Below, one piece after another: positions 1-64,000 of a DNA stretch of 64,000 bases. The notes under the pieces are model-generated. The model saw only the letters and a list, made by a program, of their open reading frames with translations. It made no database searches and was not told the origin of the DNA. How positions within the stretch are numbered: position 1 is the first letter of the stretch; each line of letters begins with the position of its first letter. The position numbers were made by a program, and so were the translations under genes. The DNA is from Phanerodontia chrysosporium (taxonomy: Eukaryota; Basidiomycota; Agaricomycetes; Polyporales; Phanerochaetaceae), in the NCBI GenBank assembly GCA_001910725.1, contig MJGA01000058.1, positions 18,533 to 82,532 on the forward strand. Reading direction: 5' to 3'.

Positions 1-328
1 GGGCAAGGCACTGACGCTCACCTGGGACCCCTCGTGCTTTGAGTCAGGCTGTCAGTGCGGGTCATTGCTGTGAGAGTGCAGGACTGTATTGAGCCGTGAT
101 CATAACGTACCCCAGTAGAAGCAGCACCAGAGATCTTTTTGAACTGGCTCCGGGGGCTCTCGAGTTGTTCGTTGAACCTGGCAAGAGTAGGCGACATCAG
201 AAAAAGAAAAGAAATCAAGTCGTCCACAGCGGTAAAATTGTTTACTGCTGGCCTTGAGCCTTGAGCACCATACTACTGTTCAAGGTAGCAAAGAAGCTCT
301 TCTGTTGCTGTTCGTGTTGGCCAGGCAT
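1..328 (-). pseudogene. Mirror copy of the small gene at 7849-8451, cut by the window edge
   Basis: The three first exons of the small gene described at 7849-8451 appear here on the minus strand, at about 246-328, 111-177 and 22-48, with the same splice sites. The last exon would lie beyond position 1. Whether this copy is complete cannot be told from the window. No function is recognised. Confidence 0.6.
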
Positions 329-651
329 ATTATCAGCGGAGAAGGTGGGAGATGGACTTGAGTCGACGACTTAAATTGACCTCCTGGCGCGCTCCCCTGT
401 GACTTCCGTGTACGTGACGGTGTGTGACCATTGTCGCCGCGTCACTGGGGGTGAGTAACTGCGTCGAACGTCGGGTGAGTAGCTGTCGGGTTCTATTTTC
501 ATCTACATGTACAATGATACTAGGTCACTGTTATGGCAGTGCTGAAATCACACAGATTTGCGTGACCATGAGCCACAGCGAAATTCACAGAGACGACCAG
601 CTCAAATTTTCGTCACCCGTGCAAGCTCTTGGCTAGTAAGCTCGACCGACT

Positions 652-940
652 CTTATATACAAGTTTCAGCTAAAAATGGTACAGAGCCGGCTAAGCCAGC
701 CTTTAACGTTGAGCTATGGTGGCCATAGAGCTGGTCAGCCCAACGGCACCGTTGGCCAGCGCACATTCAGGGATCTAGAGGGCTGGTCAGCCCAGCGGAT
801 ACTGTTGTCCTGCGCCTGCTAGCCCAGCCTGTAACGTCGAGACACGATGGCCGTTGGGCTTGTCAGCCCAGCAGAATGACTGCCAGAGGGCGCAGAGGAG
901 GAGCGCAGGCTGGTGTGCAAGTCAGTCGCGACGATATATA
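652..940. promoter_or_regulatory. Divergent promoter region with tandem imperfect repeats (left arm)
   Basis: This block lies between the minus-strand small gene and the plus-strand oxygenase-like gene. A TATA-like string read on the minus strand (TATATAAG, 652-659) faces the small gene, and TATATA at 935-940 faces the oxygenase fragment. Between them, about 686-870 holds repeated units: three variants of TGGTCAGCCCAGCGG and two of a longer CCAGCCT..TAACGT.GAG unit. They look like tandem regulatory repeats, but binding factors cannot be named. The same block is mirrored at 7237-7525. Confidence 0.5.
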
Positions 941-1137
941 CTCAGAAGGTGACAAAGCGTTTGACAAAGTAACAATAGGTCGTTGGTCCGTGCTTCGATC
1001 GTGGGCCACTGGACCCTTGTCCTCCTGGGCACCATTTGTTACACTTGACGAAGACCGTTATAATCACCGTAGACTGCCGAGTTATCGTCGTTTGTCTATT
1101 TGTCTCCCTCTCCCTGTCTTACTCACTGCGGTTCATA

Positions 1138-1930
1138 ATGGCGCCACTCACGCGGCTCAGGGCTAAGACTGCAGCTAGCAATGCCCATGCTATGGTACGT
1201 CGATCTCTGTTGTCCCTATGCCCTGTAGTAAACTTGTGTCTTCAGCCCAAGGCCACGAACGGCAACAGCTCTTCTCCTGAAGATAGGGGGGACACCGAGG
1301 AAATAGCCCTTCCCTTCGAGGATTGTGCGTTCGAAGACTGTTTTTGTGCCGCATTCTCGGAGCGCAACCGGCGAGAAGACGATGACGAAGGCGATACCGA
1401 GCCAGGCCAGGAGCTCCGATACCCATCGCTACCCAGATCGTCCCAGCCACCCACCTCCCTATCATCTGCAGCACCTGCCTCTGACACGCCGCTGCCAAGT
1501 CCGTCGCCTACCCAAGTACGCCAGACTCCTGCTGGGAAACCTGTTGGGGGCCTCTCGGGTTCTCAGCCACCCGAGACTAGCCGGGATCATCGAAAGAAGG
1601 ACGGCAAGGCCAAGCGAAGAGCCCGTGCGAAGAGCAAGAACACTCCGAGCAACCACAAGATACGGTCCACCTTCTCAAAGAAGTACGCACAGTCTGGCCG
1701 CAAGATCGCCCTCCAGCAATTCACCATGCAAACGCTCCGCACGGTTGCAAGAGGGGCATACATAGCCCGTCGGATGGCATCTGGCAAAGGCCTCACAACA
1801 CTCCAACAGGCCCTCATGCAAGGTTTACGACTTATTCGCTGGAATGGCCAGTGAGTATCTGGACTATGCCGCAATGAACGGGCCACTGATGCAGTTTCTC
1901 AGAAAGCCCACACTTCTCGTGGACAAGGTC
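1138..1930 (+). pseudogene. N-terminal fragment of a TET/JBP-like oxygenase family gene (left arm)
   Basis: Exons 1138-1194, 1246-1850 and 1903-1930 join in phase across introns of 51 and 52 nt (GTACGT...TTCAG and GTGAGT...CTCAG). The product starts MAPLTRLRAK, has an acidic/proline-rich stretch, then a lysine/arginine-rich stretch (KKDGKAKRRARAKSK), and ends with a spliced RWNGQKPTLLVDKV. From memory, basidiomycete 2OG-Fe(II) oxygenases of the TET/JBP class begin with such a basic tail and a 'WDG..P.PLVD' motif before the catalytic domain. The catalytic part is absent because the gene stops at the palindrome breakpoint, so no activity is expected. The family assignment is recall-based and tentative. 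Confidence 0.45.
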
Positions 1931-1934
1931 TTAT

Positions 1935-2288
1935 TGAATGTAGGAGCTAAACTCGACTACAGGAGTGCCCTGAATCACACTGGTGGTAGTGGGTGAGCAA
2001 CTAAGTGTATTGGAGCGAAGGGAGAACTACTGACCTGGTGGTAGTGGGTGAGCAACTGAAGGGCTCAGGCACTACCCCAGGGTTTATATACTATCCTACA
2101 AGTCGGAGTCTTAACTAAGGACAAAGGAACAAAAGCGAAAAGAGACAAAGGAAGAAGTACAAAGCAAGTCCTTTGTCAGTGGCCCATGAGGGCCACTGCA
2201 CATGGTCAATGCGCCTGGCCACTGCACTGGGCCACTGAGTGCCACTGAGGGCAGAGAAGTGGTTGCATCACAAAGGACACAACTAACA
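1935..2288 (-). repeat. 3' LTR of the copia element
   Basis: Read on the minus strand it starts TGTTAG (2288) and ends CATTCA (1935), so it has TG...CA ends. It is about 354 bp and holds a TATA motif (TATATAAACC) in the expected U3 place. A repeat containing GGTGGTAGTGGGTGAGCAAC occurs twice, near 1981 and 2037. No partner LTR is present in the window, so both ends are inferred from the polypurine tract and the TG/CA rule. Confidence 0.65.
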
Positions 2289-2299
2289 CTCCCCTCCTG
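2289..2299 (-). other. Polypurine tract of the copia element
   Basis: On the minus strand AGGAGGGGAG abuts the TGTTAG start of the 3' LTR. This is the usual plus-strand primer position of an LTR element and fixes the LTR boundary. Confidence 0.7.
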
Positions 2300-2343
2300 A
2301 TGCAGCACGTCTCTGCACAGGGCTCCCCCCGCATCGAGCACAT

Positions 2344-3879
2344 CTACTGCAAGCCCATAAGGCGACGGAGTGCAGCAACCTTGGCTACAGACAGAGCCTT
2401 GGTGAGGATGTCAGCAACCATCAGGTCAGTCTGGACATACTCTGGAGAGATCTGGCCGTCCTCTATCACATCGCGCAGCCAGTAGAGGCGCAGCTGCATG
2501 TGCTTCAATCGCCCAAAGTGCTCAGGATTCTTGGCCACTGCAATAGCAGAGTTGTTATCCATGTAGAGCGTCGATGGCGAGTGAGAGAGGTTGTAGCCAA
2601 ACTCTGTGAGCAGATTGCGCATCCAGGCAATGTCCCGGCCAGCCTGGTTGGCAGCCATGTACTCCGCCTCTGTGGTGGACTGGGCCACCACAGTCTGCAG
2701 CTTGCTGCTCCAGTCCACAGCACCAGTACCCATCATGACCACATAAGCACCGGTTGAGCGCAGTGTGTCAGAGTCCCCGGCATAGTCAGCATCCGAGTAG
2801 GTCACAAAGAGCTCCTTCGTCGCAGCAGGCCCATAGGTGAGCTGCAAGTCGAGAGAACCCTTGAGATACCGGAAGAGGTGCTTGACTGCCTGCCAATGGG
2901 CCTGACCAGGGTTCGCGTTGAAGCGAGCTAGCACAGAGACCGCATAGGCAATGTCAGAACGAGTACAGGTGGCGAGGTACACGAGGGAGCCAACAGTGCT
3001 GATGTAGGGGAGATTCTGGACGGCAGCGCGCTCTTCTCGAGTGGAGGGGGAGTCCGCAGTAGACAGCCGCTTGCCAGGATCCATGGGTGTCTGCACAGAG
3101 GAGCAGGACGAGAACCCGTACTTCTCCAGCATGTCGAGGATGTACTGACGCTGCGAGATGGAGATGCGGCGGTTGGGACGGTCTCGAGTGATCTGAATGC
3201 CTAGCAGGAACGATGTGGGACCCAGGTCGCGAAGCTTGTAGTAGCCAGAGAGCTGTTGCACTATGCGGTCGGTCTCAGCAGCGCTGGTGGAGGCAATGGT
3301 GATATCGTCGATAAAGACAGGCATGATGATCCTGGTGGCGTCCCTGCGGTAGAGATAGAGCGAGGCATCGGATTTGAGCCGGATAAAGCCTAGGTCGCGC
3401 AGTGTGGCGTGCAGAGTCTTGTTCCAGACGCGCCCAGCTTGCTTGAGACCGTACAGTGCTTTCCTGAGCCGCAGAACGTCGCCAGGTTGGCCAAAGTGGA
3501 AGCCCTCTGGTTGCTGCATGTAGACCTCCTCTTCCAGTACGCCATTGGTGTAGGCGTTGGAGATGTCGATGGAGCGCAAGTCCAGGTCCTCGAGTGCGGA
3601 CAGCGCAAGGACGATCCGGATTGAGGCCATGCGTGCTGTAGGAGCGAAGGTCTCCACATAGTCGAAGCCAGGCCGTTGAGCATAGCCCTTGACTACTAGG
3701 CGGGCCTTGTAGCGTTCCAGCTCGCCGTCAGGGAGGAATTTCTGCGCAAAGACCCAGCGATTAGCGATGGCCTTCTTGCCTGGAGGAAGAGCGCAGGGCT
3801 CCCAAGTCTCATTGGCAAGTAAGGCCTCGATCTCAGCATGAGCTGCCTTCTTCCATTCCTCTGCATCAGGTCGCTTCAT
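2344..3879 (-). CDS. Copia reverse transcriptase and RNase H
   Basis: An open 511-codon stretch begins MKRPDAEEWKKAAHAEIEAL, the typical start of a copia RT domain. It contains KARLVVKGYAQRPGFDYVETFAP, the active-site region with FIDDITIA in place of the common YVDD, the HLFRYLKGSLDLQL block and a YSDADYAG RNase H motif. TTEAEYMAA and DNNSAI follow. It ends shortly before the polypurine tract. The preceding integrase and linker lie in other frames because of frameshifts. Nucleotide changes have not broken this domain, so the copy is not very old. Confidence 0.92.
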   Translation of the reverse strand: MKRPDAEEWKKAAHAEIEALLANETWEPCALPPGKKAIANRWVFAQKFLPDGELERYKARLVVKGYAQRPGFDYVETFAPTARMASIRIVLALSALEDLDLRSIDISNAYTNGVLEEEVYMQQPEGFHFGQPGDVLRLRKALYGLKQAGRVWNKTLHATLRDLGFIRLKSDASLYLYRRDATRIIMPVFIDDITIASTSAAETDRIVQQLSGYYKLRDLGPTSFLLGIQITRDRPNRRISISQRQYILDMLEKYGFSSCSSVQTPMDPGKRLSTADSPSTREERAAVQNLPYISTVGSLVYLATCTRSDIAYAVSVLARFNANPGQAHWQAVKHLFRYLKGSLDLQLTYGPAATKELFVTYSDADYAGDSDTLRSTGAYVVMMGTGAVDWSSKLQTVVAQSTTEAEYMAANQAGRDIAWMRNLLTEFGYNLSHSPSTLYMDNNSAIAVAKNPEHFGRLKHMQLRLYWLRDVIEDGQISPEYVQTDLMVADILTKALSVAKVAALRRLMGLQ

Positions 3880-5671
3880 CGCAGCACTCCAGCTATCTGG
3901 CCATGTGTCACCTGCAGCTGCAGCCTTGAGGCAGAGCTCGTCTGTGGAGGCGTCTGACAGTGGAACGTCCTCCTCTTGACGAGGTTCCTCAGCAATGGGC
4001 TCTGGCTGAGCAGGCTGAGCAGGCTGTGAAGGCTGGGCAGACGAGGTTGGCTTGACCTTCCACCATTCACCGGGAGGCTTAATGGTGCGCCTGGGACGAG
4101 ACTCTGCCAGTGAAGGCTGAGTGCCAGATGGGCCGGGCTGAGGCTCGGAAGGAGCTGATGACCGTGAGCGACCTCGGCGAGGTGGAGATGATGCCTGGCG
4201 CTGTGACGATGGCCCTGCACGCTGTGGCTGTCTGCCACGGGAGGCGACTGACTTGCCTCGCCTGGGAGCAGGTGGTGTGGCCGGAGGCTCTGGAGATGAC
4301 GCCTGGGGCGAGGGAATGGGCGAAGGTGTGCGAGGTGGTGCTGGTTCTGGTGCCTGTGGCTTTGGTGGTGGTGGAGGCGCAGCATGCTCGGGTTGCGCAT
4401 TAGAAGACCCCTCCCCCCAACGCGAGGCTGTGGCGCATCCTCACCAGTAGTAAACTCGTAGTACTCTGGTTCAGACGACGCGGTAGCGCTATCGGGAGGG
4501 TGGGCGCGGAAAGGAGGGATATCCGACCAGTTCTTCAAGCCAGGGAAGTACCGCTCATCGAAGATGGCGCGCTCTGAGATGGTAACCCGCTTGGTGGCTG
4601 GGTTGTAGAACTTCCAGCCCTTGTAGCCAGCAGGATAGCCAATGAAGATGGACTTCTCTGAGTGTGAACCCAGCGCACCTCGCTTGTCCTTCTGCACATG
4701 CACATAGGCGAGGCAGCCCCAAACGCGCAGATGGGAGACATCCGGCTTGCGGCCATAGAAGGCCTCGTAGGGAGTGATGCCAGGTAGCGCAGAGGTGGGA
4801 CACCGGTTGAGGACATGTACCAGGGCGGACAGAGCCTCGCCCCAGAAGGAGGGAGGTAGTCCAGCTTAGCAAGCATGGCGGTGATGCCCTCAGAGAGGAC
4901 GCGGTTAAACCGCTCCGCCACACCGTTCTGCTGTGGCCTGTTGCGCACAGTGTGCTGCCGCTCGATGCCGTGCTCGTTGCAGAAGTCCTCGAGCTCCTTG
5001 CTCATGTACTCGCCGCCCTTGTCGTCCCTGAGAGCACCAATGCGCTGCTGCGTCTGGTTCTCTGCATGGGCCTTGAACTGCTTGAACGCAGCAGTGGCCT
5101 CTCCCTTTGTCTTGAGCAGCATGACCGCTCGCAGACGTGTGGAGTCGTCGATGAAGGTGATCCAGTAGCGGTAGCCAGAGTTGGTGCGGACAGGCAGAGG
5201 GCCATGGACATCAGAGTGGATGAGCTGAAGTGGCCGGGAGGCTCTGTTGGATGACGAGGGAAAGGGCGCAGCGTTGAGCTTGCCAGAGAGGCAGGGCTCA
5301 CAGATGGGGTCCGCTTCTGCCCTGGAGTCGAGCTTCATGCCAGTGACTATGCCGTCCTTCAGCAAGCTCCGGATGCTCTGAATGTGTGCATGCGCGAAGT
5401 GACGATGCCAGAGGGTCTCATCCATGGGGAGTGTCGAGATGGAGGCGGCCTGGGCGGACTCTGAGGTTGGAATGACCGTCCCATCGAGGTAGGCAGTGCA
5501 AGTGGCCCTAATGGACGCAGTGAAGAGGGTCTGGCCGCTGTGCTCGAAGTCGAGGTGCTTGGAATAGATATGGACATTGAAACTGCGCTGAGACGTGAGA
5601 TACAGGACTGAGAAGCGATTCGAGCCAAGCTCTGGTACATGCAACACTCTACTGAACTCCACAGTGCGCAC
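3876..5671 (-). pseudogene. Copia integrase with frameshifts
   Basis: About 5320-5450 encodes the HRHFAHAH...CEPCLSGK zinc-binding module. The catalytic core follows, with HSDVHGPLP (first Asp), DDSTR, DDKGGEY (second Asp) and NGVAERFNR (catalytic Glu). The frame breaks near 4855 at a run where one C seems missing. The C-terminal part (VHVQKDKRGALGSHSEKSIF, FIGYPAGYKGWKFY) continues in another frame, then breaks again near a C6 run at about 4415 before the proline-rich linker to RT. Both breaks sit in homopolymers, so they may be sequence errors rather than true mutations. Confidence 0.85.
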
Positions 5672-5680
5672 TGCCTTCCC

Positions 5681-6246
5681 CTAGACTACTGGAGCAAACA
5701 CCACCATTCCTACGCCTTCAGAGTACACTATGGCCTCGTTAGCAAGGCGCACAGTGACCCGGAGAGGCTTGTAGTTGCGGATCCAGTGCTTGTGGGGCGT
5801 CATATGAGAAGTGGCCCCAGTGTCTGCAGTCCAGAGGAGGTGAGTGGCAGGTTCAGGGGTGGCAGAGTGTGCAGTGTGACGCACAGAGGCTTGGCCAGCG
5901 GACTCAGAGGGAAGTTCCTGAGCCGCAGCAGCGGTGGCGGTGGCCTTGGGCTTGTTCTTGCCGCGCTGCTTCTTCTTCTAATCGATCTCCTGGCGTGCCC
6001 TCTCCTTGTTGCACTTGTAGCGGAAGCACTGGTTCTGAGAGTCGCCTGGGATGTCGCAGTACGCACAAGGGGCGTTGCTGATGGCCTGTGAGGCATTGAC
6101 AATGAGTACAGAGGCGCTGCCATGCGCGGTAGAGCGAGAACGAAGAGCCTCCTCGTTGACAAAGGCGGACTGGAGCGATTCCTTGTCGAACTTGTCCAGG
6201 AGCTGGAGGGGCCTGGAAAGCTGCCGAGCACCGCGCAGAGAAAGCA
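5681..6246 (-). pseudogene. Copia gag C-terminus and protease
   Basis: The gag frame opens at the truncation point with LLSLRGARQLSRPLQLLDKF and leads into a cysteine-rich segment (CAYCDIPGDSQNQCFRYKC) that resembles a variant zinc knuckle. It continues to a protease motif TADTGATSHM at about 5830. TAG codons interrupt the frame at 5978-5980 (expected glutamine) and 5681-5683. The upstream oxygenase fragment enters in a different frame, so no in-frame fusion protein is made. Confidence 0.8.
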
Positions 6247-7039
6247 GACCTTGTCCACGAGAAGTGTGGGCTTTCTGAGAAACTGCATCAGTGGCCCGTT
6301 CATTGCGGCATAGTCCAGATACTCACTGGCCATTCCAGCGAATAAGTCGTAAACCTTGCATGAGGGCCTGTTGGAGTGTTGTGAGGCCTTTGCCAGATGC
6401 CATCCGACGGGCTATGTATGCCCCTCTTGCAACCGTGCGGAGCGTTTGCATGGTGAATTGCTGGAGGGCGATCTTGCGGCCAGACTGTGCGTACTTCTTT
6501 GAGAAGGTGGACCGTATCTTGTGGTTGCTCGGAGTGTTCTTGCTCTTCGCACGGGCTCTTCGCTTGGCCTTGCCGTCCTTCTTTCGATGATCCCGGCTAG
6601 TCTCGGGTGGCTGAGAACCCGAGAGGCCCCCAACAGGTTTCCCAGCAGGAGTCTGGCGTACTTGGGTAGGCGACGGACTTGGCAGCGGCGTGTCAGAGGC
6701 AGGTGCTGCAGATGATAGGGAGGTGGGTGGCTGGGACGATCTGGGTAGCGATGGGTATCGGAGCTCCTGGCCTGGCTCGGTATCGCCTTCGTCATCGTCT
6801 TCTCGCCGGTTGCGCTCCGAGAATGCGGCACAAAAACAGTCTTCGAACGCACAATCCTCGAAGGGAAGGGCTATTTCCTCGGTGTCCCCCCTATCTTCAG
6901 GAGAAGAGCTGTTGCCGTTCGTGGCCTTGGGCTGAAGACACAAGTTTACTACAGGGCATAGGGACAACAGAGATCGACGTACCATAGCATGGGCATTGCT
7001 AGCTGCAGTCTTAGCCCTGAGCCGCGTGAGTGGCGCCAT
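6247..7039 (-). pseudogene. N-terminal fragment of a TET/JBP-like oxygenase family gene (right arm)
   Basis: This is the mirror of 1138-1930, with exons at 6983-7039, 6327-6931 and 6247-6274. It is truncated at exactly the same codon (…VDKV). Here the break leads into copia gag instead of an LTR. The reading frame continues for some codons into copia DNA but out of the gag frame. Confidence 0.45.
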
Positions 7040-7236
7040 TATGAACCGCAGTGAGTAAGACAGGGAGAGGGAGACAAATAGACAAACGACGATAACTCGG
7101 CAGTCTACGGTGATTATAACGGTCTTCGTCAAGTGTAACAAATGGTGCCCAGGAGGACAAGGGTCCAGTGGCCCACGATCGAAGCACGGACCAACGACCT
7201 ATTGTTACTTTGTCAAACGCTTTGTCACCTTCTGAG

Positions 7237-7525
7237 TATATATCGTCGCGACTGACTTGCACACCAGCCTGCGCTCCTCCTCTGCGCCCTCTGGCAGTCA
7301 TTCTGCTGGGCTGACAAGCCCAACGGCCATCGTGTCTCGACGTTACAGGCTGGGCTAGCAGGCGCAGGACAACAGTATCCGCTGGGCTGACCAGCCCTCT
7401 AGATCCCTGAATGTGCGCTGGCCAACGGTGCCGTTGGGCTGACCAGCTCTATGGCCACCATAGCTCAACGTTAAAGGCTGGCTTAGCCGGCTCTGTACCA
7501 TTTTTAGCTGAAACTTGTATATAAG
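7237..7525. promoter_or_regulatory. Divergent promoter region with tandem imperfect repeats (right arm)
   Basis: This is the mirror of 652-940. TATATAAG at 7518-7525 lies about 320 nt upstream of the small gene start at 7849, and TATATA at 7237-7242 faces the oxygenase fragment. The intervening TGGTCAGCCC-type repeats are at about 7307-7491. Confidence 0.5.
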
Positions 7526-7848
7526 AGTCGGTCGAGCTTACTAGCCAAGAGCTTGCACGGGTGACGAAAATTTGAGCTGGTCGTCTCTGTGAATTTCGCT
7601 GTGGCTCATGGTCACGCAAATCTGTGTGATTTCAGCACTGCCATAACAGTGACCTAGTATCATTGTACATGTAGATGAAAATAGAACCCGACAGCTACTC
7701 ACCCGACGTTCGACGCAGTTACTCACCCCCAGTGACGCGGCGACAATGGTCACACACCGTCACGTACACGGCAGTCACAGGGGAGCGTGCCAGGAGGTCA
7801 ATTTAAGTCGTCGACTCAAGTCCATCTCCCACCTTCTCCGCTGATAAT

Positions 7849-8451
7849 ATGCCTGGCCAACACGAACAGCAACAGAAGAGCTTCTTTGCTACCTTGAACA
7901 GTAGTATGGTGCTCAAGGCTCAAGGCCAGCAGTAAACAATTTTACCGCTGTGGACGACTTGATTTCTTTTCTTTTTCTGATGTCGCCTACTCTTGCCAGG
8001 TTCAACGAACAACTCGAGAGCCCCCGGAGCCAGTTCAAAAAGATCTCTGGTGCTGCTTCTACTGGGGTACGTTATGATCACGGCTCAATACAGTCCTGCA
8101 CTCTCACAGCAATGACCCGCACTGACAGCCTGACTCAAAGCACGAGGGGTCCCAGGTGAGCGTCAGTGCCTTGCCCTCTAGCGTTTCTGATCATCACACC
8201 CTACAGTCCTTTATTCCTGCCACCGTCCACTAAAAACCGAAGGTATCCATGTTTCCAATGCCCTCACCATACGCTGACACATTTTTTAGTTCACCGCCGA
8301 AGATATCACTTGTGCCAAACAAATCTGGGTTGACGTAACAAAGAGGATCAACACGCAGCTCTGGAAGCCTCAGCTTGTGGAATATCTGACCGACCTTGAA
8401 CGGCAGTACCTTGAGGGACTGGACGAGATCATGAGCGAGTATTATATGTAA
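7849..8451 (+). CDS. Small four-exon protein of unknown function
   Basis: Exons at 7849-7931, 8000-8066, 8129-8155 and 8290-8451 join in phase with GT...AG introns and give a protein of about 112 residues. It starts MPGQHEQQQKSFFATLN and ends LERQYLEGLDEIMSEYYM. The N-terminal half is polar and glutamine-rich; the C-terminal half looks helical and acidic. Exon 3 could start at other AG sites, but 8129 is the one I found that keeps the frame open. An AATAAA-type signal follows near 8588. It starts inside the palindrome arm and finishes just outside it. I do not recognise the family. Intact splicing phases suggest it may be a working gene. Confidence 0.55.
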
Positions 8452-8674
8452 TAACTTGTACTATCTATCATTCTTTGCAATGGCATGACCTCCCCTGGGG
8501 CTAGTATAACCATGGCCCACATTCAGTCCAGTAGAATACCTACCCAGGAGCATTCTCAGCATGCGGATAACCGACCTGGATTGATAAAATAAAGGGAAAC
8601 AAATAAAATTGCTTGCAATCTACATGTTCTGTATATACTTGTGGACTGTATGCGCTTGTGATTTATTGCACCCA

Positions 8675-9240
8675 CTACTCCTTCCAAGCCCTAATACGCC
8701 TCTCCATGTGTGCATCAATTTTCCTCTGGAGGCCCGGGGACCATGAGCACGCACAGGACGAAGGAGTAGAAGGAGTAGCACCCTCTGCAACTGACAGGGC
8801 AAAGGTTTGGTAAAGGGCTTCAACGTCCTCACGTGCGGTTTGCAGCTTCCACGCTTTTAGATCGAGCTCTAGCAGTGACTAGTGGGGTATTTTCAATCCT
8901 GTCACATATAATGGAGGTTGCTGTAACTCACCTTTTTGTCATCCTCGTGAGTTGTCTTCGAGGCCGGCGCAGTCGCCGCGATGGTCTCTGTACGGCCAGG
9001 GTACATAGGCATAGGCACCCTCATGGATGCCTGCGGTGCAGTATATGCGCTTGTATGGCCCGAGTTTCATTGTGGCATTCCAGCACCAATCCCATTATAA
9101 ACGCCACCGGGAGAGAATGCAGGCATCCCGTAGCCCATCATCCCCAGCTGGAAGTTGTCAGAAATGCTCTCACATGCATTTGTGTCCCGCTTACCGGGTA
9201 TGCAAAGTTTCTGTTACACAATTTTCCATGCTATACATTG
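8675..9240 (-). pseudogene. 3' exons of an unidentified broken gene
   Basis: On the minus strand an exon rich in Met, Pro and Gly (MMGYGMPAFSPGGVYNGIG) has one TGA stop. It continues to …KTTHEDDKK and ends at a good donor (AAG/GTGAGT near 8931). After a short intron the final exon reads ELDLKAWKLQTAREDVEALY and ends RIRAWKE at a TAG (8675-8677). The last exon is charged and probably helical. An earlier exon may end at CCG/GTAAGC near 9198. Function is not recognised. The TGA fits a CGA codon hit by C-to-T change. Confidence 0.45.
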
Positions 9241-9640
9241 CTGAGATGAAAATCTCGCACATATATACTAGACGTACTTCATATATGCTAGCACTTGGTG
9301 AATGGAATCAGCGAACTCAGTCGTGACGTGTGTGTGCATATTCAGCTGTTAGTATTAACTCCGCTCGACTCTGCTCATTCTGCCATGCAGCGGAATGCTG
9401 CCATACGAACAAGACGAGGAGCGATAACACAATGCCCACTGGGGCTATGACATGCAGCCTCACTGGACCTATGACACACAAACCTCCCAATGGGCTACCT
9501 CTCTGCAGGGGACACGCGGTCCTTCCACGACGTTGCTTCTTTCCCTCCCACAATCACCTCACCATCGACCTCCTCAACAATGTCCGCAAGCTAGGATATT
9601 TTTGCCCTAGACAAGTCTCGAGTCCGCTAACCATATAACA
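9241..9640. other. No gene recognised
   Basis: I see no convincing coding frame, tRNA or repeat here. The sequence is moderately AT-rich and probably part of the decayed repeat block. Confidence 0.4.
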
Positions 9641-9644
9641 ATGT

Positions 9645-10960
9645 GTTCGATGTTGTCGTAAATAGTTCGGCTGCAAATCTGGCCATTGAACAAGCACAAG
9701 CAGTACTCATATCGAAGTATTCTGCTAGCACGATCAGATCCATGAAAGATGTCCTTTCTCAGTATCCCTGATTCATGGAACAGAGGTATCCCCATGCACA
9801 AGATATCTATGATCCGTTTCAAGTTCCAGGTAAGCCTCCAAGTTGTTGTTTTAGTGCATTACTCACTATACTCAGAGTATTTCTCAGAGTACCTTCATAC
9901 ACGAGTAATAACCAGCTCCGTTGCCAATCAACGGGGATTGACCAAGTTCACCTATTTTTCTTATAGGACTTGCCTTATTTAAGTAGTGAGTATGCACATA
10001 CCATCTTTATACATCACCCTTCTAACTGCGACAGATGAAATGGTGCTTTCAATTGCGGCAGATTGTGATACCCACAGAACAAATGCACGCATATACCACA
10101 CGTCTACGAGAGGTACCATTCTGACCTTGCATCCAGCTGACCTTCATCTCATTCTTACCTTCCAGATGATATGGAGAATCATTCACATGCACAATCTTAC
10201 TAGAATCGACAAAACCAAAGTGGTGTTTGGCATCAATGAAGCTTGTCTCATGATTCTATGTATAATGGACACCAACATGTATTTTAACACTGTAAGCTCA
10301 CAGATCACGTTCTTCGATTTATCTCACATAAATGACTAGACCCTTAACTACATTGTGGTAAACAATTGCATGCTTCTGTTTGCCGTGCGCCCATCAACTA
10401 TTGCAAACGGCAAGGGTACTGAATACATCCTTCATTGGAGAGTGTGTATCCCAGCGCTCATACTCATTCATGCCTGACCTTGTTTATTATCCTGTCAGCA
10501 CGTTGCGCTCTATCGAGTTGGCTGGGAGTTCTTTGCCACTCGCATCAACTTTCAGAAGTGGAAGGATAAGGATATAGAGTAAACCTCAAGTTTCTACCCC
10601 ATCCTTTGTAGCGCCTCATCGAAACCCTGCTACTAGGAAGCAAACAACCGCTGGTCCCAGTCTACATCCCAATGACCTCATGCAAGACTTGCCGTCAGAG
10701 ACTGAAAGTGAATATAGAGATCCAGGCAGTTTATATGTGAGACTCTTGTTATGCTAATAATATTCACAACCTGTGATGTATAGATGCTCCAATTTGTATT
10801 ACATATTCTGCCAATAGTAGCTTGAATAAAATGCAGCATATAATTTCTCAGCACTGGAGTGGCCAAGGTCATCATGAGCATGGAAGAACAAGTCTTCACA
10901 CAGGGTCCCAAGCTGCAGTACGACAAGTCACTTTTCAATGTAAAGGACAGAAAGTGGCTG
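9645..10960 (+). pseudogene. Decayed multi-exon gene, family unknown
   Basis: Several short coding-like exons with plausible splice sites follow each other. The first reads NVFDVVVNSSAANLAIEQAQ through SQYP, then an in-frame TGA, then FMEQRYPHAQDIYDPFQVP to a GTAAGC donor near 9829. Later exons read MKWCFQLRQIVIPTEQMHAY, then MIWRIIHMHNLTRIDKTKVV (10168 on), then LNYIVVNNCMLLFAVRPSTI, then HVALYRVGWEFFATRINFQK, and finally a segment ending KVIMSMEEQVFTQGPKLQYD near 10910. The order and orientation suggest one gene, but the frame links are not certain. I do not recognise the protein; a repeat-derived gene is likely from its setting. Confidence 0.35.
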
Positions 10961-11780
10961 ATTCCCGCAATTTAGTCAATCTGCCCTCAGTGATCTGTGA
11001 TCCAGCATTTCCAAGGCTAAATCACCCTTTTATGAGTGCCTATTGCATTATGTCAGATCTGTACTTCCTGAGCCTCTCACCCAGAATAGAAATATCACTT
11101 CCACATTGAACTTGTGCCAATGGTCCTCACACCATCAAAGCACGCCAGTGTGTTACTGACATGTATCGAAGATCCGATCAAGTTAATAAATATTTTTTGT
11201 ACCTTTCTGCATAACAACACACCTCTGATAATGTTCAATTTTTTTTTAATATTGCAGATATACCCTAGTTTCCATTGATACTGACATTGATGCATAGAAT
11301 GATATCGCAGAACACCTACATATAGTGGCTGTGCACAGATTTAGTCTCCCTCCCTTCCCCATCCCCCTGCCTCCCTAACTGAAGCTTGAAGCTGTCCATT
11401 CTATTGTCCTTGTCTTGTCCCTTTGTATGTGCCTGTGTCACAAGTGTTCTGGCCTTCTCCTTCAACCTATGGGGCCTGCCAAATCCAAGAACAATGCTGG
11501 CATGTTTCACTTGCTCATGAGTGTTGTCTAATTAGTAAAATACCAATGGCTGACTGGTTTTAGTGTGAATGTGAAGCACCTGACTGTATTCACACCATGG
11601 TGTGGCTTTTACCTCATGAGTATTATTCAATTACTAACTCTGAGCACCTATTTCTCTTCCATATCTTGACAAATATTTCAAACTCACATGATGACCTGCC
11701 TCACTCATGCATTTTGCTCATTGCCCACTTCTGCTGTGCCCTTGCTTAAGCCTGCCCATTCTGTGCCTGTTTCTACCCAG
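10961..11780. other. No gene recognised
   Basis: This is AT-rich, low-complexity sequence with T-runs near 11230. I found no coding or RNA gene I could defend. Confidence 0.4.
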
Positions 11781-11789
11781 TCAGCTACA

Positions 11790-12930
11790 CCTACAACAAT
11801 TGAGAAGTGCAGTGGGAATTGCAGAATTGCCGTCACATGCAAGCAATAGCTTCCAAAGGCAGAGTGCGAGGTCTGTGGTGGATGCAAGTATCACAAGGTC
11901 AAGCCACCTCCGCAGAGCACATCTTCAAATGATAGATCCAAGAAGCATGCGAAGAGCTTGCACATAACAAGGTCCTAACAGAGTACTACTACTGTCGAGG
12001 TCCTCTTGAATGTTGTCCCATCTCAGTCCCCCACTCATTCAAAGATGGCTGCACCTGCATCTACCTTGCACATCATAACGCCTCCCTGCGTACCTGCAAC
12101 TCATGTTTCTGCAACTGCTTCCCTCAGCTGATTGCCATCTGGCTATGCCAGTAAGTTCAAATATGAATCCTTCGCAGCTTCACGCATTTTGACACACATT
12201 TATTCTAGATGTTGCATCATGAGTACTAACTGCACCTCGTACTTCTGTGCAAAGTCACTTAACTCCCACTGTTACTACACGTACTACTCAAAGTATGCAG
12301 TTATAGTGTATTCATGGAAACTGCATTTATTCTTGATTGCAATATCATTCACTGCAAGTGAGAGTACTGATACTTGCAAATTCAAGTCACAACTTACGCC
12401 GTTCTTTAGTGATAAATGGCTTCAGCAACATCAGGAACTATGCGAGGAGAAGGAGAAGCAGGAGGCAGTGAAGAAACTTAAGGAAAAGACGTCTGGACAG
12501 ATTACAATTGTTATCTGGGATGAAAAGAATCTCGAGGACTCCAATATAAGTAGTATTCCAGTTGACCAAGTCTGAGTACTTAAAGTTGTCATGTAGCAGT
12601 AGTCTAAACTCATAAGCTATTTAGTTTCACATGAAGACGTGTACAGTAACAGGTAACTTGTAATCAAGGTCAACAAAGTCCTTCTTGATATTTTGAAGAT
12701 GACTGTCACCCCTTGTGGTCATTCTGCAAAGCTCACATTCAGCTACTTTGACAAGAAGAAAGGGGCGTGGACAGTCATCCCTTATGGGAACACCATCTCT
12801 GTCTTTAACTGTGCTGACATTTATCTTTGCTCACTTGGCGATTGTACTGCCATTATTACTCAGGTTTAGCACTACATTGACATGCAGATTAGCACACTGC
12901 AAGCAGCCTTTGCCGAAGACTTTGTCGACC
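11790..12930 (+). pseudogene. Decayed cysteine-rich repeat-type gene remnant
   Basis: A frame near 11804-12130 reads CSGNCRIAVTCKQ, a TAG, then CEVCGGCKYHKVKPPPQ, then a serine/threonine-rich run with one TAA. At 12380-12575 a different frame reads FFSDKWLQQHQELCEEKEKQ and QITIVIWDEKNLE. At about 12730-12870 a third segment reads SYFDKKKGAWTVIPYGNTIS. The pieces look like exons of a protein with a Cys-rich N-terminus and a charged helical middle. I have a vague memory of similar repeated basidiomycete proteins but cannot name the family. The nonsense codons fit CAG/CAA to TAG/TAA. Confidence 0.35.
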
Positions 12931-13559
12931 AGTGAGCGACTATCAGAGTGAAAGGAAAGGCTGAGATGCTAGGAGCACTCAGTTTTGCTGGCACTGGTAG
13001 CAGCAGGTCAACTTATCCATCCCCAGTCCTCAGCTCACAATCATCGACACTAACAATCCTAGCCCTCACTACACTACCCTCACATAACAAAATGTCCTCA
13101 TAACCAGGGTAGTCAAAGAGCTGGGATGCACTACAATTCTGTCTATCCGACCAGCACACTATAGTGCCTCCTTCCACTACTAAACCTATGGCACCCTCTG
13201 TAGCTAAGTGAAAAGAACAAGCTAGGTCCCTTTGTATAGTCAAGAATGTGTCTCTCACTTATAGTGATATTAGACCCAGCATGCATTGTTGCTCTAGAAT
13301 ATAACATCCAGATGTGAGTAAACTACTACACAGAATGACTATCATGCTGACTTACTTCCAGGTCGTTAACATGTTAGCCATTCTCTACATCGCATCTATT
13401 TTAAAAATATGCTGCCCTAGTGTCTATACACCAAACCAACCAGCAATACTCACTGGCAAAGGTTTACTTGGACTACAAAGGGTGTAACCAAACTTGAAGA
13501 TGAGGTATAGAGGCTAGAAAGGTGAGACATAATGAGATTGAAGCTGGGAAGGCACCCCC
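12931..13559. other. No gene recognised
   Basis: Nothing with coding character or clear repeat structure is visible before the solo LTR. Confidence 0.4.
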
Positions 13560-14229
13560 TGTCATGGATGTAATGGTGTAGCCCTATTTTTCGCCGATTT
13601 TTAGCTATTTTCCTCGATTAATCCAATGGGTGAGCAGTCCTCATGCCATCTGGAGTCCTAGCCACTCATACTCAGTGTCTGGCCACCCAGCACCAGCGCC
13701 CTAATGGCACATCATCTCTAAATGCCAGCGCATCCCACTGTGTGCTCAGTCACTGTCTAGATCACCGGTCTGCCCTGCGACTGGTTCCCCAGATCGCCAA
13801 GGAGGCATTGTCATCCCTGATGACTCTCTTCGCTGAGACATGCCGAGCTGATCATTCTGATGACACAGCCTCAGCCCGACGCAGCCTACAGACACTACTA
13901 GCTGATACAGCCTCCTGACATAGCCCCAGCACAGTCTTGCCGACTATACTGAGCACTGCCCATCAGCTTACATAATCGTATAGCCTGCTCTAAAGGATCT
14001 GTAGTATATAAGGATAGCTTTCCTCACTTCTATCTGTCATTTCAATCTCTTGGTCAATACAAACAGATAAGCCTCCATTTGTATTGTAGTTACAACACTA
14101 ATGTTATCTTGGTAAATATGGACAGCTGCGCAAGTTAGGTTGTTGCCGTGTGATTCACTTCGCTGCACCCAATTATCGTCATCCCCATTTGTCCTCCCTC
14201 GTGTAGCGTTGAGCCCTAACTCTGTGACA
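13560..14229 (+). repeat. Solo LTR of the chromovirus 1 family
   Basis: It starts TGTCATGGATG and ends CTCTGTGACA, with TGTCA/TGACA inverted ends, and is about 670 bp. The start (GGTGTAGCCCTATTTTTCGC) and the end (GTGTAGCGTTGAGCCC read inward) match the LTR at 16325-17018, which lies in the opposite orientation. Flanking five-mers are ccccc and tcccc, a possible decayed target duplication. No internal region remains, so it arose by LTR-LTR recombination. Confidence 0.8.
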
Positions 14230-15286
14230 TCCCCAGCCTTCAGAGTTTATATAAATGTGCACCAGATCCCCAGAGACCAGTGTTCAGAGTCTTAGCTGTC
14301 TAATACCTACTATGCTATTGGTTAGTATTCTACAGACATTTCTACATTCTCCTACACATTTCTAAATATTTCTACAATGTCCCAAAACCTTCTAAGATGT
14401 TCCAGCACTGTCCGGACCTGTTCAGAGACCTTCAGGACTTTCTAGTCCATTTCGAAGTATCTCAGTATTTCCAGACCTTTGTTTGCTTCCAGACCTTCAA
14501 CCATGTACTCTGTATTACCACACATATGTGCATCACATATGTACATCACATGACTGCCATATTACATGATCAGCCCTAAGTCACTCCAGTGCTTCTGCAT
14601 ATCACAGTTGGGAATAATCACTTCTGTCATTTGTTGTCCCTAACCCTAAGAGTTGAGACAAAAAAAACTGTAATAATATCATATACAAATCATTGACAAG
14701 TAATTGCCTTCCTTTCCTTTTCTGTTTTTGCCTCAGCACTGTTAGCACGTTATCCCTATATAGTTCATGAAGTGTATAATTGCAGTCTGCCATAATGTAA
14801 AAATATGCATTAGCAAAGGAAATAGTATATATCATGCAGTGTAAAGCAAGAAAGCAGACAATTTGTAGTATACAAGTAGCATATAGCAAAAAAACAGACA
14901 TGTGGTATCAATTAATTTATAGCATACAAGTAGCATGTAAACAAAATATATTGTAAAAAATATCTTACAAAGATACGGCAGTGAAAAACTCATCAGAACG
15001 CTTCTCAATGTGCTGCAGGAATGAAAACTGCTTGGTTTACTCATAGCATAGAGCTTTGCACTAGGCGGTGATATCTCTGCGCTTCAGACCATCTATCTTG
15101 CTGTTATGTACAGCTTCCAGGAGTTTTTGACATTAGTGAGTATATTACTCTTCATTTTGCCAAGTTCAATAGCCAACATATATACTGCTCTCCCTCCATG
15201 TTGACTCTTAGAACCACTACGAACTTTTAGACACCTGTCTCTGTGAGGAATCCAAAGAGTAATGAATTAGGGACCACTAAAGACAT
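14230..15286. other. AT-rich decayed repeat sequence, no gene recognised
   Basis: A TATATAAATG motif at about 14249 is followed by a C/T-rich run of CTAGAC/TTCTAC-like words, which resembles an old promoter or LTR. There is a short direct repeat around CATCACATATGTACATCACA near 14530. No coding frame stands out. Confidence 0.35.
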
Positions 15287-16234
15287 CTAATAGCAATAGG
15301 AAAATATATTTGTATACATCTGATAAATGCCATAAATGCAGTTTAGCTCGTTTTTAGAGAGGCTACATGCCTTGTATACGTTGTTGCTGACAGTATGCTG
15401 CATCACTTGACAGTAATCAATAGATTTGAGCAAAACCTTGCCTGGGTCAAACTTCTCATATGTCAGCCACCAATCAATTACATCTTGCGCAAGTGCTGCT
15501 ACTGCGTTAGGGCGAGCAAGGACCTAACTCCGCTGCATAACATACAGCTTGTAGTCTAGAGAGTTTGGTTTATACCTTAGCTCACAAAAACTGAGTTCAG
15601 ACCAGCCTGCAAGAGGACGTGCATCACAGATGCTGATAGATGGACACGACACTTGTGCATGCAACCAAAGAATGAGGAAAGGGATGCCACATTGGACCAA
15701 CTCATGGACGATATTCTGTACTATCATTTTCCATTGCTGCTGAGTAATCTTCAGAGCTGAGATGGCATCCAGAACTTCCAGTGTCCAGTCCTCATGATGT
15801 GCCTTGCCAATAACATACATTGTGGCCCCAGGGACAGTTGTTTATTGAGCTACCATAGTGGGCGCTGACTGCCACAGTGCACAATGGCCATGGTGCTCTG
15901 ACATGAGGTCAGATTTCGTCCAACTTCCATTTAGCACAAATTGTACAAAGAGGACAATGGAGGCCAGTCCGGGTCCTGCAAACATGCCTGAAGGCCACAT
16001 CTCTGCCAGGACTTAAAGTGCAAGTTTTGCATCGGCTGGTATAAGTGGGTTGGCCAGCACGGAAGGCATAAAGTTGTACCAGTTCTTCAGAGTCACCAGC
16101 AATTCATTCAAGTTGACTTTGTCTTTGATCAAGTTGTTGACAGTCATGTTCAGGATCGCCTCTGCATTTTGTGCCATAGCCACTGCTAGATTTGCATCCG
16201 GTCTGTTAAGACTGGGCCTTTGGGTGTCAACCAT
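15287..16234 (-). pseudogene. Orphan 315-codon frame with three nonsense codons
   Basis: From an ATG at 16234 one reading frame runs to TAG at 15287-15289, interrupted only by TAA (16013-16015), TAA (15842-15844) and TAG (15524-15526). All three fit CAA/CAG glutamine codons changed by C-to-T. The protein reads MVDTQRPSLNRPDANLAVAM at the start, HHEDWTLEVLDAISALKIT in the middle and QHTVSNNVYKACSLSKNEL near the end. There are no frameshifts. I do not recognise the family. Good coding character with only point nonsense suggests a recently silenced gene, probably repeat-associated given the neighbours. Confidence 0.55.
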
Positions 16235-16324
16235 AGTGTTTTGAGTTGATAACTCTCAATACCCTCAATCACAAGAGTTACAGTCACATGACAGTGTACA
16301 AAAGTAAAGAGGCGGGGTGCAGAG

Positions 16325-17018
16325 TATTGCAGAGCTAGAGTTCAACGCTACACGAGAGAGGACGGATGGGGACGACGACGACTGAGCGCAGTGGAGCGAA
16401 TCACGCAGCAACGAATTAACTTGCGCAGCTGTCCGTATTGACCAAGGTATATTAGTGGTGTATACTACAATACAAGCGACGGGCTTATCTGTCCGTATTG
16501 ACCAAGAGGTCGAATTGACAGACAGGAGCGAGGAGTGCTACTCTTATATACTACAGAAGTTCAGGGCAGGCTGTACGATTACCTAAGCTGATGGGCAGTG
16601 CTCGGCATAGCTGATGAGGCTGCAACGCGGACTGCGCAGCGAGGCTGTGCAAGGGCTATGTCATGAGGCTGTGCCAGCTGGCAGTGTCCGAGGCTGCGTC
16701 AGGCCGAGGCTGTGTCATCAGAATGATCAGCTCGGCGTGTGTCAGCGAAGGGAGTCATCAGGGATGACAGTGCCGCTTCGGCGATTCGGGGAACCAGTTG
16801 CAGGGCAGACTGGTGATCCGGGCAGTGTCTGAGTGCGCAGCGGGATGTGCTGGCGTCTAGGGGTGATGCGCCATCAGGGCGCTGGTGCTGGGTGGCCAGG
16901 CGCTGAGTATGGGCGGCTAGGACTCCAGATAGTGCGAGGGCTGCTCGCCCATTGGATTAATCGAGGAAAATAGCCAAAAATCAGCGAAAAATAGGGCTAC
17001 ACCATCACATCTGTGACA
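16325..17018 (-). repeat. 3' LTR of chromovirus 1
   Basis: On the minus strand it starts TGTCACAGATG at 17018. The distal end near 16325 has lost the canonical CA, so that boundary is approximate. It matches the solo LTR at 13560-14229 and the partial LTR at 23362-23769. The word CTGTCCGTATTGACCAAG occurs twice, about 60 nt apart (near 16430 and 16490), and again in the other copy. A TATATA motif is near 16545. Confidence 0.8.
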
Positions 17019-17034
17019 TTATCCCCCTCCTAAA
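17019..17034 (-). other. Polypurine tract of chromovirus 1
   Basis: On the minus strand TTAGGAGGGGGATAA lies directly before the TGTCACAG start of the 3' LTR. Confidence 0.65.
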
Positions 17035-17056
17035 ACCGAGCGTCCTCGCGAGGTTA

Positions 17057-20000
17057 TTAGAGGTGATGCCCCTCCTCCCAATCGAGATCGGCCTTAGCGC
17101 AATCAGAGGCAGAAAGGTGAGAGACGTTGACTTCGGTGATGAACAGGCGAAAAGAGGCGGCGAGGGCTTCAAAGGCGGTGGCAGTGAGCTTGCAGGGCGC
17201 TTCCGGATTTTCACGATGGAACCTGTTGACCAGGGCCTTGGCATGCTTGAGGTTGTCTGCCTTTTTCCATGTGTCACCGGCTTGGCCGTAGCCTTTCCAG
17301 CGCACCTTGTACTGCAGTTGGCGGCGGTATATGCGGCTGTTGAGGACTTTCTCGACGACGTATTCCTCTTCGCCGGCAACCTTGACAGGTTTGGGAGGTA
17401 GGGGCTTCTCGACGCCCTGATCATGCCACTGGCTGAGGCGGTTGACATGGAAAACCGGGTGGATTTTCAGCCAGCTCGGGAGCTCGAGCCGATAGTCCAG
17501 ATCACCGATCTTCTCCAGAACCTTGAACGGACCCAGCTGGCGAGAGTCGAGCTTGGGCGAGGACTGGTCGATGCTGAGGTCCTTTGTGCTAAGCCAAACC
17601 TGATCGCCGACTTTGAAGGAGTGGGCGCATTTCTTCGCGGCCTCGTACTCTTCTTTCATTCGGGCTTTGGTTAGGCGCAGGGCAGCTTCGGCCTTCTTGC
17701 GAACATGAGCCATGCGATCTAGACGCTCGTCGAGGACAGGGACCTTGGTGTGCTTGCCGGCCGGGATCGTGAAGTCCGGTGTGTAGCCGTAAACGATCTC
17801 AAAGGGTATGCATTCGGTAGCACTAGACACGTGCGAGTTCAGGGTGAACTTGGCCATCGGGAGCCAATCGACCCAATCGTCTTGGTGCTGGGAGACGAAG
17901 AGACACAGGAATTTCTTGACTTCCTAGTTCTTGTGCTCGACCTTGCCGTTGCCTTCTGGGTGATACGCCGTGGTGAGGCTGGTAACGATGCTGAGGCACT
18001 TGTACAGTGCTCGCATGTATTGGGCTGCAAACTGGGGTCCACGATCAGAGAAGATCTTGTGTGGGAGGCCGTGAAGGCAGAAGATGTCCGTGTAGTGGAC
18101 TTCGCCCATGCCGGCAGCGATGATCGTCAAGTCGACCGGCACAAGGTGGCACTGATCCGAATAGTAGTCCACGTAGACCGCGATCGAATCCTTTTTGGTC
18201 TTGGCATCGCGTGGGAGCTGCGTGATGAGATCTATGCCAACATGTCCCCAGGGCCCTGAAGGGACATCGTGGGGCTGCAGAGTGGCTTTCGGGTGTGGGG
18301 CGGACTTGTACCATTGGCATTGATCACAGCTGAGCATGTAGCGGCTAATGTCGGCGGAGATGCACAGCCACCAATAGTACCGAGAGACCAGTTCGAGGGT
18401 GGTGTGCTTTCTGGGGTGTCCGGCAGTCTGCGCATCGTGGCAAGACTTGATGACGTCATTGCGCAGCGCGGCACTGTTTGGGACATAGACTTTCCCATGG
18501 TAGTACAGAAGGCCGTTGTCTTCTTCCCATTCGAGAACGCCGTTGCGCAGCTTGTGGGGCCCCTTGGTCCGGAGAATCTGCAGAGCGTCTGCGACTTCCT
18601 TTTCCTTTTCGGAGCAGTCGCGAATGCGCTTCTCGAGGGGGGAGGGGTTTGCGAAGGCTGCTGTGGCGGCTATCTTAAACAGCTCTGACTTCAATACTAC
18701 CTGCGAGCGATTGTCTTCTTCGTCAGAGACATGCAGCGAGGAGGGCCGGGAGAGCGGATCAGCCAGGAGATGGGTCTTGCCGGAGCGGTGGATGATGCGG
18801 AAGTCATACTCGGCGAGGTAGGAGGCCCACCGGGCTTGTCGCCGCATGAGATTCTGCGCAGTCTTCCAGTACTGGAGATTCTGATGATCGGTCCAGATCT
18901 CAAAAGGCTCCAGGAGACCTTCGAGAAACTGGCGCCAGTCCTTGAGAGCTTCGATGATTGCAAGCATCTCGTGGTCCCAGATCTCGTAGCCCCGCTCGGC
19001 GGGGCTCATGGTCTGCAAGCGATACATGATTGGATGCCAGAGACCATCTTCAGGGTTGTGTTGAACTATCACTCCACCGGTGGCATAGCCAGAAGCGTCG
19101 GTCTCGACGCGGGTTGCCCGATCAATGTTCCACATGGTGAGCACCGGCTGAGTTGTAAAAGCACGCTTGAGCGTCTCGAAGGCTTCTGTCTGTGCGGAAC
19201 CCCAATTAAACGGAGTGTCCTTCTTCGTCAGATCGTGCAGCGGGTGGCAGATCTTTGAGAAGTCTTTGATGAAGCGGCGATAGAAGTTGGCAAACCCGAC
19301 AAAGCCTCGTACATCTTTGAGGTTCTTCGGGGTCGGCCACTCGGCTACTGCCTTAACCTTGCCGGGGTCCATGCCGACTTGTCCTTCGCTGATGAGGAGC
19401 CCAAGATACTCGATCACTGAGCGCTCGAACTTGCACTTCTCGGGCCGAAGGTACAGATCGTATTTGGCGAGGCGTGCCAGAACCTCGTGAACAATCTTCC
19501 GATGCGAAGCGAGATCATTCGACCAGATGAGGATGTCGTCAAGGTAAACTGCGACCTTGCTTTCGGCGATGAGGTCGGCGAAGATGTGATTCATGAGGGC
19601 CTGGAACATGGTGGGGCTGTTGCACAGACCGAAGTACATGACTCAGGGCTCGAAGAGACCGCGGTTGGTGACGAAGGCGGCTTTCCACTCATTTCCTTCC
19701 TTAATCCGGACGTTGTTGTAGCCCCAACGGACGTCGAACTTGGTGAAGATCTTAGCACCCTGGAGCTTCCCGATGATGTCGGAGGCGAGCGGGAGGGGGT
19801 ACCGATCCTTCACGGTGATGTCGTTGAGCTTGCGATAGTCCTGAATGAACCGGAGTTTGCCATCCTTTTTCTTGATGAAGAAGACAGGGGAAGCGATCGA
19901 AGACTTGCTGGGGACAATATAGCCTTTGGCGAGTGCGTCGTCGATGAACCGTTGTAGTTCTTCATTCTCGATTGGGGACATCAGGTAAACCTTCGATTTG

Positions 20001-20805
20001 ATCGAGGCCGGGGCGTACGGAACGAGATCTATCGCGTGATCCCAGGGCTGATGCTTCAGAAGGCAGTGCGATTCTTCTTCAGAGAACACCTTCTTGTGTC
20101 GGTGGTACTCCTTGGGGACCAGCTCTTCAAACGTCTTGGCATACTTCTCGCGGTTGGCTTCGATGGCAGTCGCTTGCGAGTAAGTGTAGTCGGCGAGGAT
20201 CCAGACTTCATCCTTGGCGTCCTCAACAATGCCTGCTCGAAGCCATTCTCGGCGTTCGGAGCGGTTGGCGTCAATCTGATGGATACCGAAAACTGGGATG
20301 TCCTCAGCTCCGCCGCGGAGCTAAAACTGGACATCTCCCATTTTCCAGTCGATGTTCGGATTCCATTTCTTGAGCCACGGAAGTCCGAGGATGACGTCCT
20401 CTGGACCGATGTTCGTGACAAGAAATTCCTTCTTAAACGTATAAGAACCCACAGTGAGCTGGAGTCTGGCACGGCACATGATAGATCCTACTTCATTCTT
20501 AGTTCCGTCGATATTGTACAATACGATTTCCTTCTTGAGTGGTACCGTGAGGATCTTGTGCTGCTTACAGAAATCCCCGTGAATGAACAGTGAAGTTGCT
20601 CCAGAATCAATCATTGCGGGCGTGCGAATAGTCTTATTGATTCCGGTAAGCTTTACTGGTACATGACAGTGATTGAATAAAGGGTCTAGTACGGATATTT
20701 TACCTGAGCGGATGACGTCAGAAATGTCCTGTAGTTCTAGCGATGGCGCCAGAGTTGAATCTGGGCTTGACGAAACGGGGACCGACGATGCGGCGTCACT
20801 CCGGC
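17057..20805 (-). pseudogene. Chromovirus 1 pol (PR-RT-RH-IN-chromodomain) with three stops
   Basis: One frame, open from the end of gag, encodes protease MIDSGATSLFI (about 20614), RT with FDVRWGYNNVRIKEGNEW and YLDDILIWS, and RNase H with ETDASGYATGGV. Integrase follows with HHCC-type zinc residues (HDAQTAGHPR..., CDQCQWYK), GIDLITQLP, SDRGPQF and NGKVEHKN. A chromodomain ends it (YVVEKVLNSRIYRRQLQYKV, RWKGYG) at about 17150-17400. In-frame stops are TAG at 20321-20323, TGA at 19640-19642 and TAG at 17924-17926. The last follows VEHKN, where glutamine is the usual residue. Gag overlaps in another frame, so Pol was probably made by frameshifting. Confidence 0.92.
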
Positions 20806-20808
20806 CCC

Positions 20809-22249
20809 TTAAGCAAAACCCCCGAGCTGCTTTTGTATTAGAGCCAGCTGATCACGGAGGGCGGTGAGCATGGCGGCTTGGTCGTCAAACGAGCTGCCAG
20901 AAGACGAGGAGGTCGGAGACGAGGAGTCCTGTGATGAGGTATCCAAAAACGAGGCGTGGACGGCGGTGGTAGCAGGGGAGATTCTCGGCTTGCCCTCGAG
21001 GTGAGCGCGATAGACACGGAACCAATGACTCTTCTTGCCGCAGTGGTTACAAACCGAGTCGCGGTGAACAGGATCCGTGGACTTGTAGGACTTCGAGTCG
21101 CAGACCTTGCAGCGATCCTTCATGACGGCGTCGAACTGGCGCTTGACATCCGTGCCGGTGAGATCCTTAAATAGCTCGTCGATGTTGGCGGCGTCGATGT
21201 CCATCACGTTCAGGTCGTGGAAGGCGCGCGTCGACGAGCTAGCCGGAGTTGAGGACGTCTTGCCCTGCTGTGCCAGGAGATCTTGCGAAAACTTGTCCTT
21301 CGACCGATCAACAGCAAAACCAGCATTCTTGAGCTCGTCGTACATCTCGGGGCCTTCGCCGGTGCTGGGGTTAACCATGTACGAGATCCGCTCGAGGTAG
21401 TCCTTGTTAAACTTCGTTCGTAGCTGGGCTGCCAGGTTCTCGGGAGTGAGCTTCGTGCGACCAGCGAGGGATTGGAACTCCGCGAAGAATTCTGCGAACC
21501 GACGGTTGCCTTGCGTGCACGCCTGCAGCTTGCTGAGGGCTTTGGCTTTCTCGTCGACAGGCTCGAATCGGTTCTTGAACACTTCCCAAAACGTAGCGCG
21601 AGAGCTGTCGAATATCTGAGTTCCGTCTGCGGCCTGCTCGATATACTGCCATGTCCATTCGGCCGCTTCATCCTGCATGAAGGAGAGAGCGCCGACGATC
21701 CACTTCTGGCTATCTACCAAGATCTTGCCGGAGTCCGGGTCCCATTGGAGGTTACCGTTGACGTTGCACTTGCCGAATTTCTCCGGCTCTCTGTCAGCGT
21801 AGATGCTATAGGCAGCGCGGAAGAGACAGGCCGTGTTTGAACCCTTCCCTTTGAACAGAATGGGCTTCTCGACGAAGGGGAGCTCCTTGTTGGCGTTGAC
21901 CGTCACGTTGATCGTTGTCTGATTGGCGCCAATAGTCTGGGCCAGAGTGTTAACCGTGTTTGTGAGCTGCGTCATTGTCTGAGCCATTTGCAGGAGAGCA
22001 CCGAAAATGGGGTCAGGGGGGCGGACCAGGAGGCGCTCCACTGGGAGTGCTCGACATGTTGGGGGGACGGGGGGTGTTGGCTCCTGATTGAGCGCGAGAA
22101 AGATCAAGGGGCGAAGGGACTGGTTCGTGATCGGAGAGGACGGAGTCAAGCGATGTCTCGGGAGACAAGTGGTGGCTGCTGTCCGGAGGACTGCGATCAG
22201 GGGTATTGGGTGTGGTAGCTGAGACACCCGCGAATTCTAATTGCTGCAT
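20809..22249 (-). pseudogene. Chromovirus 1 gag, frameshift near the N-terminus
   Basis: The start MQQLEFAGVSATTPNTPDRS (ATG at 22249) lies in one frame and the capsid part in another. They are joined if one base is added or removed at a G7/C7 run near 22015-22021. The capsid region contains TFWEVFKNRF and NRRFAEFFAEFQSLAGRTKL, which are retrotransposon gag motifs. A cysteine/histidine module (CKVCDSK...HRDSVCNHCGKKSH) follows at about 21030-21115. The upstream frame remains open to about 22487, so the true start may lie earlier or be created by splicing. Confidence 0.85.
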
Positions 22250-22482
22250 GAAACGAGGGAGCTCAAATTGTGTTTCTCGGTCGCTAGCCAGAACCGGGAG
22301 TAGCGGAGGGGCAGTCTCTTGGTAGGGGCAGGGCTGTTGACTGCACTTTCTGACTTCTCGAGACCCATTGTTAGCCTTGACGTGGAGATCAGCGACAGCA
22401 GTGACACCGTTTTCTGTGGTTCGCCCAAAGAAGTGTGGACAATTCGAATAGTCGAAATCCAGAGCGACAGAAAGTATATCTA

Positions 22483-23229
22483 TTAATCAAAGTAACCGGC
22501 CCGGTACACGATATCTAGCTCTCCCATGATGCGGCGGAAGTTGCGCCTTAAACTGACAAGCAGAATGTCACCGATTTGAGCGAGTCTGAGTTCATACTGG
22601 TGCCACTCCTTAAACGTGGTGGTGGGGGCGAGGTGGCTGAGCTCGGCGCGGATCTGCCGAAGGCGTTCAAGCAGCTGGCAGACGCCATGCGCGTGGTCAC
22701 TATTGACGAGGTGGAACAGGTCGACTTCCTCGACAGCCTTGAGACGCTTGATGGTCGCATCGAGCTTGGGCGTGAAGATGTCGACAAGGTCGGTGGGGGA
22801 GTATTTGGGGATGTCGATGCCGATGGGCTTGCGGATGATGGACTCGTATGTCGGGGCAGCGCTGAGGCGCTCTGCCAGACTGAGCTTGGAGGAGAAGGCA
22901 GCTACGGCGGCCTGGGATTCTTGTGCTTCACGCTGACATTGTTCGCGGATGCAGTTGCCTACGCATTGTTCGGCTTCGCGAGCCTCGCGGACAGCAGTCC
23001 AGTTGATGGAGGGGACAGAGGGTGGAGGCTGGGGAAGCGTGAACACGTACTTGATGACTGCCTTGACTTCACGGTCAATCCACTTGACGGAGTTGCCGGT
23101 CTCACGACGACGTTGGAGGCGGTCGAAAATGCGCTGGGGGATGTGATCCTTGAGGAGAGGTGTGTTCGGGGGCGGAGAGACTGCGCTTCGACAAACATCT
23201 TTCGGCACTGCAGATGCAAGCCTTAGCAA
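22483..23229 (-). CDS. Extra ORF upstream of chromovirus 1 gag
   Basis: An open frame of about 248 codons lies between the 5' LTR and gag on the same strand. It has no ATG near its beginning; the first possible initiation codon is TTG, so the start may be spliced or damaged. Recognisable stretches include PQRIFDRLQRRRETGNSVKW, VKAVIKYVFTLPQPPPS and LRRNFRRIMGELDIVYRAGY at the end. It is predicted all-helical and rich in charged residues, with no cysteine motif or membrane segment. Not recognised. Chromovirus 2 has an ORF of similar size at the same place, but I see no clear alignment. Confidence 0.5.
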   Translation of the reverse strand: MLRLASAVPKDVCRSAVSPPPNTPLLKDHIPQRIFDRLQRRRETGNSVKWIDREVKAVIKYVFTLPQPPPSVPSINWTAVREAREAEQCVGNCIREQCQREAQESQAAVAAFSSKLSLAERLSAAPTYESIIRKPIGIDIPKYSPTDLVDIFTPKLDATIKRLKAVEEVDLFHLVNSDHAHGVCQLLERLRQIRAELSHLAPTTTFKEWHQYELRLAQIGDILLVSLRRNFRRIMGELDIVYRAGYFD

Positions 23230-23361
23230 CGTGCACGGAGTGAGCAGACTGCTCGACTACAACATATTTGCTTTAAGCGGAGGGAATAAACTTTTTTGAA
23301 ACGGTATTTGGGGAGCGGTAGGGAAGGATTTGCCTAGGGCACCCAAGAGATCTCGACCTAA

Positions 23362-23769
23362 TGTCGCGGAGCTAGGGCTCAACGCTACACGAGGGAGGAC
23401 AGATGGGGACGACGACGACTGGGCGCAGCAGAGCAAATCACGCGACGACGAACTAACTTGTGCAGCTGTCCGTATTGACCAAGTTGCATTAGTCAGCTAT
23501 TCTACTTTACAAACGAGGGCTTACCTGTCCGTATTGACCAAGAGGTCGAGATAACGGACAGGAGCGGGAGATACTACCTATATATACCACAAGAGTTCAG
23601 GGCAGGCTGTACGGTTACATAAGCTGATGGGCAGTGCTCAGCACAGCCGGTGAGGCTGCGACGTGGGCTGCGCGGCGAGGTTATATCGGGGTTGTATCAT
23701 GAGGCTGCATCGGGCCGAGGCTGTGTCAACAGGATGACAGCTCGGAATGTCTTAGCGAGGGGAGTCATT
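23362..23769 (-). repeat. Partial 5' LTR of chromovirus 1
   Basis: It begins (inner end) at tgtcgcgga and matches 16325 onwards for about 408 bp, including the two CTGTCCGTATTGACCAAG words. It stops in gagtcat at 23769. The rest of the LTR is not found beyond chromovirus 2 at 38259, so the remainder was lost. Confidence 0.8.
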
Positions 23770-23776
23770 GTAGATG

Positions 23777-24307
23777 TGTCACAGTTTTCTAATTCCCTAC
23801 GGTTTTATTCTTGTAAGCGCCCAGTAGGCGCTAGGGGTTAGGGTTATGGACTAGGGTTAGGACAGGCACACGTCAGAACGCGGTCACGTGTTGGTCACGT
23901 GCTGGAAAAGGACTCAGAGTCATGTGAGGATCTTATCTTTATCTTATTTATGATGTAGACGCTCCGATACAAGGGTATAGTAGGTAGCCAGACCCAGGGT
24001 CCGGGTAGTGTATTCTAGAATAGCGTAGAAGGTTCCGGGCACATCCGGTACTCAGCTTTAGACTTCGCCGAGTCCAGAGTGTCTTGGCAAGTATCGCACC
24101 ATCATCATGCCATCGCGCATGTAATGGGCAGTATCAAGGGTCTCGGGTAGTACCAGGGGTCCTCCCCTTCATGTATATATACTGGGCTCCACTGGGCTTA
24201 AGTTCCCAGCATTATCTACCTCGTCTACCAACTACTTCACTCGCACCCACTCGCAGTCAAGTTCCCCCACTAAGCTACTAAGGTAAGTAGCGGGGTTTAC
24301 TTTGACA
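23777..24307 (+). repeat. 5' LTR of chromovirus 2
   Basis: 531 bp, TGTCAC...TTTGACA. It contains TATATATACTGGGC near 24174 and a GGTTAGGGTTATGGACTAGG segment with telomere-like words (23833-23861). Near the end a consensus 5' splice site (AAG/GTAAGT, GT at 24283-24284) is present. It matches 37732-38258 with many scattered differences, so the insertion is much older than chromovirus 3. Confidence 0.9.
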
Positions 24308-25154
24308 TTTAGATGATGCTATACCCCTTTGCGTCGACGTCAGCCTTAAGGGCTTGATCGTCGTGCGCAGTGTGCTCGACATCATTGCCGGCGACGTCGG
24401 CACCTTTTATCACGGATAATCTTGCGTTTGCAGGTTCGTCTCTTCGATGCGCGGCTACCACCTATAATATGGGTAATTATTCATTCGTGGGGCTGGCAGC
24501 TGAGGTCCATCTGTAAAAGGGGGCTGTACGTCGTCAGCCATGGGGTCGCATGGGCATTACTTGTCGAATTATCGCGAGTGATGTTTGTGTAGGCAGGTTC
24601 GAAGCGCACATTGACCTGTAATAGGCGATGCTGTGCTCGGCCTGTCTGGAGACCTAAACGACTTGGGATCTGGGGGATACGTTGGGCCACCTGACAAGGG
24701 GCTTGACATGTTGAGACCCACCGTTGGACACGTAGCGCCAGGAGTGCGACCATGTGGGTCGGCTGTGCAATACAGCATGGGAATCTTCTTGCCGATCCAC
24801 AGGCGTAAGTGGCCACGCGACGTGTGGGGTGTCGAGTCCACCGTAGGTGACCGCATCCCCGGTACTAGATGACAAGCGGTAAGACACTAGCATCTAGGAA
24901 GTTCGTGGAGATCGTAGCCGTAAGGCACGACAAACCATTTGCAGTGGGTGTGGAAACCCGACTGAGATCTGAAACTCCCCCATCATGCATGTGCAGAGAG
25001 ATAATGGCATGCTGTAACGACTCTACCCACGAATGCGCACGTATCAAGATTTGAACTGCAGCAAGAGAGGGCTGGTAACCCTCATTTTCTGAGCACTTTT
25101 CCTTTCATAAGCCGTACCTGTAAAAGGACGCTGGTTGATTATATTATCACTAAG
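24308..25154 (+). other. Long untranslated leader of chromovirus 2
   Basis: About 850 bp separate the 5' LTR from the first ATG. No clear tRNA-complementary primer site is visible immediately after the LTR, and no coding frame is convincing. The U5 splice donor upstream and an AG just before the ATG at 25155 suggest that part of it may be removed as an intron. Confidence 0.5.
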
Positions 25155-25940
25155 ATGAAGTTCTACAACAAGACCATCATTGCCTGCAACGCCGCCGCCC
25201 CCTACCCCTCCCTCGCCGAATGCATCTCGCTTCGCAAGGAGACCCAAGAAAAGGTCTACGAGGAGGTCAAGGAGAAGCTGGCCGAGATCGAGCGCCCCAA
25301 ACAGCGCGAGAAGTATCTCCTCCAGCGCGAGCGTAACCGTCGCACCGTCACCTGCCCCATTCCAAAGGCCGAGCAGGATCGCATCAACGAGGAGTTCGAG
25401 AAACGCCTCTGGGCGCTCGAACAGGCCTCCAGGCTCATCATGGAGATGAAGGTGCGCAAGCATCTCGAGGACCGAATTTCGAATCCGACTCTCTCACTCC
25501 TGAGTCGCCTGGGTCCCCCTCAGCACCTGTCTCAAGAAGAGGTCGAGGAGACATATGGGAACAATGGCGACATGCAAGGCAAGGTCCCGAAAGAAGCAGG
25601 TCGTATGCAGAAGTCGCACATCATCGATCGAACTAAAGAGATGATGAACTCGTTCAACGCGATAAACCTTCGTTTGGTACCGCTCAGCGACCACCTCGTC
25701 GACATCGACAAGGTCGACAAGGAGCTAGGCGACAAGGTCTCGAAGTTACTGGTTGACTTTGAAGACTTATACGACCACTTCGACGAGAATAAGGGGAGAA
25801 AGAAGTTGAAGGGAAAGCATTACAGGTGGATAACGAGGGATCTAAAGAAAATAAAATATGTATCCTTCGAAAACTTTAGTACTCGATATGTAGAGATCGC
25901 AAGGGAGCTTGTCGCTCTCAATATCTCATTCAAATACTGA
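25155..25940 (+). CDS. Extra ORF upstream of chromovirus 2 gag
   Basis: An intact 261-codon frame with a true ATG directly after AG. The N-terminal half is strongly charged and likely coiled-coil (KETQEKVYEEVKEKLAEIER, EQDRINEEFEKRLWALEQAS). The C-terminal half is also helical and basic (RKKLKGKHYRWITRDLKKIK). There is no zinc motif, signal peptide or membrane segment. It has no stop codons, although gag and pol beside it carry many, so it may have decayed less by chance or under constraint. Not recognised. Possible roles such as RNA binding or assembly are guesses. Confidence 0.6.
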   Translation: MKFYNKTIIACNAAAPYPSLAECISLRKETQEKVYEEVKEKLAEIERPKQREKYLLQRERNRRTVTCPIPKAEQDRINEEFEKRLWALEQASRLIMEMKVRKHLEDRISNPTLSLLSRLGPPQHLSQEEVEETYGNNGDMQGKVPKEAGRMQKSHIIDRTKEMMNSFNAINLRLVPLSDHLVDIDKVDKELGDKVSKLLVDFEDLYDHFDENKGRKKLKGKHYRWITRDLKKIKYVSFENFSTRYVEIARELVALNISFKY

Positions 25941-26045
25941 ATCTACCTGTAACCCAATGAAATAAAAACTCCACCTGATATTGAACTTCTGTGTGATACA
26001 TAAGAGTTTTCCTTACTTTCCAACTGTAAAAGTGGAAAGAATTTG

Positions 26046-26068
26046 TACTAACATACCTTTTGACTCAG
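26046..26068 (+). promoter_or_regulatory. Probable 3' splice site just upstream of chromovirus 2 gag
   Basis: A perfect branch-point word TACTAAC (26046-26052) is followed by a pyrimidine-rich stretch and CAG ending at 26068, five bases before the gag ATG at 26074. This is the arrangement of a fungal intron end. The partner donor could be the GTAAGT in the LTR (24283) or a weaker one after the extra ORF. Confidence 0.55.
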
Positions 26069-26073
26069 AAACA

Positions 26074-27640
26074 ATGGCTGACGCTGATCAAATCGCTGCC
26101 ATCAACTGAACCAACATCAACTTGTCCTCGGACAATATCCAACTCTCTCACGAGACCATGGTTCAGGCCATCTCCTCGGTCACAGCACCAGAGGAAATAT
26201 CACAGAACCAAAGGATCTTCATCCAAGAATCGATCTACGCAGGGGTTGTTGAAGCCTCCCGTCAGAACGAGGCCCACATGAGGCACCTATTCGATGGGTT
26301 CCTCAATATTTTTAACGGGACTATGACAACGATTCTGGAGAGGGTGGACGAAGTCTGCAGTGAGCTGGTTGAAACCCAGCAAATCACCTATGTCCAGGAA
26401 TCCATGCTGGAAAGCATCAAGAGGATCGCAGACAATGCGATCAAACAGTTGAACGCCCTCCCAGCTGGTATCGGTTCAGGAGGTGGCGCACCTGCTCACC
26501 CCAAGTCCGCCCAACCGCCACTCTTCTCAGGCGAGAAAAATACGACAAAGTTTGAGGAATGGAAAAACCTGGTCAAACTTTGGAACAGCACCCAGGGCAT
26601 CACGACGGACAAACATCGCATCGTCAATGCGTTGTCCCTGTTGCGTGAACCGGCCCTAAAGCTGATGCAACCACTGTTGGACAAGAATGCCAGGGGCGAG
26701 GACATGGGCTCGGTTGACAGTTTCTGGACTAGTTTCCAGATGGTATACAGTCAAAAGGATGTTACGCGCACGGCAACGAAGGATCTCGAGAAGCTACTCA
26801 ATGACAAGTCGGCTTTCCAGAAGGACATCATCAACTACTTGGTTCGCTTCAAGGTACTCCTCGACAACAGCAGCAAGCCGTTCACGGATGCGCATATGAT
26901 TAACAAGCTATACGACAACGTTGAGGAGAAGCTGGGCATCTTCATGCTGGGTCGCGGTCGCTCGAGTTGGCCTACAACTGCGTCGGAATTCATGACGTAT
27001 CTCGTTGAGGCATACAAGGAACTTTACCCCGACTGCGCAGCGACGCACATCTTCAGCAAGGGAAACTCGCACGGCTCGGGTTCTACATCGGACCCGAATA
27101 CTATGGACATCAGCGCGGCTCAGACGGGCAAGGGCAAAGGCAAGGGGAAATAACAGGCGAATTCACAAGAAGCCAAGAAGGTTTCAACTCTCTGCGCCAT
27201 TTGCACCGAGCTGAAGAAGTTCGCGCGTGCTAAAACGCACGTGACTTCGGACTGCTTCTCGCTCAAGGACCAGAAGCCGCAACAGTCCTCTGGTAACAAC
27301 AATAACGGCAAGGCCTCCTCCTCGAGCGGGGGAAGTAACAATCAAGGAAAAGGCAAGAACGCAGCGGCAATCGCCACCAAGAAAAACTCCTTCAATCAAG
27401 CAAAGGCCAGGATGGCTGAACTGGAGAAGGAGATCGCGGAACTCGAGGCCGACGACGAAGTCGTTATCAATGCGGCCTGTATCCACGAATGGACAGAGGA
27501 GGACGAGAAGGAGTTGAAACAGACCCCCCCAGGAACCTGTTGATAAGCGGGAAGCTAGGTGTGCATGTATGAAGGCCTGAGCTGCTAAATACACGAAATC
27601 GTCTGACCGAAAGGTGGATTTTTTCAACAACCTGTAGTGG
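26074..27640 (+). pseudogene. Chromovirus 2 gag with nonsense codons
   Basis: The ATG at 26074 is followed by TGA at 26107-26109. The frame then runs through a capsid region (KNTTKFEEWKNLVKLWNS, PALKLMQPLLDKNARGED, FIMLGRGRSSWP-like stretch) to TAA at 27151-27153. It continues in the same frame with a CAICTELKKFARAKTHVTSD zinc-knuckle-like segment. A C7 run near 27530 shifts the frame; the shifted frame reads EPVDKREARCACMKA, then more stops. Two stops fit CGA to TGA and CAA to TAA. Confidence 0.85.
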
Positions 27641-28516
27641 ATCCCTGCGTTCTACAGGTTAATAACGCTGATCATGTACCCATGGCCAAGTCTACACTGG
27701 ATGTAGATAGAGTAATTGATATTGATGTATTGAACGTCTCACGTAATAAATCTTTATCGTTCAAACTTTCTATTACTCTGTGGGTGTATGGTAAAAAAGC
27801 GCAGGCAGAAGCCCTGGTTGATTCAGGCGCCACGACGAGTTTCATCAATCACAGCTTCATCGAAAAGAACAATCTGGTAACTATTAAGTTGGCAAATCCG
27901 TATGAAGTAAAAAATGCGGATGGAACGATCAATAAAGCAGGACGAATCACTCACGCCCTGCAAGCCTACTTGGAAATTGGAACACACAAACATACCCAGT
28001 ATTTGCTTGTGACGGATTTGCACAACAAAGACATGTATATAGGGTACAAGTTCCTACACCGGCATAACCCAGAAATTGACTGGGCAAAAGGCAATTGGGA
28101 GTTCACCAGATGTCCTGAATCATGCAAAGTCTCCAGCATGGCACAGAAAGTCCAAGCCCTTGACATCGAAATCGGCAATGACGAGGAGCTGGCAGAGCTC
28201 GAACCAGAGCAACCTTGGGAATCCTCACTGGACGATATTGGAGAAGAGGATATTCCCCACCACATCAACTGGGTTGATTTCAGTAACCCAGAGGAACGAA
28301 CGCAAGCCGAGGCTGTCGCTGACATCCTGAAAAAGGATAACGACGATACAGTTGACACCTCGCAATGGAAATCACAGGTACCGAGTTGGGTTCACAAATT
28401 CGAAAGCGTATTCAGCAAAACCAAGTCTGAACGCATGCCCACCCACAAACCATGGGATCATGCCATCGAATTTGAGGAAGGAGCAAAATTGCCCCCAATC
28501 GGAAAGGTGTACCCGC
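27607..28516 (+). pseudogene. Chromovirus 2 protease and start of RT region
   Basis: The open frame contains ALVDSGATTSFINHSFIEKN (active-site DSGA at about 27820-27832), then a linker rich in acidic residues. It then has HKFESVFSKTKSERMPTHKP WDHAIEF, the segment just before the RT fingers. The frame is cut at base 28516 by chromovirus 3 and resumes in phase at 34417. Confidence 0.9.
28512..28516 (+). repeat. Target site duplication of chromovirus 3 (left copy)
   Basis: cccgc lies immediately before the 5' LTR, and the same five bases follow the 3' LTR at 34412-34416. Removing one copy and the element restores the host pol frame. Confidence 0.9.
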
Positions 28517-28907
28517 TGTAACCCGACTGCTCGGGTTACAACGGACTTTCTAGCACAACCACGGACTATAGTAGCGTACCTGACTCAAACACGGACCCAT
28601 AGCTACACATAACGCGCCCGCGCATCACACTCCTTCCCCTTTCGTATTGCTCCCGCTACTCTTTCCCCTTTTATCCAGAACCCGCCTTCGTCGTCATCGC
28701 CCCTCCGTCCAAACCTTGTTTTTCGTTCCCTTATATTCCTCGCCCTCGAGCCGTGGTCTCTAGTCTCTTTCCCCCGGCTCGAAGGTATGCCCCCTTTTAT
28801 GTCTCTTGACCAACTTGTATTGAGTCTCTTTCCCCCGGCTCGAAGAATATATCTTGTGCCCGTTCATTGCTCGAAATTGAGTGACTCGCACGCACCGCGA
28901 GCTTACA
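28517..28907 (+). repeat. 5' LTR of chromovirus 3
   Basis: TGTAAC...CTTACA, 391 bp. The first 24 bases form a perfect hairpin: a 10-base stem (TGTAACCCGA / TCGGGTTACA) around CTGC. The word GTCTCTTTCCCCCGGCTCGA occurs twice (near 28767 and 28825). No obvious tRNA primer site follows; the sequence after the LTR is cttttttttgaacgtc. Confidence 0.95.
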
Positions 28908-29217
28908 CTTTTTTTTGAACGTCACACAAGTTTTCGAAGAGCTGGTGGTACCCCGCGCTACCACCGCTACCGCCTCCGTCTTACGTCTCCGTCCCTCCGT
29001 CGTCGCACCGTAACCGCAACAGCCGTTCGTCACTCTGGCGGACGACCTGAGCTTCGCATCCGATCTCACACCGATATCGGACGAGTTGGAATCTGAGTTC
29101 GAGCAGGAAGAGGTGCAGTACCCCCCGTTGCCACCCTCGCCCTCTCCCTCTACGTCCTCTTCGTCATCCTCTTCGTCTTCCGACTCCGCATACACCGCAT
29201 ATACCCAACCGCACACG

Positions 29218-32200
29218 ATGGATCCGAAGAAGAAGATCGCTACTGTCACGTCGCAAGGCGCCAAGCACGTCCCGAGGCTCTCTCTGGGTACGGTCACGCC
29301 TGACGCGCTGCTCACGTTCCAACAAATGGTGTGTATGCACTTCTTCAACCACAAGGAGGTCGCCGACGACAAGCGAGTGGCCGCGATCGCACCCGGGTTC
29401 GAGGACCCTTATATCGCCACCTGGTTGTTCACCAACGAAACCCGTCTCAAGGCTCTCACCTATTCAGACTTCTGGGTAGAGTTCAAGAAGCGTTGGTTGA
29501 AGAAGACCTGGGCGGACGATATCAAGGCGGAAATCGTCCACGCGCACATGTCCGACGACCAGGACTTCGATGGTTGGGTGGAGAACCTCGAACGCCGAAA
29601 CACGCTCCTCGTCGACACCGACCAACACTTGTCGGAAGCCGCCCTACGCGAACACATTAAGACGCATGCCTGTCAAGATCTCCGCAAGTATGCGATCTCC
29701 GACGTAGGCAAGGCCGTCACCGACTATGACGAATTCAAGGGCAAACTGTCCGAACTCGACGAGGACCGCCGTTGTCGCCGCGCCGAAATTCTCGCTGCCA
29801 TCGCCGCCGCGGCACCTGCCCACAAGCCGGCTACGACGGTCCCAAAGTCAAACTCGAACAACGCCTCGACTTCGGCGACGCTACTGCCCAAGCTCACCCC
29901 GGCGGAACGACAGTACCTCGATGCCAATAGCGGATGTTACAAGTGTCGCAAGGTCAACGTCACTCATCGTTCCCGAGAGTGCCCAAACGGATACCCGGAC
30001 GCGCGCACCTACATCTCGCCCGTGCCCGGCAACGCCACTACGACTAAACCGACCCGTGTCGCCGCCGTAACGACCGTCGAAGATTCCGCGCCTACGGCAC
30101 CGGAGTCCATCGTCATCGCTGCGGTCAAGGGCCCGAGCGCGCTCCCGTCTTGCGTGCTTAGCTCCCCCGACGATGATCAGTCCTCGTCAGACGACGACAC
30201 CGGGTGCGTCCCCGCCAATCTTACATCACACCACATCCCCTTCCGTGCTGTTGTCCATTCGCCCATCACCATCTCCCATGAAGTTCCCATGCTGATCGAC
30301 TCTGGTTCACCAGCCGTACTGGTTGACGCTGCCTTCGCATCAGCTATCGGCTTGCGTCTACGCAAGCTACCAGAACCAAAGTCAATGGGAACCGCTTGGG
30401 GTGGAAATGAACAGCATACATCAGAGTGGTGTAAGATTAGGGTGTCTCTACCGGATATGTCATGGACATCGCGCACCGTCTCCGCGATCGTCGTCGACAA
30501 TCTCTTTGTCCCTGTAATATTAGGACTCCCCTTCTATAAGCATAACGACCTGTTAATCGATCCTGTCCACGACGCGCTCGTCATCCGCTCCACCGGACGC
30601 GATATTCTACACGATCCTCCGCCACCGCCGAAGCCACCCTCATTGTCGCCCAAGCAACGGCATGCAGAGCAACGAGAGCGCGAGATCGAACAACAGGAAC
30701 ACGAAGTGTTAGAAGCGTGGCGAATTCGGACCATACAACGAGACGTCTTGCGCGAGCTCAAGATGCTCTTCGGCGAGCCCTTGCACCCGCAGGGCGACAC
30801 GACAACCCAAGTCGACGTCCTCGCTGCGGTCCGCACACGCGTCGAAGAGTTGGCCATCGAACAACGTCTCCAACGCAAGAACGAGATGTTGCGCGCACAG
30901 TTCGCGGACTGCTTCCCCGACGACATTCCACCCGTGCACCAACTGCCCGACAATATCCTTCACCGCTTCCGCCTGAAGAACCCTGATATGGTCATCGCTA
31001 GACGGCAGTATGAATGTCCTCGCAAATATCGGGAAGCCTGGAAGCAACTACTCGAGCAACACATCGCTGCCGGTCGGATCCGCCCCTCGTCCAGTCCCTA
31101 CGCGTCACCTGCCTTCCTCATTCCAAAGTCTGATCCCACCGCCCTTCCCCGTTGGGTTAACGACTACCGCGCCTTGAACGCCAACACCATCGCTGACGTT
31201 CACCCGCTACCGAGCATAGCGGAGATCCTGGCCGACTGTGGAAAAGGAAAGATCTGGGGCAAGATCGACATGACGAACTCGTTCTTCCAGACTCGCGTAC
31301 ATCCCGACGACGTACCCTACACCGCTGTCACTACACCCTTCGGCCTGTTCGAATGGACAGTCATGCCCCAAGGCTGCCGTAACGCACCAGCGACACATCA
31401 GCGACGCATGTTCTCAGCACTGCGCCAACACATCGGCACCATCTGTCACGTCTACCTTGACGACATCATTATCTGGTCCAACTCCATCGACGAACACCGC
31501 GACAACGTTACACAAGTCCTCGAAACCTTACGACAACACCAACTTTATTGCTCCCCCAAGAAAACCCAACTTTTCGCCTTCGAAATCGACTTCCTCGGAC
31601 ACCACATCTCTCAACGCGGCATCGAAGCGGACGGCTCCAAAGTGGACAAGGTACTCGCATGGCCGCGGCCTCGAAACGCTAAAGACGTTCGTTCCTTCCT
31701 AGGCCTGGTTCGCTACATCTCGAACTTCCTACCGGCACTTGCTGACCATACGAGGATATTGAACGGGTTGACAACCAAGGAATCTGACCGCGATTTCCTT
31801 TGGACAGATGAACACGAGACCGCATTCAATGCTGTCAAACGCCTCGTCACTTCACGCGAGTGTCTCACGGTCATCGACCATCAGAACATGGGCGACAACC
31901 GCATCTTCGTCTCCTGCGACGCCAGCGACTGGTGCACAGGCGCCGTTCTTTCGTACGGACCGACCCTCGCCACCGCGCGACCAGTCGCCTACGAGTCAAC
32001 CACTCTCAAGGCCGCCGAGCTCAATTACCCTGTCCATGAGAAGGAACTCCTCTCGATCGTGCGCGCACTCAAAAAGTGGCGAGTAGACCTGATCGGTGTT
32101 CCGTTTACAGTCTACACTGATTACCGCACGCTCGAGAACTTTGAGACGCAAAAGCATCTCTCGCGCAGACAAGCCCGGTGGCAGGAAGACCTGTCCCAGT

Positions 32201-33987
32201 ACGATTTCGAGATCGTCTACATCGCGGGCAAAGACAACGGTCCCGCGGACTGCATGTCTCGCCCTCCGAACGTCGTGCCCGCGGAGGTCATCGGTGCCGT
32301 TTGGACCGCCACACGGTCCCTCTGCAACCGGCCTAACCCGGTCGAGTCCGCAGGGGCCGTGCACGGTTCGTTCACCGTCCGTTCTGACCCAGATTGGTTG
32401 GCTACCATATCTGCCGGTTACGAACAGGATAACTGGTCGCGCAAATTGCTCGACGTCCTCTGGGACTCGGTCGCAAAAGACGCACAGCCGGTCGAGCACC
32501 GCTCCATGCCTGCCGGGCATGCGCTCCGTGCTGGCTGGCTCGACGGCTGTTCGCGCATGGGCATCACAGCGCGCAACGCTTTACTCTATGTCGGGAACCG
32601 CTTGGTCGTCCCTCGAGTTGGACACTTACGCGAGGATTTATTCCGCCTCGCACACGACGCTCTCGGGCATTTTGGGACTGACAAATCTTACGCCTCCCTA
32701 CGGTCAGGTTACTATTGGCCCAACATGCGAAAAGAACTCGACGACCTTTACGTCCCGGCGTGCCCGGACTGCCAACGGAACAAAGACCGCAACCAGAAAC
32801 CCACCGGTCCGTTACACCCTCTCCCCGTCCCAGACGGCCGGTGCGAAAGCATCGCGATCGACTTCGTCGGCCCCTTGCCTGAGGACGACGGGTACAACAG
32901 CATCTGTACTATCACCGATCGCCTAGGCTCGGATCTACGCGTCTTTCCATGTCGTACTGACATTTCTGCGGAAGACTTTGCAGACCTTTTCTTCCGCGAA
33001 TGGTACTGCGAGAACGGCCTCCCACTAGACATCATCTCCGACCGCGACCACCTCTTCATTTCTCGCTTCTGGCGCGCACTTGCTCGGCTCACCGGCGTCC
33101 GACTCAAGATGTCCACGTCTTACCACCCGCAGACCGACGGCTCGAGCGAGCGCTCCAACCGCACCATCATCCAGGCCATACGCTACCATGTCCAGTGCAA
33201 CCAGCGCGGCTGGGTGAAGGCCTTACCGATCATCTGGTTCAACCACATGAACACTGTCAACGCGTCCACGGGCTATACCCCCTTCCAACTCCGCTACGGC
33301 CGCTCACCGCGGATAATCCCACCTCTCGTCCACGCCGACCAGGCACTGACCGTCGACGCGCTCGGGCCTACCGCAGCAGACGCACACAACCTCCTCACCC
33401 GCATCGAGACCCAAGTACTGGACGCGCAAGACAATTTACTCTTGGCCAAAACCCAACAGGCCTTCGCTGCTAACCGACACCGCGGTCCCGAACAGGTCTA
33501 CCGCGTCGGCGACAAGGTCCTTCTCTCGACTTTCCACCGTCAGCGGGACTACATGCAGCGAGGCGACCATCGCGTCGCGAAATTCATGGTCCGTTTCGAC
33601 GGCCCCTTTGTCGTCACCGACGCGCGACCTGAGGCGTCGGTGTACACGCTCGACTTGCCCGATCACATGGACATTCTGCCTACGTTCCATGCCTCGTTGC
33701 TCCGTCCATGGGTCGCCAATGACGACGCGGCTTTCCCCTCTCGGGCTCTCGCAGAACCCGGCCCCGTCGTCACCGACGACGGTGAACGTGAATGGCTAGT
33801 CGACCGCGTCCTCGATCGTCGCCGCCGCGGTCGCGGTTACCAATACCTCGTCCGCTGGCATGGATACGGCCCCGAACACGACACTTGGTTGCCCGGCCGC
33901 GAGGTTGCTGACCTCGAAGCACTCGCGGCCTGGGCGGCCGAGAACGATGTCGTCGATCTCTCACCTGAAAGTTCCGCTCAGGGTTAG
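29218..33987 (+). CDS. Chromovirus 3 Gag-Pol polyprotein
   Basis: I chose the ATG at 29218; the frame is open further upstream but without ATG. The 1589-residue product contains a capsid region with LTYSDFWVEFKKRWLKKTWA and a zinc knuckle CYKCRKVNVTHRSRECPNG (about 29936). Next come protease MLIDSGSPAVLV (about 30290), RT with KIDMTNSFFQTRVHPDD and YLDDIIIWS, and RNase H with SCDASDWCTGAVL. Integrase has a zinc module (HDALGHFGTDK..., CPDCQRNK) and catalytic DFVGPLP, SDRDHLF and SSERSNR. The C-terminus is a chromodomain (VDRVLDRRRRGRGYQYLVRW HGYG). Gag and Pol share one frame, so no frameshift is needed. Confidence 0.97.
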   Translation: MDPKKKIATVTSQGAKHVPRLSLGTVTPDALLTFQQMVCMHFFNHKEVADDKRVAAIAPGFEDPYIATWLFTNETRLKALTYSDFWVEFKKRWLKKTWADDIKAEIVHAHMSDDQDFDGWVENLERRNTLLVDTDQHLSEAALREHIKTHACQDLRKYAISDVGKAVTDYDEFKGKLSELDEDRRCRRAEILAAIAAAAPAHKPATTVPKSNSNNASTSATLLPKLTPAERQYLDANSGCYKCRKVNVTHRSRECPNGYPDARTYISPVPGNATTTKPTRVAAVTTVEDSAPTAPESIVIAAVKGPSALPSCVLSSPDDDQSSSDDDTGCVPANLTSHHIPFRAVVHSPITISHEVPMLIDSGSPAVLVDAAFASAIGLRLRKLPEPKSMGTAWGGNEQHTSEWCKIRVSLPDMSWTSRTVSAIVVDNLFVPVILGLPFYKHNDLLIDPVHDALVIRSTGRDILHDPPPPPKPPSLSPKQRHAEQREREIEQQEHEVLEAWRIRTIQRDVLRELKMLFGEPLHPQGDTTTQVDVLAAVRTRVEELAIEQRLQRKNEMLRAQFADCFPDDIPPVHQLPDNILHRFRLKNPDMVIARRQYECPRKYREAWKQLLEQHIAAGRIRPSSSPYASPAFLIPKSDPTALPRWVNDYRALNANTIADVHPLPSIAEILADCGKGKIWGKIDMTNSFFQTRVHPDDVPYTAVTTPFGLFEWTVMPQGCRNAPATHQRRMFSALRQHIGTICHVYLDDIIIWSNSIDEHRDNVTQVLETLRQHQLYCSPKKTQLFAFEIDFLGHHISQRGIEADGSKVDKVLAWPRPRNAKDVRSFLGLVRYISNFLPALADHTRILNGLTTKESDRDFLWTDEHETAFNAVKRLVTSRECLTVIDHQNMGDNRIFVSCDASDWCTGAVLSYGPTLATARPVAYESTTLKAAELNYPVHEKELLSIVRALKKWRVDLIGVPFTVYTDYRTLENFETQKHLSRRQARWQEDLSQYDFEIVYIAGKDNGPADCMSRPPNVVPAEVIGAVWTATRSLCNRPNPVESAGAVHGSFTVRSDPDWLATISAGYEQDNWSRKLLDVLWDSVAKDAQPVEHRSMPAGHALRAGWLDGCSRMGITARNALLYVGNRLVVPRVGHLREDLFRLAHDALGHFGTDKSYASLRSGYYWPNMRKELDDLYVPACPDCQRNKDRNQKPTGPLHPLPVPDGRCESIAIDFVGPLPEDDGYNSICTITDRLGSDLRVFPCRTDISAEDFADLFFREWYCENGLPLDIISDRDHLFISRFWRALARLTGVRLKMSTSYHPQTDGSSERSNRTIIQAIRYHVQCNQRGWVKALPIIWFNHMNTVNASTGYTPFQLRYGRSPRIIPPLVHADQALTVDALGPTAADAHNLLTRIETQVLDAQDNLLLAKTQQAFAANRHRGPEQVYRVGDKVLLSTFHRQRDYMQRGDHRVAKFMVRFDGPFVVTDARPEASVYTLDLPDHMDILPTFHASLLRPWVANDDAAFPSRALAEPGPVVTDDGEREWLVDRVLDRRRRGRGYQYLVRWHGYGPEHDTWLPGREVADLEALAAWAAENDVVDLSPESSAQG

Positions 33988-34006
33988 CCCCCCTGATGAA
34001 TTTTTC

Positions 34007-34020
34007 GGGATGGGGGAGAG
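34007..34020 (+). other. Polypurine tract of chromovirus 3
   Basis: GGGATGGGGGAGAG directly precedes the TGTAAC start of the 3' LTR. Confidence 0.85.
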
Positions 34021-34411
34021 TGTAACCCGACTGCTCGGGTTACAACGGACTTTCTAGCACAACCACGGACTATAGTAGCGTACCTGACTCAAACACGGAC
34101 CCATAGCTACACATAACGCGCCCGCGCATCACACTCCTTCCCCTTTCGTATTGCTCCCGCTACTCTTTCCCCTTTTATCCAGAACCCGCCTTCGTCGTCA
34201 TCGCCCCTCCGTCCAAACCTTGTTTTTCGTTTCCTTATATTCCTCGCCCTCGAGCCGTGGTCTCTAGTCTCTTTCCCCCGGCTCGAAGGTATGCCCCCTT
34301 TTATGTCTCTTGACCAACTTGTATTGAGTCTCTTTCCCCCGGCTCGAAGAATATATCTTGTGCCCGTTCATTGCTCGAAATTGAGTGACTCGCACGCACC
34401 GCAAGCTTACA
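34021..34411 (+). repeat. 3' LTR of chromovirus 3
   Basis: 391 bp, two substitutions from the 5' LTR. It ends CTTACA and is followed by the cccgc duplication (34412-34416). Confidence 0.95.
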
Positions 34412-34416
34412 CCCGC

Positions 34417-37018
34417 TAGACCAGAAGCAACGCTCGTCTTTCGACGAGTGGATTCGTGAGGAACGCCGAAAAGGCTACATTGAAGAGTCGAAGTCACCCA
34501 TCGCTGCCTCATTCTTTTTCGTAAAGAAAGCCGATGGTAGTTTGCGACCTTGCATGGATTACCGCCCGTTGAACGGAATTACGAAAAAAACCGTTATCCT
34601 ATCCCTCGCATCGCTGATTTAATCGACGCACTATCTCAGGTGTCGATATTCACAAAAATCGATCTTCGATGGGGATATAACAATGTCCGCATCAAGGAAG
34701 GTGACGAGTGGAAAACGGCTTTTGTAACCAAGGACGGTTTATTCCAGGCCAAAGTTATGTACTTTGGATTCGCAAACGCACCGGCAACATTCCAGAATAT
34801 GATGAACAACATTTTCGAAGACCTTATCCGTCAAGGAAAGGTTATGGTCTACCTCGACGATATTCTCATCTTCGGCAACGACCGCGAGGAACATCAAAAG
34901 ATCGTACACAAAGTGCTGCAGCGACTAGAAGACAACAACCTCTTCACAAAGGCAGAAAAGTGTCTATTTGAGAAGGACAAGCTTGCCTATCTTGGCATGA
35001 TTATATCCAAGAAGATTGTAGAAATGGACCCTGCTAAAGTCACAGGCGTAACGGAGTGGCCCGTACCAACCAAGGTCAAGCACGTTCAGGCATTCCTTGG
35101 ATTTGCGAATTTCTATCGCAGGTTTATTAAAGACTTTGCAAAGATCACGAAGCCACTCACGGTACTCACCAAGAAGGACCAACCATAGGAATGGGGTTCT
35201 GACCAGCAGAAGGTGTTTGACAACCTGAAAAAGGTGTTCACTTCTGCACCAATTCTACGAATTCCGGACGACGTTAAATCGTTCAGGCTCTCTACCGATG
35301 CGAGTGACTTCGCGATCGGCTCGGTTCTGTCACAACTCGACCCAAACGATAAGCTTTACCATCCGGTAGCCTTCCACTCCAAGTCACTCAATGTTCACGA
35401 AAGGAACTATGAGATATACGACAAGGAGATGTTGGCCATAATCCGCGGGTTAGAAGAGTATAGGCACTATCTAGAGGGACATCCGGAGAAATTCGAGATA
35501 TGGTCAGACCACCAAAACCTGACTTATTTCAAGCAGGCCCAGAAATTGTCTTGCCGTCAAACTCATTGGGTATTATACCTAACAAGATTCCATTTCACAC
35601 TACACCACAAGCCGGGTAAAACAATGGAAGCTGAAGATCCTCTGTCCAGGAGATCAGATCATGAAGAAGGGGTAGAACTCGATAATCGCGACCATATTCT
35701 TCTGAAGCCAGAATTTTTCGCCAATCTGCTCGAAGTCTGCGCGATCGACGTCTCCCATGATGCTCCAGTAAACGACGATTTACTGCTCCAAGAGGTTAAG
35801 AAGGCTCTGTTATCCGACGAAGTCACCAAGAACTATCAATCGTTACTCAAATCAGGCCCACGCGAGTTCAAGAAACCGTTAGAGGAATGGAACTTTGAGA
35901 ATGGATTGCTACTCTTCCGGGGACATATCTACATACCAAAGGATGAGAATGAGGACTTGCGACGACAAGTAGTCCAAATGCACCACGACCACCCATCAGC
36001 CGGACATCCAGACAGGTGGAAGACCTACGAACTTGTCTCCCGAAACTATTGGTGGCTGGGAATGTCTGTCTTCGTCAAGAAATACGTCACAGGCTGCGAC
36101 ACGTGTCAGCGAATAAAGAATTGCACACGGCAGACCTACGGACAACTCATGCCCAACAAGGTACCTAATGGACCTTGGGAAGTTATTACCATCGACTTGA
36201 TTACTTAGTTGATGCCGTCAAGAGGAAAGGATGCCATTCTAGTTGTTGTATGCCGACTCACCAAGAGAGCACGTTTCTTCGCGATAACAAACAAATTCTC
36301 TGCTAAAGACCTCGCAAAGATCCTGATGGATAGAATTTACCCTATCCACGGACTATCTTTGCAGATAATCTCTGACAGAGGAACTCAATTCGTGGCTGAA
36401 CTCTTTCAAGAATGGTGTAAGCTACTTGGTATCGAGTCAGCGATGTCTACGGCATATCACCCTCAGACAGACGGTCAAACAGAATGAGTAAATCAAGTTC
36501 TAGAACAGTACCTACGCTGCTTCGCTGATAATGTCAATCACAAAGACTGGGTCGATTATCTGCCCACCGCAGAATTCGCTTACAACAATGCAGCACACGA
36601 AAGTACAAAGGACATGCCGTTCTTTCTAGAATATGGTAGACACCCACGGGCAGGACTAACTCTCGACAAGCAAGCCAAAAGCAAAGACTTGAACGAGATA
36701 TTCAGACTTAGACAAGACGCCCAAGACAAGGCCAAAGCAGCCCTACAACTAGCAGCGAACCATATGAAGTGGTACTACGACCAGAACAAGCAAGAAGTGC
36801 CGTTTAAAGTCGGTGACAAAGTCTTGCTGAATTCAAAGGATTACCAAACCACTCAACGCACGCTGACATCGAGGTTCCTAGGACCGTTCGAAATCATCGA
36901 ACAATTATCCAAAGTAACCTTCAAGGTGAAACTGCCTCCACAATACAGGGCATATCACCCGGTGTTCCATGCTAGTAAATTAATCCCCTATTCTACACCC
37001 TCCATCATCGGCCAATGA
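34417..37018 (+). pseudogene. Chromovirus 2 RT, RNase H and integrase
   Basis: The frame resumes after the nested element with FDEWIREERRKGYIEES and RPCMDYRPLNG. It shifts at an A7 run (34584-34590) where one A seems missing. It continues with KIDLRWGYNNVRIKEGDEWK, YLDDILIFG, RNase H STDASDFAIGSVL, an integrase zinc module (HHDHPSAGHPD..., CDTCQRIK), SDRGTQF and an AYHPQTDGQTE region. In-frame stops are TAG 35186-35188, TAG 36206-36208 (expected Gln after DLIT), TGA 36485-36487 (expected Arg after QTE) and TGA 37016-37018. Confidence 0.92.
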
Positions 37019-37690
37019 GCCGCACCACCAGAGTCAGAAGTTCATAACGGAGAGCTCGAGTACAAGGTTGAGAAAATTCTCAATCATAAGACTACTGGGT
37101 GTGTCAGAAAACGAAACTGGTACATAGTTTGATGGAAGGGTTATGGGCCAGAAGAAGAAGACAAATGGGAACCAGAGAGTAATCTGGAAGGTGCTAAAGA
37201 GAAGATCGCGGAATTTTGGCGCGTTCGGAACGAAGAAGCACCTATGGAAACAGACGGTTTAGAACTCGACGAAGAGGAAACCCTTCAGATCGTTCTAGAT
37301 GGTGGAAAAACACCATCCAAGAGTACCACCGAGGCAGCAGGCTGGGACCTGTATGCAGCAGAAGACGCAACAATTCTGGCAGGAGACCGCAAAATCATCA
37401 GCACTGGCATTCGCATCCGAGTTCCAACTGAAACCTATGGACGAATTGCACCATGATCAGGACTTGCACTCAAAGGCATTCATGTCGGCGCGGGTGTTAT
37501 CGACTGGGACTACACGAGTATCGTCAAAATACTACTCCTTAACACAAGCGACAGTGACTTCACAGTCACGACTGGAGATAGAACGGCCCAATTGATCCTG
37601 GAGAAAATTGCCGATGCCGACATAGAAGTTGTCAAAACGCTACAATCAACCGATCGTGGTTCAGGCGGGTTTGGATCCACTGGAAAATAA
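37019..37690 (+). pseudogene. Chromodomain plus dUTPase domain at the end of chromovirus 2 Pol
   Basis: In the pol frame a chromodomain (LEYKVEKILNHKTTG, then WKGYGPEEEDKWEPES) has TGA at 37130-37132. Directly after it a trimeric-dUTPase fold is recognisable by five ordered motifs: AGWDLYAAED (37337-37366), RIAP-stop-SGLA (37442-37468), GAGVIDWDYT (37487-37516), GDRTAQLIL (37574-37600) and RGSGGFGSTG (37655-37684). The frame ends TAA at 37688. The stop at 37454-37456 replaces the Arg of the RSGLA motif and fits CGA to TGA. The catalytic Asp in GVID and the Tyr are kept. dUTPase hydrolyses dUTP to dUMP, limiting uracil in reverse-transcribed DNA. Such fusions are known in some retroviruses; here it is the C-terminal domain of a fungal chromovirus. 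Confidence 0.9.
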
Positions 37691-37717
37691 AAAAGTCTTC
37701 TCTCAGGAGTTCGAATC

Positions 37718-37731
37718 TGAAGAGGGGGTAC
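37718..37731 (+). other. Polypurine tract of chromovirus 2
   Basis: TGAAGAGGGGGTAC lies immediately before the TGTCACAG start of the 3' LTR. Confidence 0.75.
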
Positions 37732-38258
37732 TGTCACAGTTTTCTAATTCCCTACGGTTTTATTCTCGTAAGTGCCCAGTAGGCGCTAGGGGTTAGGGTT
37801 ATGGACTAGGGTTAGGACAGGCACGGGTCAGAACACGGTCACGTGTTGGTCACGTGCTGGGAAAGGACTCAGAGTCATGTGAGGATCTTATCTATATCTT
37901 ATCAATGATGTAGACGCTCCGGTACAAGAGTATAATAGGTAGCCGGACCCAGGGTCTGGGTAGTGTATTCTAGAATAGTGTAGAAGGTTCTGGACACATC
38001 CGGTACTCGGCTTTAGACTTCGCCGAGCCCGGAGTGTCTTGGCAAGTATCACACCATCATCACGCCATTGCGCATGTGATGGGCAGTATCAAGGGTCTTG
38101 GGTAGTACCAGGGGTCCTCCCCTTCATATATATATACCGGGCTCTGCTGGGCTTAAGTCCCTAGCATCATCTACCTCGTCTACCCCACACTTCACTCTTC
38201 GCAGTCAAGTCCAACCCCACCTAAGCTACTAAGGTAAGTAGCGGGGTTTACCTTGACA
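37732..38258 (+). repeat. 3' LTR of chromovirus 2
   Basis: 527 bp, TGTCAC...CTTGACA. It keeps the telomere-like words (37788-37816), the TATATATATACCGGGC motif and the GTAAGT near the end (GT at 38234). Confidence 0.9.
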
Positions 38259-38298
38259 CAACCCAGCCACCTCATGCTAAATCAACTCATTCTTCACA

Positions 38299-39193
38299 AT
38301 GGATGCCTACCAGACTGTCTCTGTTATCCAAATCACCCACTCTGACTTCTCTCTTTCCTACTCTGAACCTGATGTTACCAATGATGAGCATCCTCCTGGA
38401 GGAACACTTATCAAAATTGAAAACAATAGAAGCCCCCGCCTTCTCATCTCTGAGTGGAAAGAATCCCATGACGAATCTGGTTACGAGTCCATCGTCAATG
38501 TCGACCTCTGGGCTGAAGAACATTCTACTTCCATCCCCGAAGCCACCTTCTCCACCCAACTCAACAACATCCTTTGCCATCCCCAGGTACTCGATGAGCT
38601 CTTATAATCAACAGTGGAAGTCTTAACTGCCTCGCAGAGATTTGAAAGTCTGATTAACAAGATACCTCAAATCAAGCATCGACAGAACCTACTCAATGAC
38701 CAGCTCGACAAGTTCCAAAATTTTGCCAACTGGATATCAAGCAAAGCAGATATGATAACCCTCGAAGTAGATACCCTTCAGTTCATGAACAATAATCTCT
38801 TATTTCAAGTCGCCAGATACACAGAATGGCTTTACTCCGATGTCATCTGGTATGTCAATGAAATTCATGAACACTTTCATGGACTTATCAATTGCTCCAT
38901 TTCTACCCCAGAACCCTCTCCTATGCCTACCCCACAGATTATTCCCTATCCACACCATTTGCCACACTATACCAACGCGATCCCTTTCACCACTACAGTC
39001 AACTGCCACAATTAGCCCATTACCTCCCCAACAACTTCACCCAGCCACAGAAGCAAACTACAAAGAAGCCACAATGCTTTAACCAACACAAGTTCGCTGA
39101 GCAACCTCAACACCACTGCAAAAGGTGCCACTCCGAGTGTGAGGACACGCCTCACCTGTGCTATGGACATTGTCCACACCCATATGATTGACT
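38299..39193 (+). pseudogene. Gag-like fragment of a further LTR-type element
   Basis: An ATG at 38299 opens a frame with one TAA (38605-38607). It continues in the same frame as STVEVLTASQRFESLINKIP to 39015. A neighbouring frame from about 38930 reads PQKQTTKKPQCFNQHKFAEQ and ends with a Cys/His cluster CKRCHSECEDTPHLCYGHC. The pieces resemble a small gag with a C-terminal zinc module. At 39296-39310 GTGGAGAAGGGGGTAA looks like a polypurine tract, so sequence after about 39312 may be an LTR of this element. No pol is present; it may be non-autonomous. Confidence 0.45.
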
Positions 39194-39311
39194 TCTGAAG
39201 AAGGACTTATACACCCCAATAAGTTGATTGCTCTCTTAGAAGTCGCAGATGAACAGAATAGAGCATTTCAAAGTAGTTGGAGTGGGCTTGAATGTGGAGA
39301 AGGGGGTAATA

Positions 39312-39816
39312 TTATGATGGGTATGGTGCTGGTGATCTAATTTCTTGTTTTGGACTCAGACTTCCCTTTTCTGCATTTCTGCTTTTCCTCTTCTGTAGCA
39401 CATAGTACATATCCACTACACATAGAACTCAACTTACTATTTGTCCTCTCCATTGTCTTTGACTAGCAGACTAGTTACCAGGTTAGAAGAAGACAGTAGT
39501 ATATGTAAACCTCACCTGTACTGTAGAACACCAACTTGACCTCTTTTGTTTACCACATTCTATCTCTTATTTAACCCCAGCTCAGCTGTGTGGCAACTAA
39601 GAGAAAGGCTTCAGAGTCTACAGAACCTCTGTTTTAACAAACTGCAGCTCACGCACAAGATCCTGTCATTGCAGGGCAAACAGCTAGTTCTCCAACATCT
39701 TCTTCTCTTATCTGTCATTTGTAGCTATTTGGTAATCTTATCAAAGTTGTGCAAGAGTGCAGTGAAGTTGGTTGGATTAAAGGGGCAAGGATGTTGGGGC
39801 AGATTCATTAATAATG
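39312..39816 (+). repeat. Possible LTR or promoter of the gag-like element
   Basis: This stretch follows a purine tract and is C/T-rich with a TATTTAACCCC motif near 39569. It holds no coding frame I trust. It is interrupted at 39817 by an LTR of the chromovirus 2 family. The call rests on position only. Confidence 0.25.
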
Positions 39817-40342
39817 TGTCAAAGTATACCCCGCTACTTACCTTAGTAGCTTTGGTGGGGTTGGACTTGACTGCGAGAGTGAAGTGGTTAGAAGATGAGG
39901 TAGATAATGTTGGGGACTTAAGCCCAGCAAATCCCAGTATATATACATGAAGGGGAGAACCCCTGGTACTACCTGAGACCCTTGATACTGCTCATCACAT
40001 GCACGATGGCGTAATAATGGTGTGATACTTGCCAAGACACTTTAGGCTCGGAGAAGTCTAAAGCCGAGTACCAAATGTATCCAGAACCTTCTACGCTATT
40101 CTAGAATATACTACCCAGACCCTGGGTCTAGCTACCTACTATACCCTTACATCAAAGTGTTTACATCATAGATAAGATAAAGATCAGATCCTCACATGAC
40201 TCTGAGTTCATTTCCAGCACATGACCAACATGTGACCGCATTCTGACGTGTGCCTGTCCTAACTCTAGTCCATAACCCTAACCCCTAGTATCTATTGGGT
40301 GCTTATAAGAATAAAACTGTAGGGAATTAGAAAACTGTAACA
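39817..40342 (-). repeat. Solo LTR of the chromovirus 2 family, inverted
   Basis: On the minus strand it starts TGTTACAGTTTTCTAATTCC (40342) and ends with CTTTGACA (39817), about 526 bp. It matches 23777-24307 throughout, including the telomere-like words (about 40261-40290) and the GTAAGT splice-donor word. No target duplication is evident (taatg and tgata). Confidence 0.85.
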
Positions 40343-40986
40343 TGATATTGTATTGATTTTCTTGCTAAATGAACATGCACATGACAGGGTCAATAAACAG
40401 GTGATACAATCTATGGAAAGAAAGTTCTAAAATTACAGATATGAAGAGATCCTTTATGAAAATTGCTCAACAGATGCAGGAACTCTATGCAAGGTCAGCA
40501 TGTGAAATCTTGAGCTTAACCTATTCTGTGGTGACTCTCTGCTTACTATCTTCTCAGGCAGTTCCTATCAGTCTCGATTCTGACAACATATGTGTAGTTC
40601 GATTGAGGCAGCAAAGGCTTCTTCAATCAGAATTGCTAGTGAGCCAAAATCAATTAGTATGGGGACTATATCAGAGATTATGATTAGAAAATGGATGATG
40701 GCAGGAAATCAAATGTGTTTGTCCATAAGAGCATGATGGACATACCTGTTATTCTTGTCTGAGGACACAGAGTTCTCTGAACTGAGAACACATAATGCCA
40801 CCGCTCATGGCGCTGTGACTGTGACTACCACGGCTGCAGATTACTCTTCATTGGTAACTTTAATGGCAGCAATCTGAGCAGATTTCTTGATTATAAAGGT
40901 TGATGTGAGTGGAACATATGACTTTGGGTCTGGGTAGTTATTTGAACAGTTATGCACAAAGTGCCCTGCATTGGTTTTTTGACATT
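40343..40986. other. No gene recognised
   Basis: AT-rich sequence between two LTRs of the same family. A frame starting MKRSFMKIAQQMQELYARSA (40441-40683) has no other support. Confidence 0.35.
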
Positions 40987-41519
40987 TGTAACAGTATCAT
41001 AGTTTTCCAATTCCCTATAGTTCTATCTTCTTGAACACTCTACAAGCACTAGTGATTAGGGTTACAGATTTAGGACAGATATACGTCATGACATGATCAT
41101 GTGTTGGTCACATACTGGTAATGGACTTAAAGTTATATAATGATCTTATTAGTATTATATCTATGATGTAGATGTCCTGGTATAGGGGTATAGTAGATAG
41201 CTGGGCTCAGGGCCCAGGTAGTGTAATCTAAGACAGCATAGAAGGTTCTGAACACATCTGATCCTCAGCTCTGGACTTCATCAAGCCCAGATTGTCTTGG
41301 AAAGGATCACACCATCATCACACCATCATACATGTGATGGGCAGTATTAAGGGTCCCAGGTAATACCAGGGGTCCTCCCCTTCATGTATATATATTGGAC
41401 TCTGCTGGGCTTAAGTCCTCAGCATTATCTACCTGGTCTACCAATTACTTCACTTGCACCACTTGCAATCAAGTTCCCCCACTAAGTTACTAAGGTAAAT
41501 AGCAGGGTTTACTTGGACA
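40987..41519 (+). repeat. Degenerate solo LTR of the chromovirus 2 family
   Basis: It starts TGTAACAGTATCATAGTTTT with a short insertion relative to the other copies and ends GTTTACTTGGACA. Many C/G to T/A differences from the other LTRs show it is the oldest copy. The GTAAAT at the splice-donor place and the TATATATAT promoter word are still recognisable. Confidence 0.8.
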
Positions 41520-43158
41520 AACAGTTATGGCCAGTGCATCGAGGTCACACACCACTGAGCTACACCCCAATGATCAAAGTGGACCAGACACTCCATGAAA
41601 CCAGTGCACTTCACTTTCGAAGTCTGACACACTGGCTGACAAGGTTTACCTATTGGAGTTGGTATTAGATGGAAACAAAACTAGAATTAATGATAGTAGT
41701 GGGTAGTGTTACCATGAGTGTACCACGGTTCAGGACATATTTAATTTGCACAGATTATTTACATGTGGTAGATTGCAGGAGGCTAATCGCCTTATAATCC
41801 AGGTAACATGCAAAAAGCTGACAAATATGCTATCTATGGAAATAGATGACAGTAAGGGTGGATAGCAGTGTGACAGTGCCAAGATATACAAGTATTAGAA
41901 CTTGGACTCCGTAAGAAGTCTCTCTAAAGTGTCCATATTACCCTTTGAAACTATGCACTTTATTTGTTTTATGGATACTGATAGTTCATGTTTTTGTTTC
42001 GACGTCTGCAGTACTTGAGCCAGTTGTGGGGTCACCTGACAAGCTATAGATGCAGATGTAGAAGTCAAGGCTTGAGGCTGCGTGAGCTCAGATTTGAACA
42101 GATGAATGGGGAAGAGTGTATGGATGGAAGTAGGGGTATGAGTAAGAATAGGGGTGACCAGTGTGGGTCCAATATGACTGCTGAAAAGCAGGAACTTGAG
42201 GGTCTTCCCGAGTGCTCATGCCACCATGGTGGAGTCCAGAAGGGGGTGTTGCAGGGAGCTGGCGCATTTCAGATGCCCAGCATAATAAATCTGTACAATA
42301 CGAAATCACTGTTATACCAGGCATGAAGCCATGCCCTATAGATCTCAAGTGTCATCTCTAACATGAAAAAAAAAAAAAAAACTTACTCTAGTTGAAAAAA
42401 CTTGGCTGCAGATACAGGTGATCCTTGTGCAGCACACCGCTTTACAGAAGATTGTTGAAAAAATATACATTGATACATTAATGTTGGCTGATAACAGGCT
42501 CAGTATGTACTGCTAAAGACACTAAAGACAGTTCAGAGCACACCCAAGGGCAGAAACAAGGCTGAGGAGACACTTATGAGGTACGATATGCAACATGGAA
42601 CATGCGTACATGACCACAGTGCAAAGCAAAATTGATGGATGGCACCTGCAACGTGTCTGTCTCCGAGCGGATTGAAGCAGTACATTTGGATGAAATCTGC
42701 ATCAATAGGTTTCGTGCAGTTTGGCAATCCGTCAGACCGTATCGTTTTGGGCATGTTCCCAATCCAAATCTGTGGCAATACTAAGGTAGGGCTCATGCAA
42801 AACTGGGGACTCCACATAGTGGTGACTTCCCTGGTGACCACAAGTGATCTGATGTAACAAGCCTGATTGGGGTATAAAGATGTGCATATCTGTTGAAGCT
42901 AACTACTGTCAGGTGAAGCAGAGTAAACTCCAGAAAAATATATGTATAATCTGTAGAATATCATGTGTCATTCTCATCCTGACGCCCTGTGAATCCAAGC
43001 TCTTCCAGTTGTTTTACAATATCCTTTGGGAATTGACAATGTCCGTGATACAGCCTGCTTGCAAACACTGCCTGTGCAGCATTCAAGCCATGTTGGTAAC
43101 CATTCATGTAGCAGAAGGCAGCAACTATTTAGCTAGAATCATGTTAGAATGAAGGATA
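41520..43158. other. Decayed sequence, no gene recognised
   Basis: A16 lies at about 42366-42381. On the minus strand a Tyr/Pro-rich run (HPYSYSYPYFHPYTLP, about 42110-42160) could be a remnant of a low-complexity protein. Nothing can be assigned. Confidence 0.3.
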
Positions 43159-45278
43159 TCAAGAATACTGCAAGAGGACGCACCGATGTATCGATTCCAA
43201 GAGAACTGAGTCCAGAGCATTGATAACATTGTGCTCGAGGTGGGCTTTGCTCGAAGACAGGGGATTGAGTCGGTAGACCTGCTTTGCATAAGACCAACAC
43301 TACTCAATGGGGTTGAGCTCGCAATGGAATTTTGGCAAGAAGATGACGCTGACATAGCGTTCCGCACATATCTCCTCCACTTTCGACTGGATGTTAATGA
43401 AGTCAGGCTTCTCAAATAATATCCTCTGGTAGCAGCAGTATCGGTGTTCACTAGACTCAGTAGGCTCTGAGCACTTGAAGTTGCGGCATTGAGCCCATAG
43501 TGCATGAGCATTGCAGTAGCCTCTCTCGAAGAGGATCTGAGCCATTCTCTTAAACCCTCCTGAGTGCTCTGAGTGATTAGTCAGATAGTAGGGCAACAGA
43601 AGACAGCCATCCAGGAGTGTACTGCACCCCATTTGGACGTGCTGCTTTAGCAGAGTTCCATCAGTGTTGTGTAAGGACTTGCCATTCTCTCTGATTACAT
43701 TCACGTCGACTCCTGGGATCTCTGGCAGCGTGTTCTGAGACTTTCGACTCTTGCACTTCTTTAGAGGTTCTGGCAGGGAGGCTCTTGCTACTGGTAATGG
43801 GACCGTCGAGGCCTTTGTCGACTTGAACTGAGCGGTAGACTCATGATTTGGTGACAGCGTCGCAGATTTCAGCATGAACTGTGCGGATAGCACATGTTCA
43901 TTGCGCTTTGTGTGTGTCCTCATGTTATCCAAGAGAAATTGTGGTCGAACATCGGCCAATGCTTTTGCACGATATCTATGGCAAGACTCAGTTGCCTGAG
44001 AACTTCATCATTCACAAAGTAGCCCCTCCCGGTTCTTCTCTAGGCAAAGCAAAACTCAGGCAGACTCCTTTCCGTCAGGAGAGCGAAGCCATCTGAAGGC
44101 TTCAGAGATGAAGTCTGCCACCATCAAGGTAGGTCCTTTTCCCTTCGGCTGTGAGACAGGCTTCTCATTCTCATGGACCCAGCTAATCTGTCACCGGTCA
44201 TTTGCTGCGAAGACGAACTCATCGTGAAACCAGACGATGCGCATGCGGAATGAAATACTAGCAGTCGAACCTCCAGTGTAGAGTTGCTATTCGATCTCAG
44301 CCATCTTGGGCAAGAAGACTGTTCACCAGTAAGCAACAGCATCTTCACGCTCATATCCATTGTAGTAGAGGCCTGACAGTGTCTTCTTCCAGCAGTAATC
44401 CATTATGTTCAACCAATACTTGGTTGTAGCAAGAGAGGGCATCTTCAATCCCGTACCACTTCTTGACATCAGGACTATTGAGAAAATGAACGACATCCAG
44501 AGCACGTATGTACTTTCCGATGCTCTGTAGATGCAGCTTGATTTCTAATGCCAGGTCACCTGTTTCAAGCATTGATAGTGTCCAGTTGCCATACGAGTTG
44601 TATGGAAGGTCATCACGGTCATGAATGAAGTCTTGGGTCCATTTGCGAAGGTGTTCTGTGGTCCATGAGGATTTCTCGTTTGCGTGAGCGACTGTTTCGG
44701 ATGCTTTAATCCATGTAGTTGGTGTTGACCGATTGATAAATGCCCATAGAAACTGTTTCATGAGCATCAGGCAGATGCGAAGATAGTCATCTGCTTCGAA
44801 GTGCCTGTGACCACCGCCTTAGCACTTTGGATATAAAGTCTCGGTAATATCTGCCAGGGTAGACCTTGCTTCTTCGAGGCTAGGAGAGAAGATGTATCAT
44901 TGTCGTCATTCCAATTGGATCTCGGCGAGCTGATGTACAGAGTGCACAATAGCCAGTAACGTTCCTTGTGGTTCCGCAATTGGTAGCTCATCTATTTCAA
45001 CACCTAGTATATCCTTCCAGTGTGCACGGATGAGTATCTATGGTGGCAGAATCCACAGTTGCCCTTGTACTCACTTGTCTCTCCTGTTCAGGCTGCGCTT
45101 CCTCTCCATGCAGCTCTATCACATCCTCCCGAAGCCATTCCCCACCCTGCACCTCCTCAATGACCACCTGACCCCAATCCTGTTGCTTGTGTAGCTTTCT
45201 ATGATAAGGCTGCTTTGGCTTAATATAGGGCTTCAGATTTGCAGTTCTTGAGTAATATTCTTGCTTATGTCTAGGCAT
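43159..45278 (-). pseudogene. Broken DDE-superfamily transposase
   Basis: The start MPRHKQEYYSRTANLKPYIK is at 45278. The middle has WTQDFIHDRDDLPYNSYGNW and LHLQSIGKYIRALDVVHFLN (44351-44767). Then a WFHDE...WVHENEKP segment (about 44150-44240) appears in another frame, carrying the first acidic residue. DVRPQFLLDNMRTHTKRNEH (second acidic residue, about 43930) and FLPKFHCELNPIE (third, about 43300) follow. After a TAG the tail continues CWSYAKQVYRL to TGA at 43159. From memory this matches a family common in agaricomycete genomes, related to Tc1/mariner-type DDE transposases. Multiple frameshifts and stops make it dead; some breaks may be introns. I could not find terminal repeats. Confidence 0.75.
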
Positions 45279-45740
45279 CTTGGACACCTTCGTGAGCCTT
45301 GAACTGACCATCCAATACGTGCCGCTGGACACGAGGGATCTCTTCCCTAGACGGCATGACCGTGCTACAGCAATGAGCTTATTTGAAAGGATGCTCGCTG
45401 ACTGGGCCACTGTGCAAAACTCAAAACCTCTCGTGCACAAGGACACAAATGTGAGATGTGTTTCCGGTGATTTGTGCGCAACATGCTTGACTGCAGATCA
45501 CAGGAAACTGAATCTTTTTACGATTTTAATTCAAGGAGGAGTTTGTCAATCTATGCTAAACCATCACACTTTGGTAACGCCTTCCCTGCCAAACTCGGGC
45601 GAGGCGCGCAAAAGCGTGACATTATCTGGTCACGTGGAGTCCCCGGTTTTGCATGAGCCCTACCTTAGTAGTGGGAGACGACACATCTCCTTCGATGTCC
45701 GACGCAGTCTCCGAACGGGCGAAGTCCGGGCGCCGCTAGA
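45279..45740. other. Boundary between repeats and host genes
   Basis: No gene is supported. It probably holds the promoter of the downstream Sae2-like gene. Confidence 0.4.
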
Positions 45741-47174
45741 ATGTCTGGGAACGAGACTACTTACCCGGCGCTTTCGAGCTCACTCCATTTCGCTACCACA
45801 GGCCTTAGGCTCCGTTCTCCTTATAGTCAAGCACCTGCGCTGTCCTCAATGGACGAGATCCGAGCAGAAAATGCCCAACTACGCGAGGTGCGCATTGATG
45901 GTCGTATGCGTATGTGGTCATCATCAATATACTGATCATGAAAGGACCAGACTTTGAACGAGATTCTCAGGTGGCGTCCTCAATCGCTCTTAAACCTAAG
46001 TAAACAAGTTGGATCTCGTATGCTAGGTGTATTAAGAGCCTACATCAAGCTCCTGCTAGGCCGATTCCCACCAATTTGTCGCCCAATGAAATCCAGCAAG
46101 AGGTCCAGCAGTTGGTGGAGAGCTACCGAACGCTCCAAACAAAGCACGAAGAAGTAGTAGCACGTTATGCGGCCGATTGCCGCAAGTGGCGACGTTTCAA
46201 GCAATGGCTACTTATCGGTGTCGTCGAGGACGATTCGTCTGCGCGGTCGCCCTTGATGTCAAAGGCCGATAAAGAGAATGTCGCAGAGAATGTCGCCGAC
46301 AATGTTGCAGAGCGAGATGTCGGTGAGCAGGAGTCTTTCTTCAGGCAGGCCTTGTGTGAATGCAGTGCCAGAATTCGTCCCTGCTCAAGAGCTCTCAGAA
46401 AGCCTTCGCGTCACCCCAGTATCATTAGGCAAGCGACGAGCGTAGTAAGAGTACGAATTCTGCATTCACTGCTCATTGTGACACCCGGCTCTAGCGAAGT
46501 AGTGTCCAGTCCTACTCCGAGACGTAAAGTTGAGGTCGATGGTGCACAACCCGGAAATAGAGGAGAATCCGCAGATCAACTGGTCCCGGATGAGAAGCCA
46601 GCGCAACGGAGAGGGCGTTACTCACGATACGAGTGTGTTTCCAGCTATGTTTCCCATCCCAGACTGAGTTGCGACCTCTACAGGAACGGTCCTACAGAGA
46701 CAGGTCCAAGCGTTAGAACAGAAGAGCCGAGTTTCAAATACGATGAGGTGGTGAGGAATAGACAGGAGCGGAAAAAGCTGCACGGTGGGGATTGTGAATG
46801 TTGTCGAGACGTACGTGTCCTTGCTACCTTGCGTTCTCGGATTGCTGAACATCCTGCAGTACTACGAAGCCATCGGACCCCTCCCTCCCCGCTTGCAAGC
46901 TCCTCTGTGGCGCACTCCGCCTTCTACTCCTGCACAGCGACGTGTCGGCCGTAACGTTGACTCGTCTGACGAGGAGCTACAACATGAAGCCAACCTCCAA
47001 GACCACAAGCAGCAAATTTCGCGTCACCGAGCCCGCTGGGCAGCACCGAAGACGCCACCTGGCTACTGGGATATAGGGTTTCCTGATACCCAAGAGGTTG
47101 AGGAGATTCACAGGGCCGCCGCGGCAATGCGGGAGGAGTCCGCGAAAGCTCCACGCGGTTCTGCAGCGAAGTAA
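45741..47174 (+). CDS. Sae2/Ctp1/CtIP-family DNA-end resection factor
   Basis: The C-terminal half carries the family signature: FKYDEVVRNRQERKKL, HGGDCECCRD, an intron (46811-46859), then YYEAIGPLPPRLQAPLWR and RHRARWAAPKTPPGYWDIGF, ending at TAA 47172-47174. The N-terminal region (SPNEIQQEVQQLVESYRTLQ, about 46076) is coiled-coil, as in family members that tetramerise. Other likely introns are at 45889-45947, 46322-46363 and around 46452-46494. The ATG could be 45741 or the in-frame 45850. CtIP/Sae2 proteins stimulate the Mre11-Rad50 nuclease to clip broken DNA ends before homologous recombination. The middle splice sites near 46620-46740 are not resolved. Confidence 0.85.
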
Positions 47175-47633
47175 GACCGTCAACTTCGTATTTCTAACGA
47201 GGCTTACAGTGACACCACAGATCGGGTACAAGCAAGCGGAAGTAGAAGGCCAATCAGTGATTGGTCCTATGGCTAGCAATCTTCTCTCCACTCATCCTAA
47301 ATTCACCACATTGCACTGCACAATGTCAAGCATATACCCGCATGCTCGAGGATGCTAGAACCCACCTCTGCAAGCTACATGCTCTGTACGATAGTGGACA
47401 TTTGTAACTATAGCATCAATTCAAGAATGTGAAGATTACGTATAGCGACGCCCTCCTACGACTGGCCGGGCTCGAAGTATGTTGCTCACAAGGCGTGCTG
47501 GGTGGTGCGCCCTCGCGAACGACGAGAAGAATACATCTGTGACGGCTTAGCTGGTGGCATTTGCGGGCGAGTGTTGTACGCACAGTAATGGACGAATATT
47601 GCCGACAGAGTGATCGTCTGATTCTGTAATGAC
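47175..47633. other. Intergenic region between converging genes
   Basis: The Sae2-like and GPI1 genes converge here. I see no RNA gene or repeat. Confidence 0.4.
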
Positions 47634-49666
47634 TCAGGTTATCTGGTAAGCACGTAAAGCGAAGGTCGGTGTACCTCTATGCGGGGTGGCGAACTGTGAC
47701 CGCCTAGTCTGAGGACGATACCGCCTGGCGACGCTCAATACGACATATGTACGAGTAATTGCTTGCTCACCTGGCAGCCTTCGTGGGTCCTTGAATCTCA
47801 AGAGTAGCGCGAAGAGAGGGAACTGGTCGACCAATACGAGAGCGACGTTGAGTATAGCGGAGGTCAACGATGTTACTAGCTGCAACTGTTCAACTGTAGC
47901 TTAAACGAATATCCAGTTTCCAAGTGACATGTGCGATACCCACTCCGGCAAAAAGAGCGTAATAGGCCAAGGTCGTCGGAAAAATGAAAGCTGCCAGCGT
48001 GAAGAGGATGGTACCGAAGAGCAGCTGGTCGAGGTCATAGCTCCAGGAATCGACACGGTGGCGCAAGACGTTGTACCGCCTTCCACGGAAGAGATTCCAG
48101 AGAGAGCTTGCGACGCCTAACTGCTGCTGGTAGACAAAACAAGAGATTTGATAGCAGAGTTGTACGTGAGCGGTCGTCAGAGCGAGTACGTCGGAACACA
48201 GCGAAATGGTAAAGGTAATGCCGCAGCTGCCAATCGCTCCGGCAACATAGACCAGCTGGGGAAGGTATGGCAGGAGAAATTGCTGCAACACTCCTGTCCG
48301 GTTTTCAGCTGAGAGGGAAAGCAACGATGGGAAACACATACTGTTCCATCCCACGACAGCACCCAAAAGGAGATGACAGTAGAATTGACTGAGTTCGCTG
48401 TTTAGTTTGAGTCCTGCGGGCCAGTTGTTCAACCACACAAGTGCCCATTGGAGATCATCGATGAGGAGTGTCTGGCAAGAATGTCAATCAGTCCGTGCAT
48501 CGGACGGGTGGCGTAGGGTACTATACCCTTATTTGACCCTCAAGAAAATTGGCAATTGTGGTTGCATGCTCGCATATGATGGAACCTGAGGCCCAGCCAA
48601 TGATGATATCATTCAGAATGAGCCAGATGCAGTTGTAAAACCTGGGAGAGGCTCATATGTTAATGTACAGGTGATTAGGGTTTCGCAGGACCTACATAAC
48701 ATAATTTGAAATCAACGCGGTTGTAACCAGCGGCGTCGCTTGTGGGTAGTGCATCGGCAGCGAGAAGGTCTGCAGCAAACGGCCGGAGACTTGACTGACT
48801 AAATATTGATTAGACTAAATCGAAATGATGAACGCAGTGTGCGGTTCACAAACTACGGAGGTTTGGAGAGCATTGAAGGCAATACGAGGAAGCGAATATT
48901 GACGCCATATCGATATAAACCCCGAAAGGGCGGCCCTCCCTCGCTGAGCGAGAATTGCAGGAAGCTGTGCATGTTTTGCGCTGTGGGCGCGCAGTGGACC
49001 ATCGGCGAGCAACCGGCCGTAGTTGAGCTTCAGTTGTCAGCTGAAAACGGTGCATCTCGGCGTACACTGTTGCCTACCTGATTTACCGTCTCGGGCCGCA
49101 GCATCGATGATGACGAAACAGGTAGGTGGCTTGGGTCAAAATCAATCAAGGCACCGGGAGGGGTTTTATCATGGATGACATGCCGCGGCGCACGGCAGAC
49201 TGGGTCTCTGAAGAGCTGCAATTCGGCGTGTAGGGTGAACATCTGCATGCGACGGAGGTCGGGCCTGTGGTAGAGAACGAGTCGATGGAGGGCATCTATC
49301 GGGCTGTATTGTGAGGAAGCAAACTGAACCACGCGCGATAGGGCACTTGCATGCGGGGTCGAAAAGGCTTAACGCGGGCAGCGGTTTTGCAAATGTGCAA
49401 CGGCCCAAGACGACGGGGAGGCCGCCGAAGAAGGTGTCCGGAGCATCCACCCCGGATTGTGCGACAAGGCGCTGCAGATGGTTCTGCGCACGCTCGATCT
49501 GTATAGCCGTGCGAGGCTCGACGTCAGTGCGGCGGGGCGGCATGAGGGTATAGCTTACGGTGTCTGCGTCGAGAACGCCGGATACGACGACGACGGGCGA
49601 CTTCCACCCGTAGATGTAGCCCGAGGAACGGAGGTCGTCTGGACAGAGCACGGGTGTCGGGCGCAT
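47634..49666 (-). CDS. GPI1: Gpi1/PIG-Q, GPI-GlcNAc transferase subunit
   Basis: The first exon starts MRPTPVLCPDDLRSSGYIYG (ATG at 49666). Conserved segments are RLVLYHRPDLRRMQMFTLHA (about 49240), WLILNDIIIGWASGSIICEH (about 48600), WPAGLKLNSELSQFYCHLLL (about 48410), LGVASSLWNLFRGRRYNVLR with DSWSYDLDQLLFGTILFTLA (about 48020), and a last exon through FPLFALLLRFKDPRRLPG. Gpi1 is a multi-pass ER membrane subunit of the enzyme that makes GlcNAc-phosphatidylinositol, the first step of GPI-anchor synthesis. Hydrophobic stretches fit several membrane segments. At least four short introns are implied; exact exon edges in 48660-49170 are not resolved. It is divergent from the Rho gene. Confidence 0.85.
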
Positions 49667-49944
49667 GGTGGTCGTCCGGGGCAGCTGCGCGAAAGGCAAT
49701 CTCGATCAGAGCCGCGCATCAGAGGGCGATTAGTTCACGTGACGTGTGTGGTTGGTTCCTCGCGTGGAGGGCGAGTGCGTATGGCTGCCTTGTTCCATTA
49801 GCCTTTGTCCGCCAAAGACGTTCTGCACGCGTCTTTCGCCCCCAGATCCCAGTCAGTGGCCTCCGCACGCTCTCCTGCTCTCCCAAGTCACTGACCATAG
49901 CTATCATGCACGAACATCTCAGACGTTTCTCGCTGCACGCTGCC
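49667..49944. promoter_or_regulatory. Shared divergent promoter of GPI1 and the Rho gene
   Basis: Only about 280 bp lie between the two start codons. A CACGTG E-box followed by TGACGTG lies at about 49736-49746, a palindrome typically bound by bHLH factors in fungi. Its use here is inferred from position. Confidence 0.45.
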
Positions 49945-50739
49945 ATGGATACTTCCACCTACCCAGCCTCATCCTCCCGAAGACCCGATGTGAAGAAGAA
50001 ACTGGTTGTCGTCGGAGACGGTGCGCAGGGCATCTTTCGGTTAACCTCTTTGCCTAGTTCACAAACCTCCGCGATCCACAAGGCGGCTGTGGCAAGACTT
50101 GTTTGCTCATCGTCTACGCGGAGAACCGATTTCCCGAGGTACGACCAGCACCACTCCTTGATCTCGAGCACATCCATATCAACGCCAACTTTCAGGCTTA
50201 TGTCCCCACAGTGTTCGAGAACTATGTGACGCAAGTCAACTACGAGGGCAAGCTCGTCGAACTCGCACTGTGGGACACGGCCGGCCAGGAGGAATACGAC
50301 AGGCTACGACCCCTCAGTTACCCAGAATCCGATGTCATTCTCATAGTATTCTCCATCGACTTCCCTGTGAGCCTAGCAAATGTGCAAGACAAGGTTAGTA
50401 TCCGGATCCGCAACATTCATCGTCACGAGATCTCATTCGTGGCCCTAGTGGTACCCAGAGGTTGCGCATTTCTGCGAGGGAACCCCATTGATCCTCGTGG
50501 GAACCAAGATCGATCTACGACGGGACGAACAGACAAAGCGAATGCTCAGTGCGCAGGGCCAGACACCAATAACGCCAGAGCAGGGCGCTGCCGTCGCACG
50601 CGAGATTGGGGCCAAGTATATCGAATGTTCAGCGAAGCAGGGAACAGGTGTACAGGAGGTGTTTGCACTCGCGCTGAAGGAGAGCATGCGGGGCCGGTGG
50701 GGGAAGATGGTGAAGCAGCGACGGTGTGTCATCACTTGA
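49945..50739 (+). CDS. Rho-family small GTPase (Rho2-like)
   Basis: Exons 49945-50020, 50083-50138, 50196-50393 and 50449-50739 join in phase and give about 200 residues. All G boxes are present: [11 protein letters not shown] (split by intron 1), YVPTVFENY (effector loop), [27 protein letters not shown] (TKxD) and ECSAK. A Rho-type insert ([14 protein letters not shown]) separates Rho from other Ras-like GTPases. The end is a basic run and the CAAX box CVIT, so it is prenylated and membrane-attached. The sequence is closer to Rho2 than Rho1 by my memory of the [12 protein letters not shown] segment. Likely roles are cell-wall and actin control. Confidence 0.92.
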
Positions 50740-50851
50740 AGAACGCGGACTCCCTTTCATTGCTGTCTCTTTGGACTCTTTCTCCTGTATGTCATTTATA
50801 ATCTATCTCTGCATGGTAGACAGTTGCTTTCTAGGATTGTATTCACAGTGT

Positions 50852-51528
50852 TCATTCCTCTTTGCTCTGATATAAACGGATTATGAAGCGGTTGTGGACC
50901 TTGTTGAAGACGGAAGCCAAGTAGCAAAACACAGCGAGGACGGACAAGGCGGTACCCATCTGGACAAATGCAAGGTCACCTGACAATCCAACAGGGATAA
51001 CGAACGGAACGTCTTGGTCCGGAGATGTGGTGGATATCGGTATCGTGTATGTATCTACGAGAGATCGTGAGCTGAGAGATAACCGGAGTATGACAAGGAC
51101 ATACGCTGTCCCTCTCCGCACTGCCACAACGCCTGAGGCGGCGAGACATACGTTACTGCGTATGCTTCTTCCCGCTTTGTGTTTAATGGGCGACCATACC
51201 GACCATGCAGAGGGAGCGCGACGTGGGCCGTCCCTGCGACGTCCGACGGTAAATGGACGTTGAGACGCAGCAATGTGGTGCGATAATCCACGGCTGACAG
51301 AGGACGTTCAAGATCTGGGTGCGTGTCGATGGTGTATGCAAATCTGTCAGAGTGTAGGTCGAGCTCATAGGGGTCTGCGAACACGTCTGGCGGGAGCGTG
51401 TAGTCGAGATGCAGGGTGTGACAGCCAACCGGGCGACGCCATTCTAGTCTGGTGTCATGCGTAAAGTGGAAGCCTACGTTATTGTCGACAGAGGATGCGA
51501 TGCTGGCTGTGCCCGCCGTGGAGGTCAT
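50852..51528 (-). CDS. Pbn1/PIG-X, GPI mannosyltransferase I subunit
   Basis: From an ATG at 51528 the frame reads MTSTAGTASIASSVDNNVGF, then GFHFTHDTRLEWRRPVGCHT, LPPDVFADPYELDLHSDRFA and HVALPLHGRYGRPLNTKREE. After a short intron (about 51047-51095) it ends VPFVIPVGLSGDLAFVQMGT and one membrane helix (ALSVLAVFCYLASVF), stopping at 50852. The lumenal beta-rich domain followed by one C-terminal helix is the PIG-X/Pbn1 layout. The protein stabilises the first GPI mannosyltransferase (PIG-M/Gpi14) in the ER. It converges with the Rho gene (112 bp apart) and diverges from the PFK-2 gene. Confidence 0.8.
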
Positions 51529-51658
51529 GGATATGGCGAGAGTTGTGTGAGCGTGTTCGCCGTCGCTCTGGATCCGCGGATCAAGCTTTGCCCGCGTCCG
51601 GGCCCGCTTCCGGCTTGGCTTCCCCCATCGTCGTCCTGCCTTACCTCTGCCCTCCACG
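51529..51658. promoter_or_regulatory. Compact divergent promoter between Pbn1/PIG-X and PFK-2 genes
   Basis: Only about 130 bp lie between the two start codons. It is GC-rich without an obvious TATA. Positional inference only. Confidence 0.35.
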
Positions 51659-53967
<2,309 letters not shown>

Positions 53968-54067
53968 CGAATACTCTCGTCTGATACTATTCAAGGAAGT
54001 CAATTCAAATGTGCAATATAATAACTGGAATATGCGACAACTATACAATGGAATCTAGTGTAGCAAC

Positions 54068-55715
54068 TCAGTTTCGTGTTGCAGCATGCCCTAAGTCAGC
54101 AAACTGAACATTGTTGACGGTCTCTATGGTAAGGGCAGTCTCTCCTGCTGGAGATTGATTGAGCCATGTCCACTTGTAGCCCGTATGGTAGCGTAGGGCG
54201 GCACCCCAACGTTTGTTCAGGCCTTCTTCTGGGTCATTCCATCCGTCCCATTCGTAGTAATTGTCGGCAGGCAAACAATTGCTGCATTCGCGTGAGCACT
54301 CGGGGCAGTATGGGGAACTCCGGAATAAACTTACAAGTGCAACAGCCGAGGCGTCACCGCCTGCCCAGCATGCGGGGTGTCCTTGATACGATCCTTCTGC
54401 ACGCGTGCCTGCTCGTCCACAGGCATGTCATCGTCGCCGAGGCCGGTGATATACATGTCGACGAGGCAGCTCGAGATCTCCCAGTCGTAGCTGAGGTGCT
54501 CGAAGAGGTCGGGGCGCGCCTTGATAATCGCCCACCAGTAGCTCTGGTCGCCAAGCCATACGTCGCGGTACTTGCCAGTCTTGGGGTCCGGCGGGCCAAA
54601 GAGCGCCTCGAACGCGGGCGGGCCGAGGGCGCGGGGCCCGTCAGGCGCGTCGCGGAACGTCGACGAGTCCATGAGCCGCAGCGCGCGCAGCTTCTCGAGG
54701 TCGAGGAGCATGACGCACGAGCAGATCTTGTTTGCATCATGCCATGTCTCTGAGTGCATGTCGGGGTGACTAGGCATGCTGATGGCAGTGTCAGGCTTCC
54801 AGCTATGGAACTGCTCCCAGAGCAGAGCTGGATCACTGATGAAGAACGCGTCGGTGTCGATGAAGATGCTCCTCTTCACCGTTGGCGGGAGGATCTCGTG
54901 GATAAAAAGCTTCATGAGCCCGACTAGGTGGTGATTAGTATAGTCACTTTGTGAGCTTAGTTGAGACACCCACCGATGCCAGCGGAGTGAATGGTGGAGA
55001 CAGAGCCTTCTCGTTCGACACGGTCGACCATGGCCTGCCAGGACGGCCTGTAGAAGCGAACCAAAACGTTGTGCCTTGGTCTCATGACTAAGCTCAGACG
55101 TTTCTCGAGATACGTCTGCGCAGCCTCGTCGCAAATAATGTGAATATGCGTAGGACCCGATGCGTACATGAGGATAGACTGGACATGATCATGATTCATT
55201 AGAACAGTGCCGGCGGACAAAGGCAAGAATATGACCTTTAGCAGAATGACGCCTTCGCTCGCGGAGGCTTCCGACCACATGAGAAGTGAGAACGTGACTG
55301 GATCCACTGGGATGTTCTGCATTGTGCCGACGTCTGGTACCAGCCCTGAATCATCGTGCACTACGGGGAACCGGACAGGTACCAGCGGAGATATCGAGGC
55401 GGGTGCCTCCTCCGTAGTCTGCGGTTTGGGAGCATGGTGCCAGGGTCCTGCTGCTGGCCTTTGATGTACATGCGCCCCCGGTGGTGGAGAGATCTGCTCC
55501 CTCAGAGGTTCGTTGACCTGGGTCACGCTTTCTGCACGCTGTGAGCCGAGCATCCATATCGGCACGGCGAAAGCAGCAACAATTGCCAAGTATGCGACAC
55601 GCTTGACCAGTGTCGTGCGTCGATGAAGCTCGGCAGCCTTGGTGCGCCATGGAGTGGTAGGTGTGCTTTCAAGGAATGGCGAGGTAAGTGAATGTTGTCG
55701 GGCGTGCGATGGCAT
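54068..55715 (-). CDS. Type II membrane glycosyltransferase, GT8-like
   Basis: ATG at 55715 gives a cytosolic tail, one membrane anchor (VAYLAIVAAFAVPIWML, about residues 38-54) and a proline-rich stem. The catalytic domain has VILLKVIFLP, then HSAGIGG joined across an intron (about 54927-54972) to LMKLFIHEILPPTVKRSIF, IDTDAFFISDPALLW with the DxD-like metal site, and WLGDQSYWWAIIKARPDLFE. A last exon has NYYEWDGWNDPEEGLNKRWG and ends at 54068. The layout resembles LARGE/xylosyltransferase-type GT8 enzymes of the Golgi. Substrate cannot be told. It converges with the PFK-2 gene. Confidence 0.82.
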
Positions 55716-56242
55716 GACCGGGGATGCGCGCAAAGCGCAGGTCAAGGTTGACAAAGAGGGAGTAAGAAAAGAGAGTCGAACCTGTTCTGCAAGGCTGGCT
55801 GAAATAGAACGAGAAAAGACATCATGAACCCTTGATGATGGGCTCGGACCCTCGGAGGGTCACCCAAGTTAATCGAGGATGCGCTGCATGGATGCGTTGC
55901 TAGGGCGATGATCCTCGCTCCACGGCCGCTGGTCACCGAGGAAGCGCAAGCGGTAGCTGGAGAACGCGGGAGTCTTCCAGGATCCTCTGTATTCTGGATG
56001 CCCGCGGCCAGGTACGCCGCAATGCACACTATGCTTGATCTGCAGCGCAGAACACAGAGATCAGCACATAAGTCACCGGTCGTCCGGCAATCAAATGGAG
56101 TAAACGCGCAGCACCACCTCTCGCCATCAGCTTTGTGGCGCCCGTATGCTCCTTGGCCACGAACGGAAACTGTCGAACATCCAAACTGCTCGTCTTCAGA
56201 TCACTTCAATCTGCAGGCTTCCTCTGTCGCTTTGCTGCAAAC
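55716..56242. other. Divergent intergenic region
   Basis: It separates the glycosyltransferase and PNKP genes. No TATA or RNA gene was recognised. Confidence 0.35.
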
Positions 56243-58111
56243 ATGGCCTCAGCATCCGCTCAGGGAAAAGGTTAGGTCGATGTCTTCAACCTCGTCGGTT
56301 TCCTTGACTTCCCCGTTTCCTAAGCTCCCCCAAATCCAAGGAAACGGACGGCAGAACACCTAGACGCGGTGGAACAGGATGCGTCTCGGAAAGAGCCCAA
56401 ACGTATGCACACTATGCACAGCGTCTGTCGCTGCTGACGTTAATGGGTTCGCGACAGTCGCATCCATATTCACCAAGGGAAGACGACTGAGTCTACTCAA
56501 GCACGGACCTTTCGATGGATAGAGCCACCACTTGGACCAGCCAAAACGTGTCTCCACGGGACTAACTTATCTCCGAAGGCGTCTCCCAAAGTTGCTGCCT
56601 TTGACCTCGATGGTTGCCTCATCGAGTCATCTATCGGCAAGAAGAAAGCGAAGGACGCGCCGCCAAGTTTCCAGTGGTGGCGGCCGTGGTGCCAAGAAGC
56701 TGCAACAGGCGCATGGCGAAGGGTGAGCAGAGGTCATGGACAGTCTTACACGTACATGACGCGTTGCAGGTACACTATTGTGATCGTGACGAACCAAGCT
56801 CTTCGAGGTGCAAAACAAATCCAGGAGTGGAAGGAAAAAGTGCCGCTGATCGGTGCCGCCGTATGTCAATTTCTGCTCCGGTTCTCATCTACTCATGTAC
56901 AACGCAGCTGTCGGAAGTGCCTTTCCATTTGTTTGCTGCAACTGCAAAAGACGGATATCGCAAACCTATGCCGGGGATGTGGTATGAGCTCGAGCGTATA
57001 TTTGCAAGTGAGGGCGTGACCATAGGTGTATTCTACAGCTTTACCCTTAGAACACTCTTCTAACGGATGTGATATACGCCTACCGCAGACAAATCGGTAT
57101 CCTTTTTCGTTGGTGATGCTGCCGGGCGCAAGGGCGACTTCGCAGGCACGGATAGGAAGTGGGCACAGAACATCGATATCCCGTTCTTCACACCGGAGGC
57201 GAGCACATCTACGGGAATATATGCGCATTTATCTAGCTGACAGACCTGCGACAGGAATATTTTCTGAAGCTTGCGCCTGCTCCTTACACCCTCCAGGGCT
57301 TCCACCCTTCCTCGCTGCCTACAGACTGTGCGTCAGATATCATCTTACTATAGGCTCACGCCGACATTCTTTTCCAGTACCACGAGTCACTCCTACCTCG
57401 ACGCCCGTCGTCCCGTCGCCGAGAACGGGACCTGAAATCGTTCTATTCGTTGGGTTTCCAGCGCTGGGCAAGACTTCGTTCTATCGCGCGCACTTCTCAT
57501 CCGCCGGGTACGTCCACGTGAATCAAGATATCTTGCGCACCCGCGACAAGTGTATCAAGGTTGTTGAAGAGACAATCAAGGATGGGCAAAGCTGTGTCGT
57601 CGGTGAGACCTGTGTTCTTCCCTGTTAGCATTGGGACATAATCGCGTCGCAAGATAACACAAACAGGGATGCAGCAACAAGGAAGCATTATGTTGATCTA
57701 GCAAAGAACCACAACGTTCCAATACGGTCATTTCATTCTGCCCGATACCCATTTTGCTATACTCACCAGACGCGGCTTGGCCAGATGTTTCCTCTTCAAC
57801 GGCACTTTCGAGCTTGCATGGCATAACAACCTTTACCGAGCTTTCAACCTGCCAGATAGTGTCGCGTCCAAAGTTGTAAGACGCTCGTTGTCTCACGTCT
57901 GCTCTTGTGTGTGCGTGTGCTCATTGTGTGCACCATGACAGCCGAAACGCGATTTGTTACCATACAACGCGTTCACCAGCTTCCGTGCAAGCTACGAAGA
58001 GCCCAAGCTCGATGAGGGGTTCCAGGAGGTGCGGCAAGTAAACTGGGTATTTGAAGCAGCGATGAGGAGCGACGACGATGGAATATGTGGCTGCAGATTG
58101 AAGGAAAATAG
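56243..58111 (+). CDS. Polynucleotide 5'-kinase 3'-phosphatase (PNKP)
   Basis: A likely first exon begins MASASAQGK, followed by KRTAEHLDAVEQDASRKEPK. Then SIFTK and FRWIEPPLGPAKTCLHGTNL lead to the HAD phosphatase motif VAAFDLDGCLIES (about 56600). TIVIVTNQALRG, FHLFAATAKDGYRKPMPGMW and FFVGDAAGRKGDFAGTDRKW (about 57105) follow. The kinase half has EIVLFVGFPALGKTSFYRAH (P-loop, about 57437), GYVHVNQDIL and a DNTNRDAATRKHYV segment (57650). The C-terminus is near 58111. PNKP restores 5'-phosphate and 3'-hydroxyl ends at DNA breaks. One missing base near 56487 (GGG run) and one near 58050 break the frame; both look like sequence errors. Start uncertain. Confidence 0.85.
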
Positions 58112-58370
58112 TAGCGTTACTTTTCGAGGCGGCTCGTTCCGGTGTAGTACGCACATTTCAAGAAGTGCTCGTATACTGCGGCCGACCAGCAGATAGTCAT
58201 ACCCGACTATACCTCTATATCTCTAGCAAAGTTACCAGTACAACGCTTTGATAATATTTGTACAGCAGCGCATTATTTTCCTTCCTTCATTATCACAGTC
58301 TTACTTTTTCTAGTCACTGCTTCTCGCTGAGCTCGGCAACACCCGGGAGCGTCTGCGACAAGACTTCAGT
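58112..58370. other. Intergenic region between converging genes
   Basis: The PNKP and PGK genes converge here. Nothing else is visible. Confidence 0.35.
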
Positions 58371-59814
<1,444 letters not shown>

Positions 59815-59882
59815 TGTCGTCGTCGTCGGGGTGAGGGGCGAAGATGGGGATAGAGCAAAGCTAGGGTCAATCGATCCGGAGA

Positions 59883-59891
59883 CTTTATATA
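59883..59891 (-). promoter_or_regulatory. TATA box of the PGK gene
   Basis: TATATAAAG on the minus strand, about 70 nt upstream of the PGK start codon. Strongly expressed glycolytic genes in fungi often have such a box. Confidence 0.6.
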
Positions 59892-60003
59892 CGAGGGCGG
59901 CGTAGGCCTGACTTCATCTTCCGCATCTTGGCGCCCGCAGTGGACTCGCTCGACGCTCTCGCCGCAATCTCGACACCGCGCCTCTCCTCGTTTCACCACA
60001 ACC

Positions 60004-60863
60004 ATGTCGGAACCACAACCAGCGAACGACTCTCTAGGTCTCGACCTGAATACTCTCAAGATTAGCGACGACAACGCCGGCGAAGCTCCTGCAGCTGCCG
60101 ACGCCGCCCCAAGCGCGTCCTCTCCCGCAGACGCCACTTCTCCTGCCGCAGAGCAGCCGCTTCCTGGCACAGCTCCGGGTGCAAATGAGAGAAGAGACCT
60201 CGTGAACCACGCAAGAAGCCCTACGTAAACCCTGAACGCGTCAAGACGGGTGGTCCTCAGCGAGTGTGTCCACGTGTGAGTATGCAACGAGGGGCGCCGT
60301 TGACATACCTTTGGGCACTGTAGGAAAAACTCAGCGAAGAGGAGCTCGCAGAGCGCATGGCACGCATAAGAGAACAGAATGAGAGAATAAAGCAACGCCG
60401 TGCGGTATGTCGCCCTATATCCTTCTTTCTTGCGCTTGAGTTCACTGGTTTGTCAGGATGTCGAGCAAGACGAGCTCGAATTCAGGCAGACGCAGGAAGC
60501 GGAGCGTGCGAAGGCCCAAGAACAGGAAGGTACAGGAGACCATCGACAAGGCCCGGGAACAGAATGCTCGTCGTAAGCTAGACAAAGTACGTATGCGTTC
60601 GTCCTCTGCGCGGTGTGTATGCTGACACCTTGTGCTACAGATTCAAAGCCGTGAATGGGACTCGGCAAACCTGGCGTCAAGCGCACGCCTGACGTGCCTG
60701 TCGCACCCGCCTATGCACCACCCACTGAGGTGCAAGCATAGGCATCCGCGCGCCGTTCGCGGTGGGGTGGCCGTGGGCGGGCAGAGGACGAGGTGTACCT
60801 CCCCACATGTCGAACGACCCGGCCGTTGAGGAGGCTTCTACGGCTGCTGAAGTGCCCAGCTGA
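60004..60863 (+). CDS. Charged, glycine/arginine-containing protein of unknown function
   Basis: ATG at 60004 gives MSEPQPANDSLGLDLNTLKI and an alanine/serine/proline-rich stretch. A one-base slip near 60195 leads into REPRKKPYVNPERVKTGGPQ. After an intron (about 60277-60324) it reads EKLSEEELAERMARIREQNE, then ELEFRQTQEAERAKAQEQ, and after another intron IQSREWDS. The last part needs a further frame change and ends GRGRGVPPHMSNDPAVEEAS to TGA 60861-60863. The centre is a long charged helix, probably coiled coil; the tail has RG repeats, suggesting RNA association. I do not recognise a named family. It diverges from PGK across about 190 bp. Confidence 0.65.
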
Positions 60864-61129
60864 ACCATCCGCATCGACGAAACTATACCCCACGACTGAT
60901 GTACTGCGTTCTGCTTGCTTTCGTCCGCTGTGTCATGTACTGCTGCTGTTAAGGAATGTGTTCTGTAATAAACGAGTCTTCATAGGGAGCCGCGTTGAGA
61001 TTAGATCTGAGATGGACTGACATCAGAGGCAAGACACTGCATCCCATCATGCATCAATCCCGGCGCCTGGAAACTTGTCCTCAGCATCTTCCCTTGTCTC
61101 GGCAGCGTATTCACCAAAACACTGAGATT

Positions 61130-63613
61130 ATGGCCAAGTCACGTCGTCGTTCCGGGAGGGGTGTCGCAGGACCTCAGAAGACCAGGCAAACGAGGAGCAC
61201 TCAGAAGCGTCACCCCCTAACTCACAAGGTCCGGCTGAGGCGGAACCCGAACGCAAGGAAGAGGACAAGTGTCCCGCTTGCAAGGAAGGCGAAACGCTGA
61301 AGGATTGGAATGACGAGGATAAGGAAAGCTGGTCCGGTGCGACGCGTGCAAGAAGTGGTTTCATTGGCGGTGTGCCGGTGATGGCGATCTTGAAGCTATA
61401 GGAAAGTGGTACGCTCCGTCCATGTTGAGTTTGTATGGAGGACCACGACGAGTCTTATACCTCTGCAGGTTCTGCCAGCCATGCCGTGACGCAGACCCGA
61501 AGCGTGTCATCACACTTAAGCCTCCCACACGCAAGTCTGCACGGAAGCGTGCTCAGAGAGATTACGCTGGGCTCCAAATAACGGCGTAGAGCAAGACGTC
61601 AATAGGTCGGTCCTCAGCCTGTTAGGGCTTGAAATAAACTTAAGCTCTATAGGTGGCTGCGCATGATGAAGGGCAAGACTATCAAGCCGGATCCCTTAAG
61701 CGCATGCAAGGGAGCGAGGTCACCGTAGAGTGGCTAGAAAGTGACCCATCTGCCATGCGCGAGCCCATCGTCATCGAGAAGCCAGACGGCCTCGGAATGA
61801 AGATGCCCGAAGATATTACGGTCTCAGATATCGCCGAGATATTGGGGCGAGCACACCAGTAGAGGTCATTGGTAAGCCGTACCCAGGCCGTGCTTCTATA
61901 GGCTTATCTGGAACTGTGCAGATGTCGCGTCGCAATCCAACCTCCCCGGATGGACGTTGGGCAAGTGGTCAGAGTACTACGACACCGAGCCAGCAAACGG
62001 GACAAGATTCGCAACGTCATTTCGCTAGAAATCTCGGGTACTGAACTTGCGGACAAGATTCTTCCTCCTCGCCTCGTCAGAGAGATCGACTGGGTAGAGA
62101 AGTTCTGGCCAAACACTAAGAAAGGGCGTGGACATTCTACCGAAGGTCCAGCTTTATGTTTGATGGGCGTACGGATGCGTGGACGGTGCGTTCTACGTTA
62201 CGGGTTGACGCACCAGAACCTCTCACAGATAACATTACAGGACTGGCATATAGATTTTGCAGGTCATCGGTATACTATCATATTGTGCGCGCTCAAAGGT
62301 AAGACTCAATTGTCTTATTACACTCCATAGTCACGATCATGCTTTGAAGGTCTTTTACTTCATTCGCCCTACTCCTGCAAACTTGGCAGCTTATGAACGT
62401 TGGTCGGGTACCGAAGTGCAAAACCATTCATGGCTCGGAGACATGTGCGATGAGGTATTCAAGGTCGAGCTGCAAGAAGGGAATACGATGATTATACCCA
62501 CGGGCTGGATTCATCGGTGGTGAGTACGACAGCCGTGGAGTATGTACCATACCTATTGAAATACCTGATAGTATACCCCGGTTGATACCTTGGTATTCGG
62601 TGGCAATTTCCTACACTCATACAACGTACCTACCCGTGGGTTTTTTGTTTTCCCTTCTCGACCTTTGCTGACTAGATGGTACAGAGCTCAAGGTTCGCGA
62701 GATTGAGATAGCTACGCACGTTCCTAAGAAGTTCCGTTTTCCGTACTTCGTGAAGTGAGTTATCTGAACTGAATGTTTCGAGCCTTATCTGATGGTTATA
62801 ATCAGACTATGCTGGTATGCTGCAGAGAAGTACCTACGCGACCTCAAAGCGAAAGAGGAATTTCCTTCCCGTGTCCTGGAGTCCATCGAGGCTCTGGCTG
62901 ACTTCTTGGTTGCGGAGGCTCGGACGATCGAGCGAGGCCCCGACTCGGCGAAGAGAGCAGCGAAAGAGGAGGTACCAGGCGACCGCATTAAGGACGCTCC
63001 CGCCCTCGCAAGGGAACTGCGCTGGCGAGTTAGATTGGCAAATGGTTATACCAGCGACGATGATTCGAAAAGCAGAAGAAAACTTGCCAATGGGACGGCG
63101 AATAGCAACGGGAACGGTAACACTGTCAAGAAGAGGAAGAGGACTGAGGAAGAGCAAGACGTTGAAGAAGCACCCCCACCGTTCCTTCACTTCAAACCGA
63201 GAAATGGGATGCTGTCGTTGCATATCCGTCGGAAAAGGTCCAGGTCACAGTCAAGACGAAGAGGCCCTTAGCTGAGGACGCTGAGTGGCAGGGTCGTGGA
63301 CTTCCATGGCGAAGTCCCAGAAGTCGCGGACAATACAGGCGATGAGGTCGTCGTGGATCGCCGGCGAGACGTCATTGTGAAGGTCCGCCGCACTCTGAAT
63401 GGGCTCGAGCGACAGCGAGTCGAGCGAATATTGGAAGAGTGGATTTGGAAAGACATGGCCGCTTCAGCAAACGCACCCGAGCGTTGACCGAGGCGGAGAC
63501 AAATGTATCTGCTACCCCGGATGCCAAGGCCGCTGTGCTGAGCCAGCTACAGAGCTCAACGGAACCACAACTCTGAGGACGTGAAGATGGAGGACAGCGG
63601 CAGTGCAGATTGA
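61130..63613 (+). CDS. KDM2/JHDM1-type JmjC histone demethylase with PHD finger
   Basis: An N-terminal PHD finger is spread over exons: [40 protein letters not shown] and FCQPCRD (61270-61490). [26 protein letters not shown] (61720) and [20 protein letters not shown] (62015) follow. The JmjC core has [14 protein letters not shown] with the Fe-binding HxD (about 62238-62262), [33 protein letters not shown] (about 62480), [16 protein letters not shown] with the second His (about 62600) and [21 protein letters not shown] charged C-terminal tail follows. JHDM1 enzymes remove methyl groups from H3K36. Several one-base slips break frames in the PHD, JmjC and tail regions. The best C-terminus is …[15 protein letters not shown] at 63611-63613. 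Confidence 0.9.
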
Positions 63614-63899
63614 TTGAGATGTTGTAATTTATCCTATAGCTAGTATTTATTCGCATCGTGTATACTTAGGCACTGTAACTCTGGTCTGTTTCCGTCGTTG
63701 GGACTGTTGCAACGTGTGCATCGTCCGACGACTGATGGCAGCCAGCCGTGATCGACCCGCCGTATCCCACTCCCTTCTCTTCCATGTTCACACCTCACGA
63801 CCGCTCACAGCCTTGAACATTACCAAGGCCCCTACTTTACCTCTCTCTCTCCGCAATCCTTGTTGATTGCGATTATTCGTGCGGTCGCTGTCGCCGGAC
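63614..63899. promoter_or_regulatory. Intergenic region upstream of the last gene
   Basis: C/T-rich sequence (ctctctctctcc near 63841) is typical of fungal core promoters. No other feature was seen. Confidence 0.35.
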
Positions 63900-64000
63900 A
63901 TGTCTCGAGCTGCTACGTCCGAGGCTCAAGAAAACTCAAGAAACCCACAACGCCAAGATAGCAGTGCGAGCGATCTCTGGGAAGATTCACTAGCATACTA
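63900..64000 (+). CDS. Start of an unidentified gene, cut by the window edge
   Basis: ATG at 63900 after CCGGAC opens a frame MSRAATSEAQENSRNPQRQD and SSASDLWEDSLAY that runs off the end. It is polar and probably disordered. Too little is visible to name it. Confidence 0.4.
   Translation, partial: MSRAATSEAQENSRNPQRQDSSASDLWEDSLAY

What the first reader, a model, noticed from the sequence alone, without database searches (positions are those of the whole stretch)
37310..37690. dUTPase domain fused to the C-terminus of a fungal chromovirus Pol
All five dUTPase motifs occur in order after a chromodomain in the pol frame, just before the polypurine tract. This gives PR-RT-RH-IN-chromodomain-dUTPase. 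dUTPases are known in some retroviruses, where they sit in other places of Gag-Pol. A chromovirus that pairs histone-mark-guided integration with nucleotide-pool sanitation would be a notable variant. I cannot say whether it has been described.
Basis: partly seen in the sequence, partly recalled or inferred. Interest (0 to 1): 0.85.

Follow-up and report, generated by a model that had tools for sequence, protein, structure and literature searches.

The report
Degraded chromovirus copy with C-terminal dUTPase
This is a broken copy of a common fungal jumping element whose polymerase protein ends in an enzyme that removes a harmful DNA building block; the arrangement is real and has many intact copies, but its kind was already described in another fungus in 2010.

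Summary
Pfam scores the stretch as dUTPase on both sides of an in-frame stop, and the half chromodomain before it as Chromo. The copy belongs to a nearly full-length element (LTRs 23777-24307 and 37732-38258), split by a younger chromovirus without dUTPase at 28517-34411 and carrying six internal stops in 34550-37687. It is not a one-copy host capture: of 150 scored dUTPase matches in this genome, 69 lie in open frames of at least 1300 codons, 15 of them of this family's length, 1391-1393. Open copies compared with L009 give dN/dS 0 to 0.15, and the five intact family representatives keep the catalytic residues scored. A second C-terminal family, and families with dUTPase between PR and RT, share the genome. 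The architecture is not new: Novikova et al. 2010 (PMC2864245) put dUTPase at the N-terminus, C-terminus or between PR and RT of Pol in Postia placenta elements. Beyond that I see patchy presence within one clade, relatives with ruined dUTPase tails, and one apparent relocation inside Pol. Likely function: dUTP removal during reverse transcription (inferred).

The parts
23777..24307 (+). 5' LTR of the dUTPase element (531 bp; 90.8% identical to the 3' LTR)
   Evidence: blastn to L009/L010 and LTR against LTR
24308..28516 (+). 5' internal part: gag-like region (by eye) and the N-terminal Pol piece with the protease (Pol begins near 27607, worked out from the coordinates; open piece 27637-28521)
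   Evidence: 94-95% nucleotide identity to L009/L010 over the aligned parts; ORFs
28517..34411 (+). nested younger chromovirus-type element without dUTPase; LTRs 28517-28907 and 34021-34411 differ at 2 of 391 bases; CCCGC on both sides (28512-28516, 34412-34416); intact 1633-codon frame 29086-33987
   Evidence: chromodomain at the end of its frame by eye only; no dUTPase match
34412..37018 (+). RT-RNase H-integrase part of the interrupted Pol, with in-frame stops
   Evidence: translation of 34550-37690 with stops shown; alignment to L009
37058..37222 (+). chromodomain, cut by a stop codon at 37130-37132
   Evidence: Pfam Chromo on the 3' half; approximate left edge from L009; stop checked
37298..37684 (+). 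dUTPase domain, motifs 1-5 in order, cut by a stop codon at 37454-37456 inside motif 2
37688..37690 (+). terminal stop codon of the Pol frame, one codon after motif 5
37719..37728 (+). polypurine tract before the 3' LTR
   Evidence: sequence
37732..38258 (+). 3' LTR of the dUTPase element

Best explanation
The stretch is the 3' end of a decayed member of a multi-copy chromovirus (Ty3/gypsy) family whose Pol is PR-RT-RH-IN-chromodomain-dUTPase. In intact members the dUTPase is the last domain of Pol and most likely works as an ordinary homotrimeric dUTPase carried in the element's particle: it hydrolyses dUTP near the reverse transcriptase, so that less uracil enters the cDNA, while the chromodomain beside the integrase is thought to steer integration. 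Shown: the domain order, the open frames, conserved catalytic residues, selection on the protein; predicted: a dUTPase fold for a related chromodomain-dUTPase protein. Inferred: enzyme activity, trimerisation, release from or retention on integrase, benefit to the element. The window copy, with stops in both domains, cannot make the enzyme.
For: Pfam order in intact frames L009 (Chromo 1186-1238, dUTPase 1267-1392) and L016 (1160-1211, 1257-1384). 69 of 150 scored matches lie in open frames of at least 1300 codons without a stop in the match. Of 14 full-length (387-base) L009-family dUTPase sequences held, from 11 places (three places fetched twice; three shorter matches, L021, L024 and L025, were dropped), 13 rows from 10 places are open and the window's is not. 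The nine other open places differ from L009 by 7-20 synonymous and 2-5 nonsynonymous changes (dN/dS 0.05-0.15), or 3 and 0 for the closest. For L009/L010 dN/dS is 0.07 in dUTPase, 0.02 in RT, 0.05 in RNase H, 0.21 in IN. The seven residues scored are kept in all five own representatives; L016 has RS for RG at the start of motif 5. Best solved relatives are 3p48 and 3f4f, 154 bits; 3f4f is titled Dut1 of Saccharomyces cerevisiae. A model of P0130 (20-row alignment, pLDDT 79.7, pTM 0.57) matches dUTPases in all 50 listed PDB rows, probability 1.00, TM 0.70-0.87 by target length, though rmsd is mostly 10-13.
Against: No activity, expression or transposition data. The dUTPase is missing from 17 of 25 rows of the same RT-IN clade and ruined in P0241 and P0252, so many close relatives seem to do without it; some of those proteins may be cut by contig ends. 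In the P0130 model residues 83-99, between the two domains, have pLDDT under 50, so nothing is known of how the domains sit together.
Confidence: 0.8

Rival explanations
1. The domain is a recent capture of the host dUTPase gene in this copy only, with no role in the element.
For: The domain is of the eukaryotic cellular type: 154 bits to 3p48/3f4f against 72 bits to the Pol chain 1f7d (that 1f7d is a lentivirus is recalled).
Against: 150 scored dUTPase matches in the genome, 69 in long open frames; same architecture in P0001 from another source, 70% identical over the 164-residue query; selection on the protein.
Confidence: 0.02
2. The dUTPase serves chiefly as an oligomerising or structural tail of integrase and catalysis is incidental.
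For: Two relatives keep a dUTPase-derived tail without catalytic residues: P0252 (motifs 1-4 altered, ends before motif 5; still 32 bits to a solved dUTPase) and P0241. A lentivirus needs its inactive dUTPase-related sequence for replication (PMC4261571, abstract).
Against: 83 of 98 retroelement dUTPases examined keep all seven residues I scored, which a purely structural role would not require; both ruined tails could simply be decaying.
Confidence: 0.12
3. The window element is a recombinant of two family members rather than one insertion.
For: Its LTRs differ at 39 of 534 alignment columns plus three gap openings, and no matching target-site duplication is seen outside them; further LTRs of the family lie at 39817-40342 and 40997-41519.
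Against: An old insertion with decayed flanks looks the same; internal parts on both sides of the nested element are about equally close (94.3% and 95.1%) to L009.
Confidence: 0.3

Closest known systems
PosPlaTy3-4 (Postia placenta, Novikova et al. 2010, PMC2864245)
   Same: Gypsy element of a basidiomycete with dUTPase at the carboxyl-terminus of Pol; the same paper reports N-terminal and PR-RT positions in sister families, and this genome too holds C-terminal and PR-RT families
   Different: Sequence not available here, so no identity is known; whether its dUTPase lies directly after a chromodomain is in a figure that is not held
dUTPase-containing Metaviridae of Phanerochaete chrysosporium (Novikova and Blinov 2008) and Tmt1 of Tuber melanosporum (Riccioni et al. 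2008)
   Same: dUTPase inside a fungal LTR retrotransposon
   Different: Known to me only as citations in the papers read; PMC5408684, citing Riccioni, says the domain lies between PR and RT there
Juno, Vesta and TelKA elements of bdelloid rotifers (PMC5408684)
   Same: dUTPase in Pol of retrovirus-like LTR elements
   Different: Between PR and RT, no chromodomain (passages read)
Retroviral dUTPases (PMC4531489, passages; PMC5408684, passage)
   Same: Homotrimeric-type dUTPase made as part of Gag-Pol; [quoted passage not shown]
   Different: The retroviral chains in the solved set are far less similar (72 bits for 1f7d, 66 for 2d4l; retroviral identity recalled) and no chromodomain precedes them (recalled)

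Membership tests
dUTPase family (PF00692) | profile score over the curated cut-off | tested here: met
   both window pieces over 22 bits; five intact representatives 130.6-138.8 bits
dUTPase family (PF00692) | five motifs with catalytic Asp and Tyr of motif 3 | tested here: met
   met in L009 and L016; window copy has the motifs in order but a stop in motif 2. Residue roles and motif numbers recalled
dUTPase family (PF00692) | dUTP hydrolysis | not testable with these tools
   no assay
Chromovirus (chromodomain-containing Ty3/gypsy) | PR-RT-RH-IN order with chromodomain after integrase | tested here: met
   L009 and L016 Pfam order
Chromovirus (chromodomain-containing Ty3/gypsy) | GPY/F-type (SH3) module before the chromodomain | tested here: met
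   PF24626 SH3_Tf2-1 at 1103-1162 in L009; that this is the GPY/F module is recalled
Chromovirus (chromodomain-containing Ty3/gypsy) | RT placed among named chromovirus clades (MarY1, Laccy, Tcn1 and others) | not tested
   reference sequences of those clades were not at hand
PosPlaTy3-4-like elements | dUTPase at the C-terminus of Pol | tested here: met
PosPlaTy3-4-like elements | same clade by RT/IN sequence | not testable with these tools
Retroviral dUTPase lineage | closest relatives are retroviral dUTPases | tested here: not met
   154 bits to 3p48, 72 to 1f7d, 66 to 2d4l among solved structures

The most novel reading that the evidence does not exclude
In fungal chromoviruses the dUTPase is a portable module that passes between lineages and between positions of Pol (C-terminal to PR-RT), rather than being captured afresh from hosts each time, and in some lineages it stays on as a catalytically dead tail with a structural job on the integrase, as the inactive dUTPase-related protein of bovine immunodeficiency virus stays needed.
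Probability: 0.25. Interest if true: 0.55.

Novelty: new member of a known kind. Interest (0 to 1): 0.27.

Why it matters
As it stands it adds a well-preserved family, in a genome that holds intact copies of both C-terminal and internal designs, to a kind of element known since 2008-2010. The useful lead is evolutionary: intact, absent and ruined dUTPase tails within one RT clade would let one ask when an element needs its own dUTPase, and whether dUTPases of retroelements travel between elements rather than coming from hosts.

Tried and rejected
Host gene: a search of the own genome with the yeast Dut1 protein scored 150 of 190 candidates; I saw none that I could recognise as the host gene, but did not examine every short-frame match, so the host dUTPase was not found. 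The species was not identified; an RPB2 exon scores 705 bits against 3h0g and 698 against 1i3q, and 605 at best against the next group (that these are fission yeast, budding yeast and animals is recalled), which supports a fungus but no more. Trees of the dUTPase domain alone (130 columns) are poorly resolved: 17 of 144 inner branches well supported in the 149-row tree. One-clade tests of the C-terminal dUTPases of the L009/L016 clade neither rejected nor showed a single origin (p-AU 0.273 and 0.367; 0.289 and 0.321). In the tree the PR-RT dUTPases of this genome (L014, L026) and P0030 fall among the C-terminal ones, against simple descent by position. dN/dS between families could not be computed because synonymous sites are saturated. 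No Rfam match in the window at gathering threshold. Paper searches in the held library; in those listings and the passages I read I saw no report of relocation or decay of the dUTPase in fungal chromoviruses, but supplementary files and most subscription journals were not searchable.

Full report
Observation. In the pol frame of the window, 37133-37453 scores as Chromo (27.2 bits) plus the start of dUTPase (36.3 bits), and 37457-37687 as the rest of dUTPase (77.2 bits). The own-genome search puts one dUTPase match at window 37307-37684 with 128.5 bits and one TGA inside. Only these two of the window's stop-to-stop pieces of 25 or more residues match a dUTPase profile at E up to 0.1, and 2000 residue shuffles stay at or below 8.2 bits.

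The whole element. Alignment to an intact relative (L009) shows that the window holds a nearly complete element at 94-95% identity: 5' LTR 23777-24307, internal part to 28516, then from 34412 on to the 3' LTR at 37732-38258. The gap is a younger element, 28517-34411, whose LTRs differ at 2 of 391 bases, with a 5-bp duplication; its intact 1633-codon frame has no dUTPase match and ends in what looks like a chromodomain (by eye). The insertion splits Pol between PR and RT. The downstream half has six internal stops in 34550-37687. The element's own LTRs are 90.8% identical and no target duplication is seen. Of 305 substitutions from L009 to the window, 203 are C>T or G>A, of which 109 fall at CpG sites of L009; 70 go the other way. 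This is the pattern of decay of methylated repeats (inference).

The family. Of 150 scored PF00692 matches in the 39.0-Mb genome (189 candidates), 11 have a stop inside the match and 69 lie in open frames of at least 1300 codons: 15 of 1391-1393 codons, 33 of 1385, one of 1382, 15 of 1752, two of 1829, one of 1778, one of 1609 and one of 1317. I assign these to families by frame length; only some were fetched. Pfam on one intact member each shows dUTPase after the chromodomain in the 1393 and 1385 families (L009, L016) and before RT in the 1752, 1829 and 1778 families (L026, L014, L015), after a protease by Pfam in L026 and L014 and by my own profile in L015. The window copy belongs to the 1393 family. 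So the domain is a fixed part of the family, not a capture in one copy.

Selection and catalysis. Fourteen full-length L009-family dUTPase sequences were held, from 11 places (L004/L009, L005/L010 and L001/L018 are the same places; L021, L024 and L025 were dropped as shorter). Ten places are open, the window's is not. Nine other open places differ from L009 mostly at synonymous sites (dN/dS 0.05-0.15, and 0 for L003 with three synonymous changes); the window copy gives 0.19. Between L009 and L010 the value is 0.07 for dUTPase, 0.02 for RT, 0.05 for RNase H, 0.21 for integrase; between L016 and L017 it is 0.11 for dUTPase and 0 for RT. Of 98 retroelement dUTPases examined, 83 keep all seven residues scored. 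The nearest solved relatives are 3p48 and 3f4f (154 bits; yeast Dut1 by the title of 3f4f), against 72 bits for the Pol chain 1f7d, so the source is of cellular eukaryotic type. A model of P0130, a 239-residue chromodomain-dUTPase protein from an unnamed source, has two domains joined by a stretch of pLDDT under 50 and matches solved dUTPases in all 50 listed rows, with rmsd mostly 10-13.

Relatives. Among the 120 listed of 140 proteins plus five own ones, my profiles find dUTPase before PR, between PR and RT, between RT and IN, and after the chromodomain (8 of 125); 31 rows show only the dUTPase, and several of those carry PF07727, which I recall as the copia-type RT. In an RT-IN tree of 43 rows (45 proteins picked from those held, two with repeated domains dropped), L009 and L016 lie in a clade of 25 rows (support 100/100), of which 7 have a C-terminal dUTPase, 17 have none and end 6-40 residues after the chromodomain, and one is cut; some ends may be contig ends. 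P0252 and P0241 in that clade carry dUTPase-derived tails that lost catalytic residues and end before motif 5, and P0246 has changes in motifs 2 and 3; whether P0241 ends at a true stop is unknown. The stretch leading into the dUTPase is alike in P0246, P0241, P0252, P0130 and P0161, which favours one gain and several losses, but the dUTPase trees do not settle it. In another clade the C-terminal dUTPase of P0086 is 81% identical to the PR-RT dUTPase of P0007 although their RT is 60% and IN 37% identical. The RT-IN tree joins P0086 to the C-terminal P0005, P0048 and P0076 (99/94), while dUTPase trees join it to P0007 and P0033 (100/87; 92/84). Holding the five C-terminal ones together is rejected at p-AU 0.023, a group chosen after seeing the tree; the four without P0086 are not rejected (0.146). 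This suggests relocation of the module inside Pol; assembly chimeras are not excluded.

Literature. Novikova et al. 2010 (PMC2864245; passages and section 5 read) report dUTPase at the amino-terminus (PosPlaTy3-3), at the carboxyl-terminus of Pol (PosPlaTy3-4) and between PR and RT (PosPlaTy3-5), cite earlier finds in Phanerochaete and Tuber, say that acquisition seems independent from different sources, and repeat the assumption made for viruses that the domain allows replication in non-dividing cells. A rotifer study (PMC5408684, passages) and the retroviral review (PMC4531489, passages) describe other positions; the rotifer paper also names a position after IN in retroviruses. The inactive dUTPase-related sequence of bovine immunodeficiency virus is nonetheless needed for replication (PMC4261571, abstract).

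Mechanism. Most likely the dUTPase acts in the particle or on the integrase-bound complex to keep dUTP low during reverse transcription. This rests on the conserved enzyme and on what is known of retroviral dUTPases; nothing here shows activity.

Noticed in passing
window 28517-34411: Young, intact element without dUTPase nested in the dUTPase element; LTRs differ at 2 of 391 bases, 5-bp duplication.
   Followed up: partly
window 39817-40342 and 40997-41519: Further LTRs of the same family, the first inverted relative to the element, 86% and 79% identical to L009's LTR.
   Followed up: no
window 19278-19993 and 13387-14665: A stretch 66-68% identical in nucleotides to the RT region of the PR-RT dUTPase families, and pieces 79-88% identical to sequence just downstream of the 1385-family Pol, probably its LTR.
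   Followed up: no
L028 4516-4902 and 5545-5913: Two dUTPase domains of the 1385 family about 0.6 kb apart, possibly nested or tandem copies.
   Followed up: no
P0164 against P0123 (protein alignment A1): P0164 looks like the L016 type in its first half and like P0123, nearly letter for letter, in its last part: a recombinant or an assembly chimera.
   Followed up: no
P0252 and P0241: Chromovirus Pols with dUTPase-derived tails that lost catalytic motifs and end before motif 5.
   Followed up: partly
P0012 and P0066: Wallemia proteins of 2133 and 2008 residues that carry a dUTPase domain together with several other Pfam domains.
   Followed up: no
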